This document shows, piece by piece, positions 1 through 64,000 of a stretch of 64,000 bases of DNA (positions are counted from its first letter, which is position 1; every line of letters starts with the position of its first letter). Under the pieces are notes generated by a model. The model did no database searches. It worked only from the letters and a program-made list of their open reading frames with translations, and was not told the DNA's origin. A program made the translations under genes and the position numbers. Origin of the DNA: Archangium violaceum (lineage in GTDB: Bacteria; Myxococcota; Myxococcia; Myxococcales; Myxococcaceae); contig NZ_CP069338.1 in NCBI RefSeq assembly GCF_016859125.1, positions 11,907,501 through 11,971,500 on the forward strand, read 5' to 3'.

Positions 1-497
1 ATGCCGACCAGACCGAACTTCACCTCGCCCACCGTCACCACCGTGGAGGCGGGGAAGAGCCGCTTGCCCTTCGCGTCCACCAGGTTGGCGGACAGGAGTT
101 TCATCTTCCTGCCCTTCGTCCTCTGGAGGAGGAAGCCCGTCCCGAGCGTCAGGTCGCGCGCGCCCACGGCCATGGCCGTGGTGCCCAGCGCGTCCATCTG
201 CTCGAGCAACAGCCCGGCACGTTCCTTCTCCTTGGGGTCCGCTCCTGGCGTGGGGAATTTGAAGAGCGCGTTGCCCGAGTCCAACACCAGCACCGGCACA
301 CCCCGCGCGCGCTCCTGCGAGAGGGCCGTCTTTCGTCTGGCCAGACCGCCAGACGGGTTGTGGCTTCAACCACAGGGGGCGATCTCGCCCCCGTTGTCTC
401 CCGTGAAGAGGAGCACCACCTGCCGGGGCGCCGCGCCCGCCACCAGGGGCGTCAGCAGCAGCGCGAGCAGGGCCAGCAGCACCGGACGCAGCCTCAT
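1..497 (-). CDS. Exported UshA/5'-nucleotidase-like metallophosphatase, probable selenoprotein (3' end outside window)
   Basis: ATG at 495-497 overlaps the stop of the upstream TPR lipoprotein gene by 4 nt (ATGA). Residues 1-24 form a Sec signal peptide, so the enzyme should act in the envelope. The frame then reads LLFTGDNGGEIAPCG, a TGA (366-368, residue 44), and continues SHNPSGGLARRKTAL. No further stop occurs in the 121 codons to the window edge. Those codons hold the expected UshA-like N-domain elements: VLVLDSGNALF, a MDALGTTAMAVGARD block (usually GN-x-E/D) and LLSANLVD. From memory, relatives carry Cys where the TGA lies (PCGC then GGLARR). A hairpin directly downstream resembles a bacterial SECIS, so I read the TGA as selenocysteine. 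Substrate is unknown. If it is instead a nonsense codon, only 43 residues would be made. Confidence 0.8.
334..355 (-). promoter_or_regulatory. Candidate bacterial SECIS hairpin downstream of in-frame TGA
   Basis: On the minus strand a perfect 8-bp stem (CGTCTGGC / GCCAGACG) encloses the 6-nt loop GGTCTG. The loop occupies nucleotides +19 to +24 after the TGA at 366-368. As I recall it, the E. coli fdhF SECIS has the same GGTCTG at the same distance. The coding strand uses the poor codons TCT, GGT, AGA and CGA across the stem, unlike its GC3-rich neighbours, as expected if RNA pairing constrains it. Confidence 0.75.
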
Positions 498-1354
498 TTC
501 TTCCCCTTCTTCGGCTCGGCCTTCTTCGCCTTGTCCAGCTCCGCCAGCCGGGCCTTCGCCGTCTTCGCCGCGTCCGACTTCGGGTAGCCCTTCACGAGCT
601 CCTCGAGCGCCAGCCGCGACTCCTCCTGCATCTTCAGCTTCTTGAAGCAGTCCGACGAGCGCAGGTACGCGGACGGCGTGGCATCCGCCTTGGGGTACTC
701 CTGCAGCAGCTTGCCGTACTCGAAGAGGGCCTCGCGGCACTTGTCCTCGGCGAAGTACGTCTCGCCCAGGCCGAAGTGCGCCTCGGCGGCCAGCGCGTCC
801 TTGGGCCACTTCTTGAGGAACTCCGAGTAGAGCTGCCGGGCCACCGCCACGTCCCCACCCTTGGCCTTCTCCTGGGCCAGCGCGAGGAACTCCTTCTTGT
901 CCGTGGGGCGCTTGAGCTCCTCGGCCTTCTTCCGGGCCTCGGCCTCCCTGAGGGCCTCCTCGCCCTTGAGCGCCAGCAGCCGCTTCTCCGTGGCCTCGTT
1001 CGTCTGCGCGAGCGCCGTCTCCAGCTCGCCAATCTTGTGGAGGTACGTCTCCACCTGGCCGCGCAGCTGGGCCAGGTCCTCCACCGTCTTCTGCAGCTGG
1101 ATGCCGATGTCCGCGCCCGTGCGGCGCGAGGCGGTGTCCAGGCTCCGCAGGGCCTTGGACACCTCGGAGATCTTCTCGTCGATGCGCGGCAGCGTGGCGT
1201 CGAGCTGCGCACGCGTCTGCTTCAGCTCTTCCTGGAGCTGCGCCTGGGAGGCATCGAGCTTCTCGATACGGGTCTCCAGCGCACGCCCGCGATCCGCGGG
1301 GTAGAAGCAGCCGGAGAGCGCGAGAGGGAGGGCGATCAGTGCAAGCCTTCGCAT
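494..1354 (-). CDS. CpoB/YbgF-like TPR lipoprotein
   Basis: 286 aa. It begins with a lipoprotein signal ending LALSGC, so Cys16 should be lipidated. Residues about 24-135 form a long coiled coil, followed by a Lys/Glu-rich linker. From about residue 150 there are TPR-type repeats (AVARQLYSEFLKKWPKDALA, then FGLGETYF, then LLQEYPK). This is the layout of CpoB/YbgF, the periplasmic partner of Tol-Pal. A Pal-like lipoprotein lies at the far end of the same gene set (10807-11562) with a chemosensory cluster between. The stop overlaps the ATG of the phosphatase gene, suggesting translational coupling. The family call is firm; a role in Tol-Pal is inferred. Confidence 0.8.
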   Translation of the reverse strand: MRRLALIALPLALSGCFYPADRGRALETRIEKLDASQAQLQEELKQTRAQLDATLPRIDEKISEVSKALRSLDTASRRTGADIGIQLQKTVEDLAQLRGQVETYLHKIGELETALAQTNEATEKRLLALKGEEALREAEARKKAEELKRPTDKKEFLALAQEKAKGGDVAVARQLYSEFLKKWPKDALAAEAHFGLGETYFAEDKCREALFEYGKLLQEYPKADATPSAYLRSSDCFKKLKMQEESRLALEELVKGYPKSDAAKTAKARLAELDKAKKAEPKKGKK

Positions 1355-1428
1355 AGGGGGCGCATCTTACGGGCAAACCCTCCGGCCCGTGTGGGCTTCT
1401 TCACGTCCAGGGCCCGCCTGCCTGCCCG

Positions 1429-2775
1429 TCAACGCGGCGGAGTGGAACCGGAGGCCCGCTCCACCCGCTCGATGGCGCGCGCGCAGGCCACCTGGAGCCG
1501 GGCGTTGTTGAGGAAGAAGGGCGTGGCACGGGCCCTCCCCTCTTCCAGCGAGCGCAGGGCCCGCCGGTACTCCGCGGCGGCCTCGGCCAGGGACCCCCAC
1601 TGCTCGAGCAACATCCCCAGCAGGTAGCGCGCCGCCGCCAGGTCCGGATCCATCTCGAGGCAGCGCCGCAGCTTCTCAGCCGTCTGGGGACTCGCATCGT
1701 CTCCAGCGGCCCATTCCAGCACCTGGGCGAAGAGGGCATCCGCCTCGTGAGGAGTCGCGTCCCCACCTGGGACCGCGGTGGGAGTCTCCGTCTTCGCGGG
1801 GACCGCCGGAAAGCTCCCCGAAGGGGTGGAGCCCGAGGGCTTCGTGGACCCCACGGCCGGAAAGCGCCCCGAGCCCGGGGATGAACGAGCACCCACCGCC
1901 GGCAGGCCACTGGAGCTCGGCGTCCTCACGTTCCCGGGCGGCACCGCTTCAGTGGAGGGCGTGGACGGCTGCGCGCGGGCATAGAAGAAGGCCTGGTCGA
2001 AGCGCACCGTGCGCAGGCACGGAGGTGCACGCAGCAATGGCTCGGCGGAGGAGAGCACCAACAGCCCCTCGGGCGCCAGCCGCCCGGCCAGCGAGTCCAC
2101 CACCCGCTCGAAGGACTCGGGGGTGAAGTAGATGAGGACGTTGCGGCAGAGGATGACGTCGAAGCCCTGCCCCTCCGCCGCCGCCGGGTACGGCAGGTCC
2201 ATCAAGTTGTGGCAGAGGAAGCTGGCCCGATCCTTCAGGTGCCCCACCAGGGTGAAGCGGCCTCCACCCACGGGTACGAACCAACGATCGCGCACCCCCG
2301 GCTGCACCCGCTGCAACTGCTCCGAGGTGAAGCACAGCTCCCGCGCTCGCGCGATGGCCGTCTCCGAGATGTCCGTGCCGAGCACCGTGCTGGAGGGAGC
2401 CGCCCCCACCTCGGCGAGCAGCACCAGCAGCGTGGCCACCTCCTCGCCCGTGGCACAACCCGCGCTCCACAGCCGCAGCGGCCGGTGCAGCCGCGCCACC
2501 ATCGGCTCCAGCACGCAGGAGCGCAAGACCGCCAGCTGCGACTCGTCCCGGAAGAGCTCCGTCTTCTGCACGGTGATGGCGTCGATGAGCTCGGCCAGAT
2601 CCGCGGCACCCGACGAGGATTGCAGGTGCACCAGGTACTGCAGGCTCATCCCCCCCGGCCGCGCCGCCAGCTTCTCGTCGAGCCGCCTGCACTGCAGCTC
2701 GCTCAGGGCCATGCCCGTCCGCCGCGCCACGAGCGCGTGGACGGGACCGAGGTAGGGCGGAGCGGTGGGGGCCAC
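1429..2775 (-). CDS. cheR: CheR-type chemoreceptor methyltransferase with C-terminal TPR domain
   Basis: 448 aa. The N-terminal CheR_N region is followed by the SAM-binding domain: LWSAGCATGEEVATL (glycine-rich loop), VLGTDIS, and FDVILCRNVLIYF, the classic CheR signature. About 110 residues of Pro/Ser/Thr/Gly-rich linker then lead to a TPR-like tail (residues about 340-440), as in CheR proteins of alternative chemosensory systems such as FrzF. It methylates glutamates of chemoreceptors with SAM. It starts 6 bp after the cheB stop. The two receptors in the same gene set are the likely substrates. Confidence 0.92.
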   Translation of the reverse strand: MAPTAPPYLGPVHALVARRTGMALSELQCRRLDEKLAARPGGMSLQYLVHLQSSSGAADLAELIDAITVQKTELFRDESQLAVLRSCVLEPMVARLHRPLRLWSAGCATGEEVATLLVLLAEVGAAPSSTVLGTDISETAIARARELCFTSEQLQRVQPGVRDRWFVPVGGGRFTLVGHLKDRASFLCHNLMDLPYPAAAEGQGFDVILCRNVLIYFTPESFERVVDSLAGRLAPEGLLVLSSAEPLLRAPPCLRTVRFDQAFFYARAQPSTPSTEAVPPGNVRTPSSSGLPAVGARSSPGSGRFPAVGSTKPSGSTPSGSFPAVPAKTETPTAVPGGDATPHEADALFAQVLEWAAGDDASPQTAEKLRRCLEMDPDLAAARYLLGMLLEQWGSLAEAAAEYRRALRSLEEGRARATPFFLNNARLQVACARAIERVERASGSTPPR

Positions 2776-2781
2776 CGGGCC

Positions 2782-3840
2782 TCAGCGCCCCACGGCGAGG
2801 GATTCACCGCGGGACAGCCTCACCAGCGCTCCCGCGATGTCATCGCCGTGAACGAGGTGATCCACCGCCTTGCGCGCCACCGACGCGCCCGGCATGCCGA
2901 ATACCACGCAGGACTCCTCGTTCTGCGCCAGCGTCAGGCCACCGGCCTGCTTGATGGCGAGCATGCCGTCCGCCCCGTCCTCGCCCATGCCGGTGAGGAT
3001 GAGTCCCATCGTGCGCCGCCCGTACGCCTTGGCCGCGCTCTCCAGCAGCACCGTGCCCGAGGGCATGTGCCCGTCGCGCTCCACGCCCGAGCGCAGCGCC
3101 ACCCGGCCGCGGAAGGGAATGGTCATGTGCTGTCCCGGAGGGGCGATCAGCACGTTGCCCGGCAGCAGCTGCTCACCGTCCTGCGCCAGCCGCACCTTCA
3201 GCTTCGAGGAGTTGGCCAACCAGCCCGCCAGCGACTCGGAGAAGGCCGCGTTGATGTGCTGCACGATGACGATGGGCGTGGCGAAGTCCGCCGGCAGCTC
3301 GGACAGCATCCGGAAGAGGACCTGCGGGCCGCCCGTGGAGCTGGCCACCGCCAGCACGCCGTAGGGCATGCCCACCGGCGCCGGAGTCACCGTCCCACTG
3401 CCCGGCAGCGGAGGCCGGCGCTTGCTGTGGATGTGCCGGATGACCCGCACCGAGGACAGCAGCTTCACCTCGCGCGACAGGTTCCACGCCTCCGCCCCGG
3501 CGTCGATCGACGGTTTGATCTGCAGCGCTAGCGCGCCCAGCTCCAGGGCCCGGCACGTGAGCTCCGGCGCCTGCTGCCGGGGATCCGCCGTGAGCATGAG
3601 GATGGGCGTGGGCACCTCGGCCATGATGTGCTCCACGGCCGTGAGCCCGTCCATCACCGGCATCTCCACGTCCATGGTGATGACCTGCGGACGCAACTCA
3701 CGCGCGGCCTCGAGGGCCTCCTTGCCGTTGGTGCAAGTCCCGACAACCTCCAGATCCGGATCCCGACCCAGTGCTTCGCAGATCAGCTGTCGGCAGATGT
3801 GCGAGTCGTCAACGACCAGCACCGAAACTTTCTTGCCCAT
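2782..3840 (-). CDS. cheB: CheB-type chemoreceptor methylesterase / response regulator
   Basis: 352 aa from ATG 3838-3840, which has GGAAG upstream; the reading frame stays open 14 codons further but lacks such a signal. The receiver domain (residues 1-120) has the acidic pair at D11/D12 and phospho-acceptor D57 ([11 protein letters not shown]). The catalytic domain shows VASSTGGPQ (Ser), VQHI (His) and MGEDGADG (Asp), so the esterase triad is intact. Phosphorylation by the neighbouring CheA hybrid should activate demethylation of receptors. It is separated from the cheA stop by 69 bp, the widest gap within the Che genes. Confidence 0.93.
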
Positions 3841-3909
3841 GTGGCTTCCATACCCCGTGCGCGGCGCCCCGAGTATACCCAATGTGGCCGAGAGTCCCCC
3901 AGCGGCTCG

Positions 3910-6333
3910 TCAGCCCAGGAGCCGGCCCACCACGTCCACCAGATCCTGACGCACCAGGTCCCCCTTGGTGATGTAACCGTCCGCGCCGGCCGCCAGCCCA
4001 CGCTGCCGGTCCTCCTCCCCTCCACGGGTGGTGAGAATGACGACGGGGAGCACCTTGTGGGTTGGATGCGCCTTGAGTCGGCGGGTCAGCTCCAACCCGT
4101 CCACCCGGGGCATCTCCAGGTCGCTGCAGACCAGGTCCACCCGGGTGCCGTTGAGCAACTCCAGGGCTTCCATGCCGTCGGTGGCCATGACGACGTCATA
4201 CCCCACGGCCTCCAGCAGCGAGCCGATGAGTTCTCGGGTGAGGGGCGAGTCGTCCACCACCAGGATGCGGCGGCGGGGAGCGGGAGGGGGACGGGCCCGC
4301 GCGGTGGCGCGCTGCACCCGAAGGCTCATGGCGCCCTGGGCGCTGGCGATCAGGTGGGCCGCCGACAGCACCATGGCAAGCCGGCCGTCCGCCAGGGTGG
4401 TGGCTCCGGTGAGGTGCGGAAAGCGCGCCAGCAGACCCTTCAGGGGAAGGATGGCCTGGACACTCTCCTCGAGCACCTGGTCCACCGCGAGCGCGGCCGT
4501 GGCTCCCTGGCTGCGCACCACCAGGACCAGCGCCCCCTCGTTGGCCACCTGCTCGGGACCCAACCCGAGCAGGGCGCCCAGCGAGGCGAAGGGCATGGGC
4601 TGCTCATCCACCTCCAGCACCGCGCGCCCGGCCACCTCCTTCACCTGCGAGGCCTCGACCTTCACGGCTCGGGAAACATGGGCGGCGCTCAGGCAGAGCG
4701 TCTCCTCGGCCACCTTCACGAAGAGCAGCGGGGACACGGTGAGGGACACCGGCACCCGCAGCTCGAAGCGCGTGCCCCGGCCCGGCGTGGACTCCACCAG
4801 CACGTCCCCCCCCAGCGCACGCAGCGAGCTGCGCACCGCGTCCAGCCCCACGCCGCGCCCGGAGATGTCCGTGGCCACCTCCCGCGAGGTGAAGCCGGAG
4901 AGGAAGATGAGCTCGCGCGCCGCCTGGTCCGTCAGCGCCGATGCCGTGGCCTCGTCCAGGAAGCCCTTGCGCACCGCTGCCCGGCGCAGCAGCGCGGGCT
5001 CCAGTCCCACACCGTCGTCCTCCACCCGGAGCACCAGCCGGTTGCCGTCGCGCGCGGCCCCCAGTGTCAGCCGCCCGCGCGGATGCTTGCCCGAGGCCAC
5101 CCGGTCCACCCGCGACTCGAGTCCATGGTCCAGCGCGTTGCGCACCAGGTGCAGCAGGGGATCCCTCAGGGCCTCCACCACCGCCCGGTCGGCGCGGGTG
5201 TCCTCGCCGTCCACCACCAACTCCACTTCCTTGCCCAGCTCGCGCCCCAGGTCCCGCACCATGCGCGGGTAGGGCTCGAAGAGCACGGAGAGCGGCAGCA
5301 TGCGCAGGCGCTGCACCTCGTCGGCCACGTAGCCCAGGTCGCGCAGCTCCTCGTTGGCCAGCAGCTTCGCCTCGCGGTGGAGGGCCGCCGCCAGCTCCTT
5401 CGCCTTGCCGAGCCGCTCGGCCAACATGACACCCGCGGGCCCCAGGTCCTCCGCCGCCCGCGCCATCAGGCTCAGCTCCCGCGCCAGCTCCAGGCGCCGG
5501 GTGGTGGCCAGCTCGCGGCGGCGCGACACCTGGGTGAGGTTGGTCACCGCGCTCGTGAGCCGATCCAGGCTCGTCACGCCGATGCGCACCGAGCCATCCG
5601 CCCTGTCCCCGGTGCGCAGGCCCGACACGGAGGAGGTCCGGGCCGGTGGTGGCTCGGGCGTCGCCGGGGGCATCCTGCTGATGGTGGTGCTGGCCGTGGC
5701 CGCCGCCGAGCCCTGCGCGCGCGGAGGCTCCACCGCCACCGTCCGGCCCTGCATGGATGTCCGGGGCGAGGCGACGGGCGTCGGCACCGGGGGAGGCGCC
5801 TGCCGGGACACCAGCGAAGGGGACAGGATGCCCAGCGGAGCCGAGCCCCACGCGGGCGTGACCTCGTCCCGCTCGTCCCGCTCCTGGGGTTGTTCCTTGC
5901 GCGCGGGCGGGGAAGCCTGTGTCGCGCCCGGGGTGGACGCCTGGCCGGAAGCCTCGGCGCGGGTGCACTCCTGCAGCCAGCGCACCAGCTTGCCCACCGC
6001 GGGAGGCTCCTGCTGTGGCTCGGGCGACGCCCCCGCCAGCACCAGCACCGCGTCCGCGGCATGCAGGAGCGCGTCGATGGAGCCGGCGGACAGCGCATGT
6101 TCGGCGCGCTCGGTGGCGCGCACCAGCTCCTCCATCTCGTGGACGACGGCGTTGATGTCGTCGAAGCCCATCATCCGGGCCTCGCCCTTCAAGCCGTGGA
6201 GCTCGCGCAGCACGGTACGGCCCGCCTCCGGGCTCGCTCCCGCCTCCAGCTCCACGATGCGGCGGTTGATGCGCTCCAGGCGCACCCCCACCAGCTCGCG
6301 GAACTGCTTGAGCAGCCTCTCCCGCGCGCTCAC
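3910..6333 (-). CDS. cheA: CheA-CheW-receiver hybrid histidine kinase (FrzE-like)
   Basis: 807 aa from a GTG whose first bases overlap the receptor stop (GTGA). Order: HPt domain with phospho-acceptor H46 (RELHGLKGEARMMGF); a long Pro/Ala/Thr-rich linker (about 100-240); dimerisation domain; HATPase with LVRNALDHGLE (N box), VEDDGVGLEP (G1), LSGFTSRE and GRGVGLDAV (G2); a CheW-like domain; and a C-terminal receiver (RILVVDDSPLTREL, then CSDLEMPRVDG). The kinase plus fused receiver matches the architecture of Myxococcus FrzE. The fused receiver may act as output or as a phosphate sink, since no separate CheY is encoded nearby. Confidence 0.93.
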   Translation of the reverse strand: MSARERLLKQFRELVGVRLERINRRIVELEAGASPEAGRTVLRELHGLKGEARMMGFDDINAVVHEMEELVRATERAEHALSAGSIDALLHAADAVLVLAGASPEPQQEPPAVGKLVRWLQECTRAEASGQASTPGATQASPPARKEQPQERDERDEVTPAWGSAPLGILSPSLVSRQAPPPVPTPVASPRTSMQGRTVAVEPPRAQGSAAATASTTISRMPPATPEPPPARTSSVSGLRTGDRADGSVRIGVTSLDRLTSAVTNLTQVSRRRELATTRRLELARELSLMARAAEDLGPAGVMLAERLGKAKELAAALHREAKLLANEELRDLGYVADEVQRLRMLPLSVLFEPYPRMVRDLGRELGKEVELVVDGEDTRADRAVVEALRDPLLHLVRNALDHGLESRVDRVASGKHPRGRLTLGAARDGNRLVLRVEDDGVGLEPALLRRAAVRKGFLDEATASALTDQAARELIFLSGFTSREVATDISGRGVGLDAVRSSLRALGGDVLVESTPGRGTRFELRVPVSLTVSPLLFVKVAEETLCLSAAHVSRAVKVEASQVKEVAGRAVLEVDEQPMPFASLGALLGLGPEQVANEGALVLVVRSQGATAALAVDQVLEESVQAILPLKGLLARFPHLTGATTLADGRLAMVLSAAHLIASAQGAMSLRVQRATARARPPPAPRRRILVVDDSPLTRELIGSLLEAVGYDVVMATDGMEALELLNGTRVDLVCSDLEMPRVDGLELTRRLKAHPTHKVLPVVILTTRGGEEDRQRGLAAGADGYITKGDLVRQDLVDVVGRLLG

Positions 6334-8150
6334 CCGTTGCTCCCAGGGGCCGGAGGGTCGATCTGGAAGCGCTCCACCACGCCCCTCAGGTCACGCGCCA
6401 GCGAGGACAGATCCCCATTCGCGCTGATGACCTGCTTGGTGGCATTGTGGCTCTGCTGGGTGATGCGCAGGATGTCCGCCATGGCCTCGGCCAGCAGATC
6501 CGTTCCGCCCTGCTGCTGCTGGGTGGCCAGGGAGATCGCCCTCACCGCGTCCGAGGTGCGCCCGGCCAGCTCGACGATCTGCCGCAGCGACTCGGAGACC
6601 TGCTGCGCCAGCGTGGTGCCCGTCTCGGTGGCGCGCACGCCGCCCTCGGTCGCCATCACCGCCGCCCCCGAGGCGTCCTGCACCTCCTCGATGAGGCCTT
6701 CGATCTCCTTGGTGGACTCGATGATGTTCTCCGCCAGCCGGCGCATCTCCGCCGCCACCAGCGAGAAGCCCTGCCCCACCTCGCCCGCCTTGGTGCCCTC
6801 CAGCTCGGCGTTGAGCGCCAGCAGGTCCGACTTGTCGGCCACCCCGTTGATCAACTCGACGATCTTCCCGATCTGCTGCACCCGCTTGTTCAACCTCGCC
6901 ACCGCCGCGGCGATGGCCTGGTTGTCGTGGCGCATGCGGTTCATCGTCTCCAGGAAGGACTCGGCGCTGGCCTGACCGCCCTTGGCCGCCGCGAGCGTCT
7001 TGTGGGCGATCTCCGCCACGGAGCCGGCGTTCTCGGCGATCTGCCGGGCCGAGCGCGCCAGCTCCTCGGTGGTGGCGCTCGTCTCGTCCAGAGAGCTGGC
7101 CTGCTCGGCGGCACCCGCCTCGTAGCGCGCGGAGGTGGAGATGATCTCCTCGGTGGTGGAGCCGATGCGGGTACCGGCACGCCGCAGCTGCGCCAGCACA
7201 TTGGCCAGGTGGGTCCGCATGGTGGTGAAGGCGGCGGAGACGGCCCACACCTCGTCCTCGGCGGGGATGATGCTCGGACGGCTGAGATCTCCCTCGGCGA
7301 TGCGGTGGGCCTCCTCGCCCAGCTGGCGCATGGGGCGGCCCAGGAGCGTGCCGCCCAGATAGGCGGCCGCCAGGGCCACCCCGAAGACGAGCACGCACAG
7401 CGCTCCACCGGACAGCAGGGCCTCGGTGCGCAGCAACTCGGCCAGCTCCGCCTGCCGCGACGAGCTGCTCTCCGCCAGCACCTGATCGAAGGCCCGCTCC
7501 GCCAGCGATGAGAACACGTCCCAGATGAGCACCGCCGGCGTCACCACGACGATGGCGGTGAAGATGACCAGCCGCTTACGGATCTCCGCGCGCCGGGGCA
7601 ACACGGAGATGGCCTGCTCGGCGGTCAACCCCTGGGCGCACATCTCCAGCGTCACGCGCCGGGCCCGCAGCGTGACGAGGCAGTACGTCAGCAGCGCGGA
7701 GAGCGGGCCGAAGAGCAACCCCGGCCAGCCGACGCGCAGCGCCAGCTGGAGGCTCGTGGACGCGCCGCTCGCCCACAGCCCCAGGTTGACGAAGACGGAG
7801 GTGAACAGCCACAGCACGAGCGTGGAGACGAAGGCGAAGTCCGCCAGGCCGTGGACCTCCAGCATCGCCTGCCCGAACCGCTCCGGCTCGCCCCGCCCTC
7901 CCGCCGCCTCCAGGCTCCGCAGCACGCGCAACCGGCGAATGCAGAGGGCGACCGACACACCCAGGGTGACGAGGGTGAACAGCCCTGTCAGCTCGAGGAA
8001 ACGCGGGAAGTGGTCGCCCAACTGCTCCGCGAGGGTGAGCTGCGAGTAGCGGGCGCCCAGGACGGAGGTGGTCAGGTTGGCGTAGATGATCGCCATCAAC
8101 AGGCGCCGGCTGAAGGGGCGCCGGGACAGGAGGTAGTGCAGGCCCCGCAT
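6330..8150 (-). CDS. Methyl-accepting chemotaxis protein, polytopic membrane type
   Basis: 606 aa. ATG 8148-8150 shares one base with the stop of the upstream receptor (TGATG); a GTG one codon earlier is also possible. About six hydrophobic segments lie in residues 15-275 instead of the usual two flanking a periplasmic sensor. A HAMP-like region follows (GRPMRQLGEEAHRIAEGDLS), then a cytoplasmic signalling domain with the tip ADKSDLLALNAELEGTKAGE. With little periplasmic loop, it probably senses membrane state or a small ligand within the bundle. It shares architecture and much sequence with the next receptor, so the two look like a tandem duplication. Confidence 0.92.
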   Translation of the reverse strand: MRGLHYLLSRRPFSRRLLMAIIYANLTTSVLGARYSQLTLAEQLGDHFPRFLELTGLFTLVTLGVSVALCIRRLRVLRSLEAAGGRGEPERFGQAMLEVHGLADFAFVSTLVLWLFTSVFVNLGLWASGASTSLQLALRVGWPGLLFGPLSALLTYCLVTLRARRVTLEMCAQGLTAEQAISVLPRRAEIRKRLVIFTAIVVVTPAVLIWDVFSSLAERAFDQVLAESSSSRQAELAELLRTEALLSGGALCVLVFGVALAAAYLGGTLLGRPMRQLGEEAHRIAEGDLSRPSIIPAEDEVWAVSAAFTTMRTHLANVLAQLRRAGTRIGSTTEEIISTSARYEAGAAEQASSLDETSATTEELARSARQIAENAGSVAEIAHKTLAAAKGGQASAESFLETMNRMRHDNQAIAAAVARLNKRVQQIGKIVELINGVADKSDLLALNAELEGTKAGEVGQGFSLVAAEMRRLAENIIESTKEIEGLIEEVQDASGAAVMATEGGVRATETGTTLAQQVSESLRQIVELAGRTSDAVRAISLATQQQQGGTDLLAEAMADILRITQQSHNATKQVISANGDLSSLARDLRGVVERFQIDPPAPGSNG

Positions 8151-9964
8151 CACCCCTCCTTCTCCGCCACACGGAAGCGCTGCACCGTGGCCTTGAGATC
8201 CCTCGCCAGCGCGGACAGGTCCGTGTTGGCGGCGACCATCTGCTCCGTGGCCGCGGCGTTCTCCTCGGTGACACGCAGGATGTCGCCCATGGCCGTGGCG
8301 AGCTGATCCGTGCCCGTCTGCTGCTGTTGGGTGGCCAGGGAGATGGAGCGCACCGCGTGGGACGTCTGCCGCGCCAGCTCGAGGATGAGCCCCAGGCTCT
8401 GGTCCACCTGCGCCGCCAGCGAGGCGCCGCGCTCCGTCGTCTTCAGGCCCGCCTCCGTGGCCATCACCGCCGCCTGGGTGGCGTCGCGGATTTCATCGAT
8501 GAGCCGCTCGATGGCCAGCGTGGAGGACAGCACGTTCTCCGCCAGCCGGCGCATCTCCGCGGCCACCAACGAGAAGCCCCGGCCCGGCTCGCCCGCCTTG
8601 GTGCCCTCCAGCTCGGCGTTGAGCGCCAGCAGGTCCGACTTGTCGGCGATCTCGTTGATGAACTCCACCACCTTGCCGATCTGCTGCACGCGCTTGTTGA
8701 GCCGCACCACCGCGTCGGCGATGGCCTGGTTGTCGCCCTTCATGCGGTGCATGGCCGCGAGGAAGGCCGCCGCGCTGCGCTGCCCGCTCTGGGCCGCCGC
8801 GAAGGTGGTCTCCGCCATGGCCGACACCGACTCGGCGTTGACGGCGATCTGCTGGGCCGAGCGCGCCAGCTCCTCGGTGGTGGCGCGCGTCTCGTTGAGC
8901 GAGATGGCCTGCTCCCCCGCCCCGGACTCCTGGTCCGCCGAGGTGGCCACCAGCTGCTCGGTGGTGGAGGAGATTTGAAGTCCCGCGCGCTGCAACTGCA
9001 CGAGCGCCTGGGCGAGCTGCGCCTGCATGCGCGTGAAGGCGCCGGACACGGCCCACACCTCGTCCTCGGCGGGGATGAAGCGGGGGGTACGGACCTCGCC
9101 CTGGGCGATGCGGGTGGCGTCCTCCGAGAGAGCGCGCAGGGGCTCGGCCAGCGCGGTGCCGGCCACGTACGCCGTGCCCACCACCCACAACACCACCAGC
9201 CCGGCGAGCAACCCCAGGGGCAGACCGGTGGCCCGGCGCGCCCGGTGCACCACCTCCTTCTGCACCTTGGGATCCTTCGTCTCCAGGATCTGATCCAGCG
9301 TGCTCACGGTGCGGCTCACCGACACGTCGAGGATGAAGAAGGACGGACTGAGCACCGCCACCGCGGTGAACATCACCAGCCGCCGCCGCAGCCGCAGCCG
9401 CTCGGCGGGGATGGCCGCGATGACCTCCTGCGGTGACAGCCCCTGCGCGGCGATGCGCTCGGCGGCCCGGCGGCCCCGGCGCACCACCATCAGGTAGACG
9501 AGCATGGCGGACAGCGGCCCGAGCGACAGGCCCACCAGCCCGATGCGCAGTCCCGTGCTCCAGGGGGCGTCCGCCAGGGGCGAGAACGTCACCGCCAGCA
9601 TCAGCGTGCCGCCCAGCCACGCCTGGAGGGTGAACCAGAAGCAGCGCCCGGGGATGCGACGCACCTCCAGCAAGGCCCGGCGCAGATTCTCCGGATTGAC
9701 GGGCAGACGCCCCTGCTCCACCGCCCTCAACACGCGCAGCGCGTGCCGCTCCTGGGCGCCGGACAGGACGGTGTGCAGCACCAGGACCGCCGCCAGCAAC
9801 CCGAGGAAGAGCCAGCCACTGCCCGCGGGCACCGAGTGGGTGAGATGCCCGTACAGCAGCGCCAACGACAGGCCCACCGTGCCGGCCAGCCAGGCCGGAC
9901 GCGTGGTCCAGACCGCCAGGCCCTCGAGTCCCTCGGGGCCCGTCTGTCCCTCCGGCGCGCTCAA
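8150..9964 (-). CDS. Methyl-accepting chemotaxis protein, polytopic membrane type
   Basis: 604 aa if it starts at TTG 9962-9964. That TTG overlaps the upstream cheW stop (TTGA) and has a perfect AGGAGG four bases before it; the frame is open further upstream but without such a signal. Several hydrophobic segments occupy residues about 20-270, then a HAMP-like segment and a signalling domain with tip ADKSDLLALNAELEGTKAGE. It is a paralogue of the adjacent receptor with a divergent membrane part, which suggests different inputs into one kinase. Methylation by the local CheR and CheB is expected. Confidence 0.92.
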   Translation of the reverse strand: MSAPEGQTGPEGLEGLAVWTTRPAWLAGTVGLSLALLYGHLTHSVPAGSGWLFLGLLAAVLVLHTVLSGAQERHALRVLRAVEQGRLPVNPENLRRALLEVRRIPGRCFWFTLQAWLGGTLMLAVTFSPLADAPWSTGLRIGLVGLSLGPLSAMLVYLMVVRRGRRAAERIAAQGLSPQEVIAAIPAERLRLRRRLVMFTAVAVLSPSFFILDVSVSRTVSTLDQILETKDPKVQKEVVHRARRATGLPLGLLAGLVVLWVVGTAYVAGTALAEPLRALSEDATRIAQGEVRTPRFIPAEDEVWAVSGAFTRMQAQLAQALVQLQRAGLQISSTTEQLVATSADQESGAGEQAISLNETRATTEELARSAQQIAVNAESVSAMAETTFAAAQSGQRSAAAFLAAMHRMKGDNQAIADAVVRLNKRVQQIGKVVEFINEIADKSDLLALNAELEGTKAGEPGRGFSLVAAEMRRLAENVLSSTLAIERLIDEIRDATQAAVMATEAGLKTTERGASLAAQVDQSLGLILELARQTSHAVRSISLATQQQQTGTDQLATAMGDILRVTEENAAATEQMVAANTDLSALARDLKATVQRFRVAEKEG

Positions 9965-10341
9965 GCGGCCTCCTGGGTGGAGGGCGCCAGGAAACGCCCG
10001 AAGTCGACCAGCGACATCATCGGCCACAAGGCGCCGCGCACCTGGACGAAGCCACGCAGGCTGCCCCCCGCCACCCGGCCCAGCAACGCCGGGGCGGGAA
10101 ACACGGTGAGCGGCTCGGAGTCGATCTCCAGCGCGTCCACGCCCACCGCTTCACCCGTGGCGGCCACGAGGATGCGCTCGGAACCCACGCCCCCGTCGAA
10201 GGCCTGGTTCGCGCAACCGGCCCGGCCCCCGAAGGTGCTGGGAGACTCGATGGTGGCCACCTCGTGCGCGGCGAACGCCACCCGATTGGTGCCCGCCCGA
10301 CACAGGAGCATGCCCGTGACACTGCGGCTGCCCGGGGCCAT
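9961..10341 (-). CDS. cheW: CheW-like coupling protein
   Basis: 126 aa single CheW domain. LLCRAGTNRVAFAAHEVATI is the typical first strand pair, and FVQVRGALWPMMSLVDFGRF corresponds to the R-G-x-x-x-P-x-x-x-L motif. It should bridge receptors to the CheA hybrid. It starts 3 bp after the stop of the other cheW, and its stop overlaps the TTG start of the receptor. Two dissimilar CheW proteins in one cluster recall FrzA and FrzB of the Frz system. Confidence 0.85.
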   Translation of the reverse strand: MAPGSRSVTGMLLCRAGTNRVAFAAHEVATIESPSTFGGRAGCANQAFDGGVGSERILVAATGEAVGVDALEIDSEPLTVFPAPALLGRVAGGSLRGFVQVRGALWPMMSLVDFGRFLAPSTQEAA

Positions 10342-10344
10342 GGC

Positions 10345-10779
10345 TCAGACCCCCTGGCTGAGGTGATCGAACAAGCCCTCGGGATCGATGACCGCCACGT
10401 CGCGCTGGGCGCTGCGGGCAGGCCCCCGCAGGTGGAGGTGCACCCCGTTGATGCCCAGCGGCTCCAGGCGGCCATCCACCTGGGAGACACCGGCCACCCG
10501 GCTGGCCGTGAGCGCCAGGGTGCCTCGAGTCAGCCGCACCAGCACCGCGCGGCGCGTGGGCTCACTCTCTCCAGATACCAGCATGCTCATGTCCACCACG
10601 GGGATGACCTCTCCGCGGTGGGCGAACACGCCCAGCAGGTGCCCGGGAGCTCCGGGCACCCGCGTCAGCTCGGGAAAGCTGACCACTTCCGCCGCGCATT
10701 CAGCCGGTACGGCGTACCAGCTGCTCCCGCAGGCGAATACGAGGTAGGACTGCCGTGTCTCGGTCTCGGTCGAGGCCAT
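10345..10779 (-). CDS. cheW: CheW-like coupling protein
   Basis: 144 aa. The CheW fold is clear: YLVFACGSSWYAVPAECAAE at the N-terminus and LLGVFAHRGEVIPVVDMSML as the core motif. It is the first che gene of the set, starting only 27 bp after the stop of the Pal-like lipoprotein gene, so both are probably on one transcript. Its partner is the CheA hybrid and one or both receptors downstream. Confidence 0.9.
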   Translation of the reverse strand: MASTETETRQSYLVFACGSSWYAVPAECAAEVVSFPELTRVPGAPGHLLGVFAHRGEVIPVVDMSMLVSGESEPTRRAVLVRLTRGTLALTASRVAGVSQVDGRLEPLGINGVHLHLRGPARSAQRDVAVIDPEGLFDHLSQGV

Positions 10780-10806
10780 TGCGCGCGCAGCCTACCTCAA
10801 GGACGG

Positions 10807-11562
10807 CTAGCGCACGAACTCGACGCGACGGTTGGCCTCCCAGGCCTCCTCGGTGGCCCCCTGCTCGACCGGCCGGTTCTCGCCGTAACCCACCGACTTG
10901 ATCTGCCTGGCCGGCACGCCCAGGTCCACCAGGTACTTCTTCACCGCGGCGGCGCGCTTCTGGGAGAGCTGGAGGTTGTACTCCTCGGTGCCACGCTCGT
11001 CCGCGTGCCCGGCGAGCTCCAGGCTGCCGGTGCCACCGGCCTTGAGGCACTCGGCCAGCTCACTCAGCCGGCTCTGGGCCTCGGGGGTCAGGGAGGCCTC
11101 GTTGAAGCCGAAGCGCAGCGGCTCCCAGTTGCACTCGGCCTTCTGGGCGGAGGCCACGCACTGGTTGCCCTGGCACTCCTGGCCCTCGGCGCAGTCCGTG
11201 CTGGAGTTGCAGGCGCCCGGAGGCAGCGCGCAGCGGCCCCTCTGGCACTCCTGGGCGCCCTGGCACTGGGCCTTGGAGGTGCACTGCGGCTCCGCGCACT
11301 TGCCGGCCTCGCAGATCCTCCCGCCCGTGCACTGATCATCGGTCGTGCACTCGGGGCCCTTGGGCACGCACTTGCTGCCCTGGCACGCGAAGCCCTCCTT
11401 GCAGTTGGCGTCGGTGGCGCACTCCTGGCAGGTGCCATTGACGCACACCTCCCCCCGCTCCTGGCAGGTCTCGTCGCTCTTGCAGTTGGGGTAGGTCGGC
11501 GGACAACCGGCCAGCACCGCCACGGCGAGGGCAAGCCCCGCAACCATCGAGATCCGACGCAT
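10807..11562 (-). CDS. Pal/OmpA-family lipoprotein with Cys-rich repeats
   Basis: 251 aa. The signal peptide ends in lipobox LAGC (Cys20). Residues about 25-140 carry short Cys-rich units of the kind CxxDxxCxxGxxCxxxxC, common in myxobacterial outer-membrane lipoproteins. The C-terminal OmpA domain has FGFNEASLTPEAQSRL, LAGHADERGTEEYNLQLSQK and ENRPVEQG, the peptidoglycan-binding Pal signature. The start has a GGAGGAG ribosome site. It anchors the outer membrane to the wall. Its place directly upstream of the che genes, with a CpoB-like gene downstream of them, links the cluster to the envelope. Confidence 0.88.
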   Translation of the reverse strand: MRRISMVAGLALAVAVLAGCPPTYPNCKSDETCQERGEVCVNGTCQECATDANCKEGFACQGSKCVPKGPECTTDDQCTGGRICEAGKCAEPQCTSKAQCQGAQECQRGRCALPPGACNSSTDCAEGQECQGNQCVASAQKAECNWEPLRFGFNEASLTPEAQSRLSELAECLKAGGTGSLELAGHADERGTEEYNLQLSQKRAAAVKKYLVDLGVPARQIKSVGYGENRPVEQGATEEAWEANRRVEFVR

Positions 11563-11718
11563 TTCTCCTCCGAATAATTAGATGTCGTCCAACGGACGAG
11601 TCGACCTGTCCGCGTCTAGCCCGGCCCTGAATGCGGAGTCAAAGCCTTTTGTCCCGACGGCAAGGTTGCACCCAGGCCCCACGAGTGTCCACACAACCCC
11701 TGAGAATACAAAGCATTT

Positions 11719-12123
11719 CTACCGGGCGCGGCACTCGCCCTCCTCCCAGCGCGGCCGCGGCCTGCGGGTCAGGCCACAGTTGGACTTGAGGTCCGCCTCC
11801 GCCTGCCACTCGCGCTCGGCCTTCTCGAGTGCCTCGAGCTTCGCCCGGAGCGCCACCACATCCGTCGTCCGCGAGCAGTAGGCGATGTACTCGCGCGGCC
11901 CGCCGCAGGGCTTGTGGCCGAACCCCGCCACCTCACACTCCTCCACCTTCCCGCACCCGCGCGGATTGGCCAGCGCCCGAGCCTCGCTCGCGAGCGTCTC
12001 GGCCCGCTGCTTCGCCTTCGAGCCCTTCTCCGCCTTCGAGCCCTTCCCCGCCTCCGCCCCACCCGCCGCCACCAGCAGCAGCGCCACCACCCACGCGCTC
12101 CTCCGGACAGTCTTCAACGCCAT
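11719..12123 (-). CDS. Small secreted Cys-containing protein of unknown function
   Basis: 134 aa from ATG 12121-12123, preceded by GGGGAGG; the frame is open upstream but that part looks non-coding. Residues 1-25 are a signal peptide (WVVALLLVAAGGAEA). The mature part has a Lys/Ser-rich stretch (GSKAEKGSKAKQ), then six Cys residues spread through CGKVEECEV, KPCGGPREYIAYCS, NCGLT and GECRAR, probably disulphide-bonded. I recognise no family beyond a general myxobacterial type. It lies between the protease and the Pal-like gene, all on the same strand. Confidence 0.7.
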   Translation of the reverse strand: MALKTVRRSAWVVALLLVAAGGAEAGKGSKAEKGSKAKQRAETLASEARALANPRGCGKVEECEVAGFGHKPCGGPREYIAYCSRTTDVVALRAKLEALEKAEREWQAEADLKSNCGLTRRPRPRWEEGECRAR

Positions 12124-12218
12124 GGAGTACCTCCCCGTCTCGTTCAAAAAGCAGAACGCGCCGGATGGGAGGAGCCCACACCAGCGCGTTCCGGTCAACC
12201 GGCTCATCTACCCGACAA

Positions 12219-12245
12219 CCGGGCGGAGCGAGCCTCTCCGCCCGG
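12219..12245 (-). terminator. GC-rich hairpin downstream of the S8 protease gene
   Basis: A perfect 9-bp inverted repeat (CCGGGCGGA / TCCGCCCGG) with a 9-nt loop lies about 50 bp after the protease stop. There is no T tract, so it may act as a weak or Rho-assisted terminator, or protect the mRNA end. Confidence 0.45.
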
Positions 12246-12294
12246 CCAGGTCCCGGCGCGCCGACTCAGCGGGCGCCCGGGACCGCGTCACGTC

Positions 12295-15200
12295 TCAGGC
12301 GGCCTTCTTCGCCTGACGACGCCGACGCACGGTCACGTACCGAGCCAGGGCGAACAGACCCATGTAGAGGCTCGCGTCCGTGCCCGAGGTGGCACCACAG
12401 CCGCAGCTGCCGTTGTCGTCTCCGTCGCCGTTGCCATCGCCGCCCGTGCTGGCCGGCGTGACGTTGGTCTGCGCGGCACCCGTCAGGGTGGCCGACTCGG
12501 TATCCGTCAGGGTGAGCGTCTTCAGACCCAGGGACTTGAAGGTCACCTTCAGGTCGGAGATCTCGCCCTGCGCGAAGACCGTGTTGGACGGCAGCACCGC
12601 CTCCGCATCGGAGCTCGTCACCTTGACCGAGCCGGAGTAGGAGGTGGCCAGGTTGCCGTAGGCGTCGAACGCCTTGGCGGAGATGGAGATCTCCTGGTCC
12701 ACGGGGAGGCTCGCGGGGAGCGCCAGCGAGAAGCTGACGGCCGAACCCGACGTCACATCGAATGCCGCGCTCGTCGCACCCGTGAAGCCCTGGGCAGCCG
12801 CCACCAGCGTGTAGCCGGTGCCAGCCGTGCGCAGGGAGAGGCCATCGAACGTGGCCACGCCGTTGACCGCGGAGACCGAGGCCGTGCCCAGCAGCGAGCC
12901 ACCCGTCGGATTCGCGCCGAGGCTCAGGATCACCAGGGCGTTGCTCCCGGTGAGCACGTTGCCGTGCGCGTCCTGCAACTCCACCTCGATCGGGCCCAGG
13001 GAGGCACCCGCCGCGACGCCGCTCAGCGAGCCGCGGAACACCAGGCGCCCCGTCTCGGAGGCGTTCGGGACGACGTTGAAGGCCGGCGAGATGGCGGACT
13101 CCAGACCCGCCGCCTCCGCCTTGAGCGCGTAACCCGTGCCCACCTTGTCCACGGAGAGACCCGAGAAGGTGGCCACACCACCGGAGGCGGTGACCGTCGT
13201 CGTACCGCCCAGGGTGGCGCCCGCCGCGTTCTCGAGCGACAGGGTCACCTCGGGCGTCGCACCGGAGATGATGTTGCCGGCGCTGTCCTGCACCGCCACG
13301 CGCACCGTGAACGCCGAGCCCACGGCCGTGTTGTCAGCCGGCGTGCTGGTGAAGACGAGCCGCGAGGCCGCGCCCGCCCTCACGTCGAAGCCGACGCTGG
13401 TGTCCGAGTAGATGCCGCTCGTGCCCGCCAGCAGGGTGTAGTTGATGCCAGGGCGGCTCACCTTCAGGTCATTGAAGGTGGCCACACCCTCCACCGCGCT
13501 CACCGTGGTCGTACCACTCAGGCTCGCACCACCCGGGTTGTTGCCCAGCGACATCGTCACCGAAGCGGTGGACTGCGTCGCCAGGTTGCCCTCCTTGTCG
13601 AAGAACGAGACATGCACGGCCGGGTCGATGGGGGAACCCGCGAGCACGTTGGAGGGCTGCTGGGTGATGATCGCCCGGTAGGGCGCGCCAGGCGTGGTCG
13701 CGAAGGCCTCGCTGCTCGCCGTGGTGAACGAGCCGGAGGAGGCGACCAGCGTGTGGCTGGTGCCCACCTTGTTGATGGACAGGTCGCTGAAGGTGGCCAC
13801 GCCGCCCACCGCCGCCACCTTGGTGGTGCCGGAGAGCACGCTACCCGAAGGGCTGCCGGTCCCCAGCGAGAGGGTGACCTCGGCCGTGGACGTGGTCTGG
13901 TTGCCGAACGCGTCCTGGATGGTCACCTGCACCGCCGGGGTGATGGGCGAGCCCGCCACGGTGGTGGAGGGCTGGGTCACGAAGGCCAGCTTCGACGCCG
14001 CCGCCACGGAGATGTCGAAGGCCGAGCTGGTGGCCTCGGCGAAGCCGCGGCCGGAGGCCTTCAGCGTGTAGCCCGTGCCCACCTTGTCGATGGACAGGTT
14101 GCTGAAGGTGGCGACACCGGCGGTCGTGGTCGCGGTCGTGGTGCCCGACAGCGTGCCAGAGCCCGGGTTGTTGGCGATGGCGAGCGAGACGTTGAACGCG
14201 CCCGTCGTCACCAGGTTTCCATCCTTGTCCAGCACGCTCACCGTCACCGCCGGGGAGAGGGTGGCTCCCGCGACCGCGTTGGAGGGCTGCGCGGTGAAGG
14301 CCAGCTTGCTCGCGGTGGTGACGAGGGTGCTCCCCGTGCCCGTGATGGACGGGGCCGCCGCGTCCTTCGCGGTGATGGACTGATCGCCAAGGGTGTTGAA
14401 GGTGACGGACAAGCCGCTCGCCACGCCCGCGGAGAAGGCCGCGCTCGCCGGCAGAGTCGCCGCGCTATCGGTGCTGGTGAAGGTGGCCGTGCCCGTGTAG
14501 CCGGTGGCCACCAGACCCAGCGAGTCCACCGCCGTGACACTGAAGGAGATCGCACGGTCGATCGGCACCGCTTCCGGCAGACCGGTCACCTTGTAGGCGA
14601 CGGCTGGGCCCGGAGGAGGCACGTGGGTGGAGCAGCTCGCCGCCGAGTCCATCGGGAGGCGGACGTCGTCCACGTAGAAGCCCTCCGCGTTGGAGGTGGA
14701 GTCACTGTAGAACTTGAACCCGAACCACACCGTCTTGCCAGCCAGCGCGCCCAGGTTGACGGTGACCGCCTTGAGCGAGCCGTTGGCGCCCTTGTTCGCC
14801 GAGGTCCAGATGCGCGTGGTCGTGCTGCTGCGGAGCGTGTCGTCATAACCACCGGCCGAGATGTACGGCTGCGTGGCCGACACCGCGTCGGGCACGTTGG
14901 TCCAGGGACCGCTCGCGCCCGTGGTGCTGTAGACGAGCCAGGCACCGTCGTAGCGGTTCTCGAAGTCGTACCAGACGTTGAACGTCATCTGGGGGCTGCC
15001 CCCCTCCGAGATGCGGAAGCCGTTGATGCCAGCCGCGACCGAGCCGTTACCACCCAGCACCAGCGTGTGCTGCTGGCTGGAGAGGTAGGTGCCGCCGCAG
15101 CTCGTGGTGGTCGCGCCCATGCGGTACGCGCTCGTGGCCGACTGGTAGTGGCAGCCGGAGACGATGGCCATGGTGGCCGCGTTGCCCGTGCCCGCCGTCG

Positions 15201-18200
15201 GGACCCAGTACGCGGAAGCGTTGGCCGGCCGGTTGGCGTCGAAGTCGTCGAAGAACGTCCCCGGGGTGATGATGCCGGTGGGGATCGCCGACTTGCGCGC
15301 CGTGTTCGCATCCTCGATGGTGGCCGAGCTCACCTCGGTGGCGCGCACGACGTAGTAGTACGCGGTGCCGCTCGCCAGGTTCTGGTCATCCGCGAACGAG
15401 GTGCCCGTCACACCCGTGGCGATCCGGTTGGCCGCCGAGGGGGTGAAGTCCGCCGTGGTGCTCCGGTACACCGAGTAGGTGATGCTGCCGCCACAGATGG
15501 GCGTGGCCGCGGACCAGCTCAGGGTGGTGGCGCAGGTGTTCGCGGCGGCGTTGGTCACGGAGGCCAGGCCCTCGAAGGAGGGAGGCAGCGCGCACACGCC
15601 CGTGGCCGTCACCGACGCCTCGTTGGACGCGGGAGACTCGGCGCACTCCTTCGCGCGCACCACGTAGTAGTACGTCGTACCGCCCGACACGCCCGAGTCC
15701 ACGAACGGCGCGGCCGACGCGGTGCCCACGCGGGTGTACGGCCCGCCCGGCGTGGTGGCCCGGTAGATGTTGTACGAGGGCGAACCGTTGGTGGCCCAGT
15801 TCACCTCGATGGTGTTGTCACCGCTCGCGGCGGCCGTCACGCCCGTGGGCGCAACGGTGGCGGTGGCGCAGGAGTTGTAGGCGATGAGCGCGAAGTCCTG
15901 ATCCAGCGTCGTGCCGTTGTTCGGCACGCCGTCGGAGTTCACGTTGGTCGCCGTCACCGTCACGGTGTAGGCGCCCTCGACGCCCGCGGGCAGGAAGACG
16001 TTCTCCACGTTGTTGGCGCTGTCCGCCGTGCCGCCCGTGATCGAGTTGGCACCGGAGAAGACGTTGCCCTTGTACGTGTTGCCGCCCACCGTCACGGTGA
16101 GGTCCAGGTTGTTCTTCCAGGCGCTACCGGTGGTGGAGCCCGGCGCGTCCGTCCACGCCAGCGTCACGCGGAAGGGCCTGGTCGAATCCCCCACCACGCC
16201 GGAGAAGGTCCGCGTCTGGCCGGAGGCGGTGAAGAGGTTGGCCGGGTTCTGGTCATCCAGCAGGCGCGGGACGCCGTCGAACGCCATGCCCAGGTCCATC
16301 AGACCCGTGCCCTGGTTGTTGGAGAAGAGCGAATCGTTGGCCCCCGAGCCCGTCATGTAACGGGTCGAGTTCATCAGATAGGCCTTCGTCATCGCCGGGG
16401 TGGGCGCGCCCATGCCCTGGTTGATGAAGTACTGACGGAGCAGGGCCGTACCACCGGCCACCGCGGGGGTGGAGTGGCTGGTGCCCGAGGAGGCCGTGTA
16501 CCACTGCTGGCCCGCTGGGTGGAAATCGCTGTTGAAGCCAGCGCAGACACCCGAGGCGTCGAAGCAGGAGAGCGCCTGACCCAGGGGGTTGCCCGGAGTG
16601 GGAGCATGCTGGCCATCGGCCTGGGCCACGCCACCCGACACGTGCGTGCCCGGCGCCATGATGTCCGGCTTCTTGCGGCCGTCATCGGTGGGACCGCGGC
16701 TGGAGAAGCCCGCCACGTCGTGGAGGCTGTTGGCGTCCGAGTCGGTGGTGCCGCAGGCATCCGCGCCGCCGAAGGGATGGACGTTCTCCGAGGCGCCCAC
16801 GGTGATGACGTTCTTGCCCGTGCCGGGGCTGCCCACCGAGTTCGTCGTCGGGCCGTCGTTACCCGCCGCGAAGAGGATGACCATTTCCTGGTTGCCCGAA
16901 TTGGCCACCGCGGAGCCCGTGGGCTGCGCGTCGCGGACGAGCGCGTCGTACTGCTGCGCGTCCGTGGTGTACGCGCTGGTGCTCGCGCCCCAGCTGTTGG
17001 TGCTGATGCGCATGCCGTCGCGGTAGGCGCGCGACTGCAGGTCCTCGTAGTCCGGCTCGGTGAAGGAGCCCGGGTCGAAGACCACCGACGAGCCCACCTT
17101 CACGAAGGGCGCCACGCCCAGGCCGTAGTTGTAACCCGCAGTGTCCGCGTAGGGAGCGCCGGTCAGGTTGACGTAGCCCGCCACGATGTGGCTGTTGATG
17201 TTGCCATGACCGTCGCAGCCGGAGATGGTGCTACCGGAGCTCGGCGTGCCCTCCAGACGGTTGTAGACGACGCGGCTGGTGCCGGTGATGTTTCCGTCGA
17301 TGTACAGACCGAAGTGGTTGGGCGACTGCGTCCCGTTGTCCAGGCCGCTGTCGCTCACGTCCACGCCGAAGCCGGACGCGGTGAACTGCTCCTGGGAGAA
17401 GCCCTTGGACGCCAGCCACGCCAGGTAGCCCGGACCGGTCGGATTGGTCCCGGTCACCTGCCCGGCGAGGATCATGTTCTGCCGCTCGTCGAACTTCTTC
17501 GGCTGGATGCGCGGCTGGATGGACAGGACGTCCGGACGCTGAACGATCTCGTTGACGGCCTTCCGGTCCACATAGGCCACCACGTTCACGTAGCCCAGCG
17601 ACTTGCGGATGACGGGCTCGCGCGTCTGGAACTTGCGGATCAGCTCCAGCGTCTCGCCATTCGTCTCGTCGTCCTCGATGAGCTGGATGGTGTAGGCGGC
17701 CGTGGTGACCGTGTTGACGGTCGGGTGCAGCTTGTAGTCATCCAGGTACTCACCGTCCCACCGGATGACCGGGGCCGCGGTGATGTGCTTCTGCAGGCTG
17801 CTCATCGCGGCGACATCGCCGTAGACGAGGTAGGCGTTGTTGGGGATGTACGACACCACCTGGACGCCCGTGGCCTCCAGCGCCTTGTACCACTCGGGCC
17901 GCACCGGGCCGTCGAAGTGCACGATGTGGAAGCTCTTGCCGGCGGCCATCTTCTTCATGCCGCGCATCGACTTCGCGTGCTCGGACGAGGTGTCGATCAC
18001 CCCCGCGTTCAGCAGGATCTGATCGTAGTCGTCGCGCAGTTCCACATCCTGTGCAGCGGGCAGCGAGTCCAGGGTGGCATCATCCACCTCGACCAGCTTG
18101 TAGGAGCCGTAGTCACCAATGACCCTGGCGCCCTTCTGCTCGAGCGCCGCGGCCTTCTCCGCGCTCAACTGCACCTTGTGGAACGGCGCCTTCGAACGAT

Positions 18201-18342
18201 AGCCCTCGATGCGCTGCTGGTTGGTTGGCTCACTCCCCGAGCCCCCACACGCCAGCGCCGTCGCGAGTCAGGCCACGCCAAGCACCCCCGCGGCACGGCC
18301 GCGAGTGCGCATACCGGTTGGCCGGTACGCCGATTCCGTCAT
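12295..18342 (-). CDS. Large S8 (Kp43-like) serine protease lipoprotein with Fn3/Ig-like repeats and MYXO-CTERM; in-frame TGA in signal peptide
   Basis: Read from ATG 18340-18342 there are 2,016 codons, but codon 25 is TGA (18268-18270). It sits inside an otherwise perfect lipoprotein signal (VLGVA, stop, LATALACGGSG). Without readthrough, translation could only begin at an internal start such as GTG 18174 and would lack a signal. Numbering from there: catalytic Asp near 275 (VDVSDSGLDNG), His near 323 (CDGHGNINSHIVAG), Asn in ILFAAGNDG and Ser in SSGTSHSTPAVAGG (Met replaced by His in the usual GTSMATP). A P-domain-like region, two Fn3 domains, a MAM/lectin-like region, seven Ig-like units and a MYXO-CTERM tail (GSCGCGA, a hydrophobic stretch, RRRR) follow. 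The TGA may be a recent nonsense mutation or a sequencing error. Confidence 0.88.
12744..14307 (-). repeat. Five tandem Ig-like repeats (about 315 bp each) in the protease gene
   Basis: Units begin near 14307, 13992, 13680, 13363 and 13048. Each starts KLAF/RLVF-like, continues with QPS-x-x-x-AG and contains GVATFS(N/D)L with KVGT-x-YTL. A related but different unit lies on each side (around PEAVPIDRAISFSV and PASLPVDQEISISA). They probably form a stalk or a binding surface outside the cell, and tandem near-identity makes the array prone to length change. Confidence 0.8.
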
Positions 18343-18804
18343 TGCTGTTGCCCCTTGTTGAGACGGGCGGGCCACGCTCTTTCGTGGCTTCGCCCGGGTG
18401 AAACCGGCGGGTGCTTTGCTTTCGCTGGTGAAACCGGAAGAACCGGCCTACTCGCAATTCGCACACCGCCGAGCCTGTTCGAATATCACGAGAGCGTAAA
18501 GGCTGACAAGCAGTGAACAATCAAAACCTTGCTTGCCGAGTCAATCACTTCCAATCTCTCAAAACACGAGAACACCTCAAATCAATCAAATTCAAAATCT
18601 CAAAACACGAGAGGGGGAACGTGCTCCTTTTCCGAGCACGGAGAGCCCGCGAGACGAAGAGGCACCGTCCTCCCGGGCAGCTCTCCCGCTCCACGAGCGC
18701 TCGGGTTCCGCCGGATGACGCATGGCGTCATCCTTGAACGACGGCCGGATTTCCGGAACGGTGTGGCCGGGCGACCACACTGTCCCGCCCCAAGGTGCCT
18801 CGAC
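18343..18804. other. AT-richer intergenic region with hairpin and direct repeats between divergent genes
   Basis: No gene of its own is supported in these 460 bp. GCCACG/CGTGGC forms a hairpin at 18372-18389. GGTGAAACCGG occurs at 18398-18408 and again at 18427-18437. TCTCAAAACACGAGA occurs at 18557-18571 and again at 18598-18612, in a locally AT-rich stretch unlike the rest of the window. The position between the protease (minus) and the response regulator (plus) suits paired regulator sites, but no factor can be named. Confidence 0.5.
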
Positions 18805-20262
18805 ATGCCCGCCACCGTCCTCATCGTCGATGACGAGAAGAACATCCTCCTGACGCTCCAGACGTCGCTCCAGCTCGCGGGCTACCGCACGGAGCTGGCG
18901 GCCAGCGGGCAGGTGGCCCTGGACGTGGTGTCCGCGCGCCCGGTGGACGCGGTGCTGATGGACGTGAAGATGCCGGACATGGACGGGCTCACGGCGCTGG
19001 CCCGATTGATGGAGCTCAAACCGGAGCTGCCCGTCATCATGATGTCCGGGCATGGCACCATCGACACGGCGGTGAAGGCCACGCAGCTCGGCGCTCGGGA
19101 CTTCCTGGAGAAGCCCCTGGCCCGCGACCGGCTGCTGGTGGCGCTGCGCAACGCGCTCAAGCACCAGGCGGTGATGGAGGAGCTGCAGGCGCTGCGTGCG
19201 GAGGTGGGCCGCTACGACATGGTGGGCAGCGGCCCCGCCATGCAGCGCATCTTCTCGCTCATCCAACGCACGGCGCCCTCCGAGGGCCGGGTCCTCATCA
19301 CGGGGGAGAATGGCACCGGCAAGGAGCTCATCGCCCGGGCGCTGCACCAGAACTCGAAACGCAAGAACGGGCCCTTCGTGAAGCTCAACTGCGCGGCGGT
19401 TCCGCACGAGCTCATCGAGAGCGAGCTGTTCGGCCACGAGAAGGGGGCATTCACCGGCGCGGTGAGCGTGCGCCGGGGCAAGTTCGAGCTGGCCCACGAA
19501 GGGACGCTCTTCCTGGACGAGATCGGCGACATGCCCCAGGCCATGCAGGCCAAGCTGCTGCGCGTGCTGCAGGAGGGGGAGCTGGAGCGGGTGGGCGGCA
19601 CGGAGACCCTCAAGGTGGACGTGCGCGTCATCGCCGCGACGAACAAGAACCTGGAGAAGGAGATCGAGGCGGGGCGCTTCCGCGAGGACCTCTACTACCG
19701 CATCAACGTGGTGCAGATTCACTCGCCGCCCCTGCGCGAGCGGCGCGAGGATCTCCCCGCGCTGATCGACGCCTTCCTGAAGGAGGCGTGCGCGCGCAAC
19801 GGGCGCCGGCCGCTGTCACTCTCCCCGGAGGCGCTGGCGGTGATGGCAGCCTATGACTACCCGGGCAACGTGCGCGAGCTGCGCAACCTGGTGGAGCGGC
19901 TCGCCATCCTCTGTGAGGGCCCCGTCGTCTCCGGCCACGAGGCCGCCGAGTTGCTCCCTCGCGGCAAGGGCACCGTGCCTCCGCCTCTTCCCACCAGCTC
20001 CCCCGCCATGCCAACCCCTGGGGTTCCGGCGGCTCCGGCTCCGGCGGCTCCCGTGGCGACGCCCGCCAGCGGCTTCCGGCCCCGCGTGGACCGGACCTTC
20101 CGCGAGCAGGTGGAGGACGCCGAGCGGGAGATCATCCAGTTCACGCTCGCGCACACGCAGGACAACGTCACCGAGGCGGCGCGGCTGCTCGACCTGGAGC
20201 GCGGCCACTTCTACAAGAAGATGAAGGCCCTCGGGCTGAAGCGCGGCGGCGGCGAAACGTAA
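18805..20262 (+). CDS. NtrC-family sigma-54-dependent response regulator, 3' end replaced by prophage DNA
   Basis: 485 aa from ATG 18805; the frame is open upstream but the receiver domain starts here. Receiver: phospho-acceptor D53 ([12 protein letters not shown]) and conserved K103. AAA+ domain: Walker A GENGTGKE (167-174), GAFTGA (214-219, contact with sigma-54) and Walker [12 protein letters not shown] Pro/Ala-rich linker leads to a Fis-type helix-turn-helix ([20 protein letters not shown]). The last 15 or so codons come from the phage: attL covers the KKMKAL codons, and the ending GLKRGGGET replaces GLRRGGEKDTASGGGES, still present at 59216-59270. The HTH core is intact, so the regulator is probably functional. 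No histidine kinase partner is seen nearby. Confidence 0.93.
20207..20231. repeat. attL
   Basis: 25 bp shared with 59191-59215 with one mismatch (20213 A versus 59197 T). The identical core is CAAGAAGATGAAGGCCCT at 20214-20231. It lies inside the 3' end of the response regulator gene, and the integrase stop is 45 bp away. Confidence 0.88.
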
Positions 20263-20275
20263 GTACGCGACATAA

Positions 20276-21496
20276 CTAGCCTTTCATGGCACTACGGGAA
20301 GGAGTGGGAACGACCTGGAGACGCCGTGTGCTCGCGGTGTGCTCGGGCGGCGAGGCTGGTTCCACCAGCTTCAGCGCCTGCACGGCCTCGGCGAGGAAGG
20401 TGAGGTTCTTCCCCAGGTAATAGGTGGAGGTGACAGCAGGCGTGGAGTGGCCGGCCAGCTGCTGGCCCGCGCCGATGTTCCCCGCCGTGTCCGACAGGAG
20501 GTGGGTGAGGAAGGTCTTCCGCAAGTCGTGGAACGTGAAGCCCTCGGGAAGGTCCACCCCGGCGCGCTCTCCGATGCGGCGCACCAACTTGGCGGTGTGC
20601 CAGGCCTCGTTGCGCAACCCGCCCTCAGGCGAGGCGAACACCAGAGGCTCCACGAGTGCACCGCGCTCGTCCCGGTCCACCTTCTGGAATGCCGCCTCGA
20701 GTTCTCCGCGGAGCACGGGGTGGAGGGGCACCACGCGCTCCTTGCCGCCTTTGGTGGTGTCACGATCCCAGCTGCGGCGCACATGGAGGACACCGCACGG
20801 ACCCTCATCCCAGTGGATGTCCGTCCAGGCCAGTGCCGCCAGTTCGCCGCGGCGCAGGCCCGTGAGCACCGCAGTAAGGAGGAGCAGCCGGTACTGGCCG
20901 GCAGCACCGAGCAGCGCCTGCACCTGGTCCCGCGACAGGAAGCGCGGGCTCTTCACCGGCACCTTGGGACGGGGAACGCGGTCCCAGGGATTCTCCCGGA
21001 CGGCGCCCAGGCGCATGGCGTACTTGAAGACGAGTCGCGCGCGAATGTGGAGCTGCCGCACCGTGGCCGGCTTCTGTCCCGCGTCCCGAGACTTCGTCAG
21101 CAGCGCGTCGCAGTCGGCCGGCGTCACGGCGGCCACCGGCTTCTTCTTGAAGTGCGGCACCAGCCAGTTCTTCACCTGGGAGCGCATGGGGGCCTGCGAG
21201 CCCAGGTGCTTGTTCGCGTCGAGGTACTTCTCGAAGAGCTCCTCACACGTCATCGGAACCGGCGCTGGGTTCGCGAAGCCACCCGCCACCTTCTCCGCGT
21301 ACAGGGCCTTCTCCTGTGCCATCCGCTCGGCCTCGGCCTCCATGCGCGCGGCCGTGCGCTCGCGGGTAGTCCGCCCGGCCGCATCCCGGTAGCGGATCCA
21401 CCACGTGCCGAAGTCGGGGGCGCGCCGCTGCAGGCGCTTGCCCGCGGCCACCACATCCTTCCCCTTCTTGTTGGGCCGGAAGTACGCGCTCGTCAC
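20276..21496 (-). CDS. int: Tyrosine-recombinase phage integrase
   Basis: 406 aa from a GTG start. N-terminal arm-binding region, SAM-like core-binding domain (about 85-165) and catalytic domain with R215 (LTGLRRGELAAL), Lys in TKGGKERVV, H323 and R326 (HDLRKTF), H350 (GHSTPAVT) and a nucleophile Tyr at 359 or 360. It catalyses recombination between attP and the 3' end of the response regulator gene. It starts 3 bp after the excisionase stop and ends 14 bp from the regulator stop, so attP lies just beyond its 3' end and not inside the gene. Confidence 0.95.
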   Translation of the reverse strand: MTSAYFRPNKKGKDVVAAGKRLQRRAPDFGTWWIRYRDAAGRTTRERTAARMEAEAERMAQEKALYAEKVAGGFANPAPVPMTCEELFEKYLDANKHLGSQAPMRSQVKNWLVPHFKKKPVAAVTPADCDALLTKSRDAGQKPATVRQLHIRARLVFKYAMRLGAVRENPWDRVPRPKVPVKSPRFLSRDQVQALLGAAGQYRLLLLTAVLTGLRRGELAALAWTDIHWDEGPCGVLHVRRSWDRDTTKGGKERVVPLHPVLRGELEAAFQKVDRDERGALVEPLVFASPEGGLRNEAWHTAKLVRRIGERAGVDLPEGFTFHDLRKTFLTHLLSDTAGNIGAGQQLAGHSTPAVTSTYYLGKNLTFLAEAVQALKLVEPASPPEHTASTRRLQVVPTPSRSAMKG

Positions 21497-21499
21497 GGG

Positions 21500-21745
21500 T
21501 CAGCCCACCTGCACCTGCTGCTGGGACTGCCGAGACTGCGCGTCCACCCAGGCCTTCACCTTCTCTGGGTCGAAGCGGTAGTTGCGCGCGCCGAGCTCCA
21601 CGAAGGGCAGGCCCAGGTTCTCCCGGCACTGCTTCCACACCCACGACTTCGACACGTTCAGGTAGTCCGCCACCTGCTCGCAGTCCCAGAGCCCTCCCTT
21701 GGGCACCAGAACCACCTTCCTCTCGCTATTGTTGCAGTTCGTCAT
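21500..21745 (-). CDS. xis: Excisionase-like winged-helix DNA-binding protein
   Basis: 81 aa from ATG 21743-21745; the frame continues upstream to 21841 but without a better start. The core CEQVADYLNVSKSWVWKQC is a MerR/HTH_17-type helix-turn-helix, followed by FVELGARNYRFDPEKVKAWV, the usual wing of small excisionase proteins. It sits directly upstream of int on the same strand. It probably directs excision or controls int; a regulatory-only role cannot be excluded. Confidence 0.75.
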   Translation of the reverse strand: MTNCNNSERKVVLVPKGGLWDCEQVADYLNVSKSWVWKQCRENLGLPFVELGARNYRFDPEKVKAWVDAQSRQSQQQVQVG

Positions 21746-21841
21746 CGTCGTCACGCGGTCCTCGGCAGCGCGCGGAGTGGGGGCTCCGCGCCAGCGCTGC
21801 TCTGTGTTGGTGATTCCCCCGCTTTCCCCCGCGCTGCCCAC

Positions 21842-21924
21842 GTTACGCGGTGTTCACCGGGTAACAACTTGTGTGCCAATCCACTTGCGCCAGAACGGGA
21901 CACGTGACTGCACCGTTCTGGCGC
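21842..21924. promoter_or_regulatory. Two operator-like palindromes upstream of xis-int
   Basis: 21842-21865 is a near-perfect palindrome (GTTAC at one end, GTAAC at the other, GGTG/CACC inside). 21887-21898 and 21913-21924 form a perfect 12-bp inverted repeat (GCGCCAGAACGG / CCGTTCTGGCGC) around a 14-nt spacer that contains CACGTG. They lie about 100-180 bp upstream of the xis start. Binding sites for Xis, Int or a phage repressor are likely uses. Confidence 0.5.
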
Positions 21925-22059
21925 ACCGGGTCCACGGGCTGGCTGACCTGTCTCGGAATTCGGACGCTCGGGTCACCGGCTGCGCTCGCAGTGGTGACGA
22001 GTTTGGGCGGACGCAGCGCGCCACGTGTCAGTGAGGACCCATGACGCGAGCGATTGCGA

Positions 22060-22275
22060 TGCAAGGCAATGAGCTGGCCTGAGAAGACCATACGCACCGC
22101 TCGTTGCGCCGCCGCGCGGCGGTCGATGCGGACGTGCCACGCGGACGCTACATGAGGGTAGCCGCCCAAGAAAAACAGCGCACCGACAGGTGCGGCTAGA
22201 CACCTGCCGGTGCACTGCCGACGAGCCGCTGCTGCTAGACAGCAGACCCGCCGAAAACGGGTGAATAAAGGGGGC
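22060..22275. other. Hairpin-rich non-coding stretch
   Basis: No credible gene. A CCGCCG/CGGCGG palindrome lies near 22100. CACCGACAGGTG/CACCTGCCGGTG (22182-22213), CTGCTG/CAGCAG (22228-22244) and CGGGT-type (near 22250) stems follow. The loops of the first two, and of the terminator at 22318-22356, all contain CTAGA or CCTAGA. Either strand could give a structured RNA. Confidence 0.4.
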
Positions 22276-22308
22276 TGAACACCTCCGACGCGACCCATCG
22301 CACACCCC

Positions 22309-22356
22309 AAAAAAGCAGACGCCTCAGCATCGGGGCCTAGACCGATGCGAGGCGTC
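22309..22356 (-). terminator. Rho-independent terminator, minus strand
   Basis: A stem of 15 pairs with one bulged base (GACGCCTC and GCATCGG against CCGATGC and GAGGCGTC), an 8-nt loop, and a run of six T on the minus strand two to three bases after the stem. It would end transcripts of the membrane protein gene whose stop is at 22514. Confidence 0.75.
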
Positions 22357-22513
22357 CTGGGCCGACCCCCAGGGCAGTCCATAGGGGCGGGCTTCTCGGG
22401 GCCGACCAAAGAAACAAAACGGTCGGCCATGTCTTAGTGGGGCGGCGCCGGTACCTGCTAGGCCACAGGTGGGTCGGCGACGGTGAAGCAGAAACTAACG
22501 GGAACAGCTACTA

Positions 22514-23464
22514 CTACTGCCGGTCGAACGCAAGAGCTTGGCGAGAGACGGCTGCAGGCGACGCCGTTGGTTTGGCGGCTGGAAGGAAGCACTCCCCCTG
22601 ATGCTCATAAGCCTTGTCGGGCGGGCATGTGCCATCGACCTTGAGCCGCACCCAGCAGCCGCCATTCATCTCGACCTCCAATTGCTTGTCGCACGGCGGG
22701 CGCTTCTGGTTGCTAAACGGCTTCTTAGGAAGTGCCTTCGCCAGGAGGAATGGCGCCTCATCAGGCATCGCGGTCAGAACAAGGTCATTGGCCACCTCGT
22801 CGGCACTACCGCCCCACCCCGCGTCATCCGCCAGGGCCAACTCGTCGCCGGCATCCAGCCCGGCCGGGCCCGGCCAGGAGGAGCCACTCAGGTGGAGGAG
22901 CGCAGCAGCCGCCAGGGCCGCGGCTGCTGCTGCGAATGCCGGGCGCCGCAAGGAGGCCCGCTCCGCGCGAGGGGCCTGGGAGGTGCGCGGAGTGGGCCGG
23001 GCAGCGCCGAGTAGGTGCCCCATCGTCTCCGGGCGGTTGATGGTCGTGTCGGCGACCTGGGCGGCGTCCTCAAGCATGAACACGAGCTCCCCAGCCACAT
23101 CCAGCGGATCCCCACCCTCAGGCGCGCGCTCCACCTCGAGGGCGAGGTACGACGGGGACACGGAGGAAACGACGCGCACCTGCCAGTCGGCGAGGGGGGC
23201 GTCATCGGCCTGGCGCTCCGTGCGCTGCACCACCAGAGCGGGCCTGCCCGTCTCCACGTGGTGGGCGCGGTAGACGCGGCCCAGTTCTCCCGTGTTCCTG
23301 TACCTCGACCCGAGGCGGTACTGCCCGAGCTGGTTACCCCTCTGCTGGTGGCTGTTGTTCTCCAAGGCGCGGCCCTCCCGCGCCCGGTTGTACCACTCCC
23401 GCACCGACGATGTCTGCGGGTGGATATTCACCTGCCCCTGGAGGCCACCCCTTCTCCTCGGCAT
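22514..23464 (-). CDS. Membrane protein with the C-terminal motif of myxobacterial Ser/Thr kinases, no kinase domain
   Basis: Up to 316 aa from ATG 23464; a later start (GTG 23404) is equally possible because the first 40-60 codons look weak. GQYRLGSRYRNTGELGRVYR resembles the glycine-loop entry of a protein kinase, but no VAIK lysine, HRD or DFG motif follows. A single hydrophobic segment (AFAAAAAALAAAALLHL) precedes the tail: KPFSNQKRPPC, EMNGGCWV, GTCPPDKAYEHQGECF. From memory, that tail closes many myxobacterial membrane Ser/Thr kinases. It may be a kinase-derived decoy or host-mimic carried by the prophage. Three TAG codons in a row end the frame (22508-22516). Confidence 0.65.
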   Translation of the reverse strand: MPRRRGGLQGQVNIHPQTSSVREWYNRAREGRALENNSHQQRGNQLGQYRLGSRYRNTGELGRVYRAHHVETGRPALVVQRTERQADDAPLADWQVRVVSSVSPSYLALEVERAPEGGDPLDVAGELVFMLEDAAQVADTTINRPETMGHLLGAARPTPRTSQAPRAERASLRRPAFAAAAAALAAAALLHLSGSSWPGPAGLDAGDELALADDAGWGGSADEVANDLVLTAMPDEAPFLLAKALPKKPFSNQKRPPCDKQLEVEMNGGCWVRLKVDGTCPPDKAYEHQGECFLPAAKPTASPAAVSRQALAFDRQ

Positions 23465-23666
23465 GGGGACGTTCTTCACGAAGCGCCAACTCCGGTTGAT
23501 GGGCCTGCCCGAGCCCGAGGAGACGCACACGCCACCGCCGCCCGGGCCCCCGCGGTGCTGCGAGAAGGCGGTGGCGGAGCAGTGCTACTGCCAGTCGCCC
23601 GGGTGGAAGTGCCCGGACCATGGCGTCCAGATGAGCCCGTGCCGTCCCAACTTCTCTCACGATTGA
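23463..23666 (+). CDS. Small Cys-rich protein, unknown function
   Basis: 67 aa. The C-terminal half has PRCCEKAVAEQCYCQSPGWK followed by CPDHG and SPCRPN, a likely metal-binding cluster. There is no Shine-Dalgarno sequence. The ATG is preceded by CACCCCTTCTC, the sequence found before several late genes of this phage. Its start is head-to-head with the longest possible start of the minus-strand gene, so one of the two starts must be wrong. Confidence 0.45.
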   Translation: MGTFFTKRQLRLMGLPEPEETHTPPPPGPPRCCEKAVAEQCYCQSPGWKCPDHGVQMSPCRPNFSHD

Positions 23667-23761
23667 TGGCCGACTAGCCCCGGCCTCCGCGCGGCCCCGG
23701 GAGGACATCCCCCCTCCTCCCGGGGCCCGTGTCTTTCCGGCCCACCACCAGGAGGAAGCCC

Positions 23762-24223
23762 ATGCCCTGCCCCGCCCCACCGTCCCCGCCCACCCTGGCC
23801 GAGCTGCTCGCCCAGCTCGCCGCAGTCAACCCCGCCAGCGCCGAGCACCTGCGCCCTGAGGTAGAAGCCCTCCAGAATCGCCTCTCCGACGTCCGGGCCC
23901 GGCTCGCCACCGCCGAGGCCGAGCTGCAGCGGGTGACTCTCGACCAGGCCGCCTACGAGGAGTGGACTCAGCGCCACAGCGACGCCGTCTGTCTCCGGAG
24001 CAAGGAGCGGCTCCTGGGCGTGGATGTCGGAGTCATGTGCGAGCGCCTGGAGCGGGAGGTCTACCTCGCTCGCCGCTCCATCACCCTGGGCCGCCAGCTC
24101 TGCGGGGACTGCGGCGGTACCGGCGAGGGCGAAATGCTCGATGCAGGCACCTGCCTCGTTCCTTCGGGGTGCGACTCCTGCGAAGGGACTGGTTTCGTGG
24201 CCAGGTCGGCCTCCGGCGCCTGA
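23762..24223 (+). CDS. Coiled-coil protein with DnaJ-type zinc ribbon
   Basis: 153 aa from ATG 23762 with AGGAGG upstream. Residues 10-110 are mostly helical coiled coil (ALQNRLSDVRARLATAEAEL). The C-terminus has two CxxCxGxG-type half sites, CGDCGGTGEGE and GCDSCEGTGF, which resemble the DnaJ central zinc domain. No catalytic function can be named. A decayed copy of its C-terminal two-thirds occurs at 26283-26500. Confidence 0.7.
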   Translation: MPCPAPPSPPTLAELLAQLAAVNPASAEHLRPEVEALQNRLSDVRARLATAEAELQRVTLDQAAYEEWTQRHSDAVCLRSKERLLGVDVGVMCERLEREVYLARRSITLGRQLCGDCGGTGEGEMLDAGTCLVPSGCDSCEGTGFVARSASGA

Positions 24224-24265
24224 TAATCCCCGGCTCCACGGGACGCCACGCTGGCCTCGCGGGCC

Positions 24266-24294
24266 TTGCAGGCGTCCAAAATGGACGCTACAGT
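24266..24294 (+). promoter_or_regulatory. Sigma-70-type promoter with palindromic operator in the spacer
   Basis: -35 TTGCAG (24266-24271) and -10 TACAGT (24289-24294) are 17 bp apart. The whole spacer (24272-24288) is a perfect palindrome, GCGTCCA-AAA-TGGACGC. The ATG of the ParA-like gene follows 7 nt after the -10 box, so the transcript would start at or next to the start codon and be leaderless. Confidence 0.6.
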
Positions 24295-24301
24295 GGCCAC
24301 C

Positions 24302-25360
24302 ATGACCGTGACCATCAAGAAGACCAAGAACCCCCCCCGTTCGGCCATCTGCTGCTTCTGGAACAACAAGGGAGGTACGGGGAAGACGAGCCTCGTGTTC
24401 CAGTCGTTGTGTCGGTATGCCGAACAGCGTCCAGAGGAACGGATCCTTGCGATTGACATGTGCCCCCAGGCCAATCTCTCCGAACTCCTCCTCGGGGGGC
24501 TCACCAACAAGGGCTCGGACAACTTGTTGAAGTTCCAGGGGGCGATTCCCCGCTCAACGATCGGCGGGTACTTCCAGCTGCGCCTGCCCAGCCCGTACAC
24601 TCCGCCGCAGTTCAATAGCGACGACTTCATCGTCAATCCCGCTGGATCCAACAGCAGTGTGCCCAGCAATGTCGATCTCGTCTGCGGCGACCCGCTACTT
24701 GAGCTTCAGGTGAACGCGATGTCGACGCTGTCCAACGCCCAGATCCCGGGCACGAACACGTGGCTCGCTGTCATGGATTGGCTCAGGGACTTCCTCGCAC
24801 CGATCCGCAGCCGCTACACGATGATCTTCATCGATGCCAACCCGAGCTTCTCCGTCTACACGCAGATGGCGCTCGCGGCGGCGGACGAACTCGTTCTGCC
24901 TGTCATGGCGGACGACTCATCCCGGCGTGCCGTGCAGAATGTCTTTTCCTTGGTGTACGGGCTGAAGGTTCCGTCCGAGATCTACACGCAACATGCGTTT
25001 GGAACACGCTTGACGGCGGCGGGCAGGCCGCTTCCGAAGATTCGTCTCATCGTGAAGAATCGCCTGACTCAGTACATGGGGCCGGCCTCGGCCTACGCCG
25101 ACGTCCTCTCCTCCATCGAGAAGAACGTGATGGAGCTTCACCAGAACCAGCCCGCCTTGTTCGTCCCGACGACCCAGAACAAGCTGTTCGCTGACGTGCG
25201 CGACTTCCAGACGACCGGAGTGGTGGCATTCGCCAAGGGCGCCCCCTTCACCAAGCTCCAGGCAGGCCGAGTCGCGCTGGTCGGCCAACGCGTCAGGGTC
25301 AACGAGGAGTACCGCAAGCACTGCATCGGCGCGATCGACGACCTCGTCGCCAATCTGTAA
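24302..25360 (+). CDS. Orphan ParA/MinD-type ATPase
   Basis: 352 aa. The deviant Walker A WNNKGGTGKTSL near residue 40 identifies the ParA/SIMIBI class; AIDMCPQANLSELLL is the A' motif and MIFIDANPSFS the Walker B region. No ParB or centromere-like repeat lies nearby, so partition is unlikely for an integrated phage. Stand-alone ParA proteins can also act as repressors or positioning factors. No ribosome site is visible, and translation probably begins at or near +1 of the promoter at 24266. The secreted protein gene follows after a hairpin. Confidence 0.8.
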   Translation: MTVTIKKTKNPPRSAICCFWNNKGGTGKTSLVFQSLCRYAEQRPEERILAIDMCPQANLSELLLGGLTNKGSDNLLKFQGAIPRSTIGGYFQLRLPSPYTPPQFNSDDFIVNPAGSNSSVPSNVDLVCGDPLLELQVNAMSTLSNAQIPGTNTWLAVMDWLRDFLAPIRSRYTMIFIDANPSFSVYTQMALAAADELVLPVMADDSSRRAVQNVFSLVYGLKVPSEIYTQHAFGTRLTAAGRPLPKIRLIVKNRLTQYMGPASAYADVLSSIEKNVMELHQNQPALFVPTTQNKLFADVRDFQTTGVVAFAKGAPFTKLQAGRVALVGQRVRVNEEYRKHCIGAIDDLVANL

Positions 25361-25396
25361 TTGGGGTATTGGCCTCGCCTTCACCCTAGGCAACAT

Positions 25397-25433
25397 GAAG
25401 GGCCCAGCCTCCACCTCGGATGCCGGGCCCTTC
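25397..25433. terminator. Hairpin repeat, copy 1 of 3
   Basis: GAAGGGCCC ... GGGCCCTTC with a short central part, just after the ParA-like gene. Near-identical copies lie at 26098-26133 and 27647-27682, each followed by CG(T/C)GC(T/A)TCAG. It probably works as a two-way terminator or mRNA end stabiliser. Confidence 0.6.
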
Positions 25434-25523
25434 GTGCTTCAGCGTTCCTCACGTGGTGCCACCACCCCTTCTGGGCGTGTACCCGGCCGCACTCCGCGAG
25501 CCGGGCGTTCCAGGAGGTTGCAC

Positions 25524-26078
25524 ATGCTGTCGTTCAAGACGTTGTTCAGTGCCGTGGCGGTCGCCGCTCTCGTCGTCGGAACCGCCGCCCTCGCCGAGCC
25601 TCCCGCCTCCTACACCAGCTCCACGAAGCTCGGGCTCAAGTCGTCGGACATCCAGCGGGACCTCTATCAGGCGGCCAAGCGTCTGGTGGAGGAGGCGAAG
25701 CGGGTCACCAACTTCACGCCTGCGGAGGAGGAGTGCGGGAAGATCACCGCAGCCGAGCGCTTCCTCGAGGAGACGAAGAAGGCGCTGGAGGGGAACATCT
25801 TCGGCCCGGACACCACCCTCGCGGGCCATGAGGAGGCCAGCAAGATCCTGAAGTCGATGAATGACGAGTGGTGCAAGGGCAAGGGTGGCGGTGCCGGCGC
25901 GACGAAGATCGCCAAGTCGCTCGGGAGGGTGCGCAGCATCGTGCGGCCCTTCATCCAGGAGCGCTTCGACGAGCTGAAGGAGATTGGGAAGGGGCGTGCG
26001 CCCACCCCGGCCGAGGCCGCTGCCATCGCAGCCGCAGCCATCGGGCTCCTCGTCACCTCGCCCGCCTGGGCGTTCTGA
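25524..26078 (+). CDS. Secreted protein of unknown function
   Basis: 184 aa from ATG 25524, preceded by AGGAGG. Residues 1-24 are a signal peptide (LFSAVAVAALVVGTAALA). The mature part is helical and charged with two Cys residues (EEECGKI, DEWCKGK), which may pair. The C-terminus ends in a hydrophobic stretch (AAAIAAAAIGLLVTSPAWAF), perhaps a membrane anchor. No family recognised. It lies between two copies of the hairpin repeat in the cargo region and is probably expressed in the lysogen. Confidence 0.65.
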   Translation: MLSFKTLFSAVAVAALVVGTAALAEPPASYTSSTKLGLKSSDIQRDLYQAAKRLVEEAKRVTNFTPAEEECGKITAAERFLEETKKALEGNIFGPDTTLAGHEEASKILKSMNDEWCKGKGGGAGATKIAKSLGRVRSIVRPFIQERFDELKEIGKGRAPTPAEAAAIAAAAIGLLVTSPAWAF

Positions 26079-26097
26079 GCGAGCACGCAGGGCATGA

Positions 26098-26133
26098 GAA
26101 GGGCCCGGCTCCGAAATGGAGACCGGGCCCTTC
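26098..26133. terminator. Hairpin repeat, copy 2 of 3
   Basis: GAAGGGCCCGGCTCC ... ACCGGGCCCTTC directly follows the secreted protein gene. Same element as at 25397 and 27647. Confidence 0.6.
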
Positions 26134-26282
26134 GCGCATCAGGAGGTGCCAAGGTTGAGTTGCAGCAGGCGCCGCGTGGGTCGGATGGCAGTCCCCATGC
26201 CTGGACGAGGTACGCGAGGGCCCGGGCAGAGCATGGGGTGGAGGAACTGGCCGCGCGGGCGGAACTCGCGAGGGGGAGCCGA

Positions 26283-26500
26283 CCGGAAGCGTGAACGACT
26301 CCTGGGCGTGGACGTCGGGAGCATGCGCGAGCGACTCAAGCTGGAACTCTACCTCGCCTGCCGCTCCGCCGCTCGGGGTCGCACCCGCTGCCACGACTTC
26401 AATGGCGCTGGAAAGGGGCCTTCCATCCCTGCGTTCACCGCCCCCCTCTCATCAGGGTGCGACACCTACACGGGGCTGGCTACGTGCCCCCCTATGGCAG
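26283..26500 (+). pseudogene. Decayed copy of the coiled-coil/zinc-ribbon gene at 23762
   Basis: The translation RERLLGVDVGSMRERLKLEL then YLACRSA aligns with KERLLGVDVGVMCERLEREV then YLARRSI of the intact gene. The zinc-binding part has decayed: CGDCGGTGEGE has become CHDFNGAGKGP, and GCDSCEGTGF has become GCDTYTGLAT. The N-terminal third is missing. The rest of 26134-26575 holds no other supported gene. Confidence 0.6.
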
Positions 26501-26575
26501 GCACGAAGCAACTGAAATGGCTTCCCCGCCTCTTGCGAACCGCCGAGCCGTGCACTAGAGGCTGGGACCCCTCAT

Positions 26576-27583
26576 ATGCGCCTTCGCGACATCCAGCACA
26601 TTATAGAAACGGCCGCCCTGCCAGAACAGCTTAACATCGAGCGATATAGCCCGACGTCAGGCAGTTCTCTCGAGGTGGGGATACATGATGCCAATCAGAT
26701 CAAGCTTGCGTTACGCACCCTCCGGCAAGTGCCCGCGCTGGAGCCTTTCATTAAGCCACTTGAAGACAATCGCGTATTCATGGGGCAGAGCAGGGATACT
26801 GTAGTAGGGGTGCGTAATGACCTTGATCCGGTAGTGATGCACCTCACCACGCTAGCCCGAACTGTGAGCTTGCTGCGCAAGATTCTTGGGCGTGCTCTCC
26901 CTCCAGAAAAGCCAACCCAATTGGTCGTTCAGATCCCAGAGCCCGGCCCCATTGAAGAGCTTGAGAGGCAGGTGGGAGACCTCCGGAGGTTCTTCGACAT
27001 CCTCACCAAAATTGAGGCCGAGACTGATAACGGCGAACGTGTGGATGTGCGGCCTGATGTCATGGCTTTCGACTCAGGCTCGTTCTACCTCGAGTTGTTG
27101 CTCCCCTCGGCGACTGCTATCGCGATTGTTGGGGCTGTAATTCATGCTGCCTTCAAAACAATTGTGGTGTGGGAAACGTGGAAGCAGGCCCAAGCGCGTG
27201 TCGCGGTCACGGAAACGTTAGTCAAGGAGATGGATTCGATTGCTCGACACAACGATACAATCCGAACCCATCTGCTCGATGATGCGGTTAAGAAATTGAA
27301 GACGACGAGGCCCTTCTCCAAGGTGCACGGGGAGACAGAGGCGGCGCTTCGCGCGGCAGTTCAACAGGGGACGGAATTGCTCGAAAAGCGCATGCTCTTC
27401 CTGCCACCGCCTGCATCACCTAACGAGGTTCTATCGAACTTCCCCACGCCTAAGGCTATAGAGCGCCTGTTTTCAGGCGACCCGCTCAAGTTGCTTGAGG
27501 CAAAGAATCCCGACAATCCTGACAGTGAAACCACGGAGCCAAGCAACAACACGAAGGCAACAGACGACAAGGCAGGTACGTAA
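26576..27583 (+). CDS. Hypothetical membrane-associated protein with low-GC codon use
   Basis: 335 aa. Residues 1-175 are mixed helix/strand without a known motif. A hydrophobic segment (residues about 176-200, LLPSATAIAIVGAVIHAAFK) is followed by a charged helical region and a polar Asn/Thr-rich tail (residues about 310-335). GC content, especially at third positions, is plainly lower than in the neighbours, indicating a recent origin outside myxobacteria. There is no Shine-Dalgarno sequence before the ATG. It stands alone between hairpin repeats, typical of a lysogenic-conversion gene; a defence role is possible but unsupported. Confidence 0.7.
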   Translation: MRLRDIQHIIETAALPEQLNIERYSPTSGSSLEVGIHDANQIKLALRTLRQVPALEPFIKPLEDNRVFMGQSRDTVVGVRNDLDPVVMHLTTLARTVSLLRKILGRALPPEKPTQLVVQIPEPGPIEELERQVGDLRRFFDILTKIEAETDNGERVDVRPDVMAFDSGSFYLELLLPSATAIAIVGAVIHAAFKTIVVWETWKQAQARVAVTETLVKEMDSIARHNDTIRTHLLDDAVKKLKTTRPFSKVHGETEAALRAAVQQGTELLEKRMLFLPPPASPNEVLSNFPTPKAIERLFSGDPLKLLEAKNPDNPDSETTEPSNNTKATDDKAGT

Positions 27584-27646
27584 GCAAGGACGGCACTGGG
27601 TAAATCCAGCCCAATAGGCGCGATATGCCTGAGGACGACTCAACAC

Positions 27647-27682
27647 GAAGGGCCCGGCTCCGAGATAGAAACCGGGCCCTTC
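27647..27682. terminator. Hairpin repeat, copy 3 of 3
   Basis: GAAGGGCCCGGCTCC ... ACCGGGCCCTTC between the converging low-GC gene (plus) and the holin-like gene (minus), consistent with a shared bidirectional terminator. Confidence 0.65.
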
Positions 27683-27704
27683 GTGCTTCAGCAGGAGGCG
27701 CGGC

Positions 27705-28259
27705 TCAGTGCAGCGCCGTCCGGGGGGCCACCTTCGACGTCTTCGCCGCGGCGGTCAGCTTCTTCCCCCAGCTCCACAGCCCCGAGGCCCCGGCGGCCGT
27801 GAGGATGGCGCCCAGCACCAGCGAGAGGGAGAGCGGCGTCCCCGTCTTCAGCGCGCCCACCAGGGAGAGCACGGTGGCCGTCACCATGGACAGGGCCACG
27901 CCGGCCACGTCCGAGGCCAGCCAGGGCACCCGGCCCACCAGGAACTTCCGCACCAGGAACACGGCGCCGAGCACCACCGCGCAGGCGAGCAGGCCCCAGT
28001 TGCGAGAGGCGACGGCCTGCACCACCAGCTTCAGCCACTCGCCGAGCCCCACCTCTGTCGCGGGCGGCGCCTCGTCCTGGGCCACCACCTGCGGCGCGCG
28101 GGTGGCGACGGTGCGCGGGGTGGCTTGGGCCTGCTGCACCAGGTGCGCGGTGACGGCGGCCGCGCCCGTGGACGAGGGCGGGCTGGTGTCGGCCAAGACG
28201 GGGGTGGAGAGGGACAGCAGCGACAGGACGGCGAGGGACGGCAGGGACAGGCGACGCAT
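27705..28259 (-). CDS. Holin-like membrane protein with signal peptide
   Basis: 184 aa from ATG 28257-28259. An N-terminal signal peptide (SLAVLSLLSLSTPVLA) precedes a periplasmic segment of about 60 residues. Two to three membrane segments follow (NWGLLACAVVLGAVFLV, VALSMVTATVLSLVGAL, LSLVLGAILTAAGASGLW), and the basic C-terminus (KKLTAAAKTSK) should be cytoplasmic. This resembles phage holins that release a cytoplasmic endolysin, here the amidase at 37755. The strand opposite to the late operon is unusual for a lysis gene, so this remains a prediction. Confidence 0.6.
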   Translation of the reverse strand: MRRLSLPSLAVLSLLSLSTPVLADTSPPSSTGAAAVTAHLVQQAQATPRTVATRAPQVVAQDEAPPATEVGLGEWLKLVVQAVASRNWGLLACAVVLGAVFLVRKFLVGRVPWLASDVAGVALSMVTATVLSLVGALKTGTPLSLSLVLGAILTAAGASGLWSWGKKLTAAAKTSKVAPRTALH

Positions 28260-28576
28260 GGGCGCTCCGTGTTGTGAGGGGCGGGTGTGCCCCGGCCAGG
28301 AGAAGGAGCGGCAGTAAAGAGAAGAGCCCTGCTTCACGATGGGTGCCAAGCCCGGAACCGATGGGATGACAGGCTCAGCCTCGTGGAGGCCATCACCATG
28401 GCCTCCGGACCGCTGGCCGAGCGCCATCGCCCCCAGTCGCGTGGCGCACTCCGTACGGATGCGCGGGGAGGGCTGGCATCACACCACAAGCACTACCCCG
28501 GCTCGCGTGCCGCTCGTAGAACGTCGCGCGAGGACCATGCTTGACCGAGTAGGCATAAGGTGATTGGCTTCAATGC
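28260..28576. other. Divergent intergenic region, holin-like gene / P63C gene
   Basis: 317 bp without a supported gene. TTGACC at 28541-28546 could be a -35 element for the P63C gene, but no convincing -10 is seen at the right distance. It probably holds promoters for both flanking genes. Confidence 0.4.
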
Positions 28577-29632
28577 ATGACCGAGCAAGCAAAGGATGCA
28601 GCCAAGGAGCTGGGCGAACGCGGTGGCAAGAAGGGCGGTCGCGCGAGAGCTGCGGCCCTATCTACTGAGCGCCGCCGTGAAATCGCGCAGGCGGCGGCCG
28701 AGGCCCGGTGGGCGAAGTCGCCGGGGACGGAACGGACCCCGCGCGCTACGCACGAGGGCGAGCTGCGCATCCCCTCTGGTGGGCCCGACGAGTTGGTCAT
28801 TCCCTGCTTCGTCCTCAACGACGGACGGCGCGTGCTCTCGCGTGCTGGCATGATCTCGACGCTCGGGATGAAGGGCGGCAGCAACCCCAAGCAGGGGTAT
28901 GATCGACTCACCAATTTTTCGCTCGGAAAGAGCATTTCCCCCTATATTTCCGAGGGGTTAGCGGGTCTGATCCAGGCGCCGTTTCAGTTTCGCCTCCCGG
29001 GCGGCGGAATGGCGTTCGGTTTCGAGGCGTCGGCCCTCGTCGATCTCTGTGACGCCATCCTTGAGGCGCGGGCAGCCGGCGTCCTCCAGACGCAGCAGCA
29101 GCACATCGCCCGCCAAGCCGAAGTGCTCGTGCGTGGTTTCTCTCGTGTCGGCATCGTGGCGCTGGTCGACGAAGCCACTGGCTACGAAGCCGAGAGGCGC
29201 CGCGGCGAGCTCCACAAGATTCTTGAGGCGTACATCGCCAAGGAACTCCTGCCCTGGGCGAAGCGCTTCCCGGATGAGTTCTACACGGAGATGTTCCGGC
29301 TCCTGGGCTGGAAGGCGGATCCGCTCAGCCAGCGGCCGGTGCTCGTGGGCAAGCTGACCAACAACCTGGTCTATGAGCGGCTGCCAGAGGGTGTGCTCGA
29401 CGAACTGAAGCGCAAGAACCCAGTCGTGAAGGACGGGCGCCGCCGCCACAAGCACCACCAGTTCCTCAGCGTCGACATTGGCCACGAGCATCTCGGGAAG
29501 CACTTGGCCGTCGTCTGCGCGCTCATGCGGATCAGCCCCGACTTCAAGACGTTCGTGAGACAACTCGATCGCGCGGTGCCCAGGTACGGGAAGAACTACG
29601 AGCTGCCGCTCGACGATCTCTCGAACCTTTGA
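28577..29632 (+). CDS. P63C-domain phage protein
   Basis: 351 aa. The N-terminal 50 residues are Lys/Arg/Ala-rich (ERGGKKGGRARAAAL). The P63C domain spans about 190-290: VGIVALVDEATGYEAERRR, LHKILEAYIAKELLPWAKRF, then PDEFYTEMFRLLGW. P63C proteins occur in phages and are often linked to antirepressor-type domains, but their activity is not established. It stands alone, with its own upstream region, between the two minus-strand membrane genes, so it is probably regulated separately, perhaps as an immunity-related gene. Confidence 0.85.
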   Translation: MTEQAKDAAKELGERGGKKGGRARAAALSTERRREIAQAAAEARWAKSPGTERTPRATHEGELRIPSGGPDELVIPCFVLNDGRRVLSRAGMISTLGMKGGSNPKQGYDRLTNFSLGKSISPYISEGLAGLIQAPFQFRLPGGGMAFGFEASALVDLCDAILEARAAGVLQTQQQHIARQAEVLVRGFSRVGIVALVDEATGYEAERRRGELHKILEAYIAKELLPWAKRFPDEFYTEMFRLLGWKADPLSQRPVLVGKLTNNLVYERLPEGVLDELKRKNPVVKDGRRRHKHHQFLSVDIGHEHLGKHLAVVCALMRISPDFKTFVRQLDRAVPRYGKNYELPLDDLSNL

Positions 29633-29810
29633 GCCGCCCCGGCCCACGGGCTCCAGGCCTTCAGCGCATTGAGGCAGGCGCACTAGGTGCTGGCGTGCCC
29701 GACGAAAGCGTGCATTCCAAGTCTGCCCGCGAGTCGACACGACATCGGTGCGCCGATGGTTGACGGCCTCCGCAGGAGTGGGGCCTCGGCGAGCCGGGCC
29801 TGGGAATGGG

Positions 29811-30110
29811 TCACCGGCTCGCGCGGGGGGAGTCGGCCAGCTTCTCGATGGCGCGGGCGAGGCGGGCGAGCTCGCGATTCATCGCGTCGAGCTGGGCCTC
29901 GATGCGCGCGGCCTGCTCGCGGGCGTTGGACTGGGCGGTGGTGACACGGGCCAGCTCGCTCTCGCTCACCGCGGCGCGGCGCTCGAGGTTGCGGACGTCT
30001 GCGCCCAGCGTGCCCCACTGCGCGGCGAGCCCGAGCAGCGTGACGACGATGGGCACGGCCATGGTGAGCCACGGCGAGGGCTTGGACTCAGGGGCGGGGG
30101 GCGTGCTCAT
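29811..30110 (-). CDS. Single-span membrane protein with periplasmic coiled coil
   Basis: 99 aa from ATG 30108-30110, or 116 aa from ATG 30159-30161; neither has a clear ribosome site. One membrane helix (WLTMAVPIVVTLLGLAAQWG) is followed by a long coiled coil (NLERRAAVSESELARVTTAQ through LDAMNRELARLARAIEKLA). Small proteins of this design serve as phage lysis accessories (Rz-like spanins or holin partners). It shares strand and neighbourhood with the holin-like gene, though the P63C gene lies between them. Confidence 0.55.
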   Translation of the reverse strand: MSTPPAPESKPSPWLTMAVPIVVTLLGLAAQWGTLGADVRNLERRAAVSESELARVTTAQSNAREQAARIEAQLDAMNRELARLARAIEKLADSPRASR

Positions 30111-30161
30111 GCTCGGCGAGAAGCGGCGGACCTCGAGAGACGTGCGGGTGGGCTTTGGCAT

Positions 30162-30541
30162 GCCCGAGATGTAGCCCCGCCTACCTCACCGGGTAAGTTT
30201 AGGCCGGAGGGCGGTCCGGAGGTGGGACGCGCGCGCAGAGGCGCATGTGCGACACCGGGGCACCCCCACCCTCAAAAAACGGCCTGCGGGCCAAAATCAG
30301 GATTGCTCGGCGCCCTGCAATCCTGCGCTCGCGGTTACCCCACGCTACCCCTGCGGGCACTTCAGCCGAAACTGTCGGACGACCCCCCGTTTTTTTGGGT
30401 TCTGAGGCCCTACCCCGGCCGTAAACGCGCGGAATCACGTCCCTGGGTCTGCCCGGAGGGGGTGTTGATCGGCGCAAAACCGGAGCGATCCACGCCCCTT
30501 CTCGCGGGTGTCACCTCGCAGTCAGCCCATGGAGGGCACCC
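30162..30541. other. Intergenic region before the late operon with two hairpins
   Basis: No supported gene. AGGATTGC/GCAATCCT (30299-30324) forms an 8-bp hairpin. On the minus strand it is followed by a short GGCC stem and a T6 run (the A run at 30276-30281), a possible minus-strand terminator. A T7 run lies at 30390-30396. CACCGGGTAA at 30187-30196 repeats a sequence from the xis-int control region. The late promoter is probably here. Confidence 0.45.
30492..30507 (+). repeat. Late-operon boundary motif, copy 1
   Basis: CGCCCCTTCTC followed by GCGGG, upstream of the first late gene, which itself starts further down with a normal GGAGGG ribosome site. Same motif as at 31309, 33488, 34869, 35934, 37707, 39833 and 44859. 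Confidence 0.5.
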
Positions 30542-31279
30542 ATGACGACCCCGACCAGCAGCAGCCCCACCCACAGCACCGAGCCCGTGAGCTTCGGGCA
30601 GATCGGCTTCGACGCCTACGGCAACCACCCGGGTCCCTACGGCAAGTGGGCCACCTTCGACGGTCGGCCCATGCCGAGCTGGAACGAACTGGGCCAGAAC
30701 ATCCCCGCGGGCAGCGGTGCCCTGACCCAGGAGCGCTGGGATGTGGCGGCGCAGGCGATCATCGCCGAGTACGAGCGCCGCAAGGCCGCTGCCAGGCCGA
30801 AGAGCCCCGTCTACGTCGGCACCATCAACGTCGATGCGTCCCAGGCTATGGAGTCGCTGGCGGAGCTGGAGTCCCGGGCCACGTCCGTGTGCGCCACCCT
30901 GGAGAGAGCGAACTCGCTGTCGGAGAAGCTCGGCTCGTCCGAGGCCAGCACCGCCGCCACGACGACGCAGGAGACGCCGGAGTCTGGCCCCGTCGCCTCG
31001 ATGACGTTGACGGCCTGGACGCCCGAGGCCGGAGCGGCGGTGGTCAGGCTCGCTCAGGGCAGCGTGCCCGCTGGTGTGGTCGAGGACGAGGGCCGCATCG
31101 ACCCGTTCCTCATGGGGCTTTCGGAGATCGCCGCCGCCACGCGCGACCTGGCCGAGGCCCAGCGGGCGATAGCTGCCTGCGATGACAGCGACGGCCCCGT
31201 CGCCGAGCTTATCGACGACGTGACGGAGGCGCTGCACACCCGGGTGAAGGCCCTCGCCCAGTTGCCGTCCGACGCCTGA
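30542..31279 (+). CDS. Phage protein of unknown function at the head of the late operon
   Basis: 245 aa, with GGAGGG upstream of the ATG. The N-terminus is polar (TTPTSSSPTHST); residues 20-60 are rich in Gly, Pro and aromatics (FDAYGNHPGPYGKW), and the rest is helical with Ala/Glu repeats. No family recognised. Its position just before the small terminase gene suggests a packaging or virion role. Confidence 0.65.
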   Translation: MTTPTSSSPTHSTEPVSFGQIGFDAYGNHPGPYGKWATFDGRPMPSWNELGQNIPAGSGALTQERWDVAAQAIIAEYERRKAAARPKSPVYVGTINVDASQAMESLAELESRATSVCATLERANSLSEKLGSSEASTAATTTQETPESGPVASMTLTAWTPEAGAAVVRLAQGSVPAGVVEDEGRIDPFLMGLSEIAAATRDLAEAQRAIAACDDSDGPVAELIDDVTEALHTRVKALAQLPSDA

Positions 31280-31308
31280 CGAGCCGCCTGGGAGGGGCGG
31301 TGTAGGTC

Positions 31309-31325
31309 CGCCCCTTCTCCGGGAC
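31309..31325 (+). repeat. Late-operon boundary motif touching the start codon, copy 2
   Basis: CGCCCCTTCTCCGGGAC runs directly into the ATG of the small terminase gene. CCC and GGG can pair across TTCTC. No Shine-Dalgarno sequence lies between the motif and the start. Confidence 0.55.
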
Positions 31326-31958
31326 ATGGCTCGTCCGAGGGGAATGCCGCCGGAGCTGCTCGATGGCCCGGTGGAGGGCGACGGCGGGGATGCGTCCATC
31401 GCCCCGGACCCTCTGGACGGGTACGAGCCCACAGGCCTGCGCGGGCCTCGGACGTCCCTCACACCGGAGATGGTGCTCGTCATCGCGCGAGAGATCGCCC
31501 GCACGGGGCTCCTCCGCTCCGCTGCTGCGATGGCGGGCACCACCGAGGACTGCCTCGATAAATGGCTGCGGAGGGGAAAGGACGCGGCCGCGCGGAAGAA
31601 GCGCAGCCTCTACACCCAGCTCTACATGGAGTGCGAGTACGCCCGAGCTCACCGGCGGGCGTACCTCATCAACCTCGGCGAGCGGTCCATCACGGACCGG
31701 CATATGAATCCGCGCTTCGCCACGTGGCTGCTGGCCGTCACGGAGCCGAAGGTCTTCACCGTTCCGCGAGAGGCGAATGCAGCGCAGCAGGGCAATGCGC
31801 TCGGCCCAGCCTTCGAGATGGTCACGCCCGAGCAGGCCATGCAGGCCTTGGAGGAGAAGGCCCGGAAGTTCCTCGAGCTGGAGGACAAGCGCGCCGCGAT
31901 GATCGCCGAGGCCACTGCGGCTGCTGAGCCCGAGCACGCGACCCCCGAGAGTGCGTGA
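31326..31958 (+). CDS. terS: Phage terminase small subunit
   Basis: 210 aa. A helix-turn-helix region (ARTGLLRSAAAMAGTTEDCL then DKWLRRG) is the DNA-recognition fold of small terminases. SLYTQLYMECEYARAHRRA and the following helices match the oligomerisation region, with an acidic helical tail that may contact the large subunit. It selects phage DNA for packaging. Its stop shares bases with the terL start (GTGATG). The start is preceded by the hairpin-like boundary motif and has no ribosome site. Confidence 0.78.
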   Translation: MARPRGMPPELLDGPVEGDGGDASIAPDPLDGYEPTGLRGPRTSLTPEMVLVIAREIARTGLLRSAAAMAGTTEDCLDKWLRRGKDAAARKKRSLYTQLYMECEYARAHRRAYLINLGERSITDRHMNPRFATWLLAVTEPKVFTVPREANAAQQGNALGPAFEMVTPEQAMQALEEKARKFLELEDKRAAMIAEATAAAEPEHATPESA

Positions 31959-33484
31959 TGGTGGCGAGCGCGGCGATACAGCAGTCCGGGGAGGACCTCT
32001 ACAAGGGCGTCACCCTGCTGTCCTCGGCTACGCAGGGACGCTTCTCGCTCTTCGACCAGCTCGTCCTGAAGCACCGGGCCGCGCGCATCAAGGAGTCCCT
32101 CACCCACGCGCTCGGCCTCACGCCCGCCGAGGTGCTCGCCCTGTACTACGAGCCGCGCTACTCGCTGCGGCCGGTCCAGAAGACGCCCTCGGAGGTGTGG
32201 CGTACGTGGTTCTTCCTGGGCGGCCGCGGCACTGGGAAGACGCATGCCGGCGCCTCGGCCGTCATCGAGGAGGCCCGCGCCGACCCGAACGCGGTGATGC
32301 TCATCGTCGGGCCTACCGACTCAGAGATTCGGAAGAACCAGCTCGAGGGCTCGTCCGGAATCCTCACCCTCTCGCCCCCCTGGTTCCGTCCGGCCCACAA
32401 GCGCAGCAAGCGCATGCTGGTATGGCCCAACGGAGCAGTCGCGCACTACGTGCCGGCCCAGGCCGGCCCCGACAAGTTCCGCGGCTACAACGTGTCCTTC
32501 GTCTGGGCCGACGAGATCGTGGCCTGGAAGAAGCACCCCGAGGACGTCTACGACCAGTGCCGCACGAAGTGCGCGCGCATCATCACCCCGCGCATGGAGC
32601 GACTGGGCCTGCCGGCGCGCGTCGTCATCACCACCACGCCAGCGCCCACCCCGCTCTTCCGGCAAATCCTCAAGGACAAGGACAGGCTCTTCCTCGCGCA
32701 GTCCACCACCTTCGACAACGCAGCCAACCTCGATCCGTCCTTCATCCGCCAGGCGCTGGCGCTCGCCAACTCCACGGATGGCCGGCGGGAGTACGGCGGC
32801 GAGCTCTTCTTCCCCATGGACGCGACGCTCTACAAACGCGTCAACTGGGACGCCGCCCGCGTGGAGAGCATTGAGACCATCCCAGCGCGCCAGGGTAAGC
32901 CGCTCTTCGACAAGGTCGTGGTCAGTGTGGACCCGGCCACCGGCGAGAAGAAGGGCGCGGACCTGCACGGCATCGTCGTGGTGGGGATTCGCGAGGAGGA
33001 CGACGGCCTGCTGCACACGTACGTACTGCAGGACCTGTCGCTTCAGGAGCCTGAGCCCACGGCCTGGGCGAAAGTCGCCGTGGACGCCGTCCACCGTTGG
33101 AAGCACCTGGCGCCGCCGAAGAAGACGTTCGTGTTCGCCGAGACAAACACGGGCGGGTCGATGGTGAAGAGCACCATCCGGGGCGTGGATGCCAAGGTGA
33201 AGGTGAAGGGCATGCGCGCCATGCAGTCGAAGGCCGAGCGCGCCGCCCCCGTGACGGCGCAGTGCGAGGCGGGCTTGGTGCACATGGTCGGAAAGCACCA
33301 CAAGCTGGAGAAACAGCTCTCCGAGTTCACCGGACAGGAAGGCGGCCACGGCCGCGACGACCGGGCGGACGCATTCGCGTGGCCGATCTATCTCTACGTG
33401 TGCCCGAAGCGGCAGAACGCTGGAGCAGCTGGCCGAGGTGCGCAGCAGGCCCAGGCTGGCACGGAGGACGAGGACGACGAGTAG
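31958..33484 (+). CDS. terL: Phage terminase large subunit
   Basis: 508 aa from ATG 31958 (a GTG one codon earlier is possible). ATPase domain: Walker A GGRGTGKT (88-95) and Walker B VSFVWADEI. Nuclease domain: SVDPATGEKKGADLHGIVVV for the first metal site and GRDDRADAFAW for the last. It drives DNA translocation into the prohead and cuts the concatemer. The gene order terS-terL-portal is standard. The C-terminal tail is Gly/Ala/Glu-rich. Confidence 0.93.
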   Translation: MVASAAIQQSGEDLYKGVTLLSSATQGRFSLFDQLVLKHRAARIKESLTHALGLTPAEVLALYYEPRYSLRPVQKTPSEVWRTWFFLGGRGTGKTHAGASAVIEEARADPNAVMLIVGPTDSEIRKNQLEGSSGILTLSPPWFRPAHKRSKRMLVWPNGAVAHYVPAQAGPDKFRGYNVSFVWADEIVAWKKHPEDVYDQCRTKCARIITPRMERLGLPARVVITTTPAPTPLFRQILKDKDRLFLAQSTTFDNAANLDPSFIRQALALANSTDGRREYGGELFFPMDATLYKRVNWDAARVESIETIPARQGKPLFDKVVVSVDPATGEKKGADLHGIVVVGIREEDDGLLHTYVLQDLSLQEPEPTAWAKVAVDAVHRWKHLAPPKKTFVFAETNTGGSMVKSTIRGVDAKVKVKGMRAMQSKAERAAPVTAQCEAGLVHMVGKHHKLEKQLSEFTGQEGGHGRDDRADAFAWPIYLYVCPKRQNAGAAGRGAQQAQAGTEDEDDE

Positions 33485-34865
33485 GCCGCGCCCTTCTCTC
33501 GGGCATGCCCGCTCCTCTCTGCGCTACCGGTTCCGTGCCGCACTGTCGGCCCTGCTGCTCGGCCCTGGGACCGGGCAGCCCGTCATCCACGCAATCCCTA
33601 TCACCACGTTCCACCCGCGCCGCGACAGCCGCGCCGTGCTCGACGCATACGCGGAGGATGCGTGGTTCCAGGCAGTAGTGGATACGGTGGCCGACCCGCT
33701 GGCCGCCACCCGCTTCCGGGTCTTCAAGCCCAACCCGCTCCGCTACCAGCCGGGCTCCTCTCGCGCCAAGGCGGCCCAGGCTTCGGTAAGGGCCATGGCA
33801 CCGGAACTCCGCGCGAAGTACCTCGCCGACGCGTCCGCCTCTGGCGAGTGGGTGGAGTTGGAAGACCACGAGCTGCTGCGAATCCTCTACGCGCCCCACC
33901 CGGACTACCCAGGGCAGTCCTGTCTGAAGCTGCTGGCGGTGTACCGGATGCTCCCTGGCGAGGCCTTCATGTGGCTGCGCCGTTCCGCAACGGGCGCCGT
34001 CGTCGGGTACGAGCCCATCCCGCCCCACTGCGTGACGATGACGCCGACACCGCAGGACCCGTACTACTTCGTCTCGTACAACCTGTTCGCTGGGCGTGTG
34101 CCAGCCTCGGACATCGTGTGGCTCAAGGGGTTGGATCCACGCAACCCGGCCGGGCGAGGCCTGGGCCGCGGTACCGCCCTGGCTGACGAACTCGACACCA
34201 GCGCCGCCATTCAGGCCGCACGCAAGGCCACCTTCAAGCGGGGTGGACTGCCCGCCGCCGTGGTGGGCGTCGACGAGGGGACTGCCGGGGACGATAGGGC
34301 GGAGGAGCTCCAGACGGATTACGAGGAACGCTTCACCAAACCGGAGAGCGCCGGACGCGTCTGGTTCGTGAGCGGGAAAGTGACGCTCTCCCAAATCCAA
34401 CAGGATTTCCGCGCCCTCCAGATGGACGAAGCCGCCGCAGGGCTCGAGCACCTGGCGCGCAAGGTGTTCAACATCCCCCCGGGGATGATGGGCGACTCAG
34501 CCGCCGGCACGCGCGCGAGCGCAGAGGAGGAGAAGTACACGCTGGCCGACAGGGCGATAGCGCCGTGGCTCGACAAGCTCGTGGCCGAGCTGAACCACGG
34601 GCTCGTCCCGCGCGTCGACCCGGACGCGGTGCTCATCGCGGATGACCCGCGCCCAGAGTCCTGGGAGCGCACCTTCAAGGTTGTGACGTCGGCACCGAAC
34701 GAAGGCGTCACCTGGAACGAGGTGCGCGCCTTGGGAGGGCTCCCGCCGGACCCGGAGCTCGAAGGGAAGCGCCCGCGCCCGCTGCCTGGGGCCCAGCCCG
34801 TGCTCGACACGCCAGCTACCCCCAGCAACCCGCCGCCGCCCCGCAGCGACGCCGAGCGCAGGTAG
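33438..34865 (+). CDS. Phage portal protein, start uncertain
   Basis: Up to 475 aa from GTG 33438, which would overlap terL by 47 nt. The first 25 codons look like a shadow of terL, so real coding probably begins near SSLRYRFRAALSALLLGPG (about 33513). A boundary hairpin ends exactly at ATG 33505, the pattern of other late genes, but that ATG is one base out of frame with the portal. Portal-family features: DAWFQAVVDTVADPLAATRF, LYAPHPDYPGQS, EAFMWLRR, then RKVFNIPPGMMGDS and a Pro-rich tail. It forms the dodecameric vertex ring for DNA passage. Confidence 0.85.
   Translation: MRSRPRLARRTRTTSRPRPSLGHARSSLRYRFRAALSALLLGPGTGQPVIHAIPITTFHPRRDSRAVLDAYAEDAWFQAVVDTVADPLAATRFRVFKPNPLRYQPGSSRAKAAQASVRAMAPELRAKYLADASASGEWVELEDHELLRILYAPHPDYPGQSCLKLLAVYRMLPGEAFMWLRRSATGAVVGYEPIPPHCVTMTPTPQDPYYFVSYNLFAGRVPASDIVWLKGLDPRNPAGRGLGRGTALADELDTSAAIQAARKATFKRGGLPAAVVGVDEGTAGDDRAEELQTDYEERFTKPESAGRVWFVSGKVTLSQIQQDFRALQMDEAAAGLEHLARKVFNIPPGMMGDSAAGTRASAEEEKYTLADRAIAPWLDKLVAELNHGLVPRVDPDAVLIADDPRPESWERTFKVVTSAPNEGVTWNEVRALGGLPPDPELEGKRPRPLPGAQPVLDTPATPSNPPPPRSDAERR
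33488..33504 (+). repeat. Late-operon boundary hairpin, copy 3
   Basis: CGCGCCCTTCTCTCGGGC: GCCC and GGGC pair around TTCTCTC, and the stem ends directly at ATG 33505. This ATG opens a 57-codon frame that does not match the portal frame. Confidence 0.55.
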
Positions 34866-34883
34866 CCGCCGCTTCTCTTCATC

Positions 34884-35144
34884 ATGCTCATCAGCGGCTG
34901 TTACCTGGACAGATTAGGCATTGAGCGCACCTCGGCGGTCGAACGCGTTGATGCTGCTCGCGACCTCTGGGTCATTCACCGCAAGCACCCCGATGGCCGC
35001 AAGGCGTGTCGTCAGATGCGCCGCGGTCTCCAGTTGGACCGCGCCCGGCATGGAGTCGCGCTCTACCGGCGCAAAGGGAGGGGCTGGTGGATGTTGAGCG
35101 CGATCCCGGTGAATCGCCGCCAAGGCTGGGTGAGGGTCAGATGA
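34884..35144 (+). CDS. Small basic phage protein
   Basis: 86 aa, rich in Arg (KACRQMRRGLQLDRARHGVA, LYRRKGRGWW). The stop overlaps the protease ATG (ATGA), suggesting coupling. A degenerate boundary motif (CCGCTTCTC at 34869-34877) lies just before its start. No family recognised; perhaps a small DNA- or head-associated protein. Confidence 0.55.
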   Translation: MLISGCYLDRLGIERTSAVERVDAARDLWVIHRKHPDGRKACRQMRRGLQLDRARHGVALYRRKGRGWWMLSAIPVNRRQGWVRVR

Positions 35145-35929
35145 GGACCCGAGGCATCACCCTCAAGCGGATGGAGTCTCCGCCGCGGCTCTCTGTTGCG
35201 ACGGCGGAGGGGCCCGTGTTCGCAATGCTGGACCCGCCAGGCGTTGACGACGCCCACGGCGACACCATGGACGCCGGAGCGCTACGCCTGCCCGAGGGCG
35301 TGAACGAGGTGCCCCTCTATTGGGTGCACTCGTACCACGTAGGCATCGTCCCTGATGCCTCGCCAGAGCAGCGCCTGCCCGTGGGCTCCGCCACCGTCTG
35401 GGAAGAAGAGGGGCAGTGGTACTTCGTCCCCTGCTTCAACCTCCTCACGGACCTCTCCCAGAAGGTGAAGGGCGCTGTCGACGCGGGCGACATCGCCGCC
35501 TGCAGCATTGGGTACCGGACCGTCCGCGCCACGCCCAACGGCAAGGGCCCCGATGGCAAGGGTGAAGACGTTCACGAGGCGAGGCTGCTCGAGGTGAGCC
35601 TTGTCGATGTTGGCGCCAAGGCTGGCGCCGTGAGGATCAAGATGGCCGACGAACCGAAGAAGCCCGAGGAGAAGAAGCCGGAGCCACCAGCCGTCGACAT
35701 GGCGGACCTCTACACGATGGTGAAGGCCATCCACGCGAAGATGTTCCCGCCCGAGAGCGAGGCGAAACCGCCCGAGTCCGAGGGCAAGGCCACCGAGCCG
35801 CCCGCGACGAAGGACGACAAACCTCAGACCGACGTGCCCCAGGACGAGAGCGCCAGCGAGAACGAGGCGCCGCCCAGCACGGAGGACGAGGACCCTGTCA
35901 CGAAATGGCTGCGCAGCCTCGCCGCGTAA
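35141..35929 (+). CDS. HK97-type prohead protease with scaffold-like tail
   Basis: 262 aa from ATG 35141. Protease domain (1-165): YWVHSYHVG supplies the catalytic His, ACSIGYR the Ser, and LLEVSLVDVGAKAGA is the conserved last strand of U35/S78-type proteases. Residues 170-262 are Lys/Glu/Pro-rich (EPKKPEEKKPEPP) with one predicted helix (DLYTMVKAIHAKMF), as in proteases fused to a scaffold. It probably cleaves scaffold and capsid N-termini during maturation. It precedes the major capsid gene as usual. Confidence 0.85.
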   Translation: MRTRGITLKRMESPPRLSVATAEGPVFAMLDPPGVDDAHGDTMDAGALRLPEGVNEVPLYWVHSYHVGIVPDASPEQRLPVGSATVWEEEGQWYFVPCFNLLTDLSQKVKGAVDAGDIAACSIGYRTVRATPNGKGPDGKGEDVHEARLLEVSLVDVGAKAGAVRIKMADEPKKPEEKKPEPPAVDMADLYTMVKAIHAKMFPPESEAKPPESEGKATEPPATKDDKPQTDVPQDESASENEAPPSTEDEDPVTKWLRSLAA

Positions 35930-35987
35930 CCACCCGCCCCTTCTCCACGACGAACGGACACCTCCCTCTCACACGGAGCCGCGTGCA

Positions 35988-37196
35988 ATGTCTCCCAAAC
36001 CCCAGCCGTCGCCTGCCAACCCCCAGCCCCCTGCCCCGCCGCCTATCCCTCCTGCGGTGGCCGCCGCCATCGAGCCCATCGTGGTGAAGACCGTTGAGGC
36101 GGCGATGGCCTCCCGCGCCGCTGCCGCGCCCGCTGCCCCCACGCCCGTGGTGACCGGAGTGCGTGACCTGCAGATGGACCCGCCCGAGGGGCGGCTCTGG
36201 CAGGCCCGCGCGGGCGTGGCCATCAAAATCATCTACCTCGACCGGGCCAAGGCCCTCGGTGTGGCGAAGGGTGAGCACTTCCAGCGCCTGGAGCAGTACG
36301 TGACCCGCTGCAAGGCAGTGGGTGCTTTCGCCAGCATCTTCGGCCAGGGCGGTGAGCGCCTCCCCGTGGTGGAGTCCGCCGAGATCATCGAATTCCTGAA
36401 GGGGCCGTCGCTCCTCGTCAGCCGGCCGGGACTGCGCAAAGCCTCCGGGTACGGCGGCAAGTTCGTGGTCGGCAGGCAGAACGAGCGCGCGGTCGTGTAC
36501 TGGGCGGCCGAGGGCGAGCCCGTCGAGAAGACGGAGATCAAGCACGGGCTGATGGAGTTGGGTGCGCACAAGGCCGTGGGCCGGGTAGGCCTCTCCAACG
36601 ATCTGATGCGTCGTGGGGATTCGTCCGCCTCTGCTGACGTCGGCGCCGAGTTGCAGCAGGAGATGGCTCTGCTCTTCGACAAGGCCGGACTCTTCGGGAA
36701 GGGCAACAAGCAGCCGCTGGGCATCCTCGAGGAGGTCGAGAAGGAGATGATCTCCGAGGCCACGGGTGCGCTCTCCGATACCGACGCGACCAAGAAGCTG
36801 GCTGACCTCGATAGCCTTCCGGCTGCGCTGGAGAAGAAGAAGCACAAGCTGGATGACTCGGCATTCTACTTCATGCCCAGTGACACCTTCTGGCACTTGC
36901 GGGGACTGCGGGATGCGTCCGGGTGGGTGTTCGAGGGACTGCGCGACCTGAAGAACCCGACGATCAACGGGTTCCCGGTGGAGAGAAACCCCGAGCTCCT
37001 CTTCGGCTGGGAGCACATCGGATTCGGCCTGGCCTCCCAGCTCTACTTCGGCTCGGCCGCCGAGATGGAGATGACGATCGGCGAGAACGCCAGCGACTTC
37101 GTCAACGACATGCAGACGCTGCGGGTGGTGGGCTACGCCGACTGGAAGCTGCGGCACACCACCGCCTTCGCGTTCAAGAAGAAGGTCAAGTACTAA
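35988..37196 (+). CDS. Major capsid protein, HK97 fold
   Basis: 402 aa. The Pro/Ala-rich N-terminal 50 residues resemble a cleaved delta domain. The remainder has capsid features: FASIFGQGGERLPV, PGLRKASGYGGKFVVGRQN, LGAHKAVGRVGLSNDLMRR (E-loop and spine-helix regions), NPTINGFPVERNPEL and an A-domain end (LRVVGYADWKLRHT). It follows the protease and precedes the small connector-side genes. Confidence 0.88.
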   Translation: MSPKPQPSPANPQPPAPPPIPPAVAAAIEPIVVKTVEAAMASRAAAAPAAPTPVVTGVRDLQMDPPEGRLWQARAGVAIKIIYLDRAKALGVAKGEHFQRLEQYVTRCKAVGAFASIFGQGGERLPVVESAEIIEFLKGPSLLVSRPGLRKASGYGGKFVVGRQNERAVVYWAAEGEPVEKTEIKHGLMELGAHKAVGRVGLSNDLMRRGDSSASADVGAELQQEMALLFDKAGLFGKGNKQPLGILEEVEKEMISEATGALSDTDATKKLADLDSLPAALEKKKHKLDDSAFYFMPSDTFWHLRGLRDASGWVFEGLRDLKNPTINGFPVERNPELLFGWEHIGFGLASQLYFGSAAEMEMTIGENASDFVNDMQTLRVVGYADWKLRHTTAFAFKKKVKY

Positions 37197-37229
37197 CCCG
37201 GGCACGCCCCGAGAAGGATGAGACGAGAG

Positions 37230-37673
37230 ATGAACTTCATCGTCAGGAACAACATCGGCGCCGTCGTCAAAACGGACAACCTGGCGCTCGCCCCCGCCGC
37301 TCGCTCCGCCGGAACGCGCCAGGGCAGCACCTTCGCTCCCGGGCGCTGGGGGTCGGCGGTGCTGGTCGGCCTCACTGGAGCCACCACCGGCACTCCCACG
37401 GGCTTCGAAGTCACCTACGAGGTGGAGACGCGGGACGGCAGCGACACCGATAACGAATGGGTGGCGCTGAAGAACATGGACGGGGCCGCCGTGGAGCTCA
37501 CGGTGATCCAGGCGTCCAAGGCCGTCGAGTTGGACATCGACTTCCAGTACATCCCCGTGGGACACGACGAGCTGCGGGTGGTGGAGACGGTGAGTTTCAC
37601 CGACGGCACCACCCCCACCGTGGTGACGGGCGCGCTCCTGGTGCTGGGCGGCTCCTCCACCCTGCCCGTCTGA
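37230..37673 (+). CDS. Small virion protein, possible capsid decoration
   Basis: 147 aa from ATG 37230; ATG 37218 directly after GAGAAGG is an alternative. Rich in beta-forming residues with many Thr and Val (GFEVTYEVETRDGSD, VTGALLVLGG). No family recognised. Its position directly after the capsid gene is usual for decoration or head-fibre proteins. Confidence 0.6.
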   Translation: MNFIVRNNIGAVVKTDNLALAPAARSAGTRQGSTFAPGRWGSAVLVGLTGATTGTPTGFEVTYEVETRDGSDTDNEWVALKNMDGAAVELTVIQASKAVELDIDFQYIPVGHDELRVVETVSFTDGTTPTVVTGALLVLGGSSTLPV

Positions 37674-37706
37674 CGCAATACCCACGCAGCCCTCCCGGCC
37701 GGGGAG

Positions 37707-37722
37707 CGCCCCTTTTCTGGGG
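37707..37722 (+). repeat. Late-operon boundary hairpin, copy 6
   Basis: CGCCCCTTTTCTGGGG: CCCC and GGGG pair around TTTTCT. The last G is the first base of GTG 37722, an in-frame upstream start for the amidase. Confidence 0.5.
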
Positions 37723-37754
37723 TGTCTCCCCGTCGCCGTTTCTGGAGGCTGCTC

Positions 37755-38354
37755 ATGGACACCCCCTCCCCCACCATCCCCCTCGTCATCGACTTTTCCA
37801 GCCCCAACCGCTCCGCCCGCGAGGAGAACGTGCGCGTGGACACGGTGCTCATCCACCACACGGGCAACGTCAATGGGCGGTGGAGCAACCAAAGTGCGCT
37901 CACCTGGCTATGCACCAAGGGCAGCATGGTGTCCGCCCACTACCTCATCACCACGGGCGGAATCGTTTACCGACTCGTCCCCGAGGACCTGAAGGCGTGG
38001 CATGCGGGCGAGAGCCACATGCCGTGGGAGGAGCCGAAGAAGGGCGAGAGCGTCAACGACCGCTCCATCGGCATCGAGATCGTGAACCCCGGCGATGGCG
38101 TCACGCCTTTCACCGAGGCACAGTACAAGGCACTCGCCTGGCTCGTGTCGGACATCGTGCGAAGGCTGGAGTGGGATTGCGCCACATTCATGTACGGCGT
38201 CACGGTTGACCTGATTCCCACTGCTCGCGGGCACCGTGGGTACGTCCTCGGCCATCGCGACGTGGCCCCGGGCCGGAAGACGGACCCGGCGGACAACTTT
38301 GACTGGACGCGCATCCGCAAGGACCTGGCGTCGCAATACTCGGGGGCGGTGTGA
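37755..38354 (+). CDS. Phage endolysin: N-acetylmuramoyl-L-alanine amidase
   Basis: 199 aa from ATG 37755, which has GGAGG at good spacing; GTG 37722, at the edge of a boundary hairpin, would add 11 residues. Amidase_2/PGRP fold: zinc ligands in VLIHHTGN (H34/H35) and in GHRDVAPGRKTDP; SAHYLITTGGIVYRLV and NDRSIGIEIVNPGDG are conserved core motifs. It cleaves the sugar-peptide bond of peptidoglycan. There is no signal peptide, so it needs a holin, probably the gene at 27705. A lysis gene between capsid and connector genes is unusual. Confidence 0.92.
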   Translation: MDTPSPTIPLVIDFSSPNRSAREENVRVDTVLIHHTGNVNGRWSNQSALTWLCTKGSMVSAHYLITTGGIVYRLVPEDLKAWHAGESHMPWEEPKKGESVNDRSIGIEIVNPGDGVTPFTEAQYKALAWLVSDIVRRLEWDCATFMYGVTVDLIPTARGHRGYVLGHRDVAPGRKTDPADNFDWTRIRKDLASQYSGAV

Positions 38355-39022
38355 TGGCGAGCGAGCTCGACTTCACCACGCTGGCGCGCGCGGCCGCGCG
38401 GCTCAAGGTGCCCACCTCGGACGCCGAGCTGCCAGCCCTCATCACCGCGGCGAGCCAGGCCCTGGCGGATTGGCTGGGCTACGAGGCCCACCTGCGCGAG
38501 AACGTCCAGGAGACGGTGCCGAGCGAGGGCGGCCGCGTCCTGTTCCTCCGGGCCGGGGCGGTGCGGCGCATCGTGTCCGTCACCGTGGCCGGCGCCGAGG
38601 TGCCCGCCAGCGAGTACTTCCTGGAGAGCCCCAGGTACGGGCGCATCCTGAACCGCCGCGGAGGCTGGCCCTTTACCGGGCAGTGGACGGACGGTGTCGC
38701 GCCCATGCCGCTCCGTGCCCACGACACGGGAGAGATCGTGGTCACCTACGACGCGGGCTGGCGCACGCCCGGCCAGGAGGCCCTGGCCCTCGCGGCGGAC
38801 CCGGCGAGCACCCTCACCAGCGACCTGCCGGCGCCGCTCGAGGAAGCCGCGCTCATCACCCTCACGGCGCTGCGCTCGGGCGCAGGGAGAGACCCCAACG
38901 TCATCAGCCGGAGCATCGGCGGTGGCTCCGTCACCTGGGCGGCTGACCGCACCGCGGTGCCCGCCCTGGCCCAGCAGCTCGCGCGCCCCCACCACAAGTC
39001 CACCCGGAGAAAGCAGTCATGA
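38354..39022 (+). CDS. Head-tail connector (gp6-like adaptor)
   Basis: 222 aa from ATG 38354 (TGATG overlap with the amidase). The helical N-terminus (LPALITAASQALADWLGYE) followed by strands (YFLESPRYGRILNR, GEIVVTYDAGW) and a final helical part matches phage head-tail adaptors that bind below the portal. The next three genes overlap by 4 nt each, as in other neck modules. Confidence 0.7.
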   Translation: MASELDFTTLARAAARLKVPTSDAELPALITAASQALADWLGYEAHLRENVQETVPSEGGRVLFLRAGAVRRIVSVTVAGAEVPASEYFLESPRYGRILNRRGGWPFTGQWTDGVAPMPLRAHDTGEIVVTYDAGWRTPGQEALALAADPASTLTSDLPAPLEEAALITLTALRSGAGRDPNVISRSIGGGSVTWAADRTAVPALAQQLARPHHKSTRRKQS

Positions 39023-39360
39023 GCCTCTTCCTCGAGGACATGCGCGAGACGTTTCACCTCCGGCGGTTCCTGCGCATGACGGACAACAACCGTCGCGAGG
39101 AGTACGGCCCAGTCGAGCCGCACCCGTGCCGCTGGGCCCCGGGCGCTCGTCGCGTCCAGTCTGCCGAGGGAAAGCAGGTGGTGGCCACTGGCACCCTCTA
39201 CACCACCGCCGTCATCGCACAGGAGGACCTGGAGAAGGTGCTGATCTGGCTACCGGGGGCGGACCCCGCCGACTACAAGCGCAGCCGCAAGCCCGTGCAG
39301 AGCTTCGTCCACAAGGACCTGGAGACCGGCAGCTTCGACCACAGCGAGGTCGTCCTGTGA
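39019..39360 (+). CDS. Probable head-closure/stopper protein
   Basis: 113 aa. Short beta-rich protein (EDMRETFHLRRF, CRWAPGARRVQSAEGKQVV, ATGTLYTTAVI) in the position of head-closure proteins. ATGA overlap with the connector and GTGA overlap with the next gene. Function from gene order only. Confidence 0.6.
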   Translation: MSLFLEDMRETFHLRRFLRMTDNNRREEYGPVEPHPCRWAPGARRVQSAEGKQVVATGTLYTTAVIAQEDLEKVLIWLPGADPADYKRSRKPVQSFVHKDLETGSFDHSEVVL

Positions 39361-39827
39361 GGCTCCGGGACATCGAGCTCGACGTGGCCACGCTGCTCGA
39401 GGCCGCGGGCCTGGGCACGCTTTCCGGCGACACGCCCACGCTGTACCCGGGCCCCTTCCCCACCAGCGCCCCGGACGAGATGATTGCCATCATCGACGCA
39501 GGCGGCGACCCGCCGGAGAAGTACCTCGCCGACACGGGACTCAGCCTCCACCGGGACACGGTGACGGTGCTGGTGCGCGGCACCCGCTCGCCGGGCAGCG
39601 ACAAGGAGACGGGGGACCGGGCGCGCGCGGCCTGGTCTGCACTGTACGACCTGCAGCCCGACGGATACGTGCGGGTAGAGCCCACCGAGGGCAGACCCAC
39701 CCGGCAGCCACCAGACGACGAGGGGCGGCCACGGTGGGTCTTCTCCGTGGAGCTGGAGTACCTGAGCGCCAGCGCCCCGGGCGCCGTGGTGCCCCAACTC
39801 GCACCGGAAGACGTCCCTCGTCGCTGA
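39357..39827 (+). CDS. Tail terminator / minor capsid-type protein
   Basis: 156 aa from GTG 39357. Begins RLRDIELDVATLLEAAGLGT; TVTVLVRGTRSPGSDKETGD followed by RARAAWSALYDLQP, and RPRWVFSVELEYLS, match the Minor_capsid_3-like tail-terminator family. It should cap the tail tube at the head-tail joint. Frame and start are fixed by the 4-nt overlap with the previous gene. Confidence 0.7.
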   Translation: MRLRDIELDVATLLEAAGLGTLSGDTPTLYPGPFPTSAPDEMIAIIDAGGDPPEKYLADTGLSLHRDTVTVLVRGTRSPGSDKETGDRARAAWSALYDLQPDGYVRVEPTEGRPTRQPPDDEGRPRWVFSVELEYLSASAPGAVVPQLAPEDVPRR

Positions 39828-39832
39828 TGAGC

Positions 39833-39849
39833 CGCCCCTTCTCAGGGGT
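39833..39849 (+). repeat. Late-operon boundary hairpin, copy 7
   Basis: CCGCCCCTTCTCAGGGGT: CCCC and GGGG pair around TTCTCA and end one base before ATG 39850. No Shine-Dalgarno sequence is present. Confidence 0.6.
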
Positions 39850-40290
39850 ATGGCAAGTAACCGGGCATACCGAGCGCGAGTGAAGGTGGAGGTGGATACC
39901 TCCGACCTAGAAAGGCTGCGCTCGCAACCCCAAGTCGTCCTTCGCGACCTGGATCGCGCCGTGCTCGATGCGACCCAGCGCGGCATGGATCAGGCAGCAT
40001 TCAGCGTCCCGCGTGGCGGAGCTCCGAACGATCCGCTCGACCTGGCTGACACCGCTTTTGTCAGCCTTCCGCACCACAACGCGCAGCGCATGTCCACCAC
40101 CGCAACGGGCGGCTACGCGCACCCGCAGGCTGGACCCATCCATGCGGGCTGGCACTTCGGTGAGCAGACAAAGAATCCCCCGCCCAACTGGCTGCGCAAC
40201 GCCTTCAAACGCGGTGTGCGCTCGCTGCTGCGCAAGGGCGTGGCAGCTCAGCTGAAGAAGTCCCTGGCTAAGCTCTTCCCCCAGAAGTGA
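39850..40290 (+). CDS. HK97 gp10-like neck/tail-completion protein
   Basis: 146 aa. VKVEVDTSDLERLRSQPQVV and VLRDLDRAVLDATQRGMDQA form the N-terminal helical part; GGYAHPQAGPIHAGWHFGEQ then NPPPNWLRNAFK is the conserved motif region of gp10-like proteins. The C-terminus is basic. The start follows a boundary hairpin. Confidence 0.7.
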   Translation: MASNRAYRARVKVEVDTSDLERLRSQPQVVLRDLDRAVLDATQRGMDQAAFSVPRGGAPNDPLDLADTAFVSLPHHNAQRMSTTATGGYAHPQAGPIHAGWHFGEQTKNPPPNWLRNAFKRGVRSLLRKGVAAQLKKSLAKLFPQK

Positions 40291-40299
40291 GGCAACCAC

Positions 40300-40728
40300 A
40301 TGTCTGGCTACATCATCACGCACAAGGTCCCTATTCACGTCACCGCTGAACCCGACGAGGTGCTCTCCGAAGCCAACAAGCTGGAGGCGGGCTCATCCTT
40401 CAACATCACCGATGCGACCGAGTTTGAGGAGCTGAAGCACCTCAACTCCGACGGCTACACGGAGAACGTGCCCGTGTGGTCGAATATCACCGGCACCATT
40501 GCCGGCACGCGGAAGTCGGACAGTGCCACGCAAGCGGTGATGGAGGCCGCGCGCAAGGCCAAGGAGAGCTTCTTCATTCACGTGGTGGAGAACCCCGCTG
40601 CCGTGGCCGGGAGCAAGGGCCAGCGGTTCGAGGTCTTCATCGAGTCCGACGAGAAGAACTACGAGGCCGGCACCACGCTCAAGTTCAACTATCCGCTCAG
40701 GTTCAAGGGCGGCCCCGTCCCTTTCTAA
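40300..40728 (+). CDS. Major tail tube protein
   Basis: 142 aa. Compact beta-rich protein (YIITHKVPIHVTAEPDEV, GTIAGTRKSDSATQAVME, GQRFEVFIESDEKNYEAG, TTLKFNYPLRFKG) located between the neck genes and the tail chaperones, the usual place for the tube subunit. Sequence similarity to a named family is not certain; position and size decide the call. Confidence 0.7.
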   Translation: MSGYIITHKVPIHVTAEPDEVLSEANKLEAGSSFNITDATEFEELKHLNSDGYTENVPVWSNITGTIAGTRKSDSATQAVMEAARKAKESFFIHVVENPAAVAGSKGQRFEVFIESDEKNYEAGTTLKFNYPLRFKGGPVPF

Positions 40729-40767
40729 CCGCAGCACTCTCAATCCCTCACACAGGAGACGTACGCA

Positions 40768-41178
40768 ATGACCGACCTCAAGTCGAAGCTGGGCAATGCC
40801 AACTGGCGCAAGTACAAGGACACCACCATCGATGTCGACGGCGAGGAACTCGCGGTCGTCATCCGCCGCGCGCCTCCCGGCGTGGCAGTGCAGGTCCTGG
40901 AGGAAGCAAGAAAGACAGGCGACGTCGACGAGGAGAACAATCCCAAGGGCGAGAGCGGTGCGATGCGACTCCTCGCGCGCATGGTGGCCACGGTGCTCTT
41001 CGAGCCGGGCGCGGTGCGGCCGCTCTTCGACAGGACGAACGAGGAAGACATCACCACCATCACCACGGCGCCGTGGCTCCTGGACATCTCGGACGACGCG
41101 ACGGCCGCGCTCGGCGCATCGGGAGCGGTGGTGGAGAAGATGAAGGGAAACTCCGAAGCGACCCCGATCGAGCATTAG
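40768..41178 (+). CDS. Tail assembly chaperone, short form (gpG-like)
   Basis: 136 aa. Begins TDLKSKLGNANWRKYKDTTI, with PPGVAVQVLEEARKTGDVDE and MVATVLFEPGAVRPLFD, followed by ITTITTAPWLLDISDDATAA. Preceded by an AGGAG-type ribosome site. It lies between the tube and tape-measure genes and ends 27 nt after a GGGAAAC slippery site, which defines it as the G-type partner of a G/GT pair. It coats the tape measure during tail assembly and is not in the virion. Confidence 0.85.
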   Translation: MTDLKSKLGNANWRKYKDTTIDVDGEELAVVIRRAPPGVAVQVLEEARKTGDVDEENNPKGESGAMRLLARMVATVLFEPGAVRPLFDRTNEEDITTITTAPWLLDISDDATAALGASGAVVEKMKGNSEATPIEH

Positions 41179-41384
41179 AGATCAGGGTCGCGAGAATCCA
41201 AGGATGGACGGAGCAGGAGACGGCGGCCCAGTCCTTCGAGTGGATTGCGACCATCGCGGCAGATCACCTGCTCGAGCAAGAGGGCGACGGGATGGACGCC
41301 ACCAGCGGTCCGCCTGGCGTCACCTCAAGTCCAACCCCGGGACGCAGACGGGTCACCCGTACCACGCAGTACAGCGCGGCGTAG
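40768..41384 (+). CDS. Tail assembly chaperone, -1 frameshift fusion (gpGT-like)
   Basis: Predicted 205 aa: 128 codons in the first frame through AAC 41149-41151, then a shift by -1 so that reading continues CTC CGA AGC. The extension reads LRSDPDRALEIRVARIQGW, TEQETAAQSFEWIATIAADH and a Thr/Pro/Arg-rich end. It contains no stop until 41384, 19 bp before the tape-measure start. The extension should bind the tape measure or tail tube, as gpT does in lambda. Confidence 0.8.
41145..41151 (+). promoter_or_regulatory. Programmed -1 frameshift site GGGAAAC
   Basis: Read in the chaperone frame as G GGA AAC, a canonical X-XXY-YYZ heptamer close to lambda's GGGAAAG. The only long open frame beyond it is the -1 frame. 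Confidence 0.82.
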
Positions 41385-41403
41385 CAGCGCGAGGAGTAGC
41401 AAC

Positions 41404-44055
41404 GTGGCTGGAGCTGGCAATGGACCGGGCGGGCTCAAGGTCGGAGACCTCTACGTCTCCGTCACGGCCTCCATCGGCGAGATGGTGAAGACGCTCGGCC
41501 AGGTGGTGGACGCCGTCGAAGAGGCTGCGGACCAGATCGAAGAGAACATGAGCAAGGCGGCAGCGGCCCTGGGAGACTTCTCCGAGGGTCTGCTGTCCGT
41601 TGCAGGGCTCGCTGCCGCATCCGTCGCGGTGGCGGGCCAGACGTCCTACGCGGCCTCGCAGGAGATCGAGAAGCTCAAGGACGCCACCATGCTGCTCGGC
41701 CGGGAGGTGGGGGTAGTCTTCCTCCCGCTCGTCCGAGAGATGACCACGCTCGTCAAGACGGCCATCGCTACGTGGCGGAATCTCTCCGAGACGCAGAAGC
41801 AGAACATCGTGGACATGGTGAAGTACTCCGCCATCGTCGGTGGCGTGGGTCTCGCCATGGTGCGGGCGCTCATCTTCACCAAGTCCTTCTTTGAGGGCAC
41901 GGTGGTGCTCGTCCGCGCTTTGCGTGTCCTGGGCACCAGCATGATGGCCACGAAGGCGGTGACGACGCTCTTCACCGGCTCTGTCGAGAAGGCAGGGTGG
42001 GCGCTCGTCTACCTGCGACAGGCAACCGTCGGGCAAGTCTTCGCGCAGATGACTTCGGGACTGACGTCCTTCACCGCCACACTCAAGGAACTACCCTCCG
42101 CCACAAAGGGGCTGGGCAGTTCCTTCACGGCGCTGCTGCCGAAGATCGGAGCCGTCGCGCTCCCACTGCTCGCCGTGGCCGCAGCGGTTGGCGCCATCGT
42201 CCTCTTTGCAGGGTCGCTCTACAAGAGCTGGGACAACATCGTCTTTCTCTGGAAGGAGAGCACTGCCGACATCGTGGACAAGATGAAGGACCTCGGAGAG
42301 AAGGCTGCCGACTTCTTCGGCAAGCTGATGGGCTCCGTGACAGACTTCATCTCGAAGCTCGCCACGGCCATGCTCAACGCCGTCTTCGACAGAGTGAAGG
42401 CGGTCGCCAAGTACCTCGAGGCGGTGGCCTGGAGACTTCAGGCCGAAACGCTGGCAAAGAACCTCGCGCAGGTTCAGAACCTCTCAGCCGAGGCCTTCAT
42501 GAAGAGGCTTGAGGAGGGGGTCGCAGCCATCGGCGGCGTCATCAGCGACACAGCCACTGCCGCCGGCAAGGCCCTTTCGGAGTCAACAAAGACCGCCCGG
42601 GAGAACGTGACATACGGCCTGAAGCACAGCCTGGAAGGTGCGGAGATGCTGGGCCGGGAGCTGGTCAAGGCGCTGCACCTCGAGGAACTCTTGGCGCTGA
42701 AGGACAAGCTGCTCGGTGCTGTGCCCGAGGTGGGCGACCCCAACTCCGTCACGGTACCCACCGAGATGGAGACGGAGACGGTCGGAGAGGTGGAGAGCGA
42801 CTACCTCAAGCGCCTGGTCCAGCGAAGCAACGACATCATGGACGCCTATCTCTCCATGTTCGCGAAGCAGGCACTGAGCGCCGCCGGCCTGGTGACGGGG
42901 GCGCTCGTGGAGGCCGCGCTGGAGGTGAAGAAGAAGTCGGACGAGATCACCCAGGCCATGCGTGACGCCCGCGACAGTCTCAAGAGCAAGCTGGTGAGCC
43001 GCATCGGTGACATCGCCGACATCCTCAACTCTTTCGCTCAGGGCGTGGCCGCGGGCGGGATTTGGGGCGGCGTGATTGCGGTTTTAGCCGACATCCTCAC
43101 CCGCTCCGAGGGCTTCAGAACGCTCGTTGAGATGATCAACACCCTCATCCAGCTGGTGGCCGACTCGCTAGGGCAGTTGCTCGGCCCCTTGCAGCCGCTG
43201 GTGGGCGCCATCGGCTATCTGGTGCAGTCGATTATGGGCGCCCTGACACCCATTCTGCAGTACCTCCTCGAAGCCGTGGATCCGCTCATCCCCGTCCTGG
43301 TCGGGCTGGGGGAGGTGTTTGCGGCGCTGCAGCCCGTCTTCCAGATGCTCGCGGGTGTCCTCCAGCTCACGGAGGTGCCCCTGCGGCTGCTCGCCGAGGT
43401 GGCCCTGCGGCTCTTCTTCGAGTTGGTGCGCGGGCTGGCCATCGGCATCCTCGAGATTGCCAAGGGCATCGCTGGCGTGTGGAACGGAATCATCAAGGCT
43501 GTGCAGCGCGTCTTTCGGGCCCTTGGAGACATTGAGGTGGCCGGCATCAAACCGTTTGACTTCATGAACGACTGGGCGCGCTCCCTCAACGACGCGAAGA
43601 TATCCACCACCGGGCTCAACGACTCCCTTTCCAAGCTGAAGGACATGACCTGGGACGCGGCTCGGGCAAAGGCTGATGAGACAGCGGAGGTTTTGAAGAA
43701 TCGCGCGGCATTGGAGAAGGCAAACGAGAGCCTGTCCAATGTGCCCACCACTTGGAAGGTGACGCTTGCTCGCTTCAACGCCCAGAGGGAGCGGGACGGA
43801 CAGACGAGCCGTGGCCCTCTTCCGGTGGACACGTACGTCACGCCGACGCAGCCGGCGAGCTCGCCCTCTGCCTCTCCCGCTGCGGGCAGCTCGCCAGCAT
43901 CCTCGGCTCCGTTGGTGGGCGTCGTGAATATTGCCACGCGCGATCTCTTCTCCGGCCTGCAGGACCTGCAAACCAAACTGGGCGATATCGCGTACCGCCA
44001 CCGAGGCTCGGTGAGCGGGATCCTGGGCGCAGCCAGGCGAATGGGAGGCGACTGA
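41404..44055 (+). CDS. Tail tape measure protein
   Basis: 883 aa from GTG 41404 with GAGGAG upstream. Long, mostly helical, with coiled-coil stretches, several hydrophobic segments (GAVALPLLAVAAAVGAIVLF; GIWGGVIAVLADIL; PLVGAIGYLVQSIMGAL) that may form a DNA-injection channel, and a Pro/Ser-rich part near the end. At about 0.15 nm per residue, 883 residues suggest a tail near 130 nm. It follows the chaperone pair as in all siphoviruses. Confidence 0.9.
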   Translation: MAGAGNGPGGLKVGDLYVSVTASIGEMVKTLGQVVDAVEEAADQIEENMSKAAAALGDFSEGLLSVAGLAAASVAVAGQTSYAASQEIEKLKDATMLLGREVGVVFLPLVREMTTLVKTAIATWRNLSETQKQNIVDMVKYSAIVGGVGLAMVRALIFTKSFFEGTVVLVRALRVLGTSMMATKAVTTLFTGSVEKAGWALVYLRQATVGQVFAQMTSGLTSFTATLKELPSATKGLGSSFTALLPKIGAVALPLLAVAAAVGAIVLFAGSLYKSWDNIVFLWKESTADIVDKMKDLGEKAADFFGKLMGSVTDFISKLATAMLNAVFDRVKAVAKYLEAVAWRLQAETLAKNLAQVQNLSAEAFMKRLEEGVAAIGGVISDTATAAGKALSESTKTARENVTYGLKHSLEGAEMLGRELVKALHLEELLALKDKLLGAVPEVGDPNSVTVPTEMETETVGEVESDYLKRLVQRSNDIMDAYLSMFAKQALSAAGLVTGALVEAALEVKKKSDEITQAMRDARDSLKSKLVSRIGDIADILNSFAQGVAAGGIWGGVIAVLADILTRSEGFRTLVEMINTLIQLVADSLGQLLGPLQPLVGAIGYLVQSIMGALTPILQYLLEAVDPLIPVLVGLGEVFAALQPVFQMLAGVLQLTEVPLRLLAEVALRLFFELVRGLAIGILEIAKGIAGVWNGIIKAVQRVFRALGDIEVAGIKPFDFMNDWARSLNDAKISTTGLNDSLSKLKDMTWDAARAKADETAEVLKNRAALEKANESLSNVPTTWKVTLARFNAQRERDGQTSRGPLPVDTYVTPTQPASSPSASPAAGSSPASSAPLVGVVNIATRDLFSGLQDLQTKLGDIAYRHRGSVSGILGAARRMGGD

Positions 44056-44056
44056 C

Positions 44057-44854
44057 ATGGCACTCGTCACACTCAACGGCGTGGAGGTGGAGTGCACCGA
44101 CTCAGAGTGGGAGCCGGTGCGGTTGGGCGAAGTGGTGCGTAGCATCAACGGCATCCCGCGCTCTACGCAGCTCATCTCAACGAAGCGCAACTTTCGCTTC
44201 ACCACCGGCCCCCTGCCCGAGGGCGAGGCAGAGGCGCTTAGGGCGCTCATTGACGGCGAGGGCCACGTACTGACCTTCGAGGACAACTCGTCGTCGACGT
44301 CGCACCTCTACACCTCTCGGGAGGTTCCCCCTTCGTTTGTAGGCGCTGGTGTGGCGAGGTCCACGGCCGCGCGAAGGAAGGGGTTTGCCGGACTCACCGT
44401 CCCGGCCAACCAGTTGGTGGTTTGGAATCTCGGCTTCAGCCTGTACGTGGCTGGAACGTTCATCGGTTGGGTGCGCGAAGGCACGGGCCTGTGGAGGCAC
44501 GTCATCAACACGGCGGGCCGCCTGTATATCGATGGGGTGGCGAACTCTGACGAGTGGCTCTTCGGGTACATCTCGGGCGATTCGCTGTTCATCGGTGACA
44601 TTGACGGCCAGGGTGTGGCCACGGCCTACGACGACGTGGTGGCACTGCCATTCGAGGTGCCCGAGTCATGGGTGCCCGGGCTTCACTACTTCCACAGCCT
44701 CTTCGCGTGGCCCGGGCCCTCTCAGGTGTATGCCTGGGGTCCCCGCTTCCCCCCCAACGGTCTGCTGTGCGTTGGACAGGCCGGCACTGCGAAGGCAGGC
44801 CCACGACTCACCAGCATCTCCGAGCGCTTCGACTTCACCCTCTACGGCACCTGA
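44057..44854 (+). CDS. Distal tail-type protein
   Basis: 265 aa, starting 1 bp after the tape measure stop. The N-terminal 100 residues (VTLNGVEVECTDSEWEPVRL, RFTTGPLPEGEAEALRALI) look like a tail-end structural fold; the rest is beta-rich with many Trp and Gly (YVAGTFIGWVREGTGLWRHV, AGRLYIDGVANSDEWLFGY), resembling a jelly-roll or lectin-like domain. Position after the tape measure fits the distal tail protein that nucleates the tip. Confidence 0.65.
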   Translation: MALVTLNGVEVECTDSEWEPVRLGEVVRSINGIPRSTQLISTKRNFRFTTGPLPEGEAEALRALIDGEGHVLTFEDNSSSTSHLYTSREVPPSFVGAGVARSTAARRKGFAGLTVPANQLVVWNLGFSLYVAGTFIGWVREGTGLWRHVINTAGRLYIDGVANSDEWLFGYISGDSLFIGDIDGQGVATAYDDVVALPFEVPESWVPGLHYFHSLFAWPGPSQVYAWGPRFPPNGLLCVGQAGTAKAGPRLTSISERFDFTLYGT

Positions 44855-44858
44855 GCCC

Positions 44859-44876
44859 GCGCCCCTTTTTCGGGGC
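44859..44876 (+). repeat. Late-operon boundary hairpin, copy 8
   Basis: GCGCCCCTTTTTCGGGGC: a 5-bp stem (GCCCC/GGGGC) around TTTTTC that ends exactly at ATG 44877. No Shine-Dalgarno sequence. The T-rich loop replaces the usual TTCTC. Confidence 0.6.
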
Positions 44877-47276
44877 ATGCGCCCTCTCCTCGAGCAGCAA
44901 CTGAGGCTTCTCCGCTCGCCCGCGCCCTACTCCATTCGTGGCCGGGTGCGCGTGTTGCTGGGAAGCACCTGGTACGACCTGTCCAACCTCTTCGGCCGCG
45001 ACTTCCTCGACAGCGTGGACGTGGACGAGGGGCTCGACAACCCCGTGGGGCAGGCCTCGGTGCGCGTCATGCGCGAGCTGCAGGGGCTCAGCCTCGCCCC
45101 ACTCATGGAGACGTCGCGAGCCAACAACCTACCCGGGAGCTACGCACCGCTCCTGCAGGCAGGGCGGCCCTTCCGCGTGGAGGCGGCGGTGGTGCCGCTG
45201 GGCTTCGAGCCGCAGGCCGCTGCCTGGCGCCCCCTGTTCTTCGGCCGAATCGATCGGGTGGACTCCGGCCCGGAGCTCATCACCTTCACGGGCCGGGACA
45301 TGGCGGGTGTCCTCCAGGACGTATGGGTACCCGAGGGCACGTACGGCAGCGATGGGGGTACCCCGCTGGAGACGGTGTGCAACCAGCTTCTCGTAGCCGC
45401 CCAGCTCTCCGACTTCGCCCTGTACACACCCGAGGCCTCGCGGCAGCTGCTCGGCAAGTACAAGCAGGAGCGCCAGCCAGCCATGGATGCCCTGTCGAGT
45501 CGGGCGATTGGCCGCGGCTGGGAGGTGCGCTGGAAGCTTCGGCCGGACACCGGGGACTGGGGACTCTGGCTGTGGGGCCCCGACCGAGCAGGGACAACTC
45601 CCGTGTGGACGTACGGGCCGAGGGACTACCAGTACCTCGGTGAGTTCACCACCTCGCTGGAGAACGTGCGCACCCGGGTGGAGGTGACGTACTCGGACGA
45701 GGAGGACCTGGACGCAGCCGGTCAGCCCAAGCGCAAGACGGTGCCACGGGAGAACGAAGAGGCGACGAAGCGCTATGGGTACATCACCTCCGCAGGCGTC
45801 GCGCTCCCGCGGACCATGTGGCTGGCGGAGGCCACGACGAGCGGCATCCGCACCCACGCCGAGGCCGTACGCCTCGCGGAGGCAGGGCTCGCGGACCTCT
45901 CCACCGAGGACGTTGGAGCCTTCGTGGAGGTGCGCTTCCATCCTGGCATTGAGCTCGCCGACCTGGTGCAGCTCGCCCCCAACGGCTCCCACTTCACCAC
46001 GGCCCAGGTGCTGGCGGTGCGCCAGGTGACGCACACCCTCACCAGCACGGACGGGAAGACGCGCCTAGCCGTCAACGGGAAGCCCTCGCTCGGTGCGCGG
46101 CAGTGGCTCAACCGCAATGCGGATGGGTACACGGCGCCGACGGTGGCATTCACCGGGCCGGCGCCGCCCTCGGGGCTTGTCGTGACGAACTCGGTGTCGG
46201 GCGCAGTGCTGCTCTTCACCGCGCCCAACGTCACCTCCGGGGGCTCCGTACCTGAGGAGTATGAGCTCCACGTTTACACTGCGCCCGGCTCCACGCTCTC
46301 CGCGGCGACGTTGAAGGCGGTGAGCAGCTCAACGCGCTTCGACCTGACGGGACTCGCGGCCGGGGTCCCCTGCTACGCTCGGGTCCGCTCGCGGGACAGA
46401 AAGGGCAATGTCGGCCTGCCCTCCGACGAGGTTGCGCTAACGCCCAGGTACGTGGAACCTCGACTGCTCCAGCCACTCGTGTCCCTGGCCCAGTCGCTGC
46501 TGCTCAACAGCGACTTCGAGGCCGCCAATGACGTAGGGGCTCCACCGGATGCATGGACCATGGCTGCTGGCACCTGGGGCACGGACATCACACTGTCCAG
46601 CGACGCCTATACAGGCGCTCGATCGGTGGTGCTTGTGAACAACGGAGGAGCGCTGGTGTCTGGAGCCGTCAGCGTGCGCCCTGGAGGGCGCTACTCCATC
46701 GACATGGCGGCGAAGGTGGCAAGTACCCTGGCCGGGTTGCTGGTGAATGTGGACTGGCTGAGTGCGACCCTGGCCACAATCGACAGCTCCAATCCGCAAT
46801 CCGCCGATATCGCGGCCAACACGTGGGGGTACGTGCGAACGGTGGTGGTAGCTCCCGCAGGGGCGCGATACGCGAGAGTGCGTCTCTTCAAACCGAACGG
46901 GAACGGGGCTCTCGCATGGGTGGACTCCGTTGTGTTCGCACAGGTTGATAGCGTCGAGGAGACCCCAACCTCTGTATCCACCATCAACGGCTACCAGAAC
47001 GGTTGGACAGCCTACGCAACCAACGGCAGTGGGGCCTGTTACTATCGTGACGGTGCTGGACGCGTGCACATTGAGGGGATGATTCGTGGAGGCATCGGCA
47101 ACACCGTCGCATTCACCCTCCCCTCTGGATACCGCCCACCTGTAACCCGCCCTTTTCCACTCGTCTGCAGCGACGGACCGGGATGGGCAGAGGTCTCATC
47201 GAACGGCGACGTGCGGATTGTCTCTGGTTCCGCTACGTGGACGAGCCTCTGCGGTATCAGCTTCCGGGCTGCATGA
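44877..47276 (+). CDS. Tail tip/receptor-binding protein with Fn3 and carbohydrate-binding-like domains
   Basis: 799 aa. Residues 1-400 resemble baseplate hub proteins (GRVRVLLGSTWYDLSNLFGR, GRDMAGVLQDVWVPEGTY, RGWEVRWKL). An Fn3 domain spans about 425-525 (PSGLVVTNSVSGAVLL, YARVRSRDRKGNVG). A CBM-like domain follows (LLLNSDFEAANDVGAPPDAW, GGRYSIDMAAKVAS), then a small C-terminal domain typical of fibre tips (YYRDGAGRVHIEGMIRGG, FTLPSGYRPP). It probably binds the host surface polysaccharide. Last gene of the late operon; it converges on the Bor-like gene 31 bp away. Confidence 0.82.
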   Translation: MRPLLEQQLRLLRSPAPYSIRGRVRVLLGSTWYDLSNLFGRDFLDSVDVDEGLDNPVGQASVRVMRELQGLSLAPLMETSRANNLPGSYAPLLQAGRPFRVEAAVVPLGFEPQAAAWRPLFFGRIDRVDSGPELITFTGRDMAGVLQDVWVPEGTYGSDGGTPLETVCNQLLVAAQLSDFALYTPEASRQLLGKYKQERQPAMDALSSRAIGRGWEVRWKLRPDTGDWGLWLWGPDRAGTTPVWTYGPRDYQYLGEFTTSLENVRTRVEVTYSDEEDLDAAGQPKRKTVPRENEEATKRYGYITSAGVALPRTMWLAEATTSGIRTHAEAVRLAEAGLADLSTEDVGAFVEVRFHPGIELADLVQLAPNGSHFTTAQVLAVRQVTHTLTSTDGKTRLAVNGKPSLGARQWLNRNADGYTAPTVAFTGPAPPSGLVVTNSVSGAVLLFTAPNVTSGGSVPEEYELHVYTAPGSTLSAATLKAVSSSTRFDLTGLAAGVPCYARVRSRDRKGNVGLPSDEVALTPRYVEPRLLQPLVSLAQSLLLNSDFEAANDVGAPPDAWTMAAGTWGTDITLSSDAYTGARSVVLVNNGGALVSGAVSVRPGGRYSIDMAAKVASTLAGLLVNVDWLSATLATIDSSNPQSADIAANTWGYVRTVVVAPAGARYARVRLFKPNGNGALAWVDSVVFAQVDSVEETPTSVSTINGYQNGWTAYATNGSGACYYRDGAGRVHIEGMIRGGIGNTVAFTLPSGYRPPVTRPFPLVCSDGPGWAEVSSNGDVRIVSGSATWTSLCGISFRAA

Positions 47277-47307
47277 GGTGCCGAACACAGAAAAGACACG
47301 TCGCGGC

Positions 47308-48231
47308 TCACTCAAGAGCGGAAATGACGGCCTGCCGCTCTGCGTCCGTCGCCCCCCAAACAGAGAAGAGGATGCGACCCAATTGGATGTGCGTCTCTGC
47401 CCCAAGGGGGACATCCGCAAATGCTTGACGATAACGCGATGCGGCCTTTGCTGTGTGGAACTGTATCACGCTGACCCGGACTCCATTGATGGTTCTGTAA
47501 CCATATGCTCGAGGGGCGACAATTTGCTCCTTGTGCTCAGTCTTGCATAGCAACAGCACGCCTCTCGATGCGGCATAGACCTCTGCCTCCTCGATGAGGG
47601 TTACGCGATCCGGAGCAGCGGGCCGCACGCCCCCTTGAAGAGCAGCAGCGGCGCTGCCCGGATCACACGCCGCGCCCTCGCTGTGCGGTGACTGCACAGC
47701 ATCAGACGCTGGAGTGCTGGACGTGTCAGGCGAAGGCGCAACGTTGGTAGCAACCGGGGTCGGCTGGGGTGCCGCGCTTGTCGCGCGCACCGCCTCAAGC
47801 TGCCGTCGCACCTCATCGAGCTCTTCTTCGGCCTTGCGGCGCGCCGCCTCCGCCGCCTTGGCCTCATCCTCTGCCTTGCGCTGAGCCGCCTCGGCTACCC
47901 GCTTGGCCTCTTCAGAGTTCCGCTGGGCGGCACGGAGGGCATCTCGCTCAGCAAGCGATGCGGGAGCCGCGCAGTGATACTCCGTCCTCATCGCCGGGAC
48001 GATTCCAAACGTGACGACGCCGAGCAGCCAGCCCCAGAAAGGCATGTGCGTCTCTACCTTGGCGACTCCATAGGTGCACAACCGGGCATCTGCCGTCACG
48101 GTCGTCAGCCCGACGAAGCTCACACCGCTGTCTGAGCCCCGTTGTCCCGAGCGCGCAGCGGGCGAATCCACGACCACTCGGTAGCAACCCGTCAACAGGC
48201 ACATCATCAGGACGCACGTGGTTCGAAGCAC
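47308..48231 (-). CDS. Bor-like lipoprotein with coiled-coil extension
   Basis: 307 aa from GTG 48229-48231, which has GGAGGGG upstream. Lipobox LLTGC gives lipid-modified Cys16. Residues 30-80 (CTYGVAKVETHMPFWGWLLG, VVTFGIVPAMRTEYHC) match the pattern of lambda Bor, a surface lipoprotein expressed by lysogens, including both Cys and the hydrophobic GLLG...GI segment. A coiled coil (RKAEEELDEVRRQLEAV), a Pro/Ser/Thr linker and a C-terminal domain of about 100 residues follow, which Bor lacks. It may alter the lysogen surface, for example by superinfection exclusion. Confidence 0.7.
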   Translation of the reverse strand: MLRTTCVLMMCLLTGCYRVVVDSPAARSGQRGSDSGVSFVGLTTVTADARLCTYGVAKVETHMPFWGWLLGVVTFGIVPAMRTEYHCAAPASLAERDALRAAQRNSEEAKRVAEAAQRKAEDEAKAAEAARRKAEEELDEVRRQLEAVRATSAAPQPTPVATNVAPSPDTSSTPASDAVQSPHSEGAACDPGSAAAALQGGVRPAAPDRVTLIEEAEVYAASRGVLLLCKTEHKEQIVAPRAYGYRTINGVRVSVIQFHTAKAASRYRQAFADVPLGAETHIQLGRILFSVWGATDAERQAVISALE

Positions 48232-48274
48232 TGGTCCCCTCCTGGCGGGGACCCTATCTGCCTGGCCAAGTGCG

Positions 48275-48559
48275 TCACAAGCTCGCGCACTGGGCGCAGT
48301 CGACACCCCAGCGCTTCCCGCCGCCCTGGGCGCCCCTGTCCTCGAGGAGACGGAGACGGCCAGAGCCGGCCGCCACGGCCTGGCCACAGCGACATGTCCC
48401 CGCCCGGCGATTGGGGCGGTGGCGCGCGGGCGCCGTGGAACACTGGGGCTCGGGATGGGCCAGGCCCAGCTCGGAGGTGAAGTCCGCCTCCTCGCCCTTG
48501 CGGACGAGCTTTCCGCAGGCCCGGCAGGTACCGTCCCTCTGGGCAATGATGATCGGCAC
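48275..48559 (-). CDS. Small zinc-ribbon protein
   Basis: 94 aa from a GTG start, 1 bp after the stop of the next gene upstream. Cys pairs CRACGKLV and CRCGQ, plus HPEPQC and DCAQC, make a probable treble-clef or double zinc ribbon. No catalytic motif. Last gene before the Bor-like gene in the minus-strand operon. Confidence 0.6.
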   Translation of the reverse strand: MPIIIAQRDGTCRACGKLVRKGEEADFTSELGLAHPEPQCSTAPARHRPNRRAGTCRCGQAVAAGSGRLRLLEDRGAQGGGKRWGVDCAQCASL

Positions 48560-48560
48560 G

Positions 48561-48968
48561 TCAGGCCGCCTCGCGGAGCAACTCGTTGAGCTCGCCCCGG
48601 GAGGCTGCCTCGGCGCACCCCGAGACGACGGTGCTGGGTGGCCGGGCGTTGGAGTCCACCACGTGCCGGGCGTAGTCGTCCGCCAGCTCGGCAGCGGCGG
48701 CGGACATGAAGGCCCCCGCCCAGCGGTACCCGCGCATCCTGTCCGGCTCCTTCACGGAGAGGAACGTCGCCTTGGCACCGCTCGGCCAGCGCACCTCCTG
48801 GTAGGCGGGGTGCCACGTCACGCCCGCGCTCTTCAGCAGGGTGGCCACCGCGAAGCCGGTGAGCCGGGCGCTCTCCCTGGACGAGGCCACGAAGCCGAGC
48901 CGCGTGTCCGGGTCGGACACCGCCATCCCCAGCATCATCGCGGCCACCTCTCGAATCGACATGTTCAT
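48561..48968 (-). CDS. Small protein resembling part of a terminase ATPase domain
   Basis: 135 aa from ATG 48966-48968, with GAGGAGG upstream and an ATGA overlap with the sigma factor stop. TRLGFVASSRESARL, a hydrophobic stretch, VRWPSGAKATFLSVKEPDRM and RGYRWAGAFMSAAAAELADD follow the order seen in large terminases between motor motifs (compare VWPNGAVAHYV, DKFRGYNVSFVWADE of this phage). Walker A is absent and the Walker B acidic pair is replaced by Ala-rich sequence, so no ATPase activity is expected. The likeness is by eye and may be coincidental. Confidence 0.55.
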   Translation of the reverse strand: MNMSIREVAAMMLGMAVSDPDTRLGFVASSRESARLTGFAVATLLKSAGVTWHPAYQEVRWPSGAKATFLSVKEPDRMRGYRWAGAFMSAAAAELADDYARHVVDSNARPPSTVVSGCAEAASRGELNELLREAA

Positions 48969-49957
48969 ACCGCCCTCCTCATGTCTTCTCGAAGGGTCGC
49001 CAGCCCGCGTTCCCGGGCGGCCAGCAACTCCTGGAGGGAGCACTTGAGGCGACGGGCGAGCTCGGCATCGGAGAGATGCACCCGGGACAGGCCCAGGGGG
49101 ACGGCCACGGCCAGGCGCTCGCGCTGGGGGAGGCGTCGGAGAGCGGCCACCGCGGCGGAGCCCAGCTCGAGCTGCCGCATCTCCTCCGCCTGCTCCTCGT
49201 CCCGCTCGTCGGCGAGCAACTCGGCCTCGCGCTCGTCGGCGCGGGTGGCCCCCAGGGTGAGCCCGAGCGTGGTGGCGTGGTCCGCCCCCTCCGTCTTCAG
49301 GGCCTCCTCGTACGTCACCTCCGGCTCGCGATTCATGCGCCGGCGCGCGCGGGCGGCGAGCTTGCGGCCCCAGTGGGTGGGGCCGATCAGCTTGCCGTCC
49401 TCGAGGACGTTCCCCAGGTGCTGCCGGACGGCCTTCTTTACGTACGCCGGGTAGAGGGTACGGCCCGGCCCGGCCCACCCGGGGGTGAAGCCCTTCCACA
49501 GCTTCTGAGCGCGGAGGAGGGCCTCCTGCATCAGGTCGTCCCTGTCCAGGTGGGTGCGCTCGTGGTGGGACAGGGCGTGCTCCACCTCGCCCCTGAGGAA
49601 GGGGGTGAGCAGTTGCAGCAGCAGGGCCTCGGCGGCGCGCTGGCGGCGGCCACCCTTCGCCGCGGAGCGCACCTCGGAGAGGGCCGTCTCCATGGCCTCG
49701 GCGAGCTCCGGCGTGAGGAGGCTGTCACTCCTTGAGCGGCGGAAGGGCAACACCCGTTGTCGGGTGTCCACCCCGGGGAGGGTGCGCTGGCGCAGGTGGG
49801 GCCGATGGGCCCGCTCCCTGCGCTGCACCTGGCGCGTGGGGACGGAGATCGGCAGGGACAGCTGGGTGGGAGACTCCAGCGCCTGCGGCCGCGCTGTCCT
49901 CACGCGAGAGGACGCGGGCGGTGTGGCTCGGGACAGGGACGGAGCGGGACAGGCCAT
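48965..49957 (-). CDS. Phage-encoded sigma-70-family factor
   Basis: 330 aa. A poorly conserved N-terminal 90 residues precede region 2 (HLDRDDLMQEALLRAQKLWK, then YVKKAVRQHLGNVLE) and region 4 (AALRRLPQRERLAVAVPLGL, HLSDAELARRLKCSLQELLA, then ARERGLATLRE). Between them lie about 60 charged residues. It probably redirects host RNA polymerase to phage promoters, most simply the late operon. Its stop overlaps the next start. Confidence 0.78.
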   Translation of the reverse strand: MACPAPSLSRATPPASSRVRTARPQALESPTQLSLPISVPTRQVQRRERAHRPHLRQRTLPGVDTRQRVLPFRRSRSDSLLTPELAEAMETALSEVRSAAKGGRRQRAAEALLLQLLTPFLRGEVEHALSHHERTHLDRDDLMQEALLRAQKLWKGFTPGWAGPGRTLYPAYVKKAVRQHLGNVLEDGKLIGPTHWGRKLAARARRRMNREPEVTYEEALKTEGADHATTLGLTLGATRADEREAELLADERDEEQAEEMRQLELGSAAVAALRRLPQRERLAVAVPLGLSRVHLSDAELARRLKCSLQELLAARERGLATLREDMRRAV

Positions 49958-50016
49958 TCCCTATCCGTGCCACAGGCGCGAAAAAGTGCACGGAGTTGGC
50001 CAAGGGCGCTTCCCAG

Positions 50017-50349
50017 CTACGGCACAGCGGGAGCCGGGAGTCCCCAGTCGCGGGCCAGCGCGAGCACCTGCGCGCGGAAGTTCTCGAAGGCGCAGCCCAG
50101 CGCCACGCGCTCGTCCGCCAGTTGCTCAGCCCAGTCGAGTTCCACCGCGGCCTCGCCGGTGGAATCCCGCTGGAGCAGGCGTCGCTTGCGCCGCTTCGCC
50201 ACGGCCCGCTTCCGGCTGGGTGCCCTCGCCAGCTCCTTGCACCGGGCGCACTTGGAGGGCAGCGGACCGCCCCCTGTCTTCACCTTGAGGGTGGCGCCAC
50301 ATCCGCACGAAACGGTGGTGGGCCGCACCATCTTCCTTGCGCAGTTCAT
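50017..50349 (-). CDS. Zinc-finger protein, unknown role
   Basis: 110 aa. SCGCGATLKV and PSKCARCKELARAP form a four-Cys zinc site; a Lys/Arg-rich stretch (RKRAVAKRRKRRLLQ) could bind nucleic acid; the C-terminal part is helical. ATG overlaps the rusA stop by 4 nt. Confidence 0.65.
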   Translation of the reverse strand: MNCARKMVRPTTVSCGCGATLKVKTGGGPLPSKCARCKELARAPSRKRAVAKRRKRRLLQRDSTGEAAVELDWAEQLADERVALGCAFENFRAQVLALARDWGLPAPAVP

Positions 50350-50846
50350 CGAGGACTCCGAGGGCGGTGGGTGGCGGACGAGAGGCGCGCCTGCTGGCGC
50401 TGCTTCAGGAGGCGGTTGCGGTTGCGGGTGGCTCGGGCCTTCGCCGCGCGCTGCTCGCGGGCGTGGCGGTGAGCCTGGGCCTCCTCGGGGGTGGCAACGG
50501 CGTCGGCCTCGAGCAGGACTTCCACGCGCGGGTTCTTCGCGTCGTCGAGTCGGTACCCGTGGTCCTCGGACACCTGGTCGTCGTCCAGGAAGGCCCAGCC
50601 CTGGAGCGCGTCGAGCAGCACCTTGCGCAGGTTGTCCAGGTCCCCCACCCTGCGCGGGCGGTAGGCCCGGAGGGTGAGGCGGACGGGCCCCTTCAACGGC
50701 TGCACTCCGTTGGCCTTGGCGAGTTGGGCGACGGCTGCCTTGTACCGGCGCGCCTCGTCCGAGGGCACCAGCCCCCGGCCACGGGCGGGCTTCCAGTACG
50801 TGTTGGCGCTGGGTGGGTACGGCAGGGTGAGGCGTATCTGCGTCAT
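50346..50846 (-). CDS. rusA: RusA-family Holliday junction resolvase
   Basis: 166 aa from ATG 50844-50846. RLTLPYPPSANTYWKPARGR is the usual N-terminus; RPRRVGDLDNLRKVLLDAL and DDDQVSEDHGYRL supply the catalytic aspartates. The C-terminal 50 residues are Arg/Ala/Gln-rich, longer than in E. coli RusA (120 aa). It resolves recombination or replication intermediates before packaging. The start overlaps the stop of the preceding gene. Confidence 0.92.
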   Translation of the reverse strand: MTQIRLTLPYPPSANTYWKPARGRGLVPSDEARRYKAAVAQLAKANGVQPLKGPVRLTLRAYRPRRVGDLDNLRKVLLDALQGWAFLDDDQVSEDHGYRLDDAKNPRVEVLLEADAVATPEEAQAHRHAREQRAAKARATRNRNRLLKQRQQARLSSATHRPRSPR

Positions 50847-51463
50847 GGGTATTCGTCCTCCACCCAGGCAGAAAAGGCGTCCGTCACGTGCGCCAGGTCG
50901 CGCAGGCTCCGCGGGCCCGTGTCCTCGCGAGCTGGCCGCCGGGGCTTCGGCTCCGGGCGGGCCCGAGGCGGGGGCGGCGTAAGCTCGAAGGCGACCGAGG
51001 CCGCGGTGGCGCGCTGCTGCTGGGACTCCCACTTCGCCAGCGTCACCGCGAGGTGCAGGACGCACAGGGCCTGGGGCCGGGAAAGCCCGCCCTCGTCGCT
51101 CCAGGCGAGCCTCTTCTCCGCGCAAGCCCGGGCGCCCGTGAGGTGCTGGCGGAGTTCCATGGCGCAGGGGGCCAGTCCCGCCCCGAGCGGGGGCATGGTG
51201 TCGGGGGCGCCGGCCCACAGCGCGCGGGCTTCCTCGACGCGCCGGAGGCATTCGGCGAGGACGGTCACCCAGGGCGGCACGTAGGTGCCCGGCGAGGGCC
51301 GAGCGCGAGCTGCATCCAGGCGCGCCTCGACGCTCGCCCCCGGGCCCGAGGCCAGGGCCTGCGGGATGGACGGCCACCCGTGGACCACCCGCTCTCGAGC
51401 GAGTTGCAGCACGGCCAGCACCTGCGTGACGAGCAGCGTGGCCGGAATGGCAGCGCAGCTCAT
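50843..51463 (-). CDS. Phage early protein, unknown function
   Basis: 206 aa. N-terminal hydrophobic helix (AIPATLLVTQVLAVLQLA), a helical middle part (TVLAECLRRVEEARALWAGA), and a Pro/Arg-rich tail (PPPPRARPEPKPRRPARED). Tight overlaps with the replication gene and rusA place it in the replication module. No family recognised. Confidence 0.6.
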   Translation of the reverse strand: MSCAAIPATLLVTQVLAVLQLARERVVHGWPSIPQALASGPGASVEARLDAARARPSPGTYVPPWVTVLAECLRRVEEARALWAGAPDTMPPLGAGLAPCAMELRQHLTGARACAEKRLAWSDEGGLSRPQALCVLHLAVTLAKWESQQQRATAASVAFELTPPPPRARPEPKPRRPAREDTGPRSLRDLAHVTDAFSAWVEDEYP

Positions 51464-52641
51464 GGCGCACCTCTCGCCCGGCGCTCACGAGCCCAGGCCG
51501 CGGCCTCGGTGTACGGGCGCCCCTGCTCAACCAGGGCCGTCCACGTCGCCGAGCAGTTGCACTGGTAGCCGAGCCACACGCGCCCCTGAGTCCCGCCGCC
51601 GTACTCGGCGCCCTGCCCTGCCCTGCCGCAGGCCTCGCACACGCCCGAGCTGCCCTGGCTCACCCCGTCGCTGGCGCGCGAAGGGCTGGCCTTCGCCCCG
51701 CTGTCGGCCGACTGGGCGCAGTCGTTCCAGCGCTTGACCAGGTCCGCGAGCGAGCGCACCCGGGGGAAGCCCTGGTTGGCCAGGCCAATCCTCCAGCGAC
51801 GAAGCACCTCGGCGGGCCCGTCCGCCCCGGCGGCCGCGAGGAGTTCGTTCACGGCCCGCTCGTCCCGGCGCATGTCCCACCGGTACGGCGCGCCGAGCGC
51901 GGCCTGGAAGGCCCCCCGCAGCTGGCTGGGCAGGTCCTCCCCGGGCGCAGGCGGGCCGGACTCGAAGGGCAGCAGGTTCGTCTCGTCCTGGACTTCGGCC
52001 ACCGGCGGCGAGACTGCGGCGACGGCGAGCGTGCGCGCGGCCTCGGGCCTTGCCCGGCGCACCGGGGACGGAGGCGCCAGTGGTACGACATTGCCCGACC
52101 CTTCGCCACCGGAAGGGGTTTCCCCCTTCGCGGAACGCGAGGGGGGACCTAAGGGGGGAGTAGTTATATGCGTCTGCGTCTGCGTCTTGGCATCGCCGGG
52201 CATCGTTGAGCATTGCTCGGGCATGCTCGGGCATGCTGGAGCATCGTTGGGCATTGCTCGGGCTTTGCTCCAACGTGCTTCCGCAGCGTGTTTCGCGTGG
52301 GCAGAGCGGCGGGACGGAGACGTGGAGAGCGCTCCCTCGTACTTGGCGAGGTGTGGGTAGCGCACCGTGTCGCCCTCGCGTACGAGGAAGCCCGTGGTGA
52401 GCAGGGCGGACAGCAGTGCCGCCGGGTCACCCTCCCAGCCGACAGCCAGGGCCAGGAGGGCGGCCGGCTCACCCGGTGGGAGGTTGCCGGACAGGTCCCC
52501 TTCGGGGGCCATCTCCAGCGCCCAGGCATCCAGCGCCACGGCGATGCCGATGCCCTGGAACTCCGGCACCCGGAGAGCACGCGCCAGCATGCGTGAGCAC
52601 GCCACGGACTGCTGGGGCACCTGAAGAAATGGAAGTCGCAT
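51460..52641 (-). CDS. Phage replication-initiation-type protein with internal iterons
   Basis: 393 aa from ATG 52639-52641, with a GGGGGGGAA ribosome site. N-terminal winged-helix-like region (FQGIGIAVALDAWALEMAPE, LLSALLTTGFLVREGDTV, RYPHLAKYEG) typical of phage replication proteins. A low-complexity segment (residues about 125-165) is encoded by an array of 10-11 bp repeats. The C-terminal region is helical with a final zinc-binding-like CEACGRAG ... GYQCNC. The design, an origin-binding protein whose gene contains the origin, recalls lambda O. No separate helicase or loader gene is recognised. Confidence 0.68.
   Translation of the reverse strand: MRLPFLQVPQQSVACSRMLARALRVPEFQGIGIAVALDAWALEMAPEGDLSGNLPPGEPAALLALAVGWEGDPAALLSALLTTGFLVREGDTVRYPHLAKYEGALSTSPSRRSAHAKHAAEARWSKARAMPNDAPACPSMPEQCSTMPGDAKTQTQTHITTPPLGPPSRSAKGETPSGGEGSGNVVPLAPPSPVRRARPEAARTLAVAAVSPPVAEVQDETNLLPFESGPPAPGEDLPSQLRGAFQAALGAPYRWDMRRDERAVNELLAAAGADGPAEVLRRWRIGLANQGFPRVRSLADLVKRWNDCAQSADSGAKASPSRASDGVSQGSSGVCEACGRAGQGAEYGGGTQGRVWLGYQCNCSATWTALVEQGRPYTEAAAWARERRARGAP
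52189..52271. repeat. Iteron-like array, candidate phage replication origin
   Basis: Eight GCAT/GCTT-initiated units begin at 52190, 52200, 52210, 52221, 52231, 52241, 52251 and 52262, a period of about 10.3 bp, one helical turn. Consensus is near GCAT(C/T)G(C/T)TCGG. Beside it lie three CGTCTG repeats (52171-52186) and an AT-rich TAGTTATATG (52161-52170) that could unwind. Confidence 0.65.
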
Positions 52642-52685
52642 GTCAGTTCCCCCCCGAATGCTCGACTCGAGCCATCGGGTAGCGT

Positions 52686-52704
52686 GCGCCAACCCCACTG
52701 GCGC
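52686..52704. promoter_or_regulatory. Operator-like palindrome upstream of the replication gene
   Basis: GCGCCA-N7-TGGCGC, 45 bp upstream of the replication gene start in a 135-bp intergenic region. The half site GCGCCA/TGGCGC also ends the 12-bp inverted repeat at 21887-21924, so both may bind one phage regulator. Confidence 0.4.
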
Positions 52705-52776
52705 GGTGCTGTTTCACCAGAACCCCCCGGGTCTGCGTCTGCCCATAGGTCTCGCCATGTCGTTCGGCGCAGGTGC

Positions 52777-54762
52777 TCATCTCGAAGCCGCCTTCCGCAG
52801 CTCGGCGACGAAGCCCCGCGCGATGAGGTCCTCGGCCTCCCTCACCACCTCTTCGTTGTCGGCGGACCAGGAGATGTCAGCCACCGCGCCGGCAACGAGC
52901 AGCTCGCCATTCAGGTGAAAGGGCCCGGAGCGCCATTGCGTGTCCGCGCGCTCGGTGGGGCCGACGAAGTACGCAGCCACCCTCGCCTCCCCCGTGTCCC
53001 ACACCTCCAGCACCCAGCCATTGGAGAGGGCGTACCGGTACGGCCCGTCCGCGGAGGGCTCCGGCTCGTACACCTTGAGTCCGGGCACCTTCCCGTCTCG
53101 GCAGGCCTGCTCGAGCGGCGCCACGACGCTCTCCAGGTTGGCCTTCCACCACGCATCCAGTTCGAGGTGCGCGGCGAGCGCGGCTCCCTCCAGCTTCCCG
53201 GCCAGGTGGTGGCCGCACTTCAGTGAGCTGGTGCCGCCCCACCAGGAAGCCGCTCGCCGCTCTCCGGTGGACTCGTTCACCAACCACAGCAGGACGATGC
53301 GGCCCTCGCACCGCTCCGGAAGCTCCACGCGCCAGGTCCCCGGCTCGGCGGCGACGGGCTGGGCCACAGGCAGCAGCTCGGCCTGGGCGGGTTCCGCCGG
53401 CAGAGATCTGGCCTTCGACTTGGCGCGTGAGCGGGCGCGCTTGGGCTCCGCGGGAGGCTCCGGCGGCGCAGCATCCACCTGAGCCGACGAGTCCGACGGC
53501 TCGGGCGCCGGCGTCGCGGGCGCATCGTCGTCCATCTCCTCGACCTCGGCCTTGCACCCGGCGCAGTAGTAGCCGCGCGCGTCTTCGGGCCCGAGCGGCG
53601 CGAGCTCCGAGGCCTTGAACGTCTTGCCGCACCCATCGCACTCGCACGGGGTGGAGTCGGCCGTGGAGGACTGCTCAGGCGTCGCCACAGCAGTCGGCTT
53701 GAACTTTCGGCACTTGCAGCGCTCACACCGGCCCTTGCCGAGCTTGTGGTCCGCGATCGAATGGGTGCAGGTGCAGCAGGGCACGCGCGGGGCGGGAACG
53801 AGGTCATCCTCCGCAGTCACCTGGCTCGCCGTGGCCGGCGACTCCATCGCCGTCCGGGCCGACTCCGCGGACTCCACGCGCTTCTCCCCGGTCTCCGCAG
53901 CGGGCTCCTTGCGCGAGCGGGTGCGGCGCTTGCCCTTCGGCGGCTCCGAGGGCGCGTGCTTGTCGGGCGAGGCCACGGCCGCCGGGGCCTGGACGAGCGC
54001 GGCCAGCGCATGCGCGGCGAGTGGCAACTCCGGCTGCTGCGCACCCTCGGCGCTCTCGCCTGTGATGGCGGCGTGCATCAGCCGGGTGTGCTCCGCCCGC
54101 CAGCCTGCCTCCTGCTTCTCCAGCGCGGCCAGCAGCCGAGCCCGCAGCTCGGGCAGTTCCTTCAATGCGCGCTCCGTCTCCAGGGCCCTGGCGAAGGCTT
54201 CCTGGCGCTGCTCGTCAGTGAGTCGGTTGGCGGTGGCGATCATCGAGTGCTCCACGGGGGCGGGGCCCGAGGGTCCCGCCGAAGGAAGAGAGGCCGCCGA
54301 TCTCGCGGCAGCCGGGTTGGCGGAGAGGGCAGCGCGGCGGGCGGAGAGCCACGCCAGGCGCCCGCCCTGGCTGAGCCCCTTCATCGGGTCGTCCAGGGTC
54401 CAAGTGCTGGGGAGGTGCGCGCGGAGGGCCTCCACGTAGGCGGAGCCCGCGTACACGGTGAGGTGGGCCGGGCTGCCGTCGTCGTCGTCCCTGAGGTTCC
54501 GGATGACATCCCGAGCCCATGCCTCCTGCGCCTCTGAGGTCAGGTCGCCGAGAGCCAGCTCGTAGGGCGCGACGTCCTCATCCAGGTCCACGAGTCCGTG
54601 CTTGGCGCTGAGAATCCAGACGTCGGCGCCGAACTCCGCCTGGGCCACATCGAGCGCGGCCCGGAAGAGCGGGCCCGTGTAGAGCTCGCGCGCTGGCGCG
54701 GGCTGCTCCAGCTTCGACTTGCCACAGCCCACCAGGGCGATGCGGCGCGGATAAGGCATCAT
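52777..54762 (-). CDS. DUF6884-domain protein with zinc ribbons
   Basis: 661 aa. Residues 5-130 are a DUF6884 domain (RRIALVGCGKSKLEQPAPAR, ELYTGPLFRAAL, WILSAKHGLVDLDEDVAPYE), a family common in phages with no biochemical function known to me. A helical middle part and Lys/Arg-rich linker follow, then two zinc motifs (CCTCTHSIADHKLGKGRCER with CKCRKF; CECDGCGKTF with YYCAGC), an acidic Pro-rich linker, and a C-terminal domain (about 490-661, WRVELPERCEGRIVLLWLVN). The start overlaps the methyltransferase stop. The zinc ribbons suggest nucleic-acid binding. Confidence 0.75.
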   Translation of the reverse strand: MMPYPRRIALVGCGKSKLEQPAPARELYTGPLFRAALDVAQAEFGADVWILSAKHGLVDLDEDVAPYELALGDLTSEAQEAWARDVIRNLRDDDDGSPAHLTVYAGSAYVEALRAHLPSTWTLDDPMKGLSQGGRLAWLSARRAALSANPAAARSAASLPSAGPSGPAPVEHSMIATANRLTDEQRQEAFARALETERALKELPELRARLLAALEKQEAGWRAEHTRLMHAAITGESAEGAQQPELPLAAHALAALVQAPAAVASPDKHAPSEPPKGKRRTRSRKEPAAETGEKRVESAESARTAMESPATASQVTAEDDLVPAPRVPCCTCTHSIADHKLGKGRCERCKCRKFKPTAVATPEQSSTADSTPCECDGCGKTFKASELAPLGPEDARGYYCAGCKAEVEEMDDDAPATPAPEPSDSSAQVDAAPPEPPAEPKRARSRAKSKARSLPAEPAQAELLPVAQPVAAEPGTWRVELPERCEGRIVLLWLVNESTGERRAASWWGGTSSLKCGHHLAGKLEGAALAAHLELDAWWKANLESVVAPLEQACRDGKVPGLKVYEPEPSADGPYRYALSNGWVLEVWDTGEARVAAYFVGPTERADTQWRSGPFHLNGELLVAGAVADISWSADNEEVVREAEDLIARGFVAELRKAASR

Positions 54763-56321
54763 GCCGCCCTCCGCTCGGAGACGCGGTCGCCGAAGTTGGC
54801 CCGGACGACGGCCTCTGCCACCTCGGGGGCGACGCTGTTTCCGATGAGCCGGACCTTCGCCGCCTTGCTCTTCGCTGCGCGCAGGTCGTACTCGTCGGCG
54901 AAGCGGCCGAACTGGGCGCGGAGCAATTCCTCGGGTTCCAGCATCCGCATGCCGATGTCGACGATCTGGTGCTCGACGCCGTCCACCGTCACCAGCCCCA
55001 GACGGTGCTTTGCGGTGATGGTGCGCAGAGGGGAGCCGAGCCCCTGCAGCTGCGATCCGTTGCCGTAGTAGGCCATGAGGAAGGCGCGCACCTCAGCGAT
55101 GTGTGTCCCGGAGGCCGTCACGGTCGGTAGCGGCTCGGCAACGTCCGCCCCGTGGCACTCGCCGCGGAGCTTCACGAGCGTGGCCGCAGTCAATGCATGG
55201 TGGTCCGTGGCGGTGATCGTGCTGGCGGGCTGGTCGACACCATGGCCCACCACACCGCCGAAGTGCTTCGTCAGGAAGGCGGCCACCAGAGCCTGCTTGG
55301 TGCCCTGGGCCACCACGGTGCCCATGGGCTGGTGCAGGTCCAGCGTGCGCGCCCGCTGCCCCACCCGCTCGCCGTAGCCCGTCTGGATGAGCGTGGGCGC
55401 AACCAGTGCCGAGCTATTCCCCTGGGCCGTCACGGTGGACAGGGGCCGATCGAGGCCCTGGCCTCGGAACCACTCACTCCCGTGGTTCACCTTCACGATG
55501 AAGGGCCGTGGGTTCTCCAGAACGTACCGTCGGACACCTTCTGCGATGCGCCAGAGCGTCTTCTCCGCCAGCGGACGCTTCCGCCCGAAGATGGACGGGC
55601 ACGGCAAGCTCCAGTCGATGCACTCGGCGGCCGTCCGGTACGGCAGTCGGCCGGGACCGTGCGTAGCCGCGGGCCAGTGGATGGGCTGGCCGTCACACCT
55701 GGCGATGATGAAGAGCCGCCTCCTGCGCGTGGGCGCCCCGTAGTGGGAGGCGTCGAGCACCCGCCACTCCACCGCGTACCCGAGCAACTCCAGCGTCCCG
55801 CGCCACTGCTCGAAGGTTTCCCCCTTGCGCTCGGGGATGGGATGCCCCTCTAGCGGGTGCCCCTCCTCGTACAACGGTCCCCACTCAAGGAACTCGGCCA
55901 CGTTCTCCACGATGATGACGGCGGGCCGCACCTCCCGGGCCCACTCGGTGACGACGTGAGCGAGGGCGCGGATGCCCTTCACCTTCGGCTTCCCTCCCTT
56001 GGCCTTGGAGAAGTGCGTGCAGTCAGGGCTGGCCCAGAGCAGCGCCACCGGCTTTCCCGCAGTGACGGTACGCGGGCGCGTCTTCCACACGTCCTCGGGC
56101 ATGTGCCGCGTCCCGGGGTGGTTGGCCTCATGTACCTCCATGGCGAGTTCGTCGTGGTTGAGCGCCACATCGGGCGAGCGCCCCAACGCGGCCCGGATGC
56201 CAGTGCTCGCGCCGCCCCCTCCGGCGAAGAGGTCGACGATGAGGCCTCGCGCGATACTCGGGCTACGCCTGGAGCCCCGCCCGGGGCCGCGTGACACGGA
56301 AGATGGGGTGGCGCAGCTCAC
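54759..56321 (-). CDS. DNA (cytosine-5) methyltransferase
   Basis: 520 aa from GTG 56319-56321, which has GGAGG upstream and overlaps the stop of the small membrane gene. Motif I LIVDLFAGGGGAS; motif IV ASPDCTHFSKAKGG (SPDC replaces the usual PPCQ, catalytic Cys kept); motif VI VIIVENVAEFLE; motif VIII-like RRRRLFIIARC. The target-recognition part repeats a short unit, P-x-x-T(V/I)TA-x-x-H/N-x-x-L, about five times; motif X-like GNSVAPEVAEAVVRANF ends it. No cognate endonuclease is present, so it probably protects phage DNA from host restriction. Confidence 0.92.
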   Translation of the reverse strand: MSCATPSSVSRGPGRGSRRSPSIARGLIVDLFAGGGGASTGIRAALGRSPDVALNHDELAMEVHEANHPGTRHMPEDVWKTRPRTVTAGKPVALLWASPDCTHFSKAKGGKPKVKGIRALAHVVTEWAREVRPAVIIVENVAEFLEWGPLYEEGHPLEGHPIPERKGETFEQWRGTLELLGYAVEWRVLDASHYGAPTRRRRLFIIARCDGQPIHWPAATHGPGRLPYRTAAECIDWSLPCPSIFGRKRPLAEKTLWRIAEGVRRYVLENPRPFIVKVNHGSEWFRGQGLDRPLSTVTAQGNSSALVAPTLIQTGYGERVGQRARTLDLHQPMGTVVAQGTKQALVAAFLTKHFGGVVGHGVDQPASTITATDHHALTAATLVKLRGECHGADVAEPLPTVTASGTHIAEVRAFLMAYYGNGSQLQGLGSPLRTITAKHRLGLVTVDGVEHQIVDIGMRMLEPEELLRAQFGRFADEYDLRAAKSKAAKVRLIGNSVAPEVAEAVVRANFGDRVSERRAA

Positions 56322-56488
56322 GGGGACCTCCGGAAGGCGATGGTGAGGGCGAAGCCGGCAACCACCGGCCATGCGAGGAAGAGGACGACGTGGGCCACCC
56401 GGCTCCCGAAGAGCGCGGGCAGCCAGGAGAGAAGGAAGACGGAGGTGGCCAGACGGAAGGCCACCTCCAGAGGGTGGAGCGGCTTCAC
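56318..56488 (-). CDS. Small two-span membrane protein
   Basis: 56 aa from GTG 56486-56488, linked by GTGA overlaps at both ends (upstream zinc protein stop, downstream methyltransferase start). Two hydrophobic helices (VAFRLATSVFLLSWLPALF; VAHVVLFLAWPVVAGFALTI) joined by a short loop; basic C-terminus. No family. Position and overlaps are the evidence that it is a gene. Confidence 0.6.
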   Translation of the reverse strand: MKPLHPLEVAFRLATSVFLLSWLPALFGSRVAHVVLFLAWPVVAGFALTIAFRRSP

Positions 56489-56838
56489 GCGGGCACCCCG
56501 TCACGGACGGCCTGGACGAGGCGCTCCTGGGCCCGAGCGTGGGCCTTGTCCTCGGCGTACGAGAGCCGACGCCACAGCTGGCGGCAGTCGTCGGACTCGC
56601 AGGTGTATCGGTGCGTCCCGTCCTGGTCCTTCCACTGCAACCGTGCGGGCCGCACCACCCAGCACACGGCGCACCTGCACTTGGGCTCGCGTCCCATCTC
56701 CTCGAGCAGCCCCACGGCGGGGGTTTCCTCGTAGAGGCGGGCGCGCAGGATGACGCGCTCGGCCACGGGGGTGCGGTCGATGCGCTCGGCCACGGCAGCG
56801 CGGCGCTGCTCAGGCGTGGGCAGGGGCGGGCACGTCAT
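56485..56838 (-). CDS. Cys-rich zinc-binding protein
   Basis: 117 aa from ATG 56836-56838 (ATGA overlap with the DUF5131 stop). Helical N-terminus (EQRRAAVAERIDRTPVAERV), then KCRCAVCWVV and YTCESDDCRQ, a probable four- or five-Cys zinc site, and a basic helical C-terminus. Confidence 0.65.
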   Translation of the reverse strand: MTCPPLPTPEQRRAAVAERIDRTPVAERVILRARLYEETPAVGLLEEMGREPKCRCAVCWVVRPARLQWKDQDGTHRYTCESDDCRQLWRRLSYAEDKAHARAQERLVQAVRDGVPA

Positions 56839-57848
56839 GGCCGAACCTCCGGAAACTCGCGGACGCGCAGGTCCTCGGGCCACTCGGACATGTCCCCGCC
56901 CTTGGGGTCGGAGAGCGAGCAGCGGCGAAGGGTCTTCTGGACGTACCCTGGCGGCTCGGCGAGGTCTGTCGGGTACGCGCCGAGTTGCTTCACGAAGCAC
57001 GGCACCCCGGCCTCGCGGCACTGGCGCACGATGTCGCGCACCCACTCGACGTTGCAGGGCCTGGCTTTGGGGCCGGACTCCCCACCGACGATCACCCAGT
57101 TCAGCAGGTCGCTGATTGGGCGGTATCCATAGCCCCACGCAGCAGGTGCAGTCCCAAGGAGGCCGAGGTCCACCGGCCCCACCAGCGGCTCCACGGAGAG
57201 GAAGCGCAGCCGGAAGCCCTCCGCCTTCAGCAACCGCGGCACCCACTCGTCCGCCGTCTTCTGGTCGGAGGTGGAGGTGCCCAGCCACACCAGAGGGCGC
57301 ACGTCCTCGGGCACCAGGCGCCAGTTCTCCGGCCGCTTCGTGAGGAGCAGCCAGTCCAGGCCACCGAGGCGACGTGTCTCACCCGGACGAGTCCTGGCAC
57401 AAAAGCCGCGCGACACGTGGGTGGACTCGCGACCACCGCACTCGCCGCACACGGACGTGGTCTGCCGGATGACGTCCCAGAGGCGCGCGCGGGCGGCGTC
57501 GAGGGTGCGCTGGGCACGGCCCACGGCTGCCATCCGCTCCAGGTTCTGCTGTCCGGACGGCGGGTACTGGGGCACCTCGAGCACGTCGGCCAGAGAGGCA
57601 CAGAACACCCGACGCCGCTCGCCCGCGCGGGCCGCGTCTCGGGCCCACTTCAACGGCTCGCGCCAGCCGCTCTCGGCCTTCACCACCCGCTGGCCGCCCT
57701 GCCACACTTCGCCCCAGGTAATGCCCTGCATGGCGACGCCCTGGTTCTTCTCGGCGTAGCAGTGGGTGCAGCCCGCGTGCACCTTCGAGCAGCCTCTCCA
57801 CGGGTTGAAGGTGTGGTGCGTCCACTCAATGGAGGAATTCTCAGCCAT
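56835..57848 (-). CDS. DUF5131 (phage Gp37/Gp68-like) protein
   Basis: 337 aa from ATG 57846-57848, with AGGAGG upstream. FNPWRGCSKVHAGCTHCYAE holds C20, C27 and C30, a three-Cys cluster like a radical-SAM or Fe-S site. WLLLTKRPENWRL, WLGTSTSDQKTADEWVPRLL, LRFLSVEPLVGPVDLG, NWVIVGGESGPKARP and GVPCFVKQLG are the family hallmarks. Such proteins are widespread in phages; their reaction is not established to my knowledge. An insert near 125-160 adds another Cys set (VCGECGG). It overlaps the upstream gene by 8 nt. Confidence 0.9.
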   Translation of the reverse strand: MAENSSIEWTHHTFNPWRGCSKVHAGCTHCYAEKNQGVAMQGITWGEVWQGGQRVVKAESGWREPLKWARDAARAGERRRVFCASLADVLEVPQYPPSGQQNLERMAAVGRAQRTLDAARARLWDVIRQTTSVCGECGGRESTHVSRGFCARTRPGETRRLGGLDWLLLTKRPENWRLVPEDVRPLVWLGTSTSDQKTADEWVPRLLKAEGFRLRFLSVEPLVGPVDLGLLGTAPAAWGYGYRPISDLLNWVIVGGESGPKARPCNVEWVRDIVRQCREAGVPCFVKQLGAYPTDLAEPPGYVQKTLRRCSLSDPKGGDMSEWPEDLRVREFPEVRP

Positions 57849-58512
57849 TGTTTTCACCTCCTTTCGGGCTGACTCCTTCGTGGACGTCGGGCACCAGGCC
57901 GCGCGGGTCGTCCGCGCCCCAGAGGGCGACAGCGTCGGTGCGCACGAAGCTGCCGGGACTCACAGGCACGGGCGGGCAGCTGCCTCCCGGGCCACGCGTC
58001 AGGGACAGGGCATTGCGCCTGTACAGCCAGGCCACCACCAGCTTCGCGGCCGTCCGCGCGTTGAAGTCCCGGCCCTGGGCCCCGTCGCGCATGGCGGAGA
58101 ACATGATGAGGCTGAACACCACCTCCTCAGTGAGCGCGGGCACGTCCATCCCCTGCAGCGTGGCGCGCAGGTTGGCGAGGGCGACGCCCAGCTCCCGCAG
58201 GCGCTCGGACTGATGCTCGAGCGTGGTGGGGTTGTCCGTCACCCCGAGGACGAGGTGCGCGGCCACAGCCACCGAGAGCAGCCGCTCCCGCTCGCGCCCG
58301 GCATCCGACAGCAGCTGTCGGGTCCGCTCGTGGTCAGCAGACTCCTGGTGCAGCCTGTCCGCGAGCTCCTCGGCGTTGTCGCTCGCCAGCTGCCGGGCAG
58401 CCTTCGAGCTCTCCAGGGCAGCCTCCAGCCGCCGCACCTCGGCCCGGGCCTCCCGGAGCTCGATGTCCAGCGTCAGGGCGTTCGCCTGGTGCGCACAGCG
58501 AGGCGAGGTCAT
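57841..58512 (-). CDS. Coiled-coil phage protein
   Basis: 223 aa. Residues 15-75 form a long coiled coil (LREARAEVRRLEAALESSKA); residues 80-165 are helical (LRELGVALANLRATLQGMDV, NARTAAKLVVAWLYRRNAL); Gly/Pro-rich tail. No known family. ATG overlaps the stop of the 43-aa gene. Confidence 0.65.
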   Translation of the reverse strand: MTSPRCAHQANALTLDIELREARAEVRRLEAALESSKAARQLASDNAEELADRLHQESADHERTRQLLSDAGRERERLLSVAVAAHLVLGVTDNPTTLEHQSERLRELGVALANLRATLQGMDVPALTEEVVFSLIMFSAMRDGAQGRDFNARTAAKLVVAWLYRRNALSLTRGPGGSCPPVPVSPGSFVRTDAVALWGADDPRGLVPDVHEGVSPKGGENNG

Positions 58513-58640
58513 GCCGCACCTCCCGCCGCGCTGCGCTCCGCCGCCAGCTCGGCCTCAATGACTTGAGCCCTCGCGTCCGTCAGAACACACGACTCCCCCG
58601 TCCCGCGCTCCTTCGCGGGCGTCCTCTTCATGGAGTCCAT
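58509..58640 (-). CDS. Very small phage protein
   Basis: 43 aa from ATG 58638-58640, with AGAGGTT upstream. Polar, with a C-terminal helix (ARAQVIEAELAAERSAAGG). The ATGA overlap with the next gene and the ribosome site support it; no function can be given. Confidence 0.5.
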   Translation of the reverse strand: MDSMKRTPAKERGTGESCVLTDARAQVIEAELAAERSAAGGAA

Positions 58641-58642
58641 GG

Positions 58643-59200
58643 TCAACCTCTGTTCGTCTTCGCGGGGGAGCGCAGAGCCGCCGGGACGGAGGACGTGCTC
58701 GCCTCGGCGACAGTCTTGAGGATCAGAAACGCGGTCAGCGCGTCGAGCGGAACCGCCTTGACGATGCGAGCGCCGATGCACGCGAAGCTCACGCCCGGTT
58801 CGGTGCAGTCGGGGTCCATCTCCAGCGGCATCCACGGCTCGACGCGGTAGACCCAACCCCCGTTGGGGTACAGGGCGGCGTACAGCTCGGCCACCTCCTG
58901 CTGGGTCGCCACGTACACCCGATCGGACCGGTAGCCGGCGCGGGCCTTCTCGCCCTCGTCCATGTAGGCGGCCAGGGTGATGGTGGTGCCAGTGGAGGAC
59001 GGCGGGAGGATGAACTCGCCGACCTTCAGCCCCGGAGCGCCCCCGTGCCAGTAGGCCGGCTGTGTGCGCGCCGTGTGCTCACCAGCAACAACGGGGGAGG
59101 AACACGCGGCAACACCGTCAACCCGGCCGGACTCGTAAGTGACCGCATTTACAGAGGAAGCAACACGCGATAACAGCGTGCACGTGCGAGACTTCTTCAA
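58643..59200 (-). CDS. ADP-ribosyltransferase-fold (Arr-like) protein at the right phage end, start uncertain
   Basis: Up to 185 aa from TTG 59198-59200, which lies in the att core; the frame also opens at GTG 59243-59245 in host DNA, and neither has a ribosome site. Recognisable part: AYWHGGAPGLKVGEFILPP (His-Gly motif and first strand), RVYVATQQEVAELYAALYP (second motif), GGWVYRVEPW and CTEPGVSFAC. This pattern resembles small Arr-type ADP-ribosyltransferases, though the similarity is only moderate. It is the first gene of the early operon. CACGC/GCGTG around TGTTATC (59168-59184) could be its operator. Confidence 0.6.
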   Translation of the reverse strand: MKKSRTCTLLSRVASSVNAVTYESGRVDGVAACSSPVVAGEHTARTQPAYWHGGAPGLKVGEFILPPSSTGTTITLAAYMDEGEKARAGYRSDRVYVATQQEVAELYAALYPNGGWVYRVEPWMPLEMDPDCTEPGVSFACIGARIVKAVPLDALTAFLILKTVAEASTSSVPAALRSPAKTNRG

Positions 59201-59215
59201 GAAGATGAAGGCCCT
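59191..59215. repeat. attR
   Basis: Right copy of the 25-bp imperfect repeat, with the identical 18-bp core at 59198-59215. Directly after it the reading frame of the original response regulator end continues to a TGA at 59268-59270. Confidence 0.88.
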
Positions 59216-59270
59216 GGGACTCCGCCGCGGTGGCGAGAAGGACACGGCTTCGGGCGGAGGTGAGTCATGA
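59191..59270 (+). pseudogene. Displaced original 3' end of the response regulator gene
   Basis: [20 protein letters not shown] and GGGES, then TGA. It continues the regulator frame across the att core and its TGA overlaps the DoxX ATG (ATGA). Before integration the two genes were therefore translationally coupled. The fragment has no start of its own. Confidence 0.85.
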
Positions 59271-59662
59271 TGGGCTCGCGTGGAGCGACATTGGGGTGGA
59301 CGGTGGTGCGGGTGGTGTTCGGCCTGACGCTAGCCCTTCTTCATGGGCTGCCCAAGGTGACGGGGGGCATGGGACGTTTCGCCGAGGGCGTGGCGGCGCT
59401 CGGCTTCCCCTACCCCACCTTCTTCGCATGGTGCGCGGCGCTGGCGGAGCTGCTGGGCGGCCTGCTGTTGGCCTTGGGACTCTTCACCCGGCCGGCGGCG
59501 GCGTTCGCGACCTTCACCATGGTGGTGGCTCTCTACCGCCACCGGGCGGACCCCTTCGCGCGCATGGAGCTGGCGCTGCTCTACTTCTCGGTGCTGTTCG
59601 CGGCCATGCTCATCGGCGCCGGGCCCTACAGCCTCGATTCGAAGGTGCGTCACCGCGCCTGA
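59267..59662 (+). CDS. DoxX-family membrane protein
   Basis: 131 aa. Four membrane helices (VVRVVFGLTLALLHGLPK, FFAWCAALAELLGGLLLALG, AAFATFTMVVALY, LALLYFSVLFAAMLIGAG). LPKVTGG and ELLGGLLLALGLFTRPAA are DoxX signatures. DoxX proteins are linked to quinone or redox functions; the reaction here is unknown. Its start overlaps the old stop of the response regulator, so its own ribosome site was that gene's 3' end. After phage insertion it lacks its former promoter and may be silent or driven from phage DNA. Confidence 0.88.
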   Translation: MMGSRGATLGWTVVRVVFGLTLALLHGLPKVTGGMGRFAEGVAALGFPYPTFFAWCAALAELLGGLLLALGLFTRPAAAFATFTMVVALYRHRADPFARMELALLYFSVLFAAMLIGAGPYSLDSKVRHRA

Positions 59663-59773
59663 CGCACGGCGACATGGCGGGTCTCCCGGAAGTCACCGGA
59701 CCGAGAGGCGTGTGTCACGAATGCCTCGCGAAGGGCTGCGCTACGCTCACGGCCCTTCTCAGCGGAGGCCCAC

Positions 59774-61885
59774 GTGAGCCAGAAACTCCACCGTCGAACC
59801 ATCCTGCAGTGCATCGCCGCCGTCGCCGCCAGCACCGCCTTCGGCTGCTCCCCGGACGAAGACGACTCCCCGGCCCCTCTCACTCCCAGCCCGGAGCACT
59901 TCCCCCAGTCCGTCGCGTCCGGTGACCCGCGCTCCGACAGCGTGGTGCTCTGGACACGCGCCGTGGATCCCCAGCGCCCGGACTCCGCCACCCCGCTCTC
60001 GCTCCAGGTGGGCACGGATGCCGGGCTCGCCACGCTCGTGCTCGAGCTGGGCGACCTGCAGGCGATGCCCGCGCATGACCACGCCCTCAAGGTGAAGGTC
60101 ACGAACCTGAAGCCGCGGACCACCTACTACTACCGCTTCATCTACGAGCAGGACGGCAAGCGGTACGCCTCGCCCGTGGGCCGCACCCGCACCGCGCCGG
60201 CACAGGGCGAGAACGTCCCCGTGCGATTCGTCTTCGCCAGCTGCCAGGACTTCATCGGCCGCTACTACAACACCTGGCAGTACCTGCTGCAGCGCGACGA
60301 GGACCTCGACTTCGTGGTCTTCCTCGGCGACTACATCTACGAGACCACCGGCGACACCTCGTTCCAGACGCCCGACGAGGCCCGCAAGGTGAGCTTCAGC
60401 GATACCGCCTCGGCGCTGCCCCTGGGCGGAGGGCAGTACCACGCCGCGGCGGCGCTCTCCAACTACCGCGATATCTACAAGACGCTGCGCTCGGACCGCC
60501 ACCTGCAGCGGATGCACGAGCGCTACCCCTTCATCGTCGTCTGGGATGACCACGAGTTCTCCGACGACAGCTGGGGCTCGACGGCGACGTACTCGGATGG
60601 CCGCGCCAACGAGCGCTCCGACGAGCGCAAGCGCAACGCGGAGCAGGCCTTCTTCGAATACATCCCGCTGGACACCACCCAGTCGGGCGCGGGCGCCATC
60701 GACGTGGACAGCACGCCCCGCTACCCCGACACGCGCATCTACCGGGACTTCGACTACGGCAAGCACCTGCGGCTGCTCCTCACCGACTACCGCACCTACC
60801 GGCCGGACCACCTCATCCCCGAGAACGCCTACCCCGGCACCGTGGTGATGGACGACACGGCGCTCGGGGAGGCGGGCGTGGCCACGGTCCTCACGTCCGA
60901 TGACTACGCCTATGTGGACATCGACGCGCCGGAGTACGCCGAGCAGAAGGCGGTGCTGCAGCAGGTCTACGGCAAGCTCGCGCTCGATGCCGGGCTCGAC
61001 GCCGGGGCGGCGACCGCCCAGGCCGGGGAGCATGTGCGTGGCAAGCTGGCCCTGCTGTACGTGAACCAGGTGCTCGCCCAGGTGAGCGCCACGACCATCA
61101 GCCCCACCGACAAGCCCCGCGGGCTCGCCTACGCGCACATGGGGAAGACGGACCTGTTCGGCCAGCTGGGCTCCCGCTACATCGTGGTGAAGCAGACCTA
61201 TGACCTGTACTCCGGCTGGCGCTACGCGAAGTCGCTGCGCGCCAGTGAGAACGCGCTGGGCGACACGCAGGAGGCCTGGCTGCGCGAGAAGGTGCGCTCG
61301 GACAACACCTGGAAGGTGGTGGTCAGCTCCGTGTCGCTCACCTCCATGGTGTGGAACCTGAGCGACCTCACGGACGTCCCCGCCAACCTGCGCACCCGCT
61401 TCTACTTCAACGTGGACCAGTGGGACGGCTTCCCCAACAAGCGCGCCGAGCTGCTCCAGTACCTGCGCGACAACAACGTGCGCAACGCGCTCTTCATCTC
61501 CGGGGACATCCACTCCTCCCATGCCTCGGTGGAGGGCGGCGTGCCGACCCTCACCGCTCCCGCCATCTCGTCCACCTCGGTGAAGGAGATGGCCGGCGCC
61601 GCGGTGCTCGCCGCGGGCTTCCCCGCCGACAGCTCCGTCTACCGGCGCGTCGTCACCGACATGGAGTCCACCCTGCGCGCGAACAACCCCGGCATCGCCT
61701 TCACCAACGCCGAGGCGCATGGCTTCGTGGTGCTCGAGGTCCGCGCCGACGAGGCGCTCGCCACCTTCCACCTCATCCCCAACTCCGAGGTGAAGACCAA
61801 CTACGCGAACCAGCCGGAAGCGCTCGCCGGGAAGTTCACCCACAAGGCCCTCCGCGTCCGCGACGGTGCCCTCACCGACGCCTGA
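59774..61885 (+). CDS. phoD: PhoD-type alkaline phosphatase, Tat-exported lipoprotein
   Basis: 703 aa from GTG 59774. The twin-arginine signal HRRTILQCIAAVAASTAFGC ends in a lipobox-like Cys. An N-terminal Ig-like domain (VASGDPRSDSVVLWTRAVDP) is followed by the metallophosphatase domain: FASCQDFIGRYYNTW, FVVFLGDYIYE, VVWDDHEFSDDSWG, and a final GDIHSSHASVEGG. Family members hydrolyse phosphodiesters and monoesters with Ca/Fe and are often induced by phosphate starvation; no Pho box is evident. It lies 111 bp after doxX. Confidence 0.93.
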   Translation: MSQKLHRRTILQCIAAVAASTAFGCSPDEDDSPAPLTPSPEHFPQSVASGDPRSDSVVLWTRAVDPQRPDSATPLSLQVGTDAGLATLVLELGDLQAMPAHDHALKVKVTNLKPRTTYYYRFIYEQDGKRYASPVGRTRTAPAQGENVPVRFVFASCQDFIGRYYNTWQYLLQRDEDLDFVVFLGDYIYETTGDTSFQTPDEARKVSFSDTASALPLGGGQYHAAAALSNYRDIYKTLRSDRHLQRMHERYPFIVVWDDHEFSDDSWGSTATYSDGRANERSDERKRNAEQAFFEYIPLDTTQSGAGAIDVDSTPRYPDTRIYRDFDYGKHLRLLLTDYRTYRPDHLIPENAYPGTVVMDDTALGEAGVATVLTSDDYAYVDIDAPEYAEQKAVLQQVYGKLALDAGLDAGAATAQAGEHVRGKLALLYVNQVLAQVSATTISPTDKPRGLAYAHMGKTDLFGQLGSRYIVVKQTYDLYSGWRYAKSLRASENALGDTQEAWLREKVRSDNTWKVVVSSVSLTSMVWNLSDLTDVPANLRTRFYFNVDQWDGFPNKRAELLQYLRDNNVRNALFISGDIHSSHASVEGGVPTLTAPAISSTSVKEMAGAAVLAAGFPADSSVYRRVVTDMESTLRANNPGIAFTNAEAHGFVVLEVRADEALATFHLIPNSEVKTNYANQPEALAGKFTHKALRVRDGALTDA

Positions 61886-62038
61886 CGGGGCCTCCGCACC
61901 TTCTGCGCTCGGCCACACGCACGCATGCAGGATTTGCGGGCGGCCGAGCACCTCTTCGAAGGAGCCGCACCTCGCACGCTTGCTGCATCAGGGCGGTGGC
62001 GGTCGCAGATCGACCATGACCCGGCGAGAGGTGCACGC

Positions 62039-62998
62039 ATGTTGTCGGTCCCCCACTTCCGACCCGCCCGACTGGTGCGGTCATCGCGGTCCCGCCGCTC
62101 CCACCGCGGGGAGCTGACGCCCGATGATCGCATGCTGCTCGAGCCGTGGCTGGCGGAGGTGAGGCGCCATCCCCTGCTGTCCCGGGAGGAGGAAGCGACG
62201 CTCGCCCGGCGGGCCCGGAGGGACGGCGACGCGAAGGCTCGCGGCCGGCTGGTGGCCTCGAACCTCCGGCTGGTGGTGAAGCTGGCACGCGAGCACCACC
62301 GCGCCCCCCTCCTCCTGATGGACCTCATCCAGGAGGGCAACCTCGGCCTCGTCATCGCCGTGGAGCGCTTCGAACCGGAGCGCGGCGTGCGGCTGTGCAC
62401 CTACGCGGCCTGGTGGATCCGCGCCTACCTGCTGCGCTTCATCATCGAGAACTGGCGGCTGGTGAAGCTGGGGACCACGGACGTGCAGCGCAAGCTCTTC
62501 TTCCGGATGAGGGAAGAAGAGGGCCGCCTGCTCGCCGCGGGGCAGGAGGCGACCCCCCGGCAACTGGCCGCTCGCCTGGGCGTCTCCGAGGAGGACGTCG
62601 TCGAGATGGACCAGCGGCTGCGGCACGACGAGGTCCGGCTCGATGTCTCCCCCGAGGACGACAACGGCCGCCCCACTCCGGGACGTGCGCTGCCCTCGGG
62701 AACGCCCGCCGTGGATGAGGAGCTCGGACGACGGGAGCTCACGCACTGGTTCCAGGAAAAGGTCCACTCGTTCGCCCACGAGCTGCACGACGAGCGGGAG
62801 CGCTACATCCTGGAGCACCGGCTGCTGGCCGAGGAGCCCGAGACGTTGCGGACCATCGGCCAACACTTCCACGTCAGCCGCGAGCGGGCCCGCCAGGTGG
62901 AGGCGGGGCTGATCTCGAGCATGCGGGAGTACCTGCACGAGCGGATGCCGGACTTCACGTGGCTGGGCGCGGAGCCCGGGCTGCATGCACCGGCCTGA
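62039..62998 (+). CDS. RpoH-like sigma factor (group 3 sigma-70)
   Basis: 319 aa from ATG 62039 (GAGAGGTG upstream). Region 1.2/2: LSREEEATLARRARRDGD, NLRLVVKLAREHH, LMDLIQEGNLGLVIAVERFE then YAAWWIRAYLLRFI. Region 3: GVSEEDVVEMDQRL. Region 4: DERERYILEHRLLAEEPETL and TIGQHFHVSRERARQVEAG. Closest in layout to sigma-32 and to the heat-shock-like SigB/SigC/SigD factors of Myxococcus, which act in development and stress. No anti-sigma gene is adjacent. Confidence 0.9.
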   Translation: MLSVPHFRPARLVRSSRSRRSHRGELTPDDRMLLEPWLAEVRRHPLLSREEEATLARRARRDGDAKARGRLVASNLRLVVKLAREHHRAPLLLMDLIQEGNLGLVIAVERFEPERGVRLCTYAAWWIRAYLLRFIIENWRLVKLGTTDVQRKLFFRMREEEGRLLAAGQEATPRQLAARLGVSEEDVVEMDQRLRHDEVRLDVSPEDDNGRPTPGRALPSGTPAVDEELGRRELTHWFQEKVHSFAHELHDERERYILEHRLLAEEPETLRTIGQHFHVSRERARQVEAGLISSMREYLHERMPDFTWLGAEPGLHAPA

Positions 62999-63033
62999 GC
63001 CGGGACGGGACACACAGGGTGGAGGACTCGCAC

Positions 63034-63504
63034 GTGAGCATGAAGGAACACACGGAGACCCGGAGCGCACCGAGGCGGCACCAGATGCGGATCAGCGACC
63101 TGATGACGAAGAGCCTGGAGACCATCGAGGCGAGTGAATCCCTGCGCGAGGCGGCCGAGCGGATGCGCTCGTATGGCATCGGCGCCCTGCCCGTCATGGA
63201 CGGAGAGCAGCTCGTGGGGATGCTGACGGACCGGGACATCACCGTGCGCGCGACGGCCGCGGGCAAGGATCCCAACCGGACCCTGGTGCGAGAGGCGATG
63301 ACCCACGCCGTCATCACCTGCGACGCGGATGCCCCCCTCTCCGAGGCCGAGCACCTGATGGAGGAGAAGGCGGTGCGGCGTCTGGTGGTGCTCGATGGCT
63401 ACAAGAAGCCGGTGGGCCTCATCAGCCTGGACGATCTGGCCATGGTGCCGGGAGAAGCGAGGCACGCGGGCGAGGTCCTCAAGGAGCTCAACACCCCGTT
63501 GTAG
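63034..63504 (+). CDS. CBS-domain protein
   Basis: 156 aa from GTG 63034 (GGAGG 8 bp upstream); ATG 63040 is an alternative. Two CBS domains: ISDLMTKSLETIEASESLRE with YGIGALPVMDGEQLVGMLTD; then EAMTHAVITCDADAPLSEAE with VRRLVVLDGYKKPVGLISLD. They probably bind adenine nucleotides and sense energy state or regulate a partner. It follows the sigma factor by 35 bp and may share its transcript. The 3' end overlaps the convergent YkgJ-like gene by 17 bp. Confidence 0.9.
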   Translation: MSMKEHTETRSAPRRHQMRISDLMTKSLETIEASESLREAAERMRSYGIGALPVMDGEQLVGMLTDRDITVRATAAGKDPNRTLVREAMTHAVITCDADAPLSEAEHLMEEKAVRRLVVLDGYKKPVGLISLDDLAMVPGEARHAGEVLKELNTPL

Positions 63505-63982
63505 GCGGAGCCTCGAACCACTCGAAGAGCGAGAGGGTGGCGCCCCCCAGGCGCGCCAGGATCTCCTCCAGCGTGTCCTGGTTTCCCCACACGATGTCTC
63601 CGTCCCCGTGCTGCTCGAGCAGCCCCTGGATGAGCTGGCACCAGTTGCCCGTACCCCGGCTCATGTAGAAGCCATAGGAGCGGCAGACCAGGGGCCGGTG
63701 CGCGTACACCCGGCAGCCGCCGGACTCGCGCTCGAGGAATGGGCAGGTATAGGGCCGCTGCGTGCCGTGCAGCTCCGTCACGCGAGCCCGGACTTCCGCT
63801 CGCGCCTCGGCGGACAGCGCCTGGAAACCCTCCCAGAGGTACGTCCACTCCATCCGGGTGACGGTCAGCGGCGCCGCCAGGTGGCGGCAGCAGTGATCGC
63901 ACCCCTTCCGACAGGGCCACCAGGCATGGCTCCCGGTGATGGACGACACCCGCTCGTCGATGCGCCGGTAGAGGGCTTCCAA
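63488..63982 (-). CDS. YkgJ-family cysteine-cluster protein (start possibly beyond window)
   Basis: 164 aa from TTG 63982, with GGAAG upstream; the frame stays open to the window edge, so a longer N-terminus is possible. CRKGCDHCC and TCPFLERESGGCRVYAHRPL, then VCRSYGFY, carry the seven or eight Cys residues of the YkgJ/FliB-type Fe-S or zinc cluster. WCQLIQGLLEQHG and ILARLGGATLSLFEWF follow. Function unknown; family members are putative metal chaperones or oxidoreductases. Confidence 0.85.
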   Translation of the reverse strand: MEALYRRIDERVSSITGSHAWWPCRKGCDHCCRHLAAPLTVTRMEWTYLWEGFQALSAEARAEVRARVTELHGTQRPYTCPFLERESGGCRVYAHRPLVCRSYGFYMSRGTGNWCQLIQGLLEQHGDGDIVWGNQDTLEEILARLGGATLSLFEWFEAPPTTGC

Positions 63983-64000
63983 CGTCTTCCGCTGCTCTTC

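Follow-up and report, generated by a model that had tools for sequence, protein, structure and literature searches.

A conserved motif at late-gene starts in a family of myxobacterial prophages as a putative promoter for a candidate phage sigma factor

The T4 late promoters that depend on gp55 are built on a TATAAATA element and have no -35 element, whereas the classical -10 sequence is TANNNT. Stoperators of the L5 type are sites bound by the phage repressor. In Deinococcus, leaderless genes typically have their -10 motif some 6-7 bp ahead of the ORF, and this ORF-adjacent -10 of Deinococcus-Thermus is a classical -10 region that is read by the host RpoD (PMC12340547). Cluster K mycobacteriophages have Start-Associated Sequences (SAS) with the consensus GGGATAGGAGCCC and the Shine-Dalgarno core AGGAG, which are found in the non-structural half only (PMC3203893, PMC12699233); their function is stated there as needing verification (PMC12699233). 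The stoperators of L5 offer a comparison for an operator role (PMC3203893).

The motif considered here, whose core is the 10-mer CGCCCCTTCT and whose 11-mer form is CGCCCCTTCT(N), recalls each of these systems in part. As with T4 gp55, a phage sigma factor, here putative, would act together with host RNA polymerase at a short, -10-only element of late genes; unlike in T4, it would do so at GC-rich sites, many of them directly next to a start codon, and the phages are myxobacterial prophages. The TATAAATA element of T4-type late promoters is absent and the element is CGCCCCTTCT instead; the candidate sigma factor matches RpoS over regions 2 to 4, and its proposed likeness to gp55 is one of role. 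Unlike the Deinococcus-Thermus -10, the block is not TANNNT, and it is GC-rich, phage-specific and accompanied by a putative phage sigma factor. Nevertheless, it resembles the ORF-adjacent -10 in lying about 6-7 nt before the start, in the place of the Shine-Dalgarno (SD) sequence (PMC12340547). Like SAS, it is a short asymmetric repeat a few nucleotides before many phage starts, rare in hosts and with a GGG/CCC outer symmetry, but it comes without an SD, differs in sequence and sits at structural genes (PMC3203893, PMC12699233). The motif is neither a T4-type promoter by sequence nor an SAS by defining features, and it may work in either way. The best explanation combines phage-sigma promoters with ORF-adjacent -10 elements of the Deinococcus kind. 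A literature search on myxobacterial phages and prophages, phage sigma factors, late promoters and leaderless phage mRNAs gave no description of the motif among the matches listed.

The prophage and its motif sites

The window, that is, the whole stretch of 64,000 nt that was analysed, belongs to a 12.68 Mb genome of Archangium violaceum and contains a tailed-phage prophage. Late-type genes of this prophage lie on the + strand at about 30.5 to 47.3 kb and include those for the small and large terminase, portal, head protease, major capsid protein and endolysin, as well as head-tail connector proteins, tape measure and tail genes. The minus-strand side of the window carries a DUF6884 protein and a C5 cytosine methylase (52777-56504, -), and a repeat resembling GGGCCCGG...CCGGGCCCTTCG occurs three times on the left side of the late genes, where ORFs start or close to such starts (25401-25442, 26101-26142 and 27650-27691). 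The same chromosome holds a second, closely similar prophage (G000:C1, about 9.18-9.20 Mb; loci L082 and L101). Eight late proteins of the two prophages are 100% identical, and the tape measure and tail proteins 90, 83 and 75%. The reading frame of the portal gene is broken near its beginning in the window copy (33482-33700) and intact in the L082 copy; decay or an assembly error could be behind this.

A first-pass annotation of the window had described a repeated hairpin motif at eight late-gene boundaries, and all eight are indeed present on the + strand (Table 1). In the usual layout, a short intergenic gap holding CGCCCCTTCTN is followed by 6 nt and then by ATG. The GGG partner that had been described as reaching the start codon ends 1-2 nt from the ATG at 31309, 33489, 39833 and 44860 and touches the GTG at 37707. 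At 33489, the abutted ATG and the portal ORF are in different frames in the window copy. An inverted repeat, GGGGCGG/CCGCCCC, at 31294-31314 overlaps into the motif at 31309 and was not seen at the same boundary of the viral contig L003.

Table 1. Motif sites and candidate sigma factor gene in the window
Feature	Position	Strand	Remarks
Leadered-type site	30493..30503	+	Exact; ATG 30542 lies 38 nt past the 11-mer, with GGAGG ahead of the ATG
Start-adjacent-type site	31309..31319	+	Exact; small terminase ATG 31326, 6 nt past
Variant ahead of portal gene	33489..33498	+	1 base shorter; ATG 33505, out of frame here
Variant	34867..34877	+	1 mismatch; ATG 34884, 6 nt past; without GGG partner
Leadered-type site, major capsid gene	35935..35945	+	Exact; ATG 35988, 42 nt past, with GGAG ahead; without GGG partner
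Variant ahead of endolysin gene	37707..37717	+	1 mismatch; GTG 37722, or ATG 37755 with TGGAGG
Start-adjacent-type site	39833..39843	+	Exact; ATG 39850
Variant, tail gene	44860..44870	+	2 mismatches; ATG 44877, 6 nt past
Divergent sigma-70 family protein, 330 aa, proposed motif reader	48965..49957	-	Profile and structure matches

All four exact matches in the window lie at the boundaries of Table 1, as do 2 of its 11 one-mismatch matches, and between 18 and 64 kb the exact 10-mer occurs solely at these four late sites. With up to two mismatches, however, the window alone is hardly enriched and its count uninformative (58 matches vs 46.0 ± 6.6 in shuffles, with 6 of 100 shuffles reaching 58). 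It is the related prophages, and not the window count alone, that settle that the motif is real beyond chance.

Conservation in related prophages

A terminase search of 147 genomes from the class gave matches in 38. Group I consists of the 23 genomes with a close terminase (55-94% identity outside the own genome), group II is defined by a distant form (35-42%), and 15 genomes have only the distant form or remnants. Loci of up to 20 kb were fetched around many of the terminase matches. The late-side set, which leaves out the window, consists of 28 loci (517.6 kb): 27 prophage stretches and L003. In this set, CGCCCCTTCT is found 172 times vs 2 times for its reversed form, and no other 10-mer comes near it in frequency 17-18 nt ahead of ATG, where it has 112 distinct cases. 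By contrast, the exact 10-mer has 0 copies in eight loci of the syntenic sister group, group II (159.4 kb; L100, a remnant with the motif, is not among the eight), and 0 copies in phage Mx8.

The motif search in relatives that had been proposed with the first-pass annotation found the same boundaries occupied in related phages. The motif is present at 26 of 27 TerS boundaries, 21/22 for the protease, 19/21 for the capsid, 20/21 for g13 and 25/27 for the portal (counted with the L082 protein; the start of the window's portal ORF is too long), rarely or never at g11 (0/20), g12 (0/19), g14 (0/13), g08 (1/21) and g10 (2/21), and partially at g15 (7/18), g17 (6/17), the large terminase (4/28), the tape measure (4/17) and the tail gene (4/14); these counts are not independent, as the loci are related and some prophages are near-identical. 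The motif is at matching boundaries in a viral contig whose large terminase is 70% identical. Nor is the motif equally frequent inside genes, which would have counted against a role at gene boundaries: by the rules of classing used here, only 9 of the 183 distinct exact sites fall away from gene starts. In G082, where the tape-measure and tail genes are on the opposite strand, the motif is turned along with them.

Exact sites at gene starts number 163 in the 28 late-side loci (518 kb) vs 2 in 11 other-side stretches (219 kb), a contrast that is weaker than it looks because the other-side stretches may extend beyond the prophage end into host DNA and hold 5 of the 9 exact sites not at gene starts. 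Both of the other-side gene-start sites belong to L112, a stretch that starts some kb upstream of its prophage's terminase.

The pattern CGCCCCTTCTCN6ATG gives 39 matches in the 147 genomes vs 0 when reversed. By coordinates, contigs or neighbourhoods with a close terminase account for 25 of them and terminase remnants for 2, and 12 lie elsewhere. The own genome contributes 8 matches of this 6-nt form vs 0 reversed, while the form with 7 nt before ATG gives no signal there (2 matches vs 1 in the reversed control). A contig scan with a longer pattern returned 22 stretches, 11 of them in Myxococcaceae, Myxococcus or Corallococcus records and the other 11 being lone matches from different phyla or classes. 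No close relative of this phage family is present in the named phage records searched: among the 20 listed of 135 terminase matches the best has 35% identity, and all 135 are below 60%. The repeated motif is confirmed as real, conserved and phage-specific.

Site classes and a candidate sigma factor

Distinct sites from the window (20-58 kb), L003, L064-L091 and L101-L118 were classed by the start that follows them. Of the 183 exact ones, 126 have an ATG or GTG 6-7 nt on, 48 lie upstream of an SD-bearing start and 9 are neither. The abutting rule is passed by 4.3% of random positions; the leadered class is itself defined by the SD, and the informative figure for it is 48 of the 57 non-abutting sites vs 18.7% of random positions. 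Among leadered exact sites, the start lies 29-52 nt on in 47 of 48 and at 21 nt in one, and capsid genes are mostly of this kind. A pyrimidine-purine step is seen at positions 16/17 in 30 of the 48, the top value of 13 neighbouring positions, and it is here that abutting sites have the first base of their start codon.

When one mismatch is allowed, 188 distinct sites abut a start, at a spacing of 7 nt (107 sites) or 6 nt (81 sites) past the 11-mer. The base before the start codon is C or T in 180 of them, and an SD-like 4-mer at -20 to -4 is found in 17. In the window, the sites at 30493, 35935 and 37707 have an SD-bearing start further down. One-mismatch sites taken by themselves are noisier (n=194; 62 next to a start, 53 of the leadered kind with an SD and 79 of neither kind). 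In 89 exact late-strand sites, there is no conserved block upstream to -60 except for 1-2 bases directly before the motif, and a search for a -35 by position-wise information gave nothing over background.

The proposed reader of the motif is a divergent protein encoded on the minus strand (Table 1), which, judging by profile and structure matches, is a member of the sigma-70 family. The window protein matches TIGR02937 with E 7e-7 and the Pfam region 2 model with E 0.002, both below the curated cut-offs (Pfam, NCBIfam). Within its family, 18 of 19 members match this sigma70-ECF model, TIGR02937 (E up to 0.01), and the family profile built from the 19 aligns to RpoS chains over regions 2 to 4 (E 9e-12, profile 71-272); the tryptophan pair of the aligned RpoS stretch is not kept. 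The best Foldseek matches of an AlphaFold model are sigma-S, sigma-A and sigma-32 chains with TM-scores of about 0.24, the predicted structure being only fair (mean pLDDT 70, pTM 0.41).

Of the 23 group I genomes, 22 encode the putative sigma factor, G056 having only a fragment of it; the group I genome that lacks it is G060, whose terminase is near the end of a 30-kb contig. Outside group I, there is a fragment in 1 of the 15 genomes with a distant or remnant terminase (G117) and 0 in the 109 others, or 1/124 together. Viral contigs were also picked by the DNA motif alone, 39 being tested from 80 listed of 98 stretches, in addition to L003. The protein is present in 11 of 13 having at least two listed motif matches and in 6 of 26 having one, several of the tested contigs being apparently the same DNA as genomes already counted. 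Two motif-bearing viral contigs without it equal in length a contig of G057 (29,279) and nearly one of G060 (29,918 vs 29,938), and G057 carries the gene on other contigs. Named phages gave no match at E 0.01 when one divergent family member was the query. The co-occurrence of protein and motif is not specific, as other genes of these phages co-occur too; the protein is singled out as the candidate reader by its biochemical kind, and not by an association of presence and absence.

A putative promoter and alternative readings

The motif is quite probably the core of a phage promoter that is read by the phage sigma factor and gives leaderless mRNAs where it abuts a start. From sequence features, we infer the promoter activity, the transcription start, the pairing of sigma factor and motif and the late timing. 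In this model, the phage-encoded sigma-70-like factor would direct host RNA polymerase to CGCCCCTTCT(N), which would serve as a -10 element of the extended type and has no conserved -35 partner, and transcription would begin about 6-8 nt past the motif. A start codon at that point would make the mRNA leaderless or nearly so (0-5 nt), with no need for an SD, while a start codon about 30-50 nt further would entail a leader with an SD. The promoter would probably be a late one. The fixed geometry of 6-7 nt and the pyrimidine before the start, as at a typical -1/+1 step, argue for this model. It is also favoured by the split into abutting and leadered sites, by the pyrimidine-purine step at 16/17 and by the absence of an upstream block. 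The same boundaries being used across phages, the concentration on the late side, the lack of exact copies in the sister-group loci and Mx8 and the motif turning with its genes in G082 all point the same way. Finally, the sigma-70 family matches of the candidate reader and its presence in nearly all group I genomes and in many of the viral contigs picked by the motif also speak for the model. It should be noted that such a GC-rich -10 element would be unusual.

The annotation had proposed that a phage protein or an RNA-processing step acts on the hairpin. What stands of this is a phage-specific signal in the place of the ribosome site, probably served by a phage protein; the hairpin as the object and a translational or processing step are unsupported, as the arms do not covary and 48 of the 57 non-abutting sites precede an SD start. 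One form of the proposal is that the transcribed hairpin, CCCC-TTCT-GGGG, is a translational control element at the start, which a phage protein or the ribosome would recognize in place of the SD. The motif does abut starts that mostly lack an SD, the GGG partner is frequent there, and the start-adjacent class folds better (mean -6.0 kcal/mol in 126 sites vs -3.5 in 48 leadered ones). Nevertheless, the 5′ arm persists at sites that lack a GGG partner, among them most capsid gene sites, and at those with an SD-bearing start about 30-50 nt away. Covariation of the arms is absent: the cognate stem sum is 737 vs 730 ± 6.9 for swapped arms, with 95 of 500 shuffles attaining the cognate value. Variant 5′ arms, which were included because exact sites have a fixed 5′ arm, show no pairing advantage with the partner from their own site (220 vs a mean of 226). 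A conserved hairpin is therefore not supported, and translational control through it is unlikely. A promoter element read by the candidate sigma factor is preferred because it explains more. A G at positions 14 and 15, however, is found in 54% and 58% of leadered exact sites and in 82-88% of abutting sites (one-mismatch sites included). Its presence in leadered sites means that it does not depend wholly on the start codon, but its being commoner in the start-adjacent class is not predicted by a promoter alone and leaves room for a discriminator or translational role.

Cutting of a polycistronic RNA just past the motif, by an endonuclease or phage factor, would also leave leaderless and leadered 5′ ends and hence the same two gene classes. 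Yet the RNA pairing is not conserved and the linked sigma factor would be left unexplained, and such processing seems very improbable. An operator or stoperator-like site, at which a phage repressor or other DNA-binding protein would block these genes in the prophage, is hardly likely either. The motif is asymmetric, oriented with transcription and located in short intergenic gaps, as this would have it, but the strict spacing of 6-7 nt to the start and the split into abutting and leadered sites would be unexpected.

The putative promoter could be taken further, albeit as a doubtful extension. The sigma factor may read a GC-rich element that has no -35 and is set a single step ahead of many start codons; transcription and translation starts would then coincide as a leaderless switch. 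Read-through RNA would fold with GGGG before the AUG and silence each gene until its own promoter fires.

What had been an unexplained repeat becomes a specific and testable pair, a putative sigma factor and its element, in a family of myxobacterial phages. If the promoter model is true, these phages would have a GC-rich core promoter without a -35 partner and a regulon that relies largely on leaderless mRNAs. They would also provide a model for the role of start-associated repeats in other phages, and the element might serve as an orthogonal promoter for high-GC hosts.
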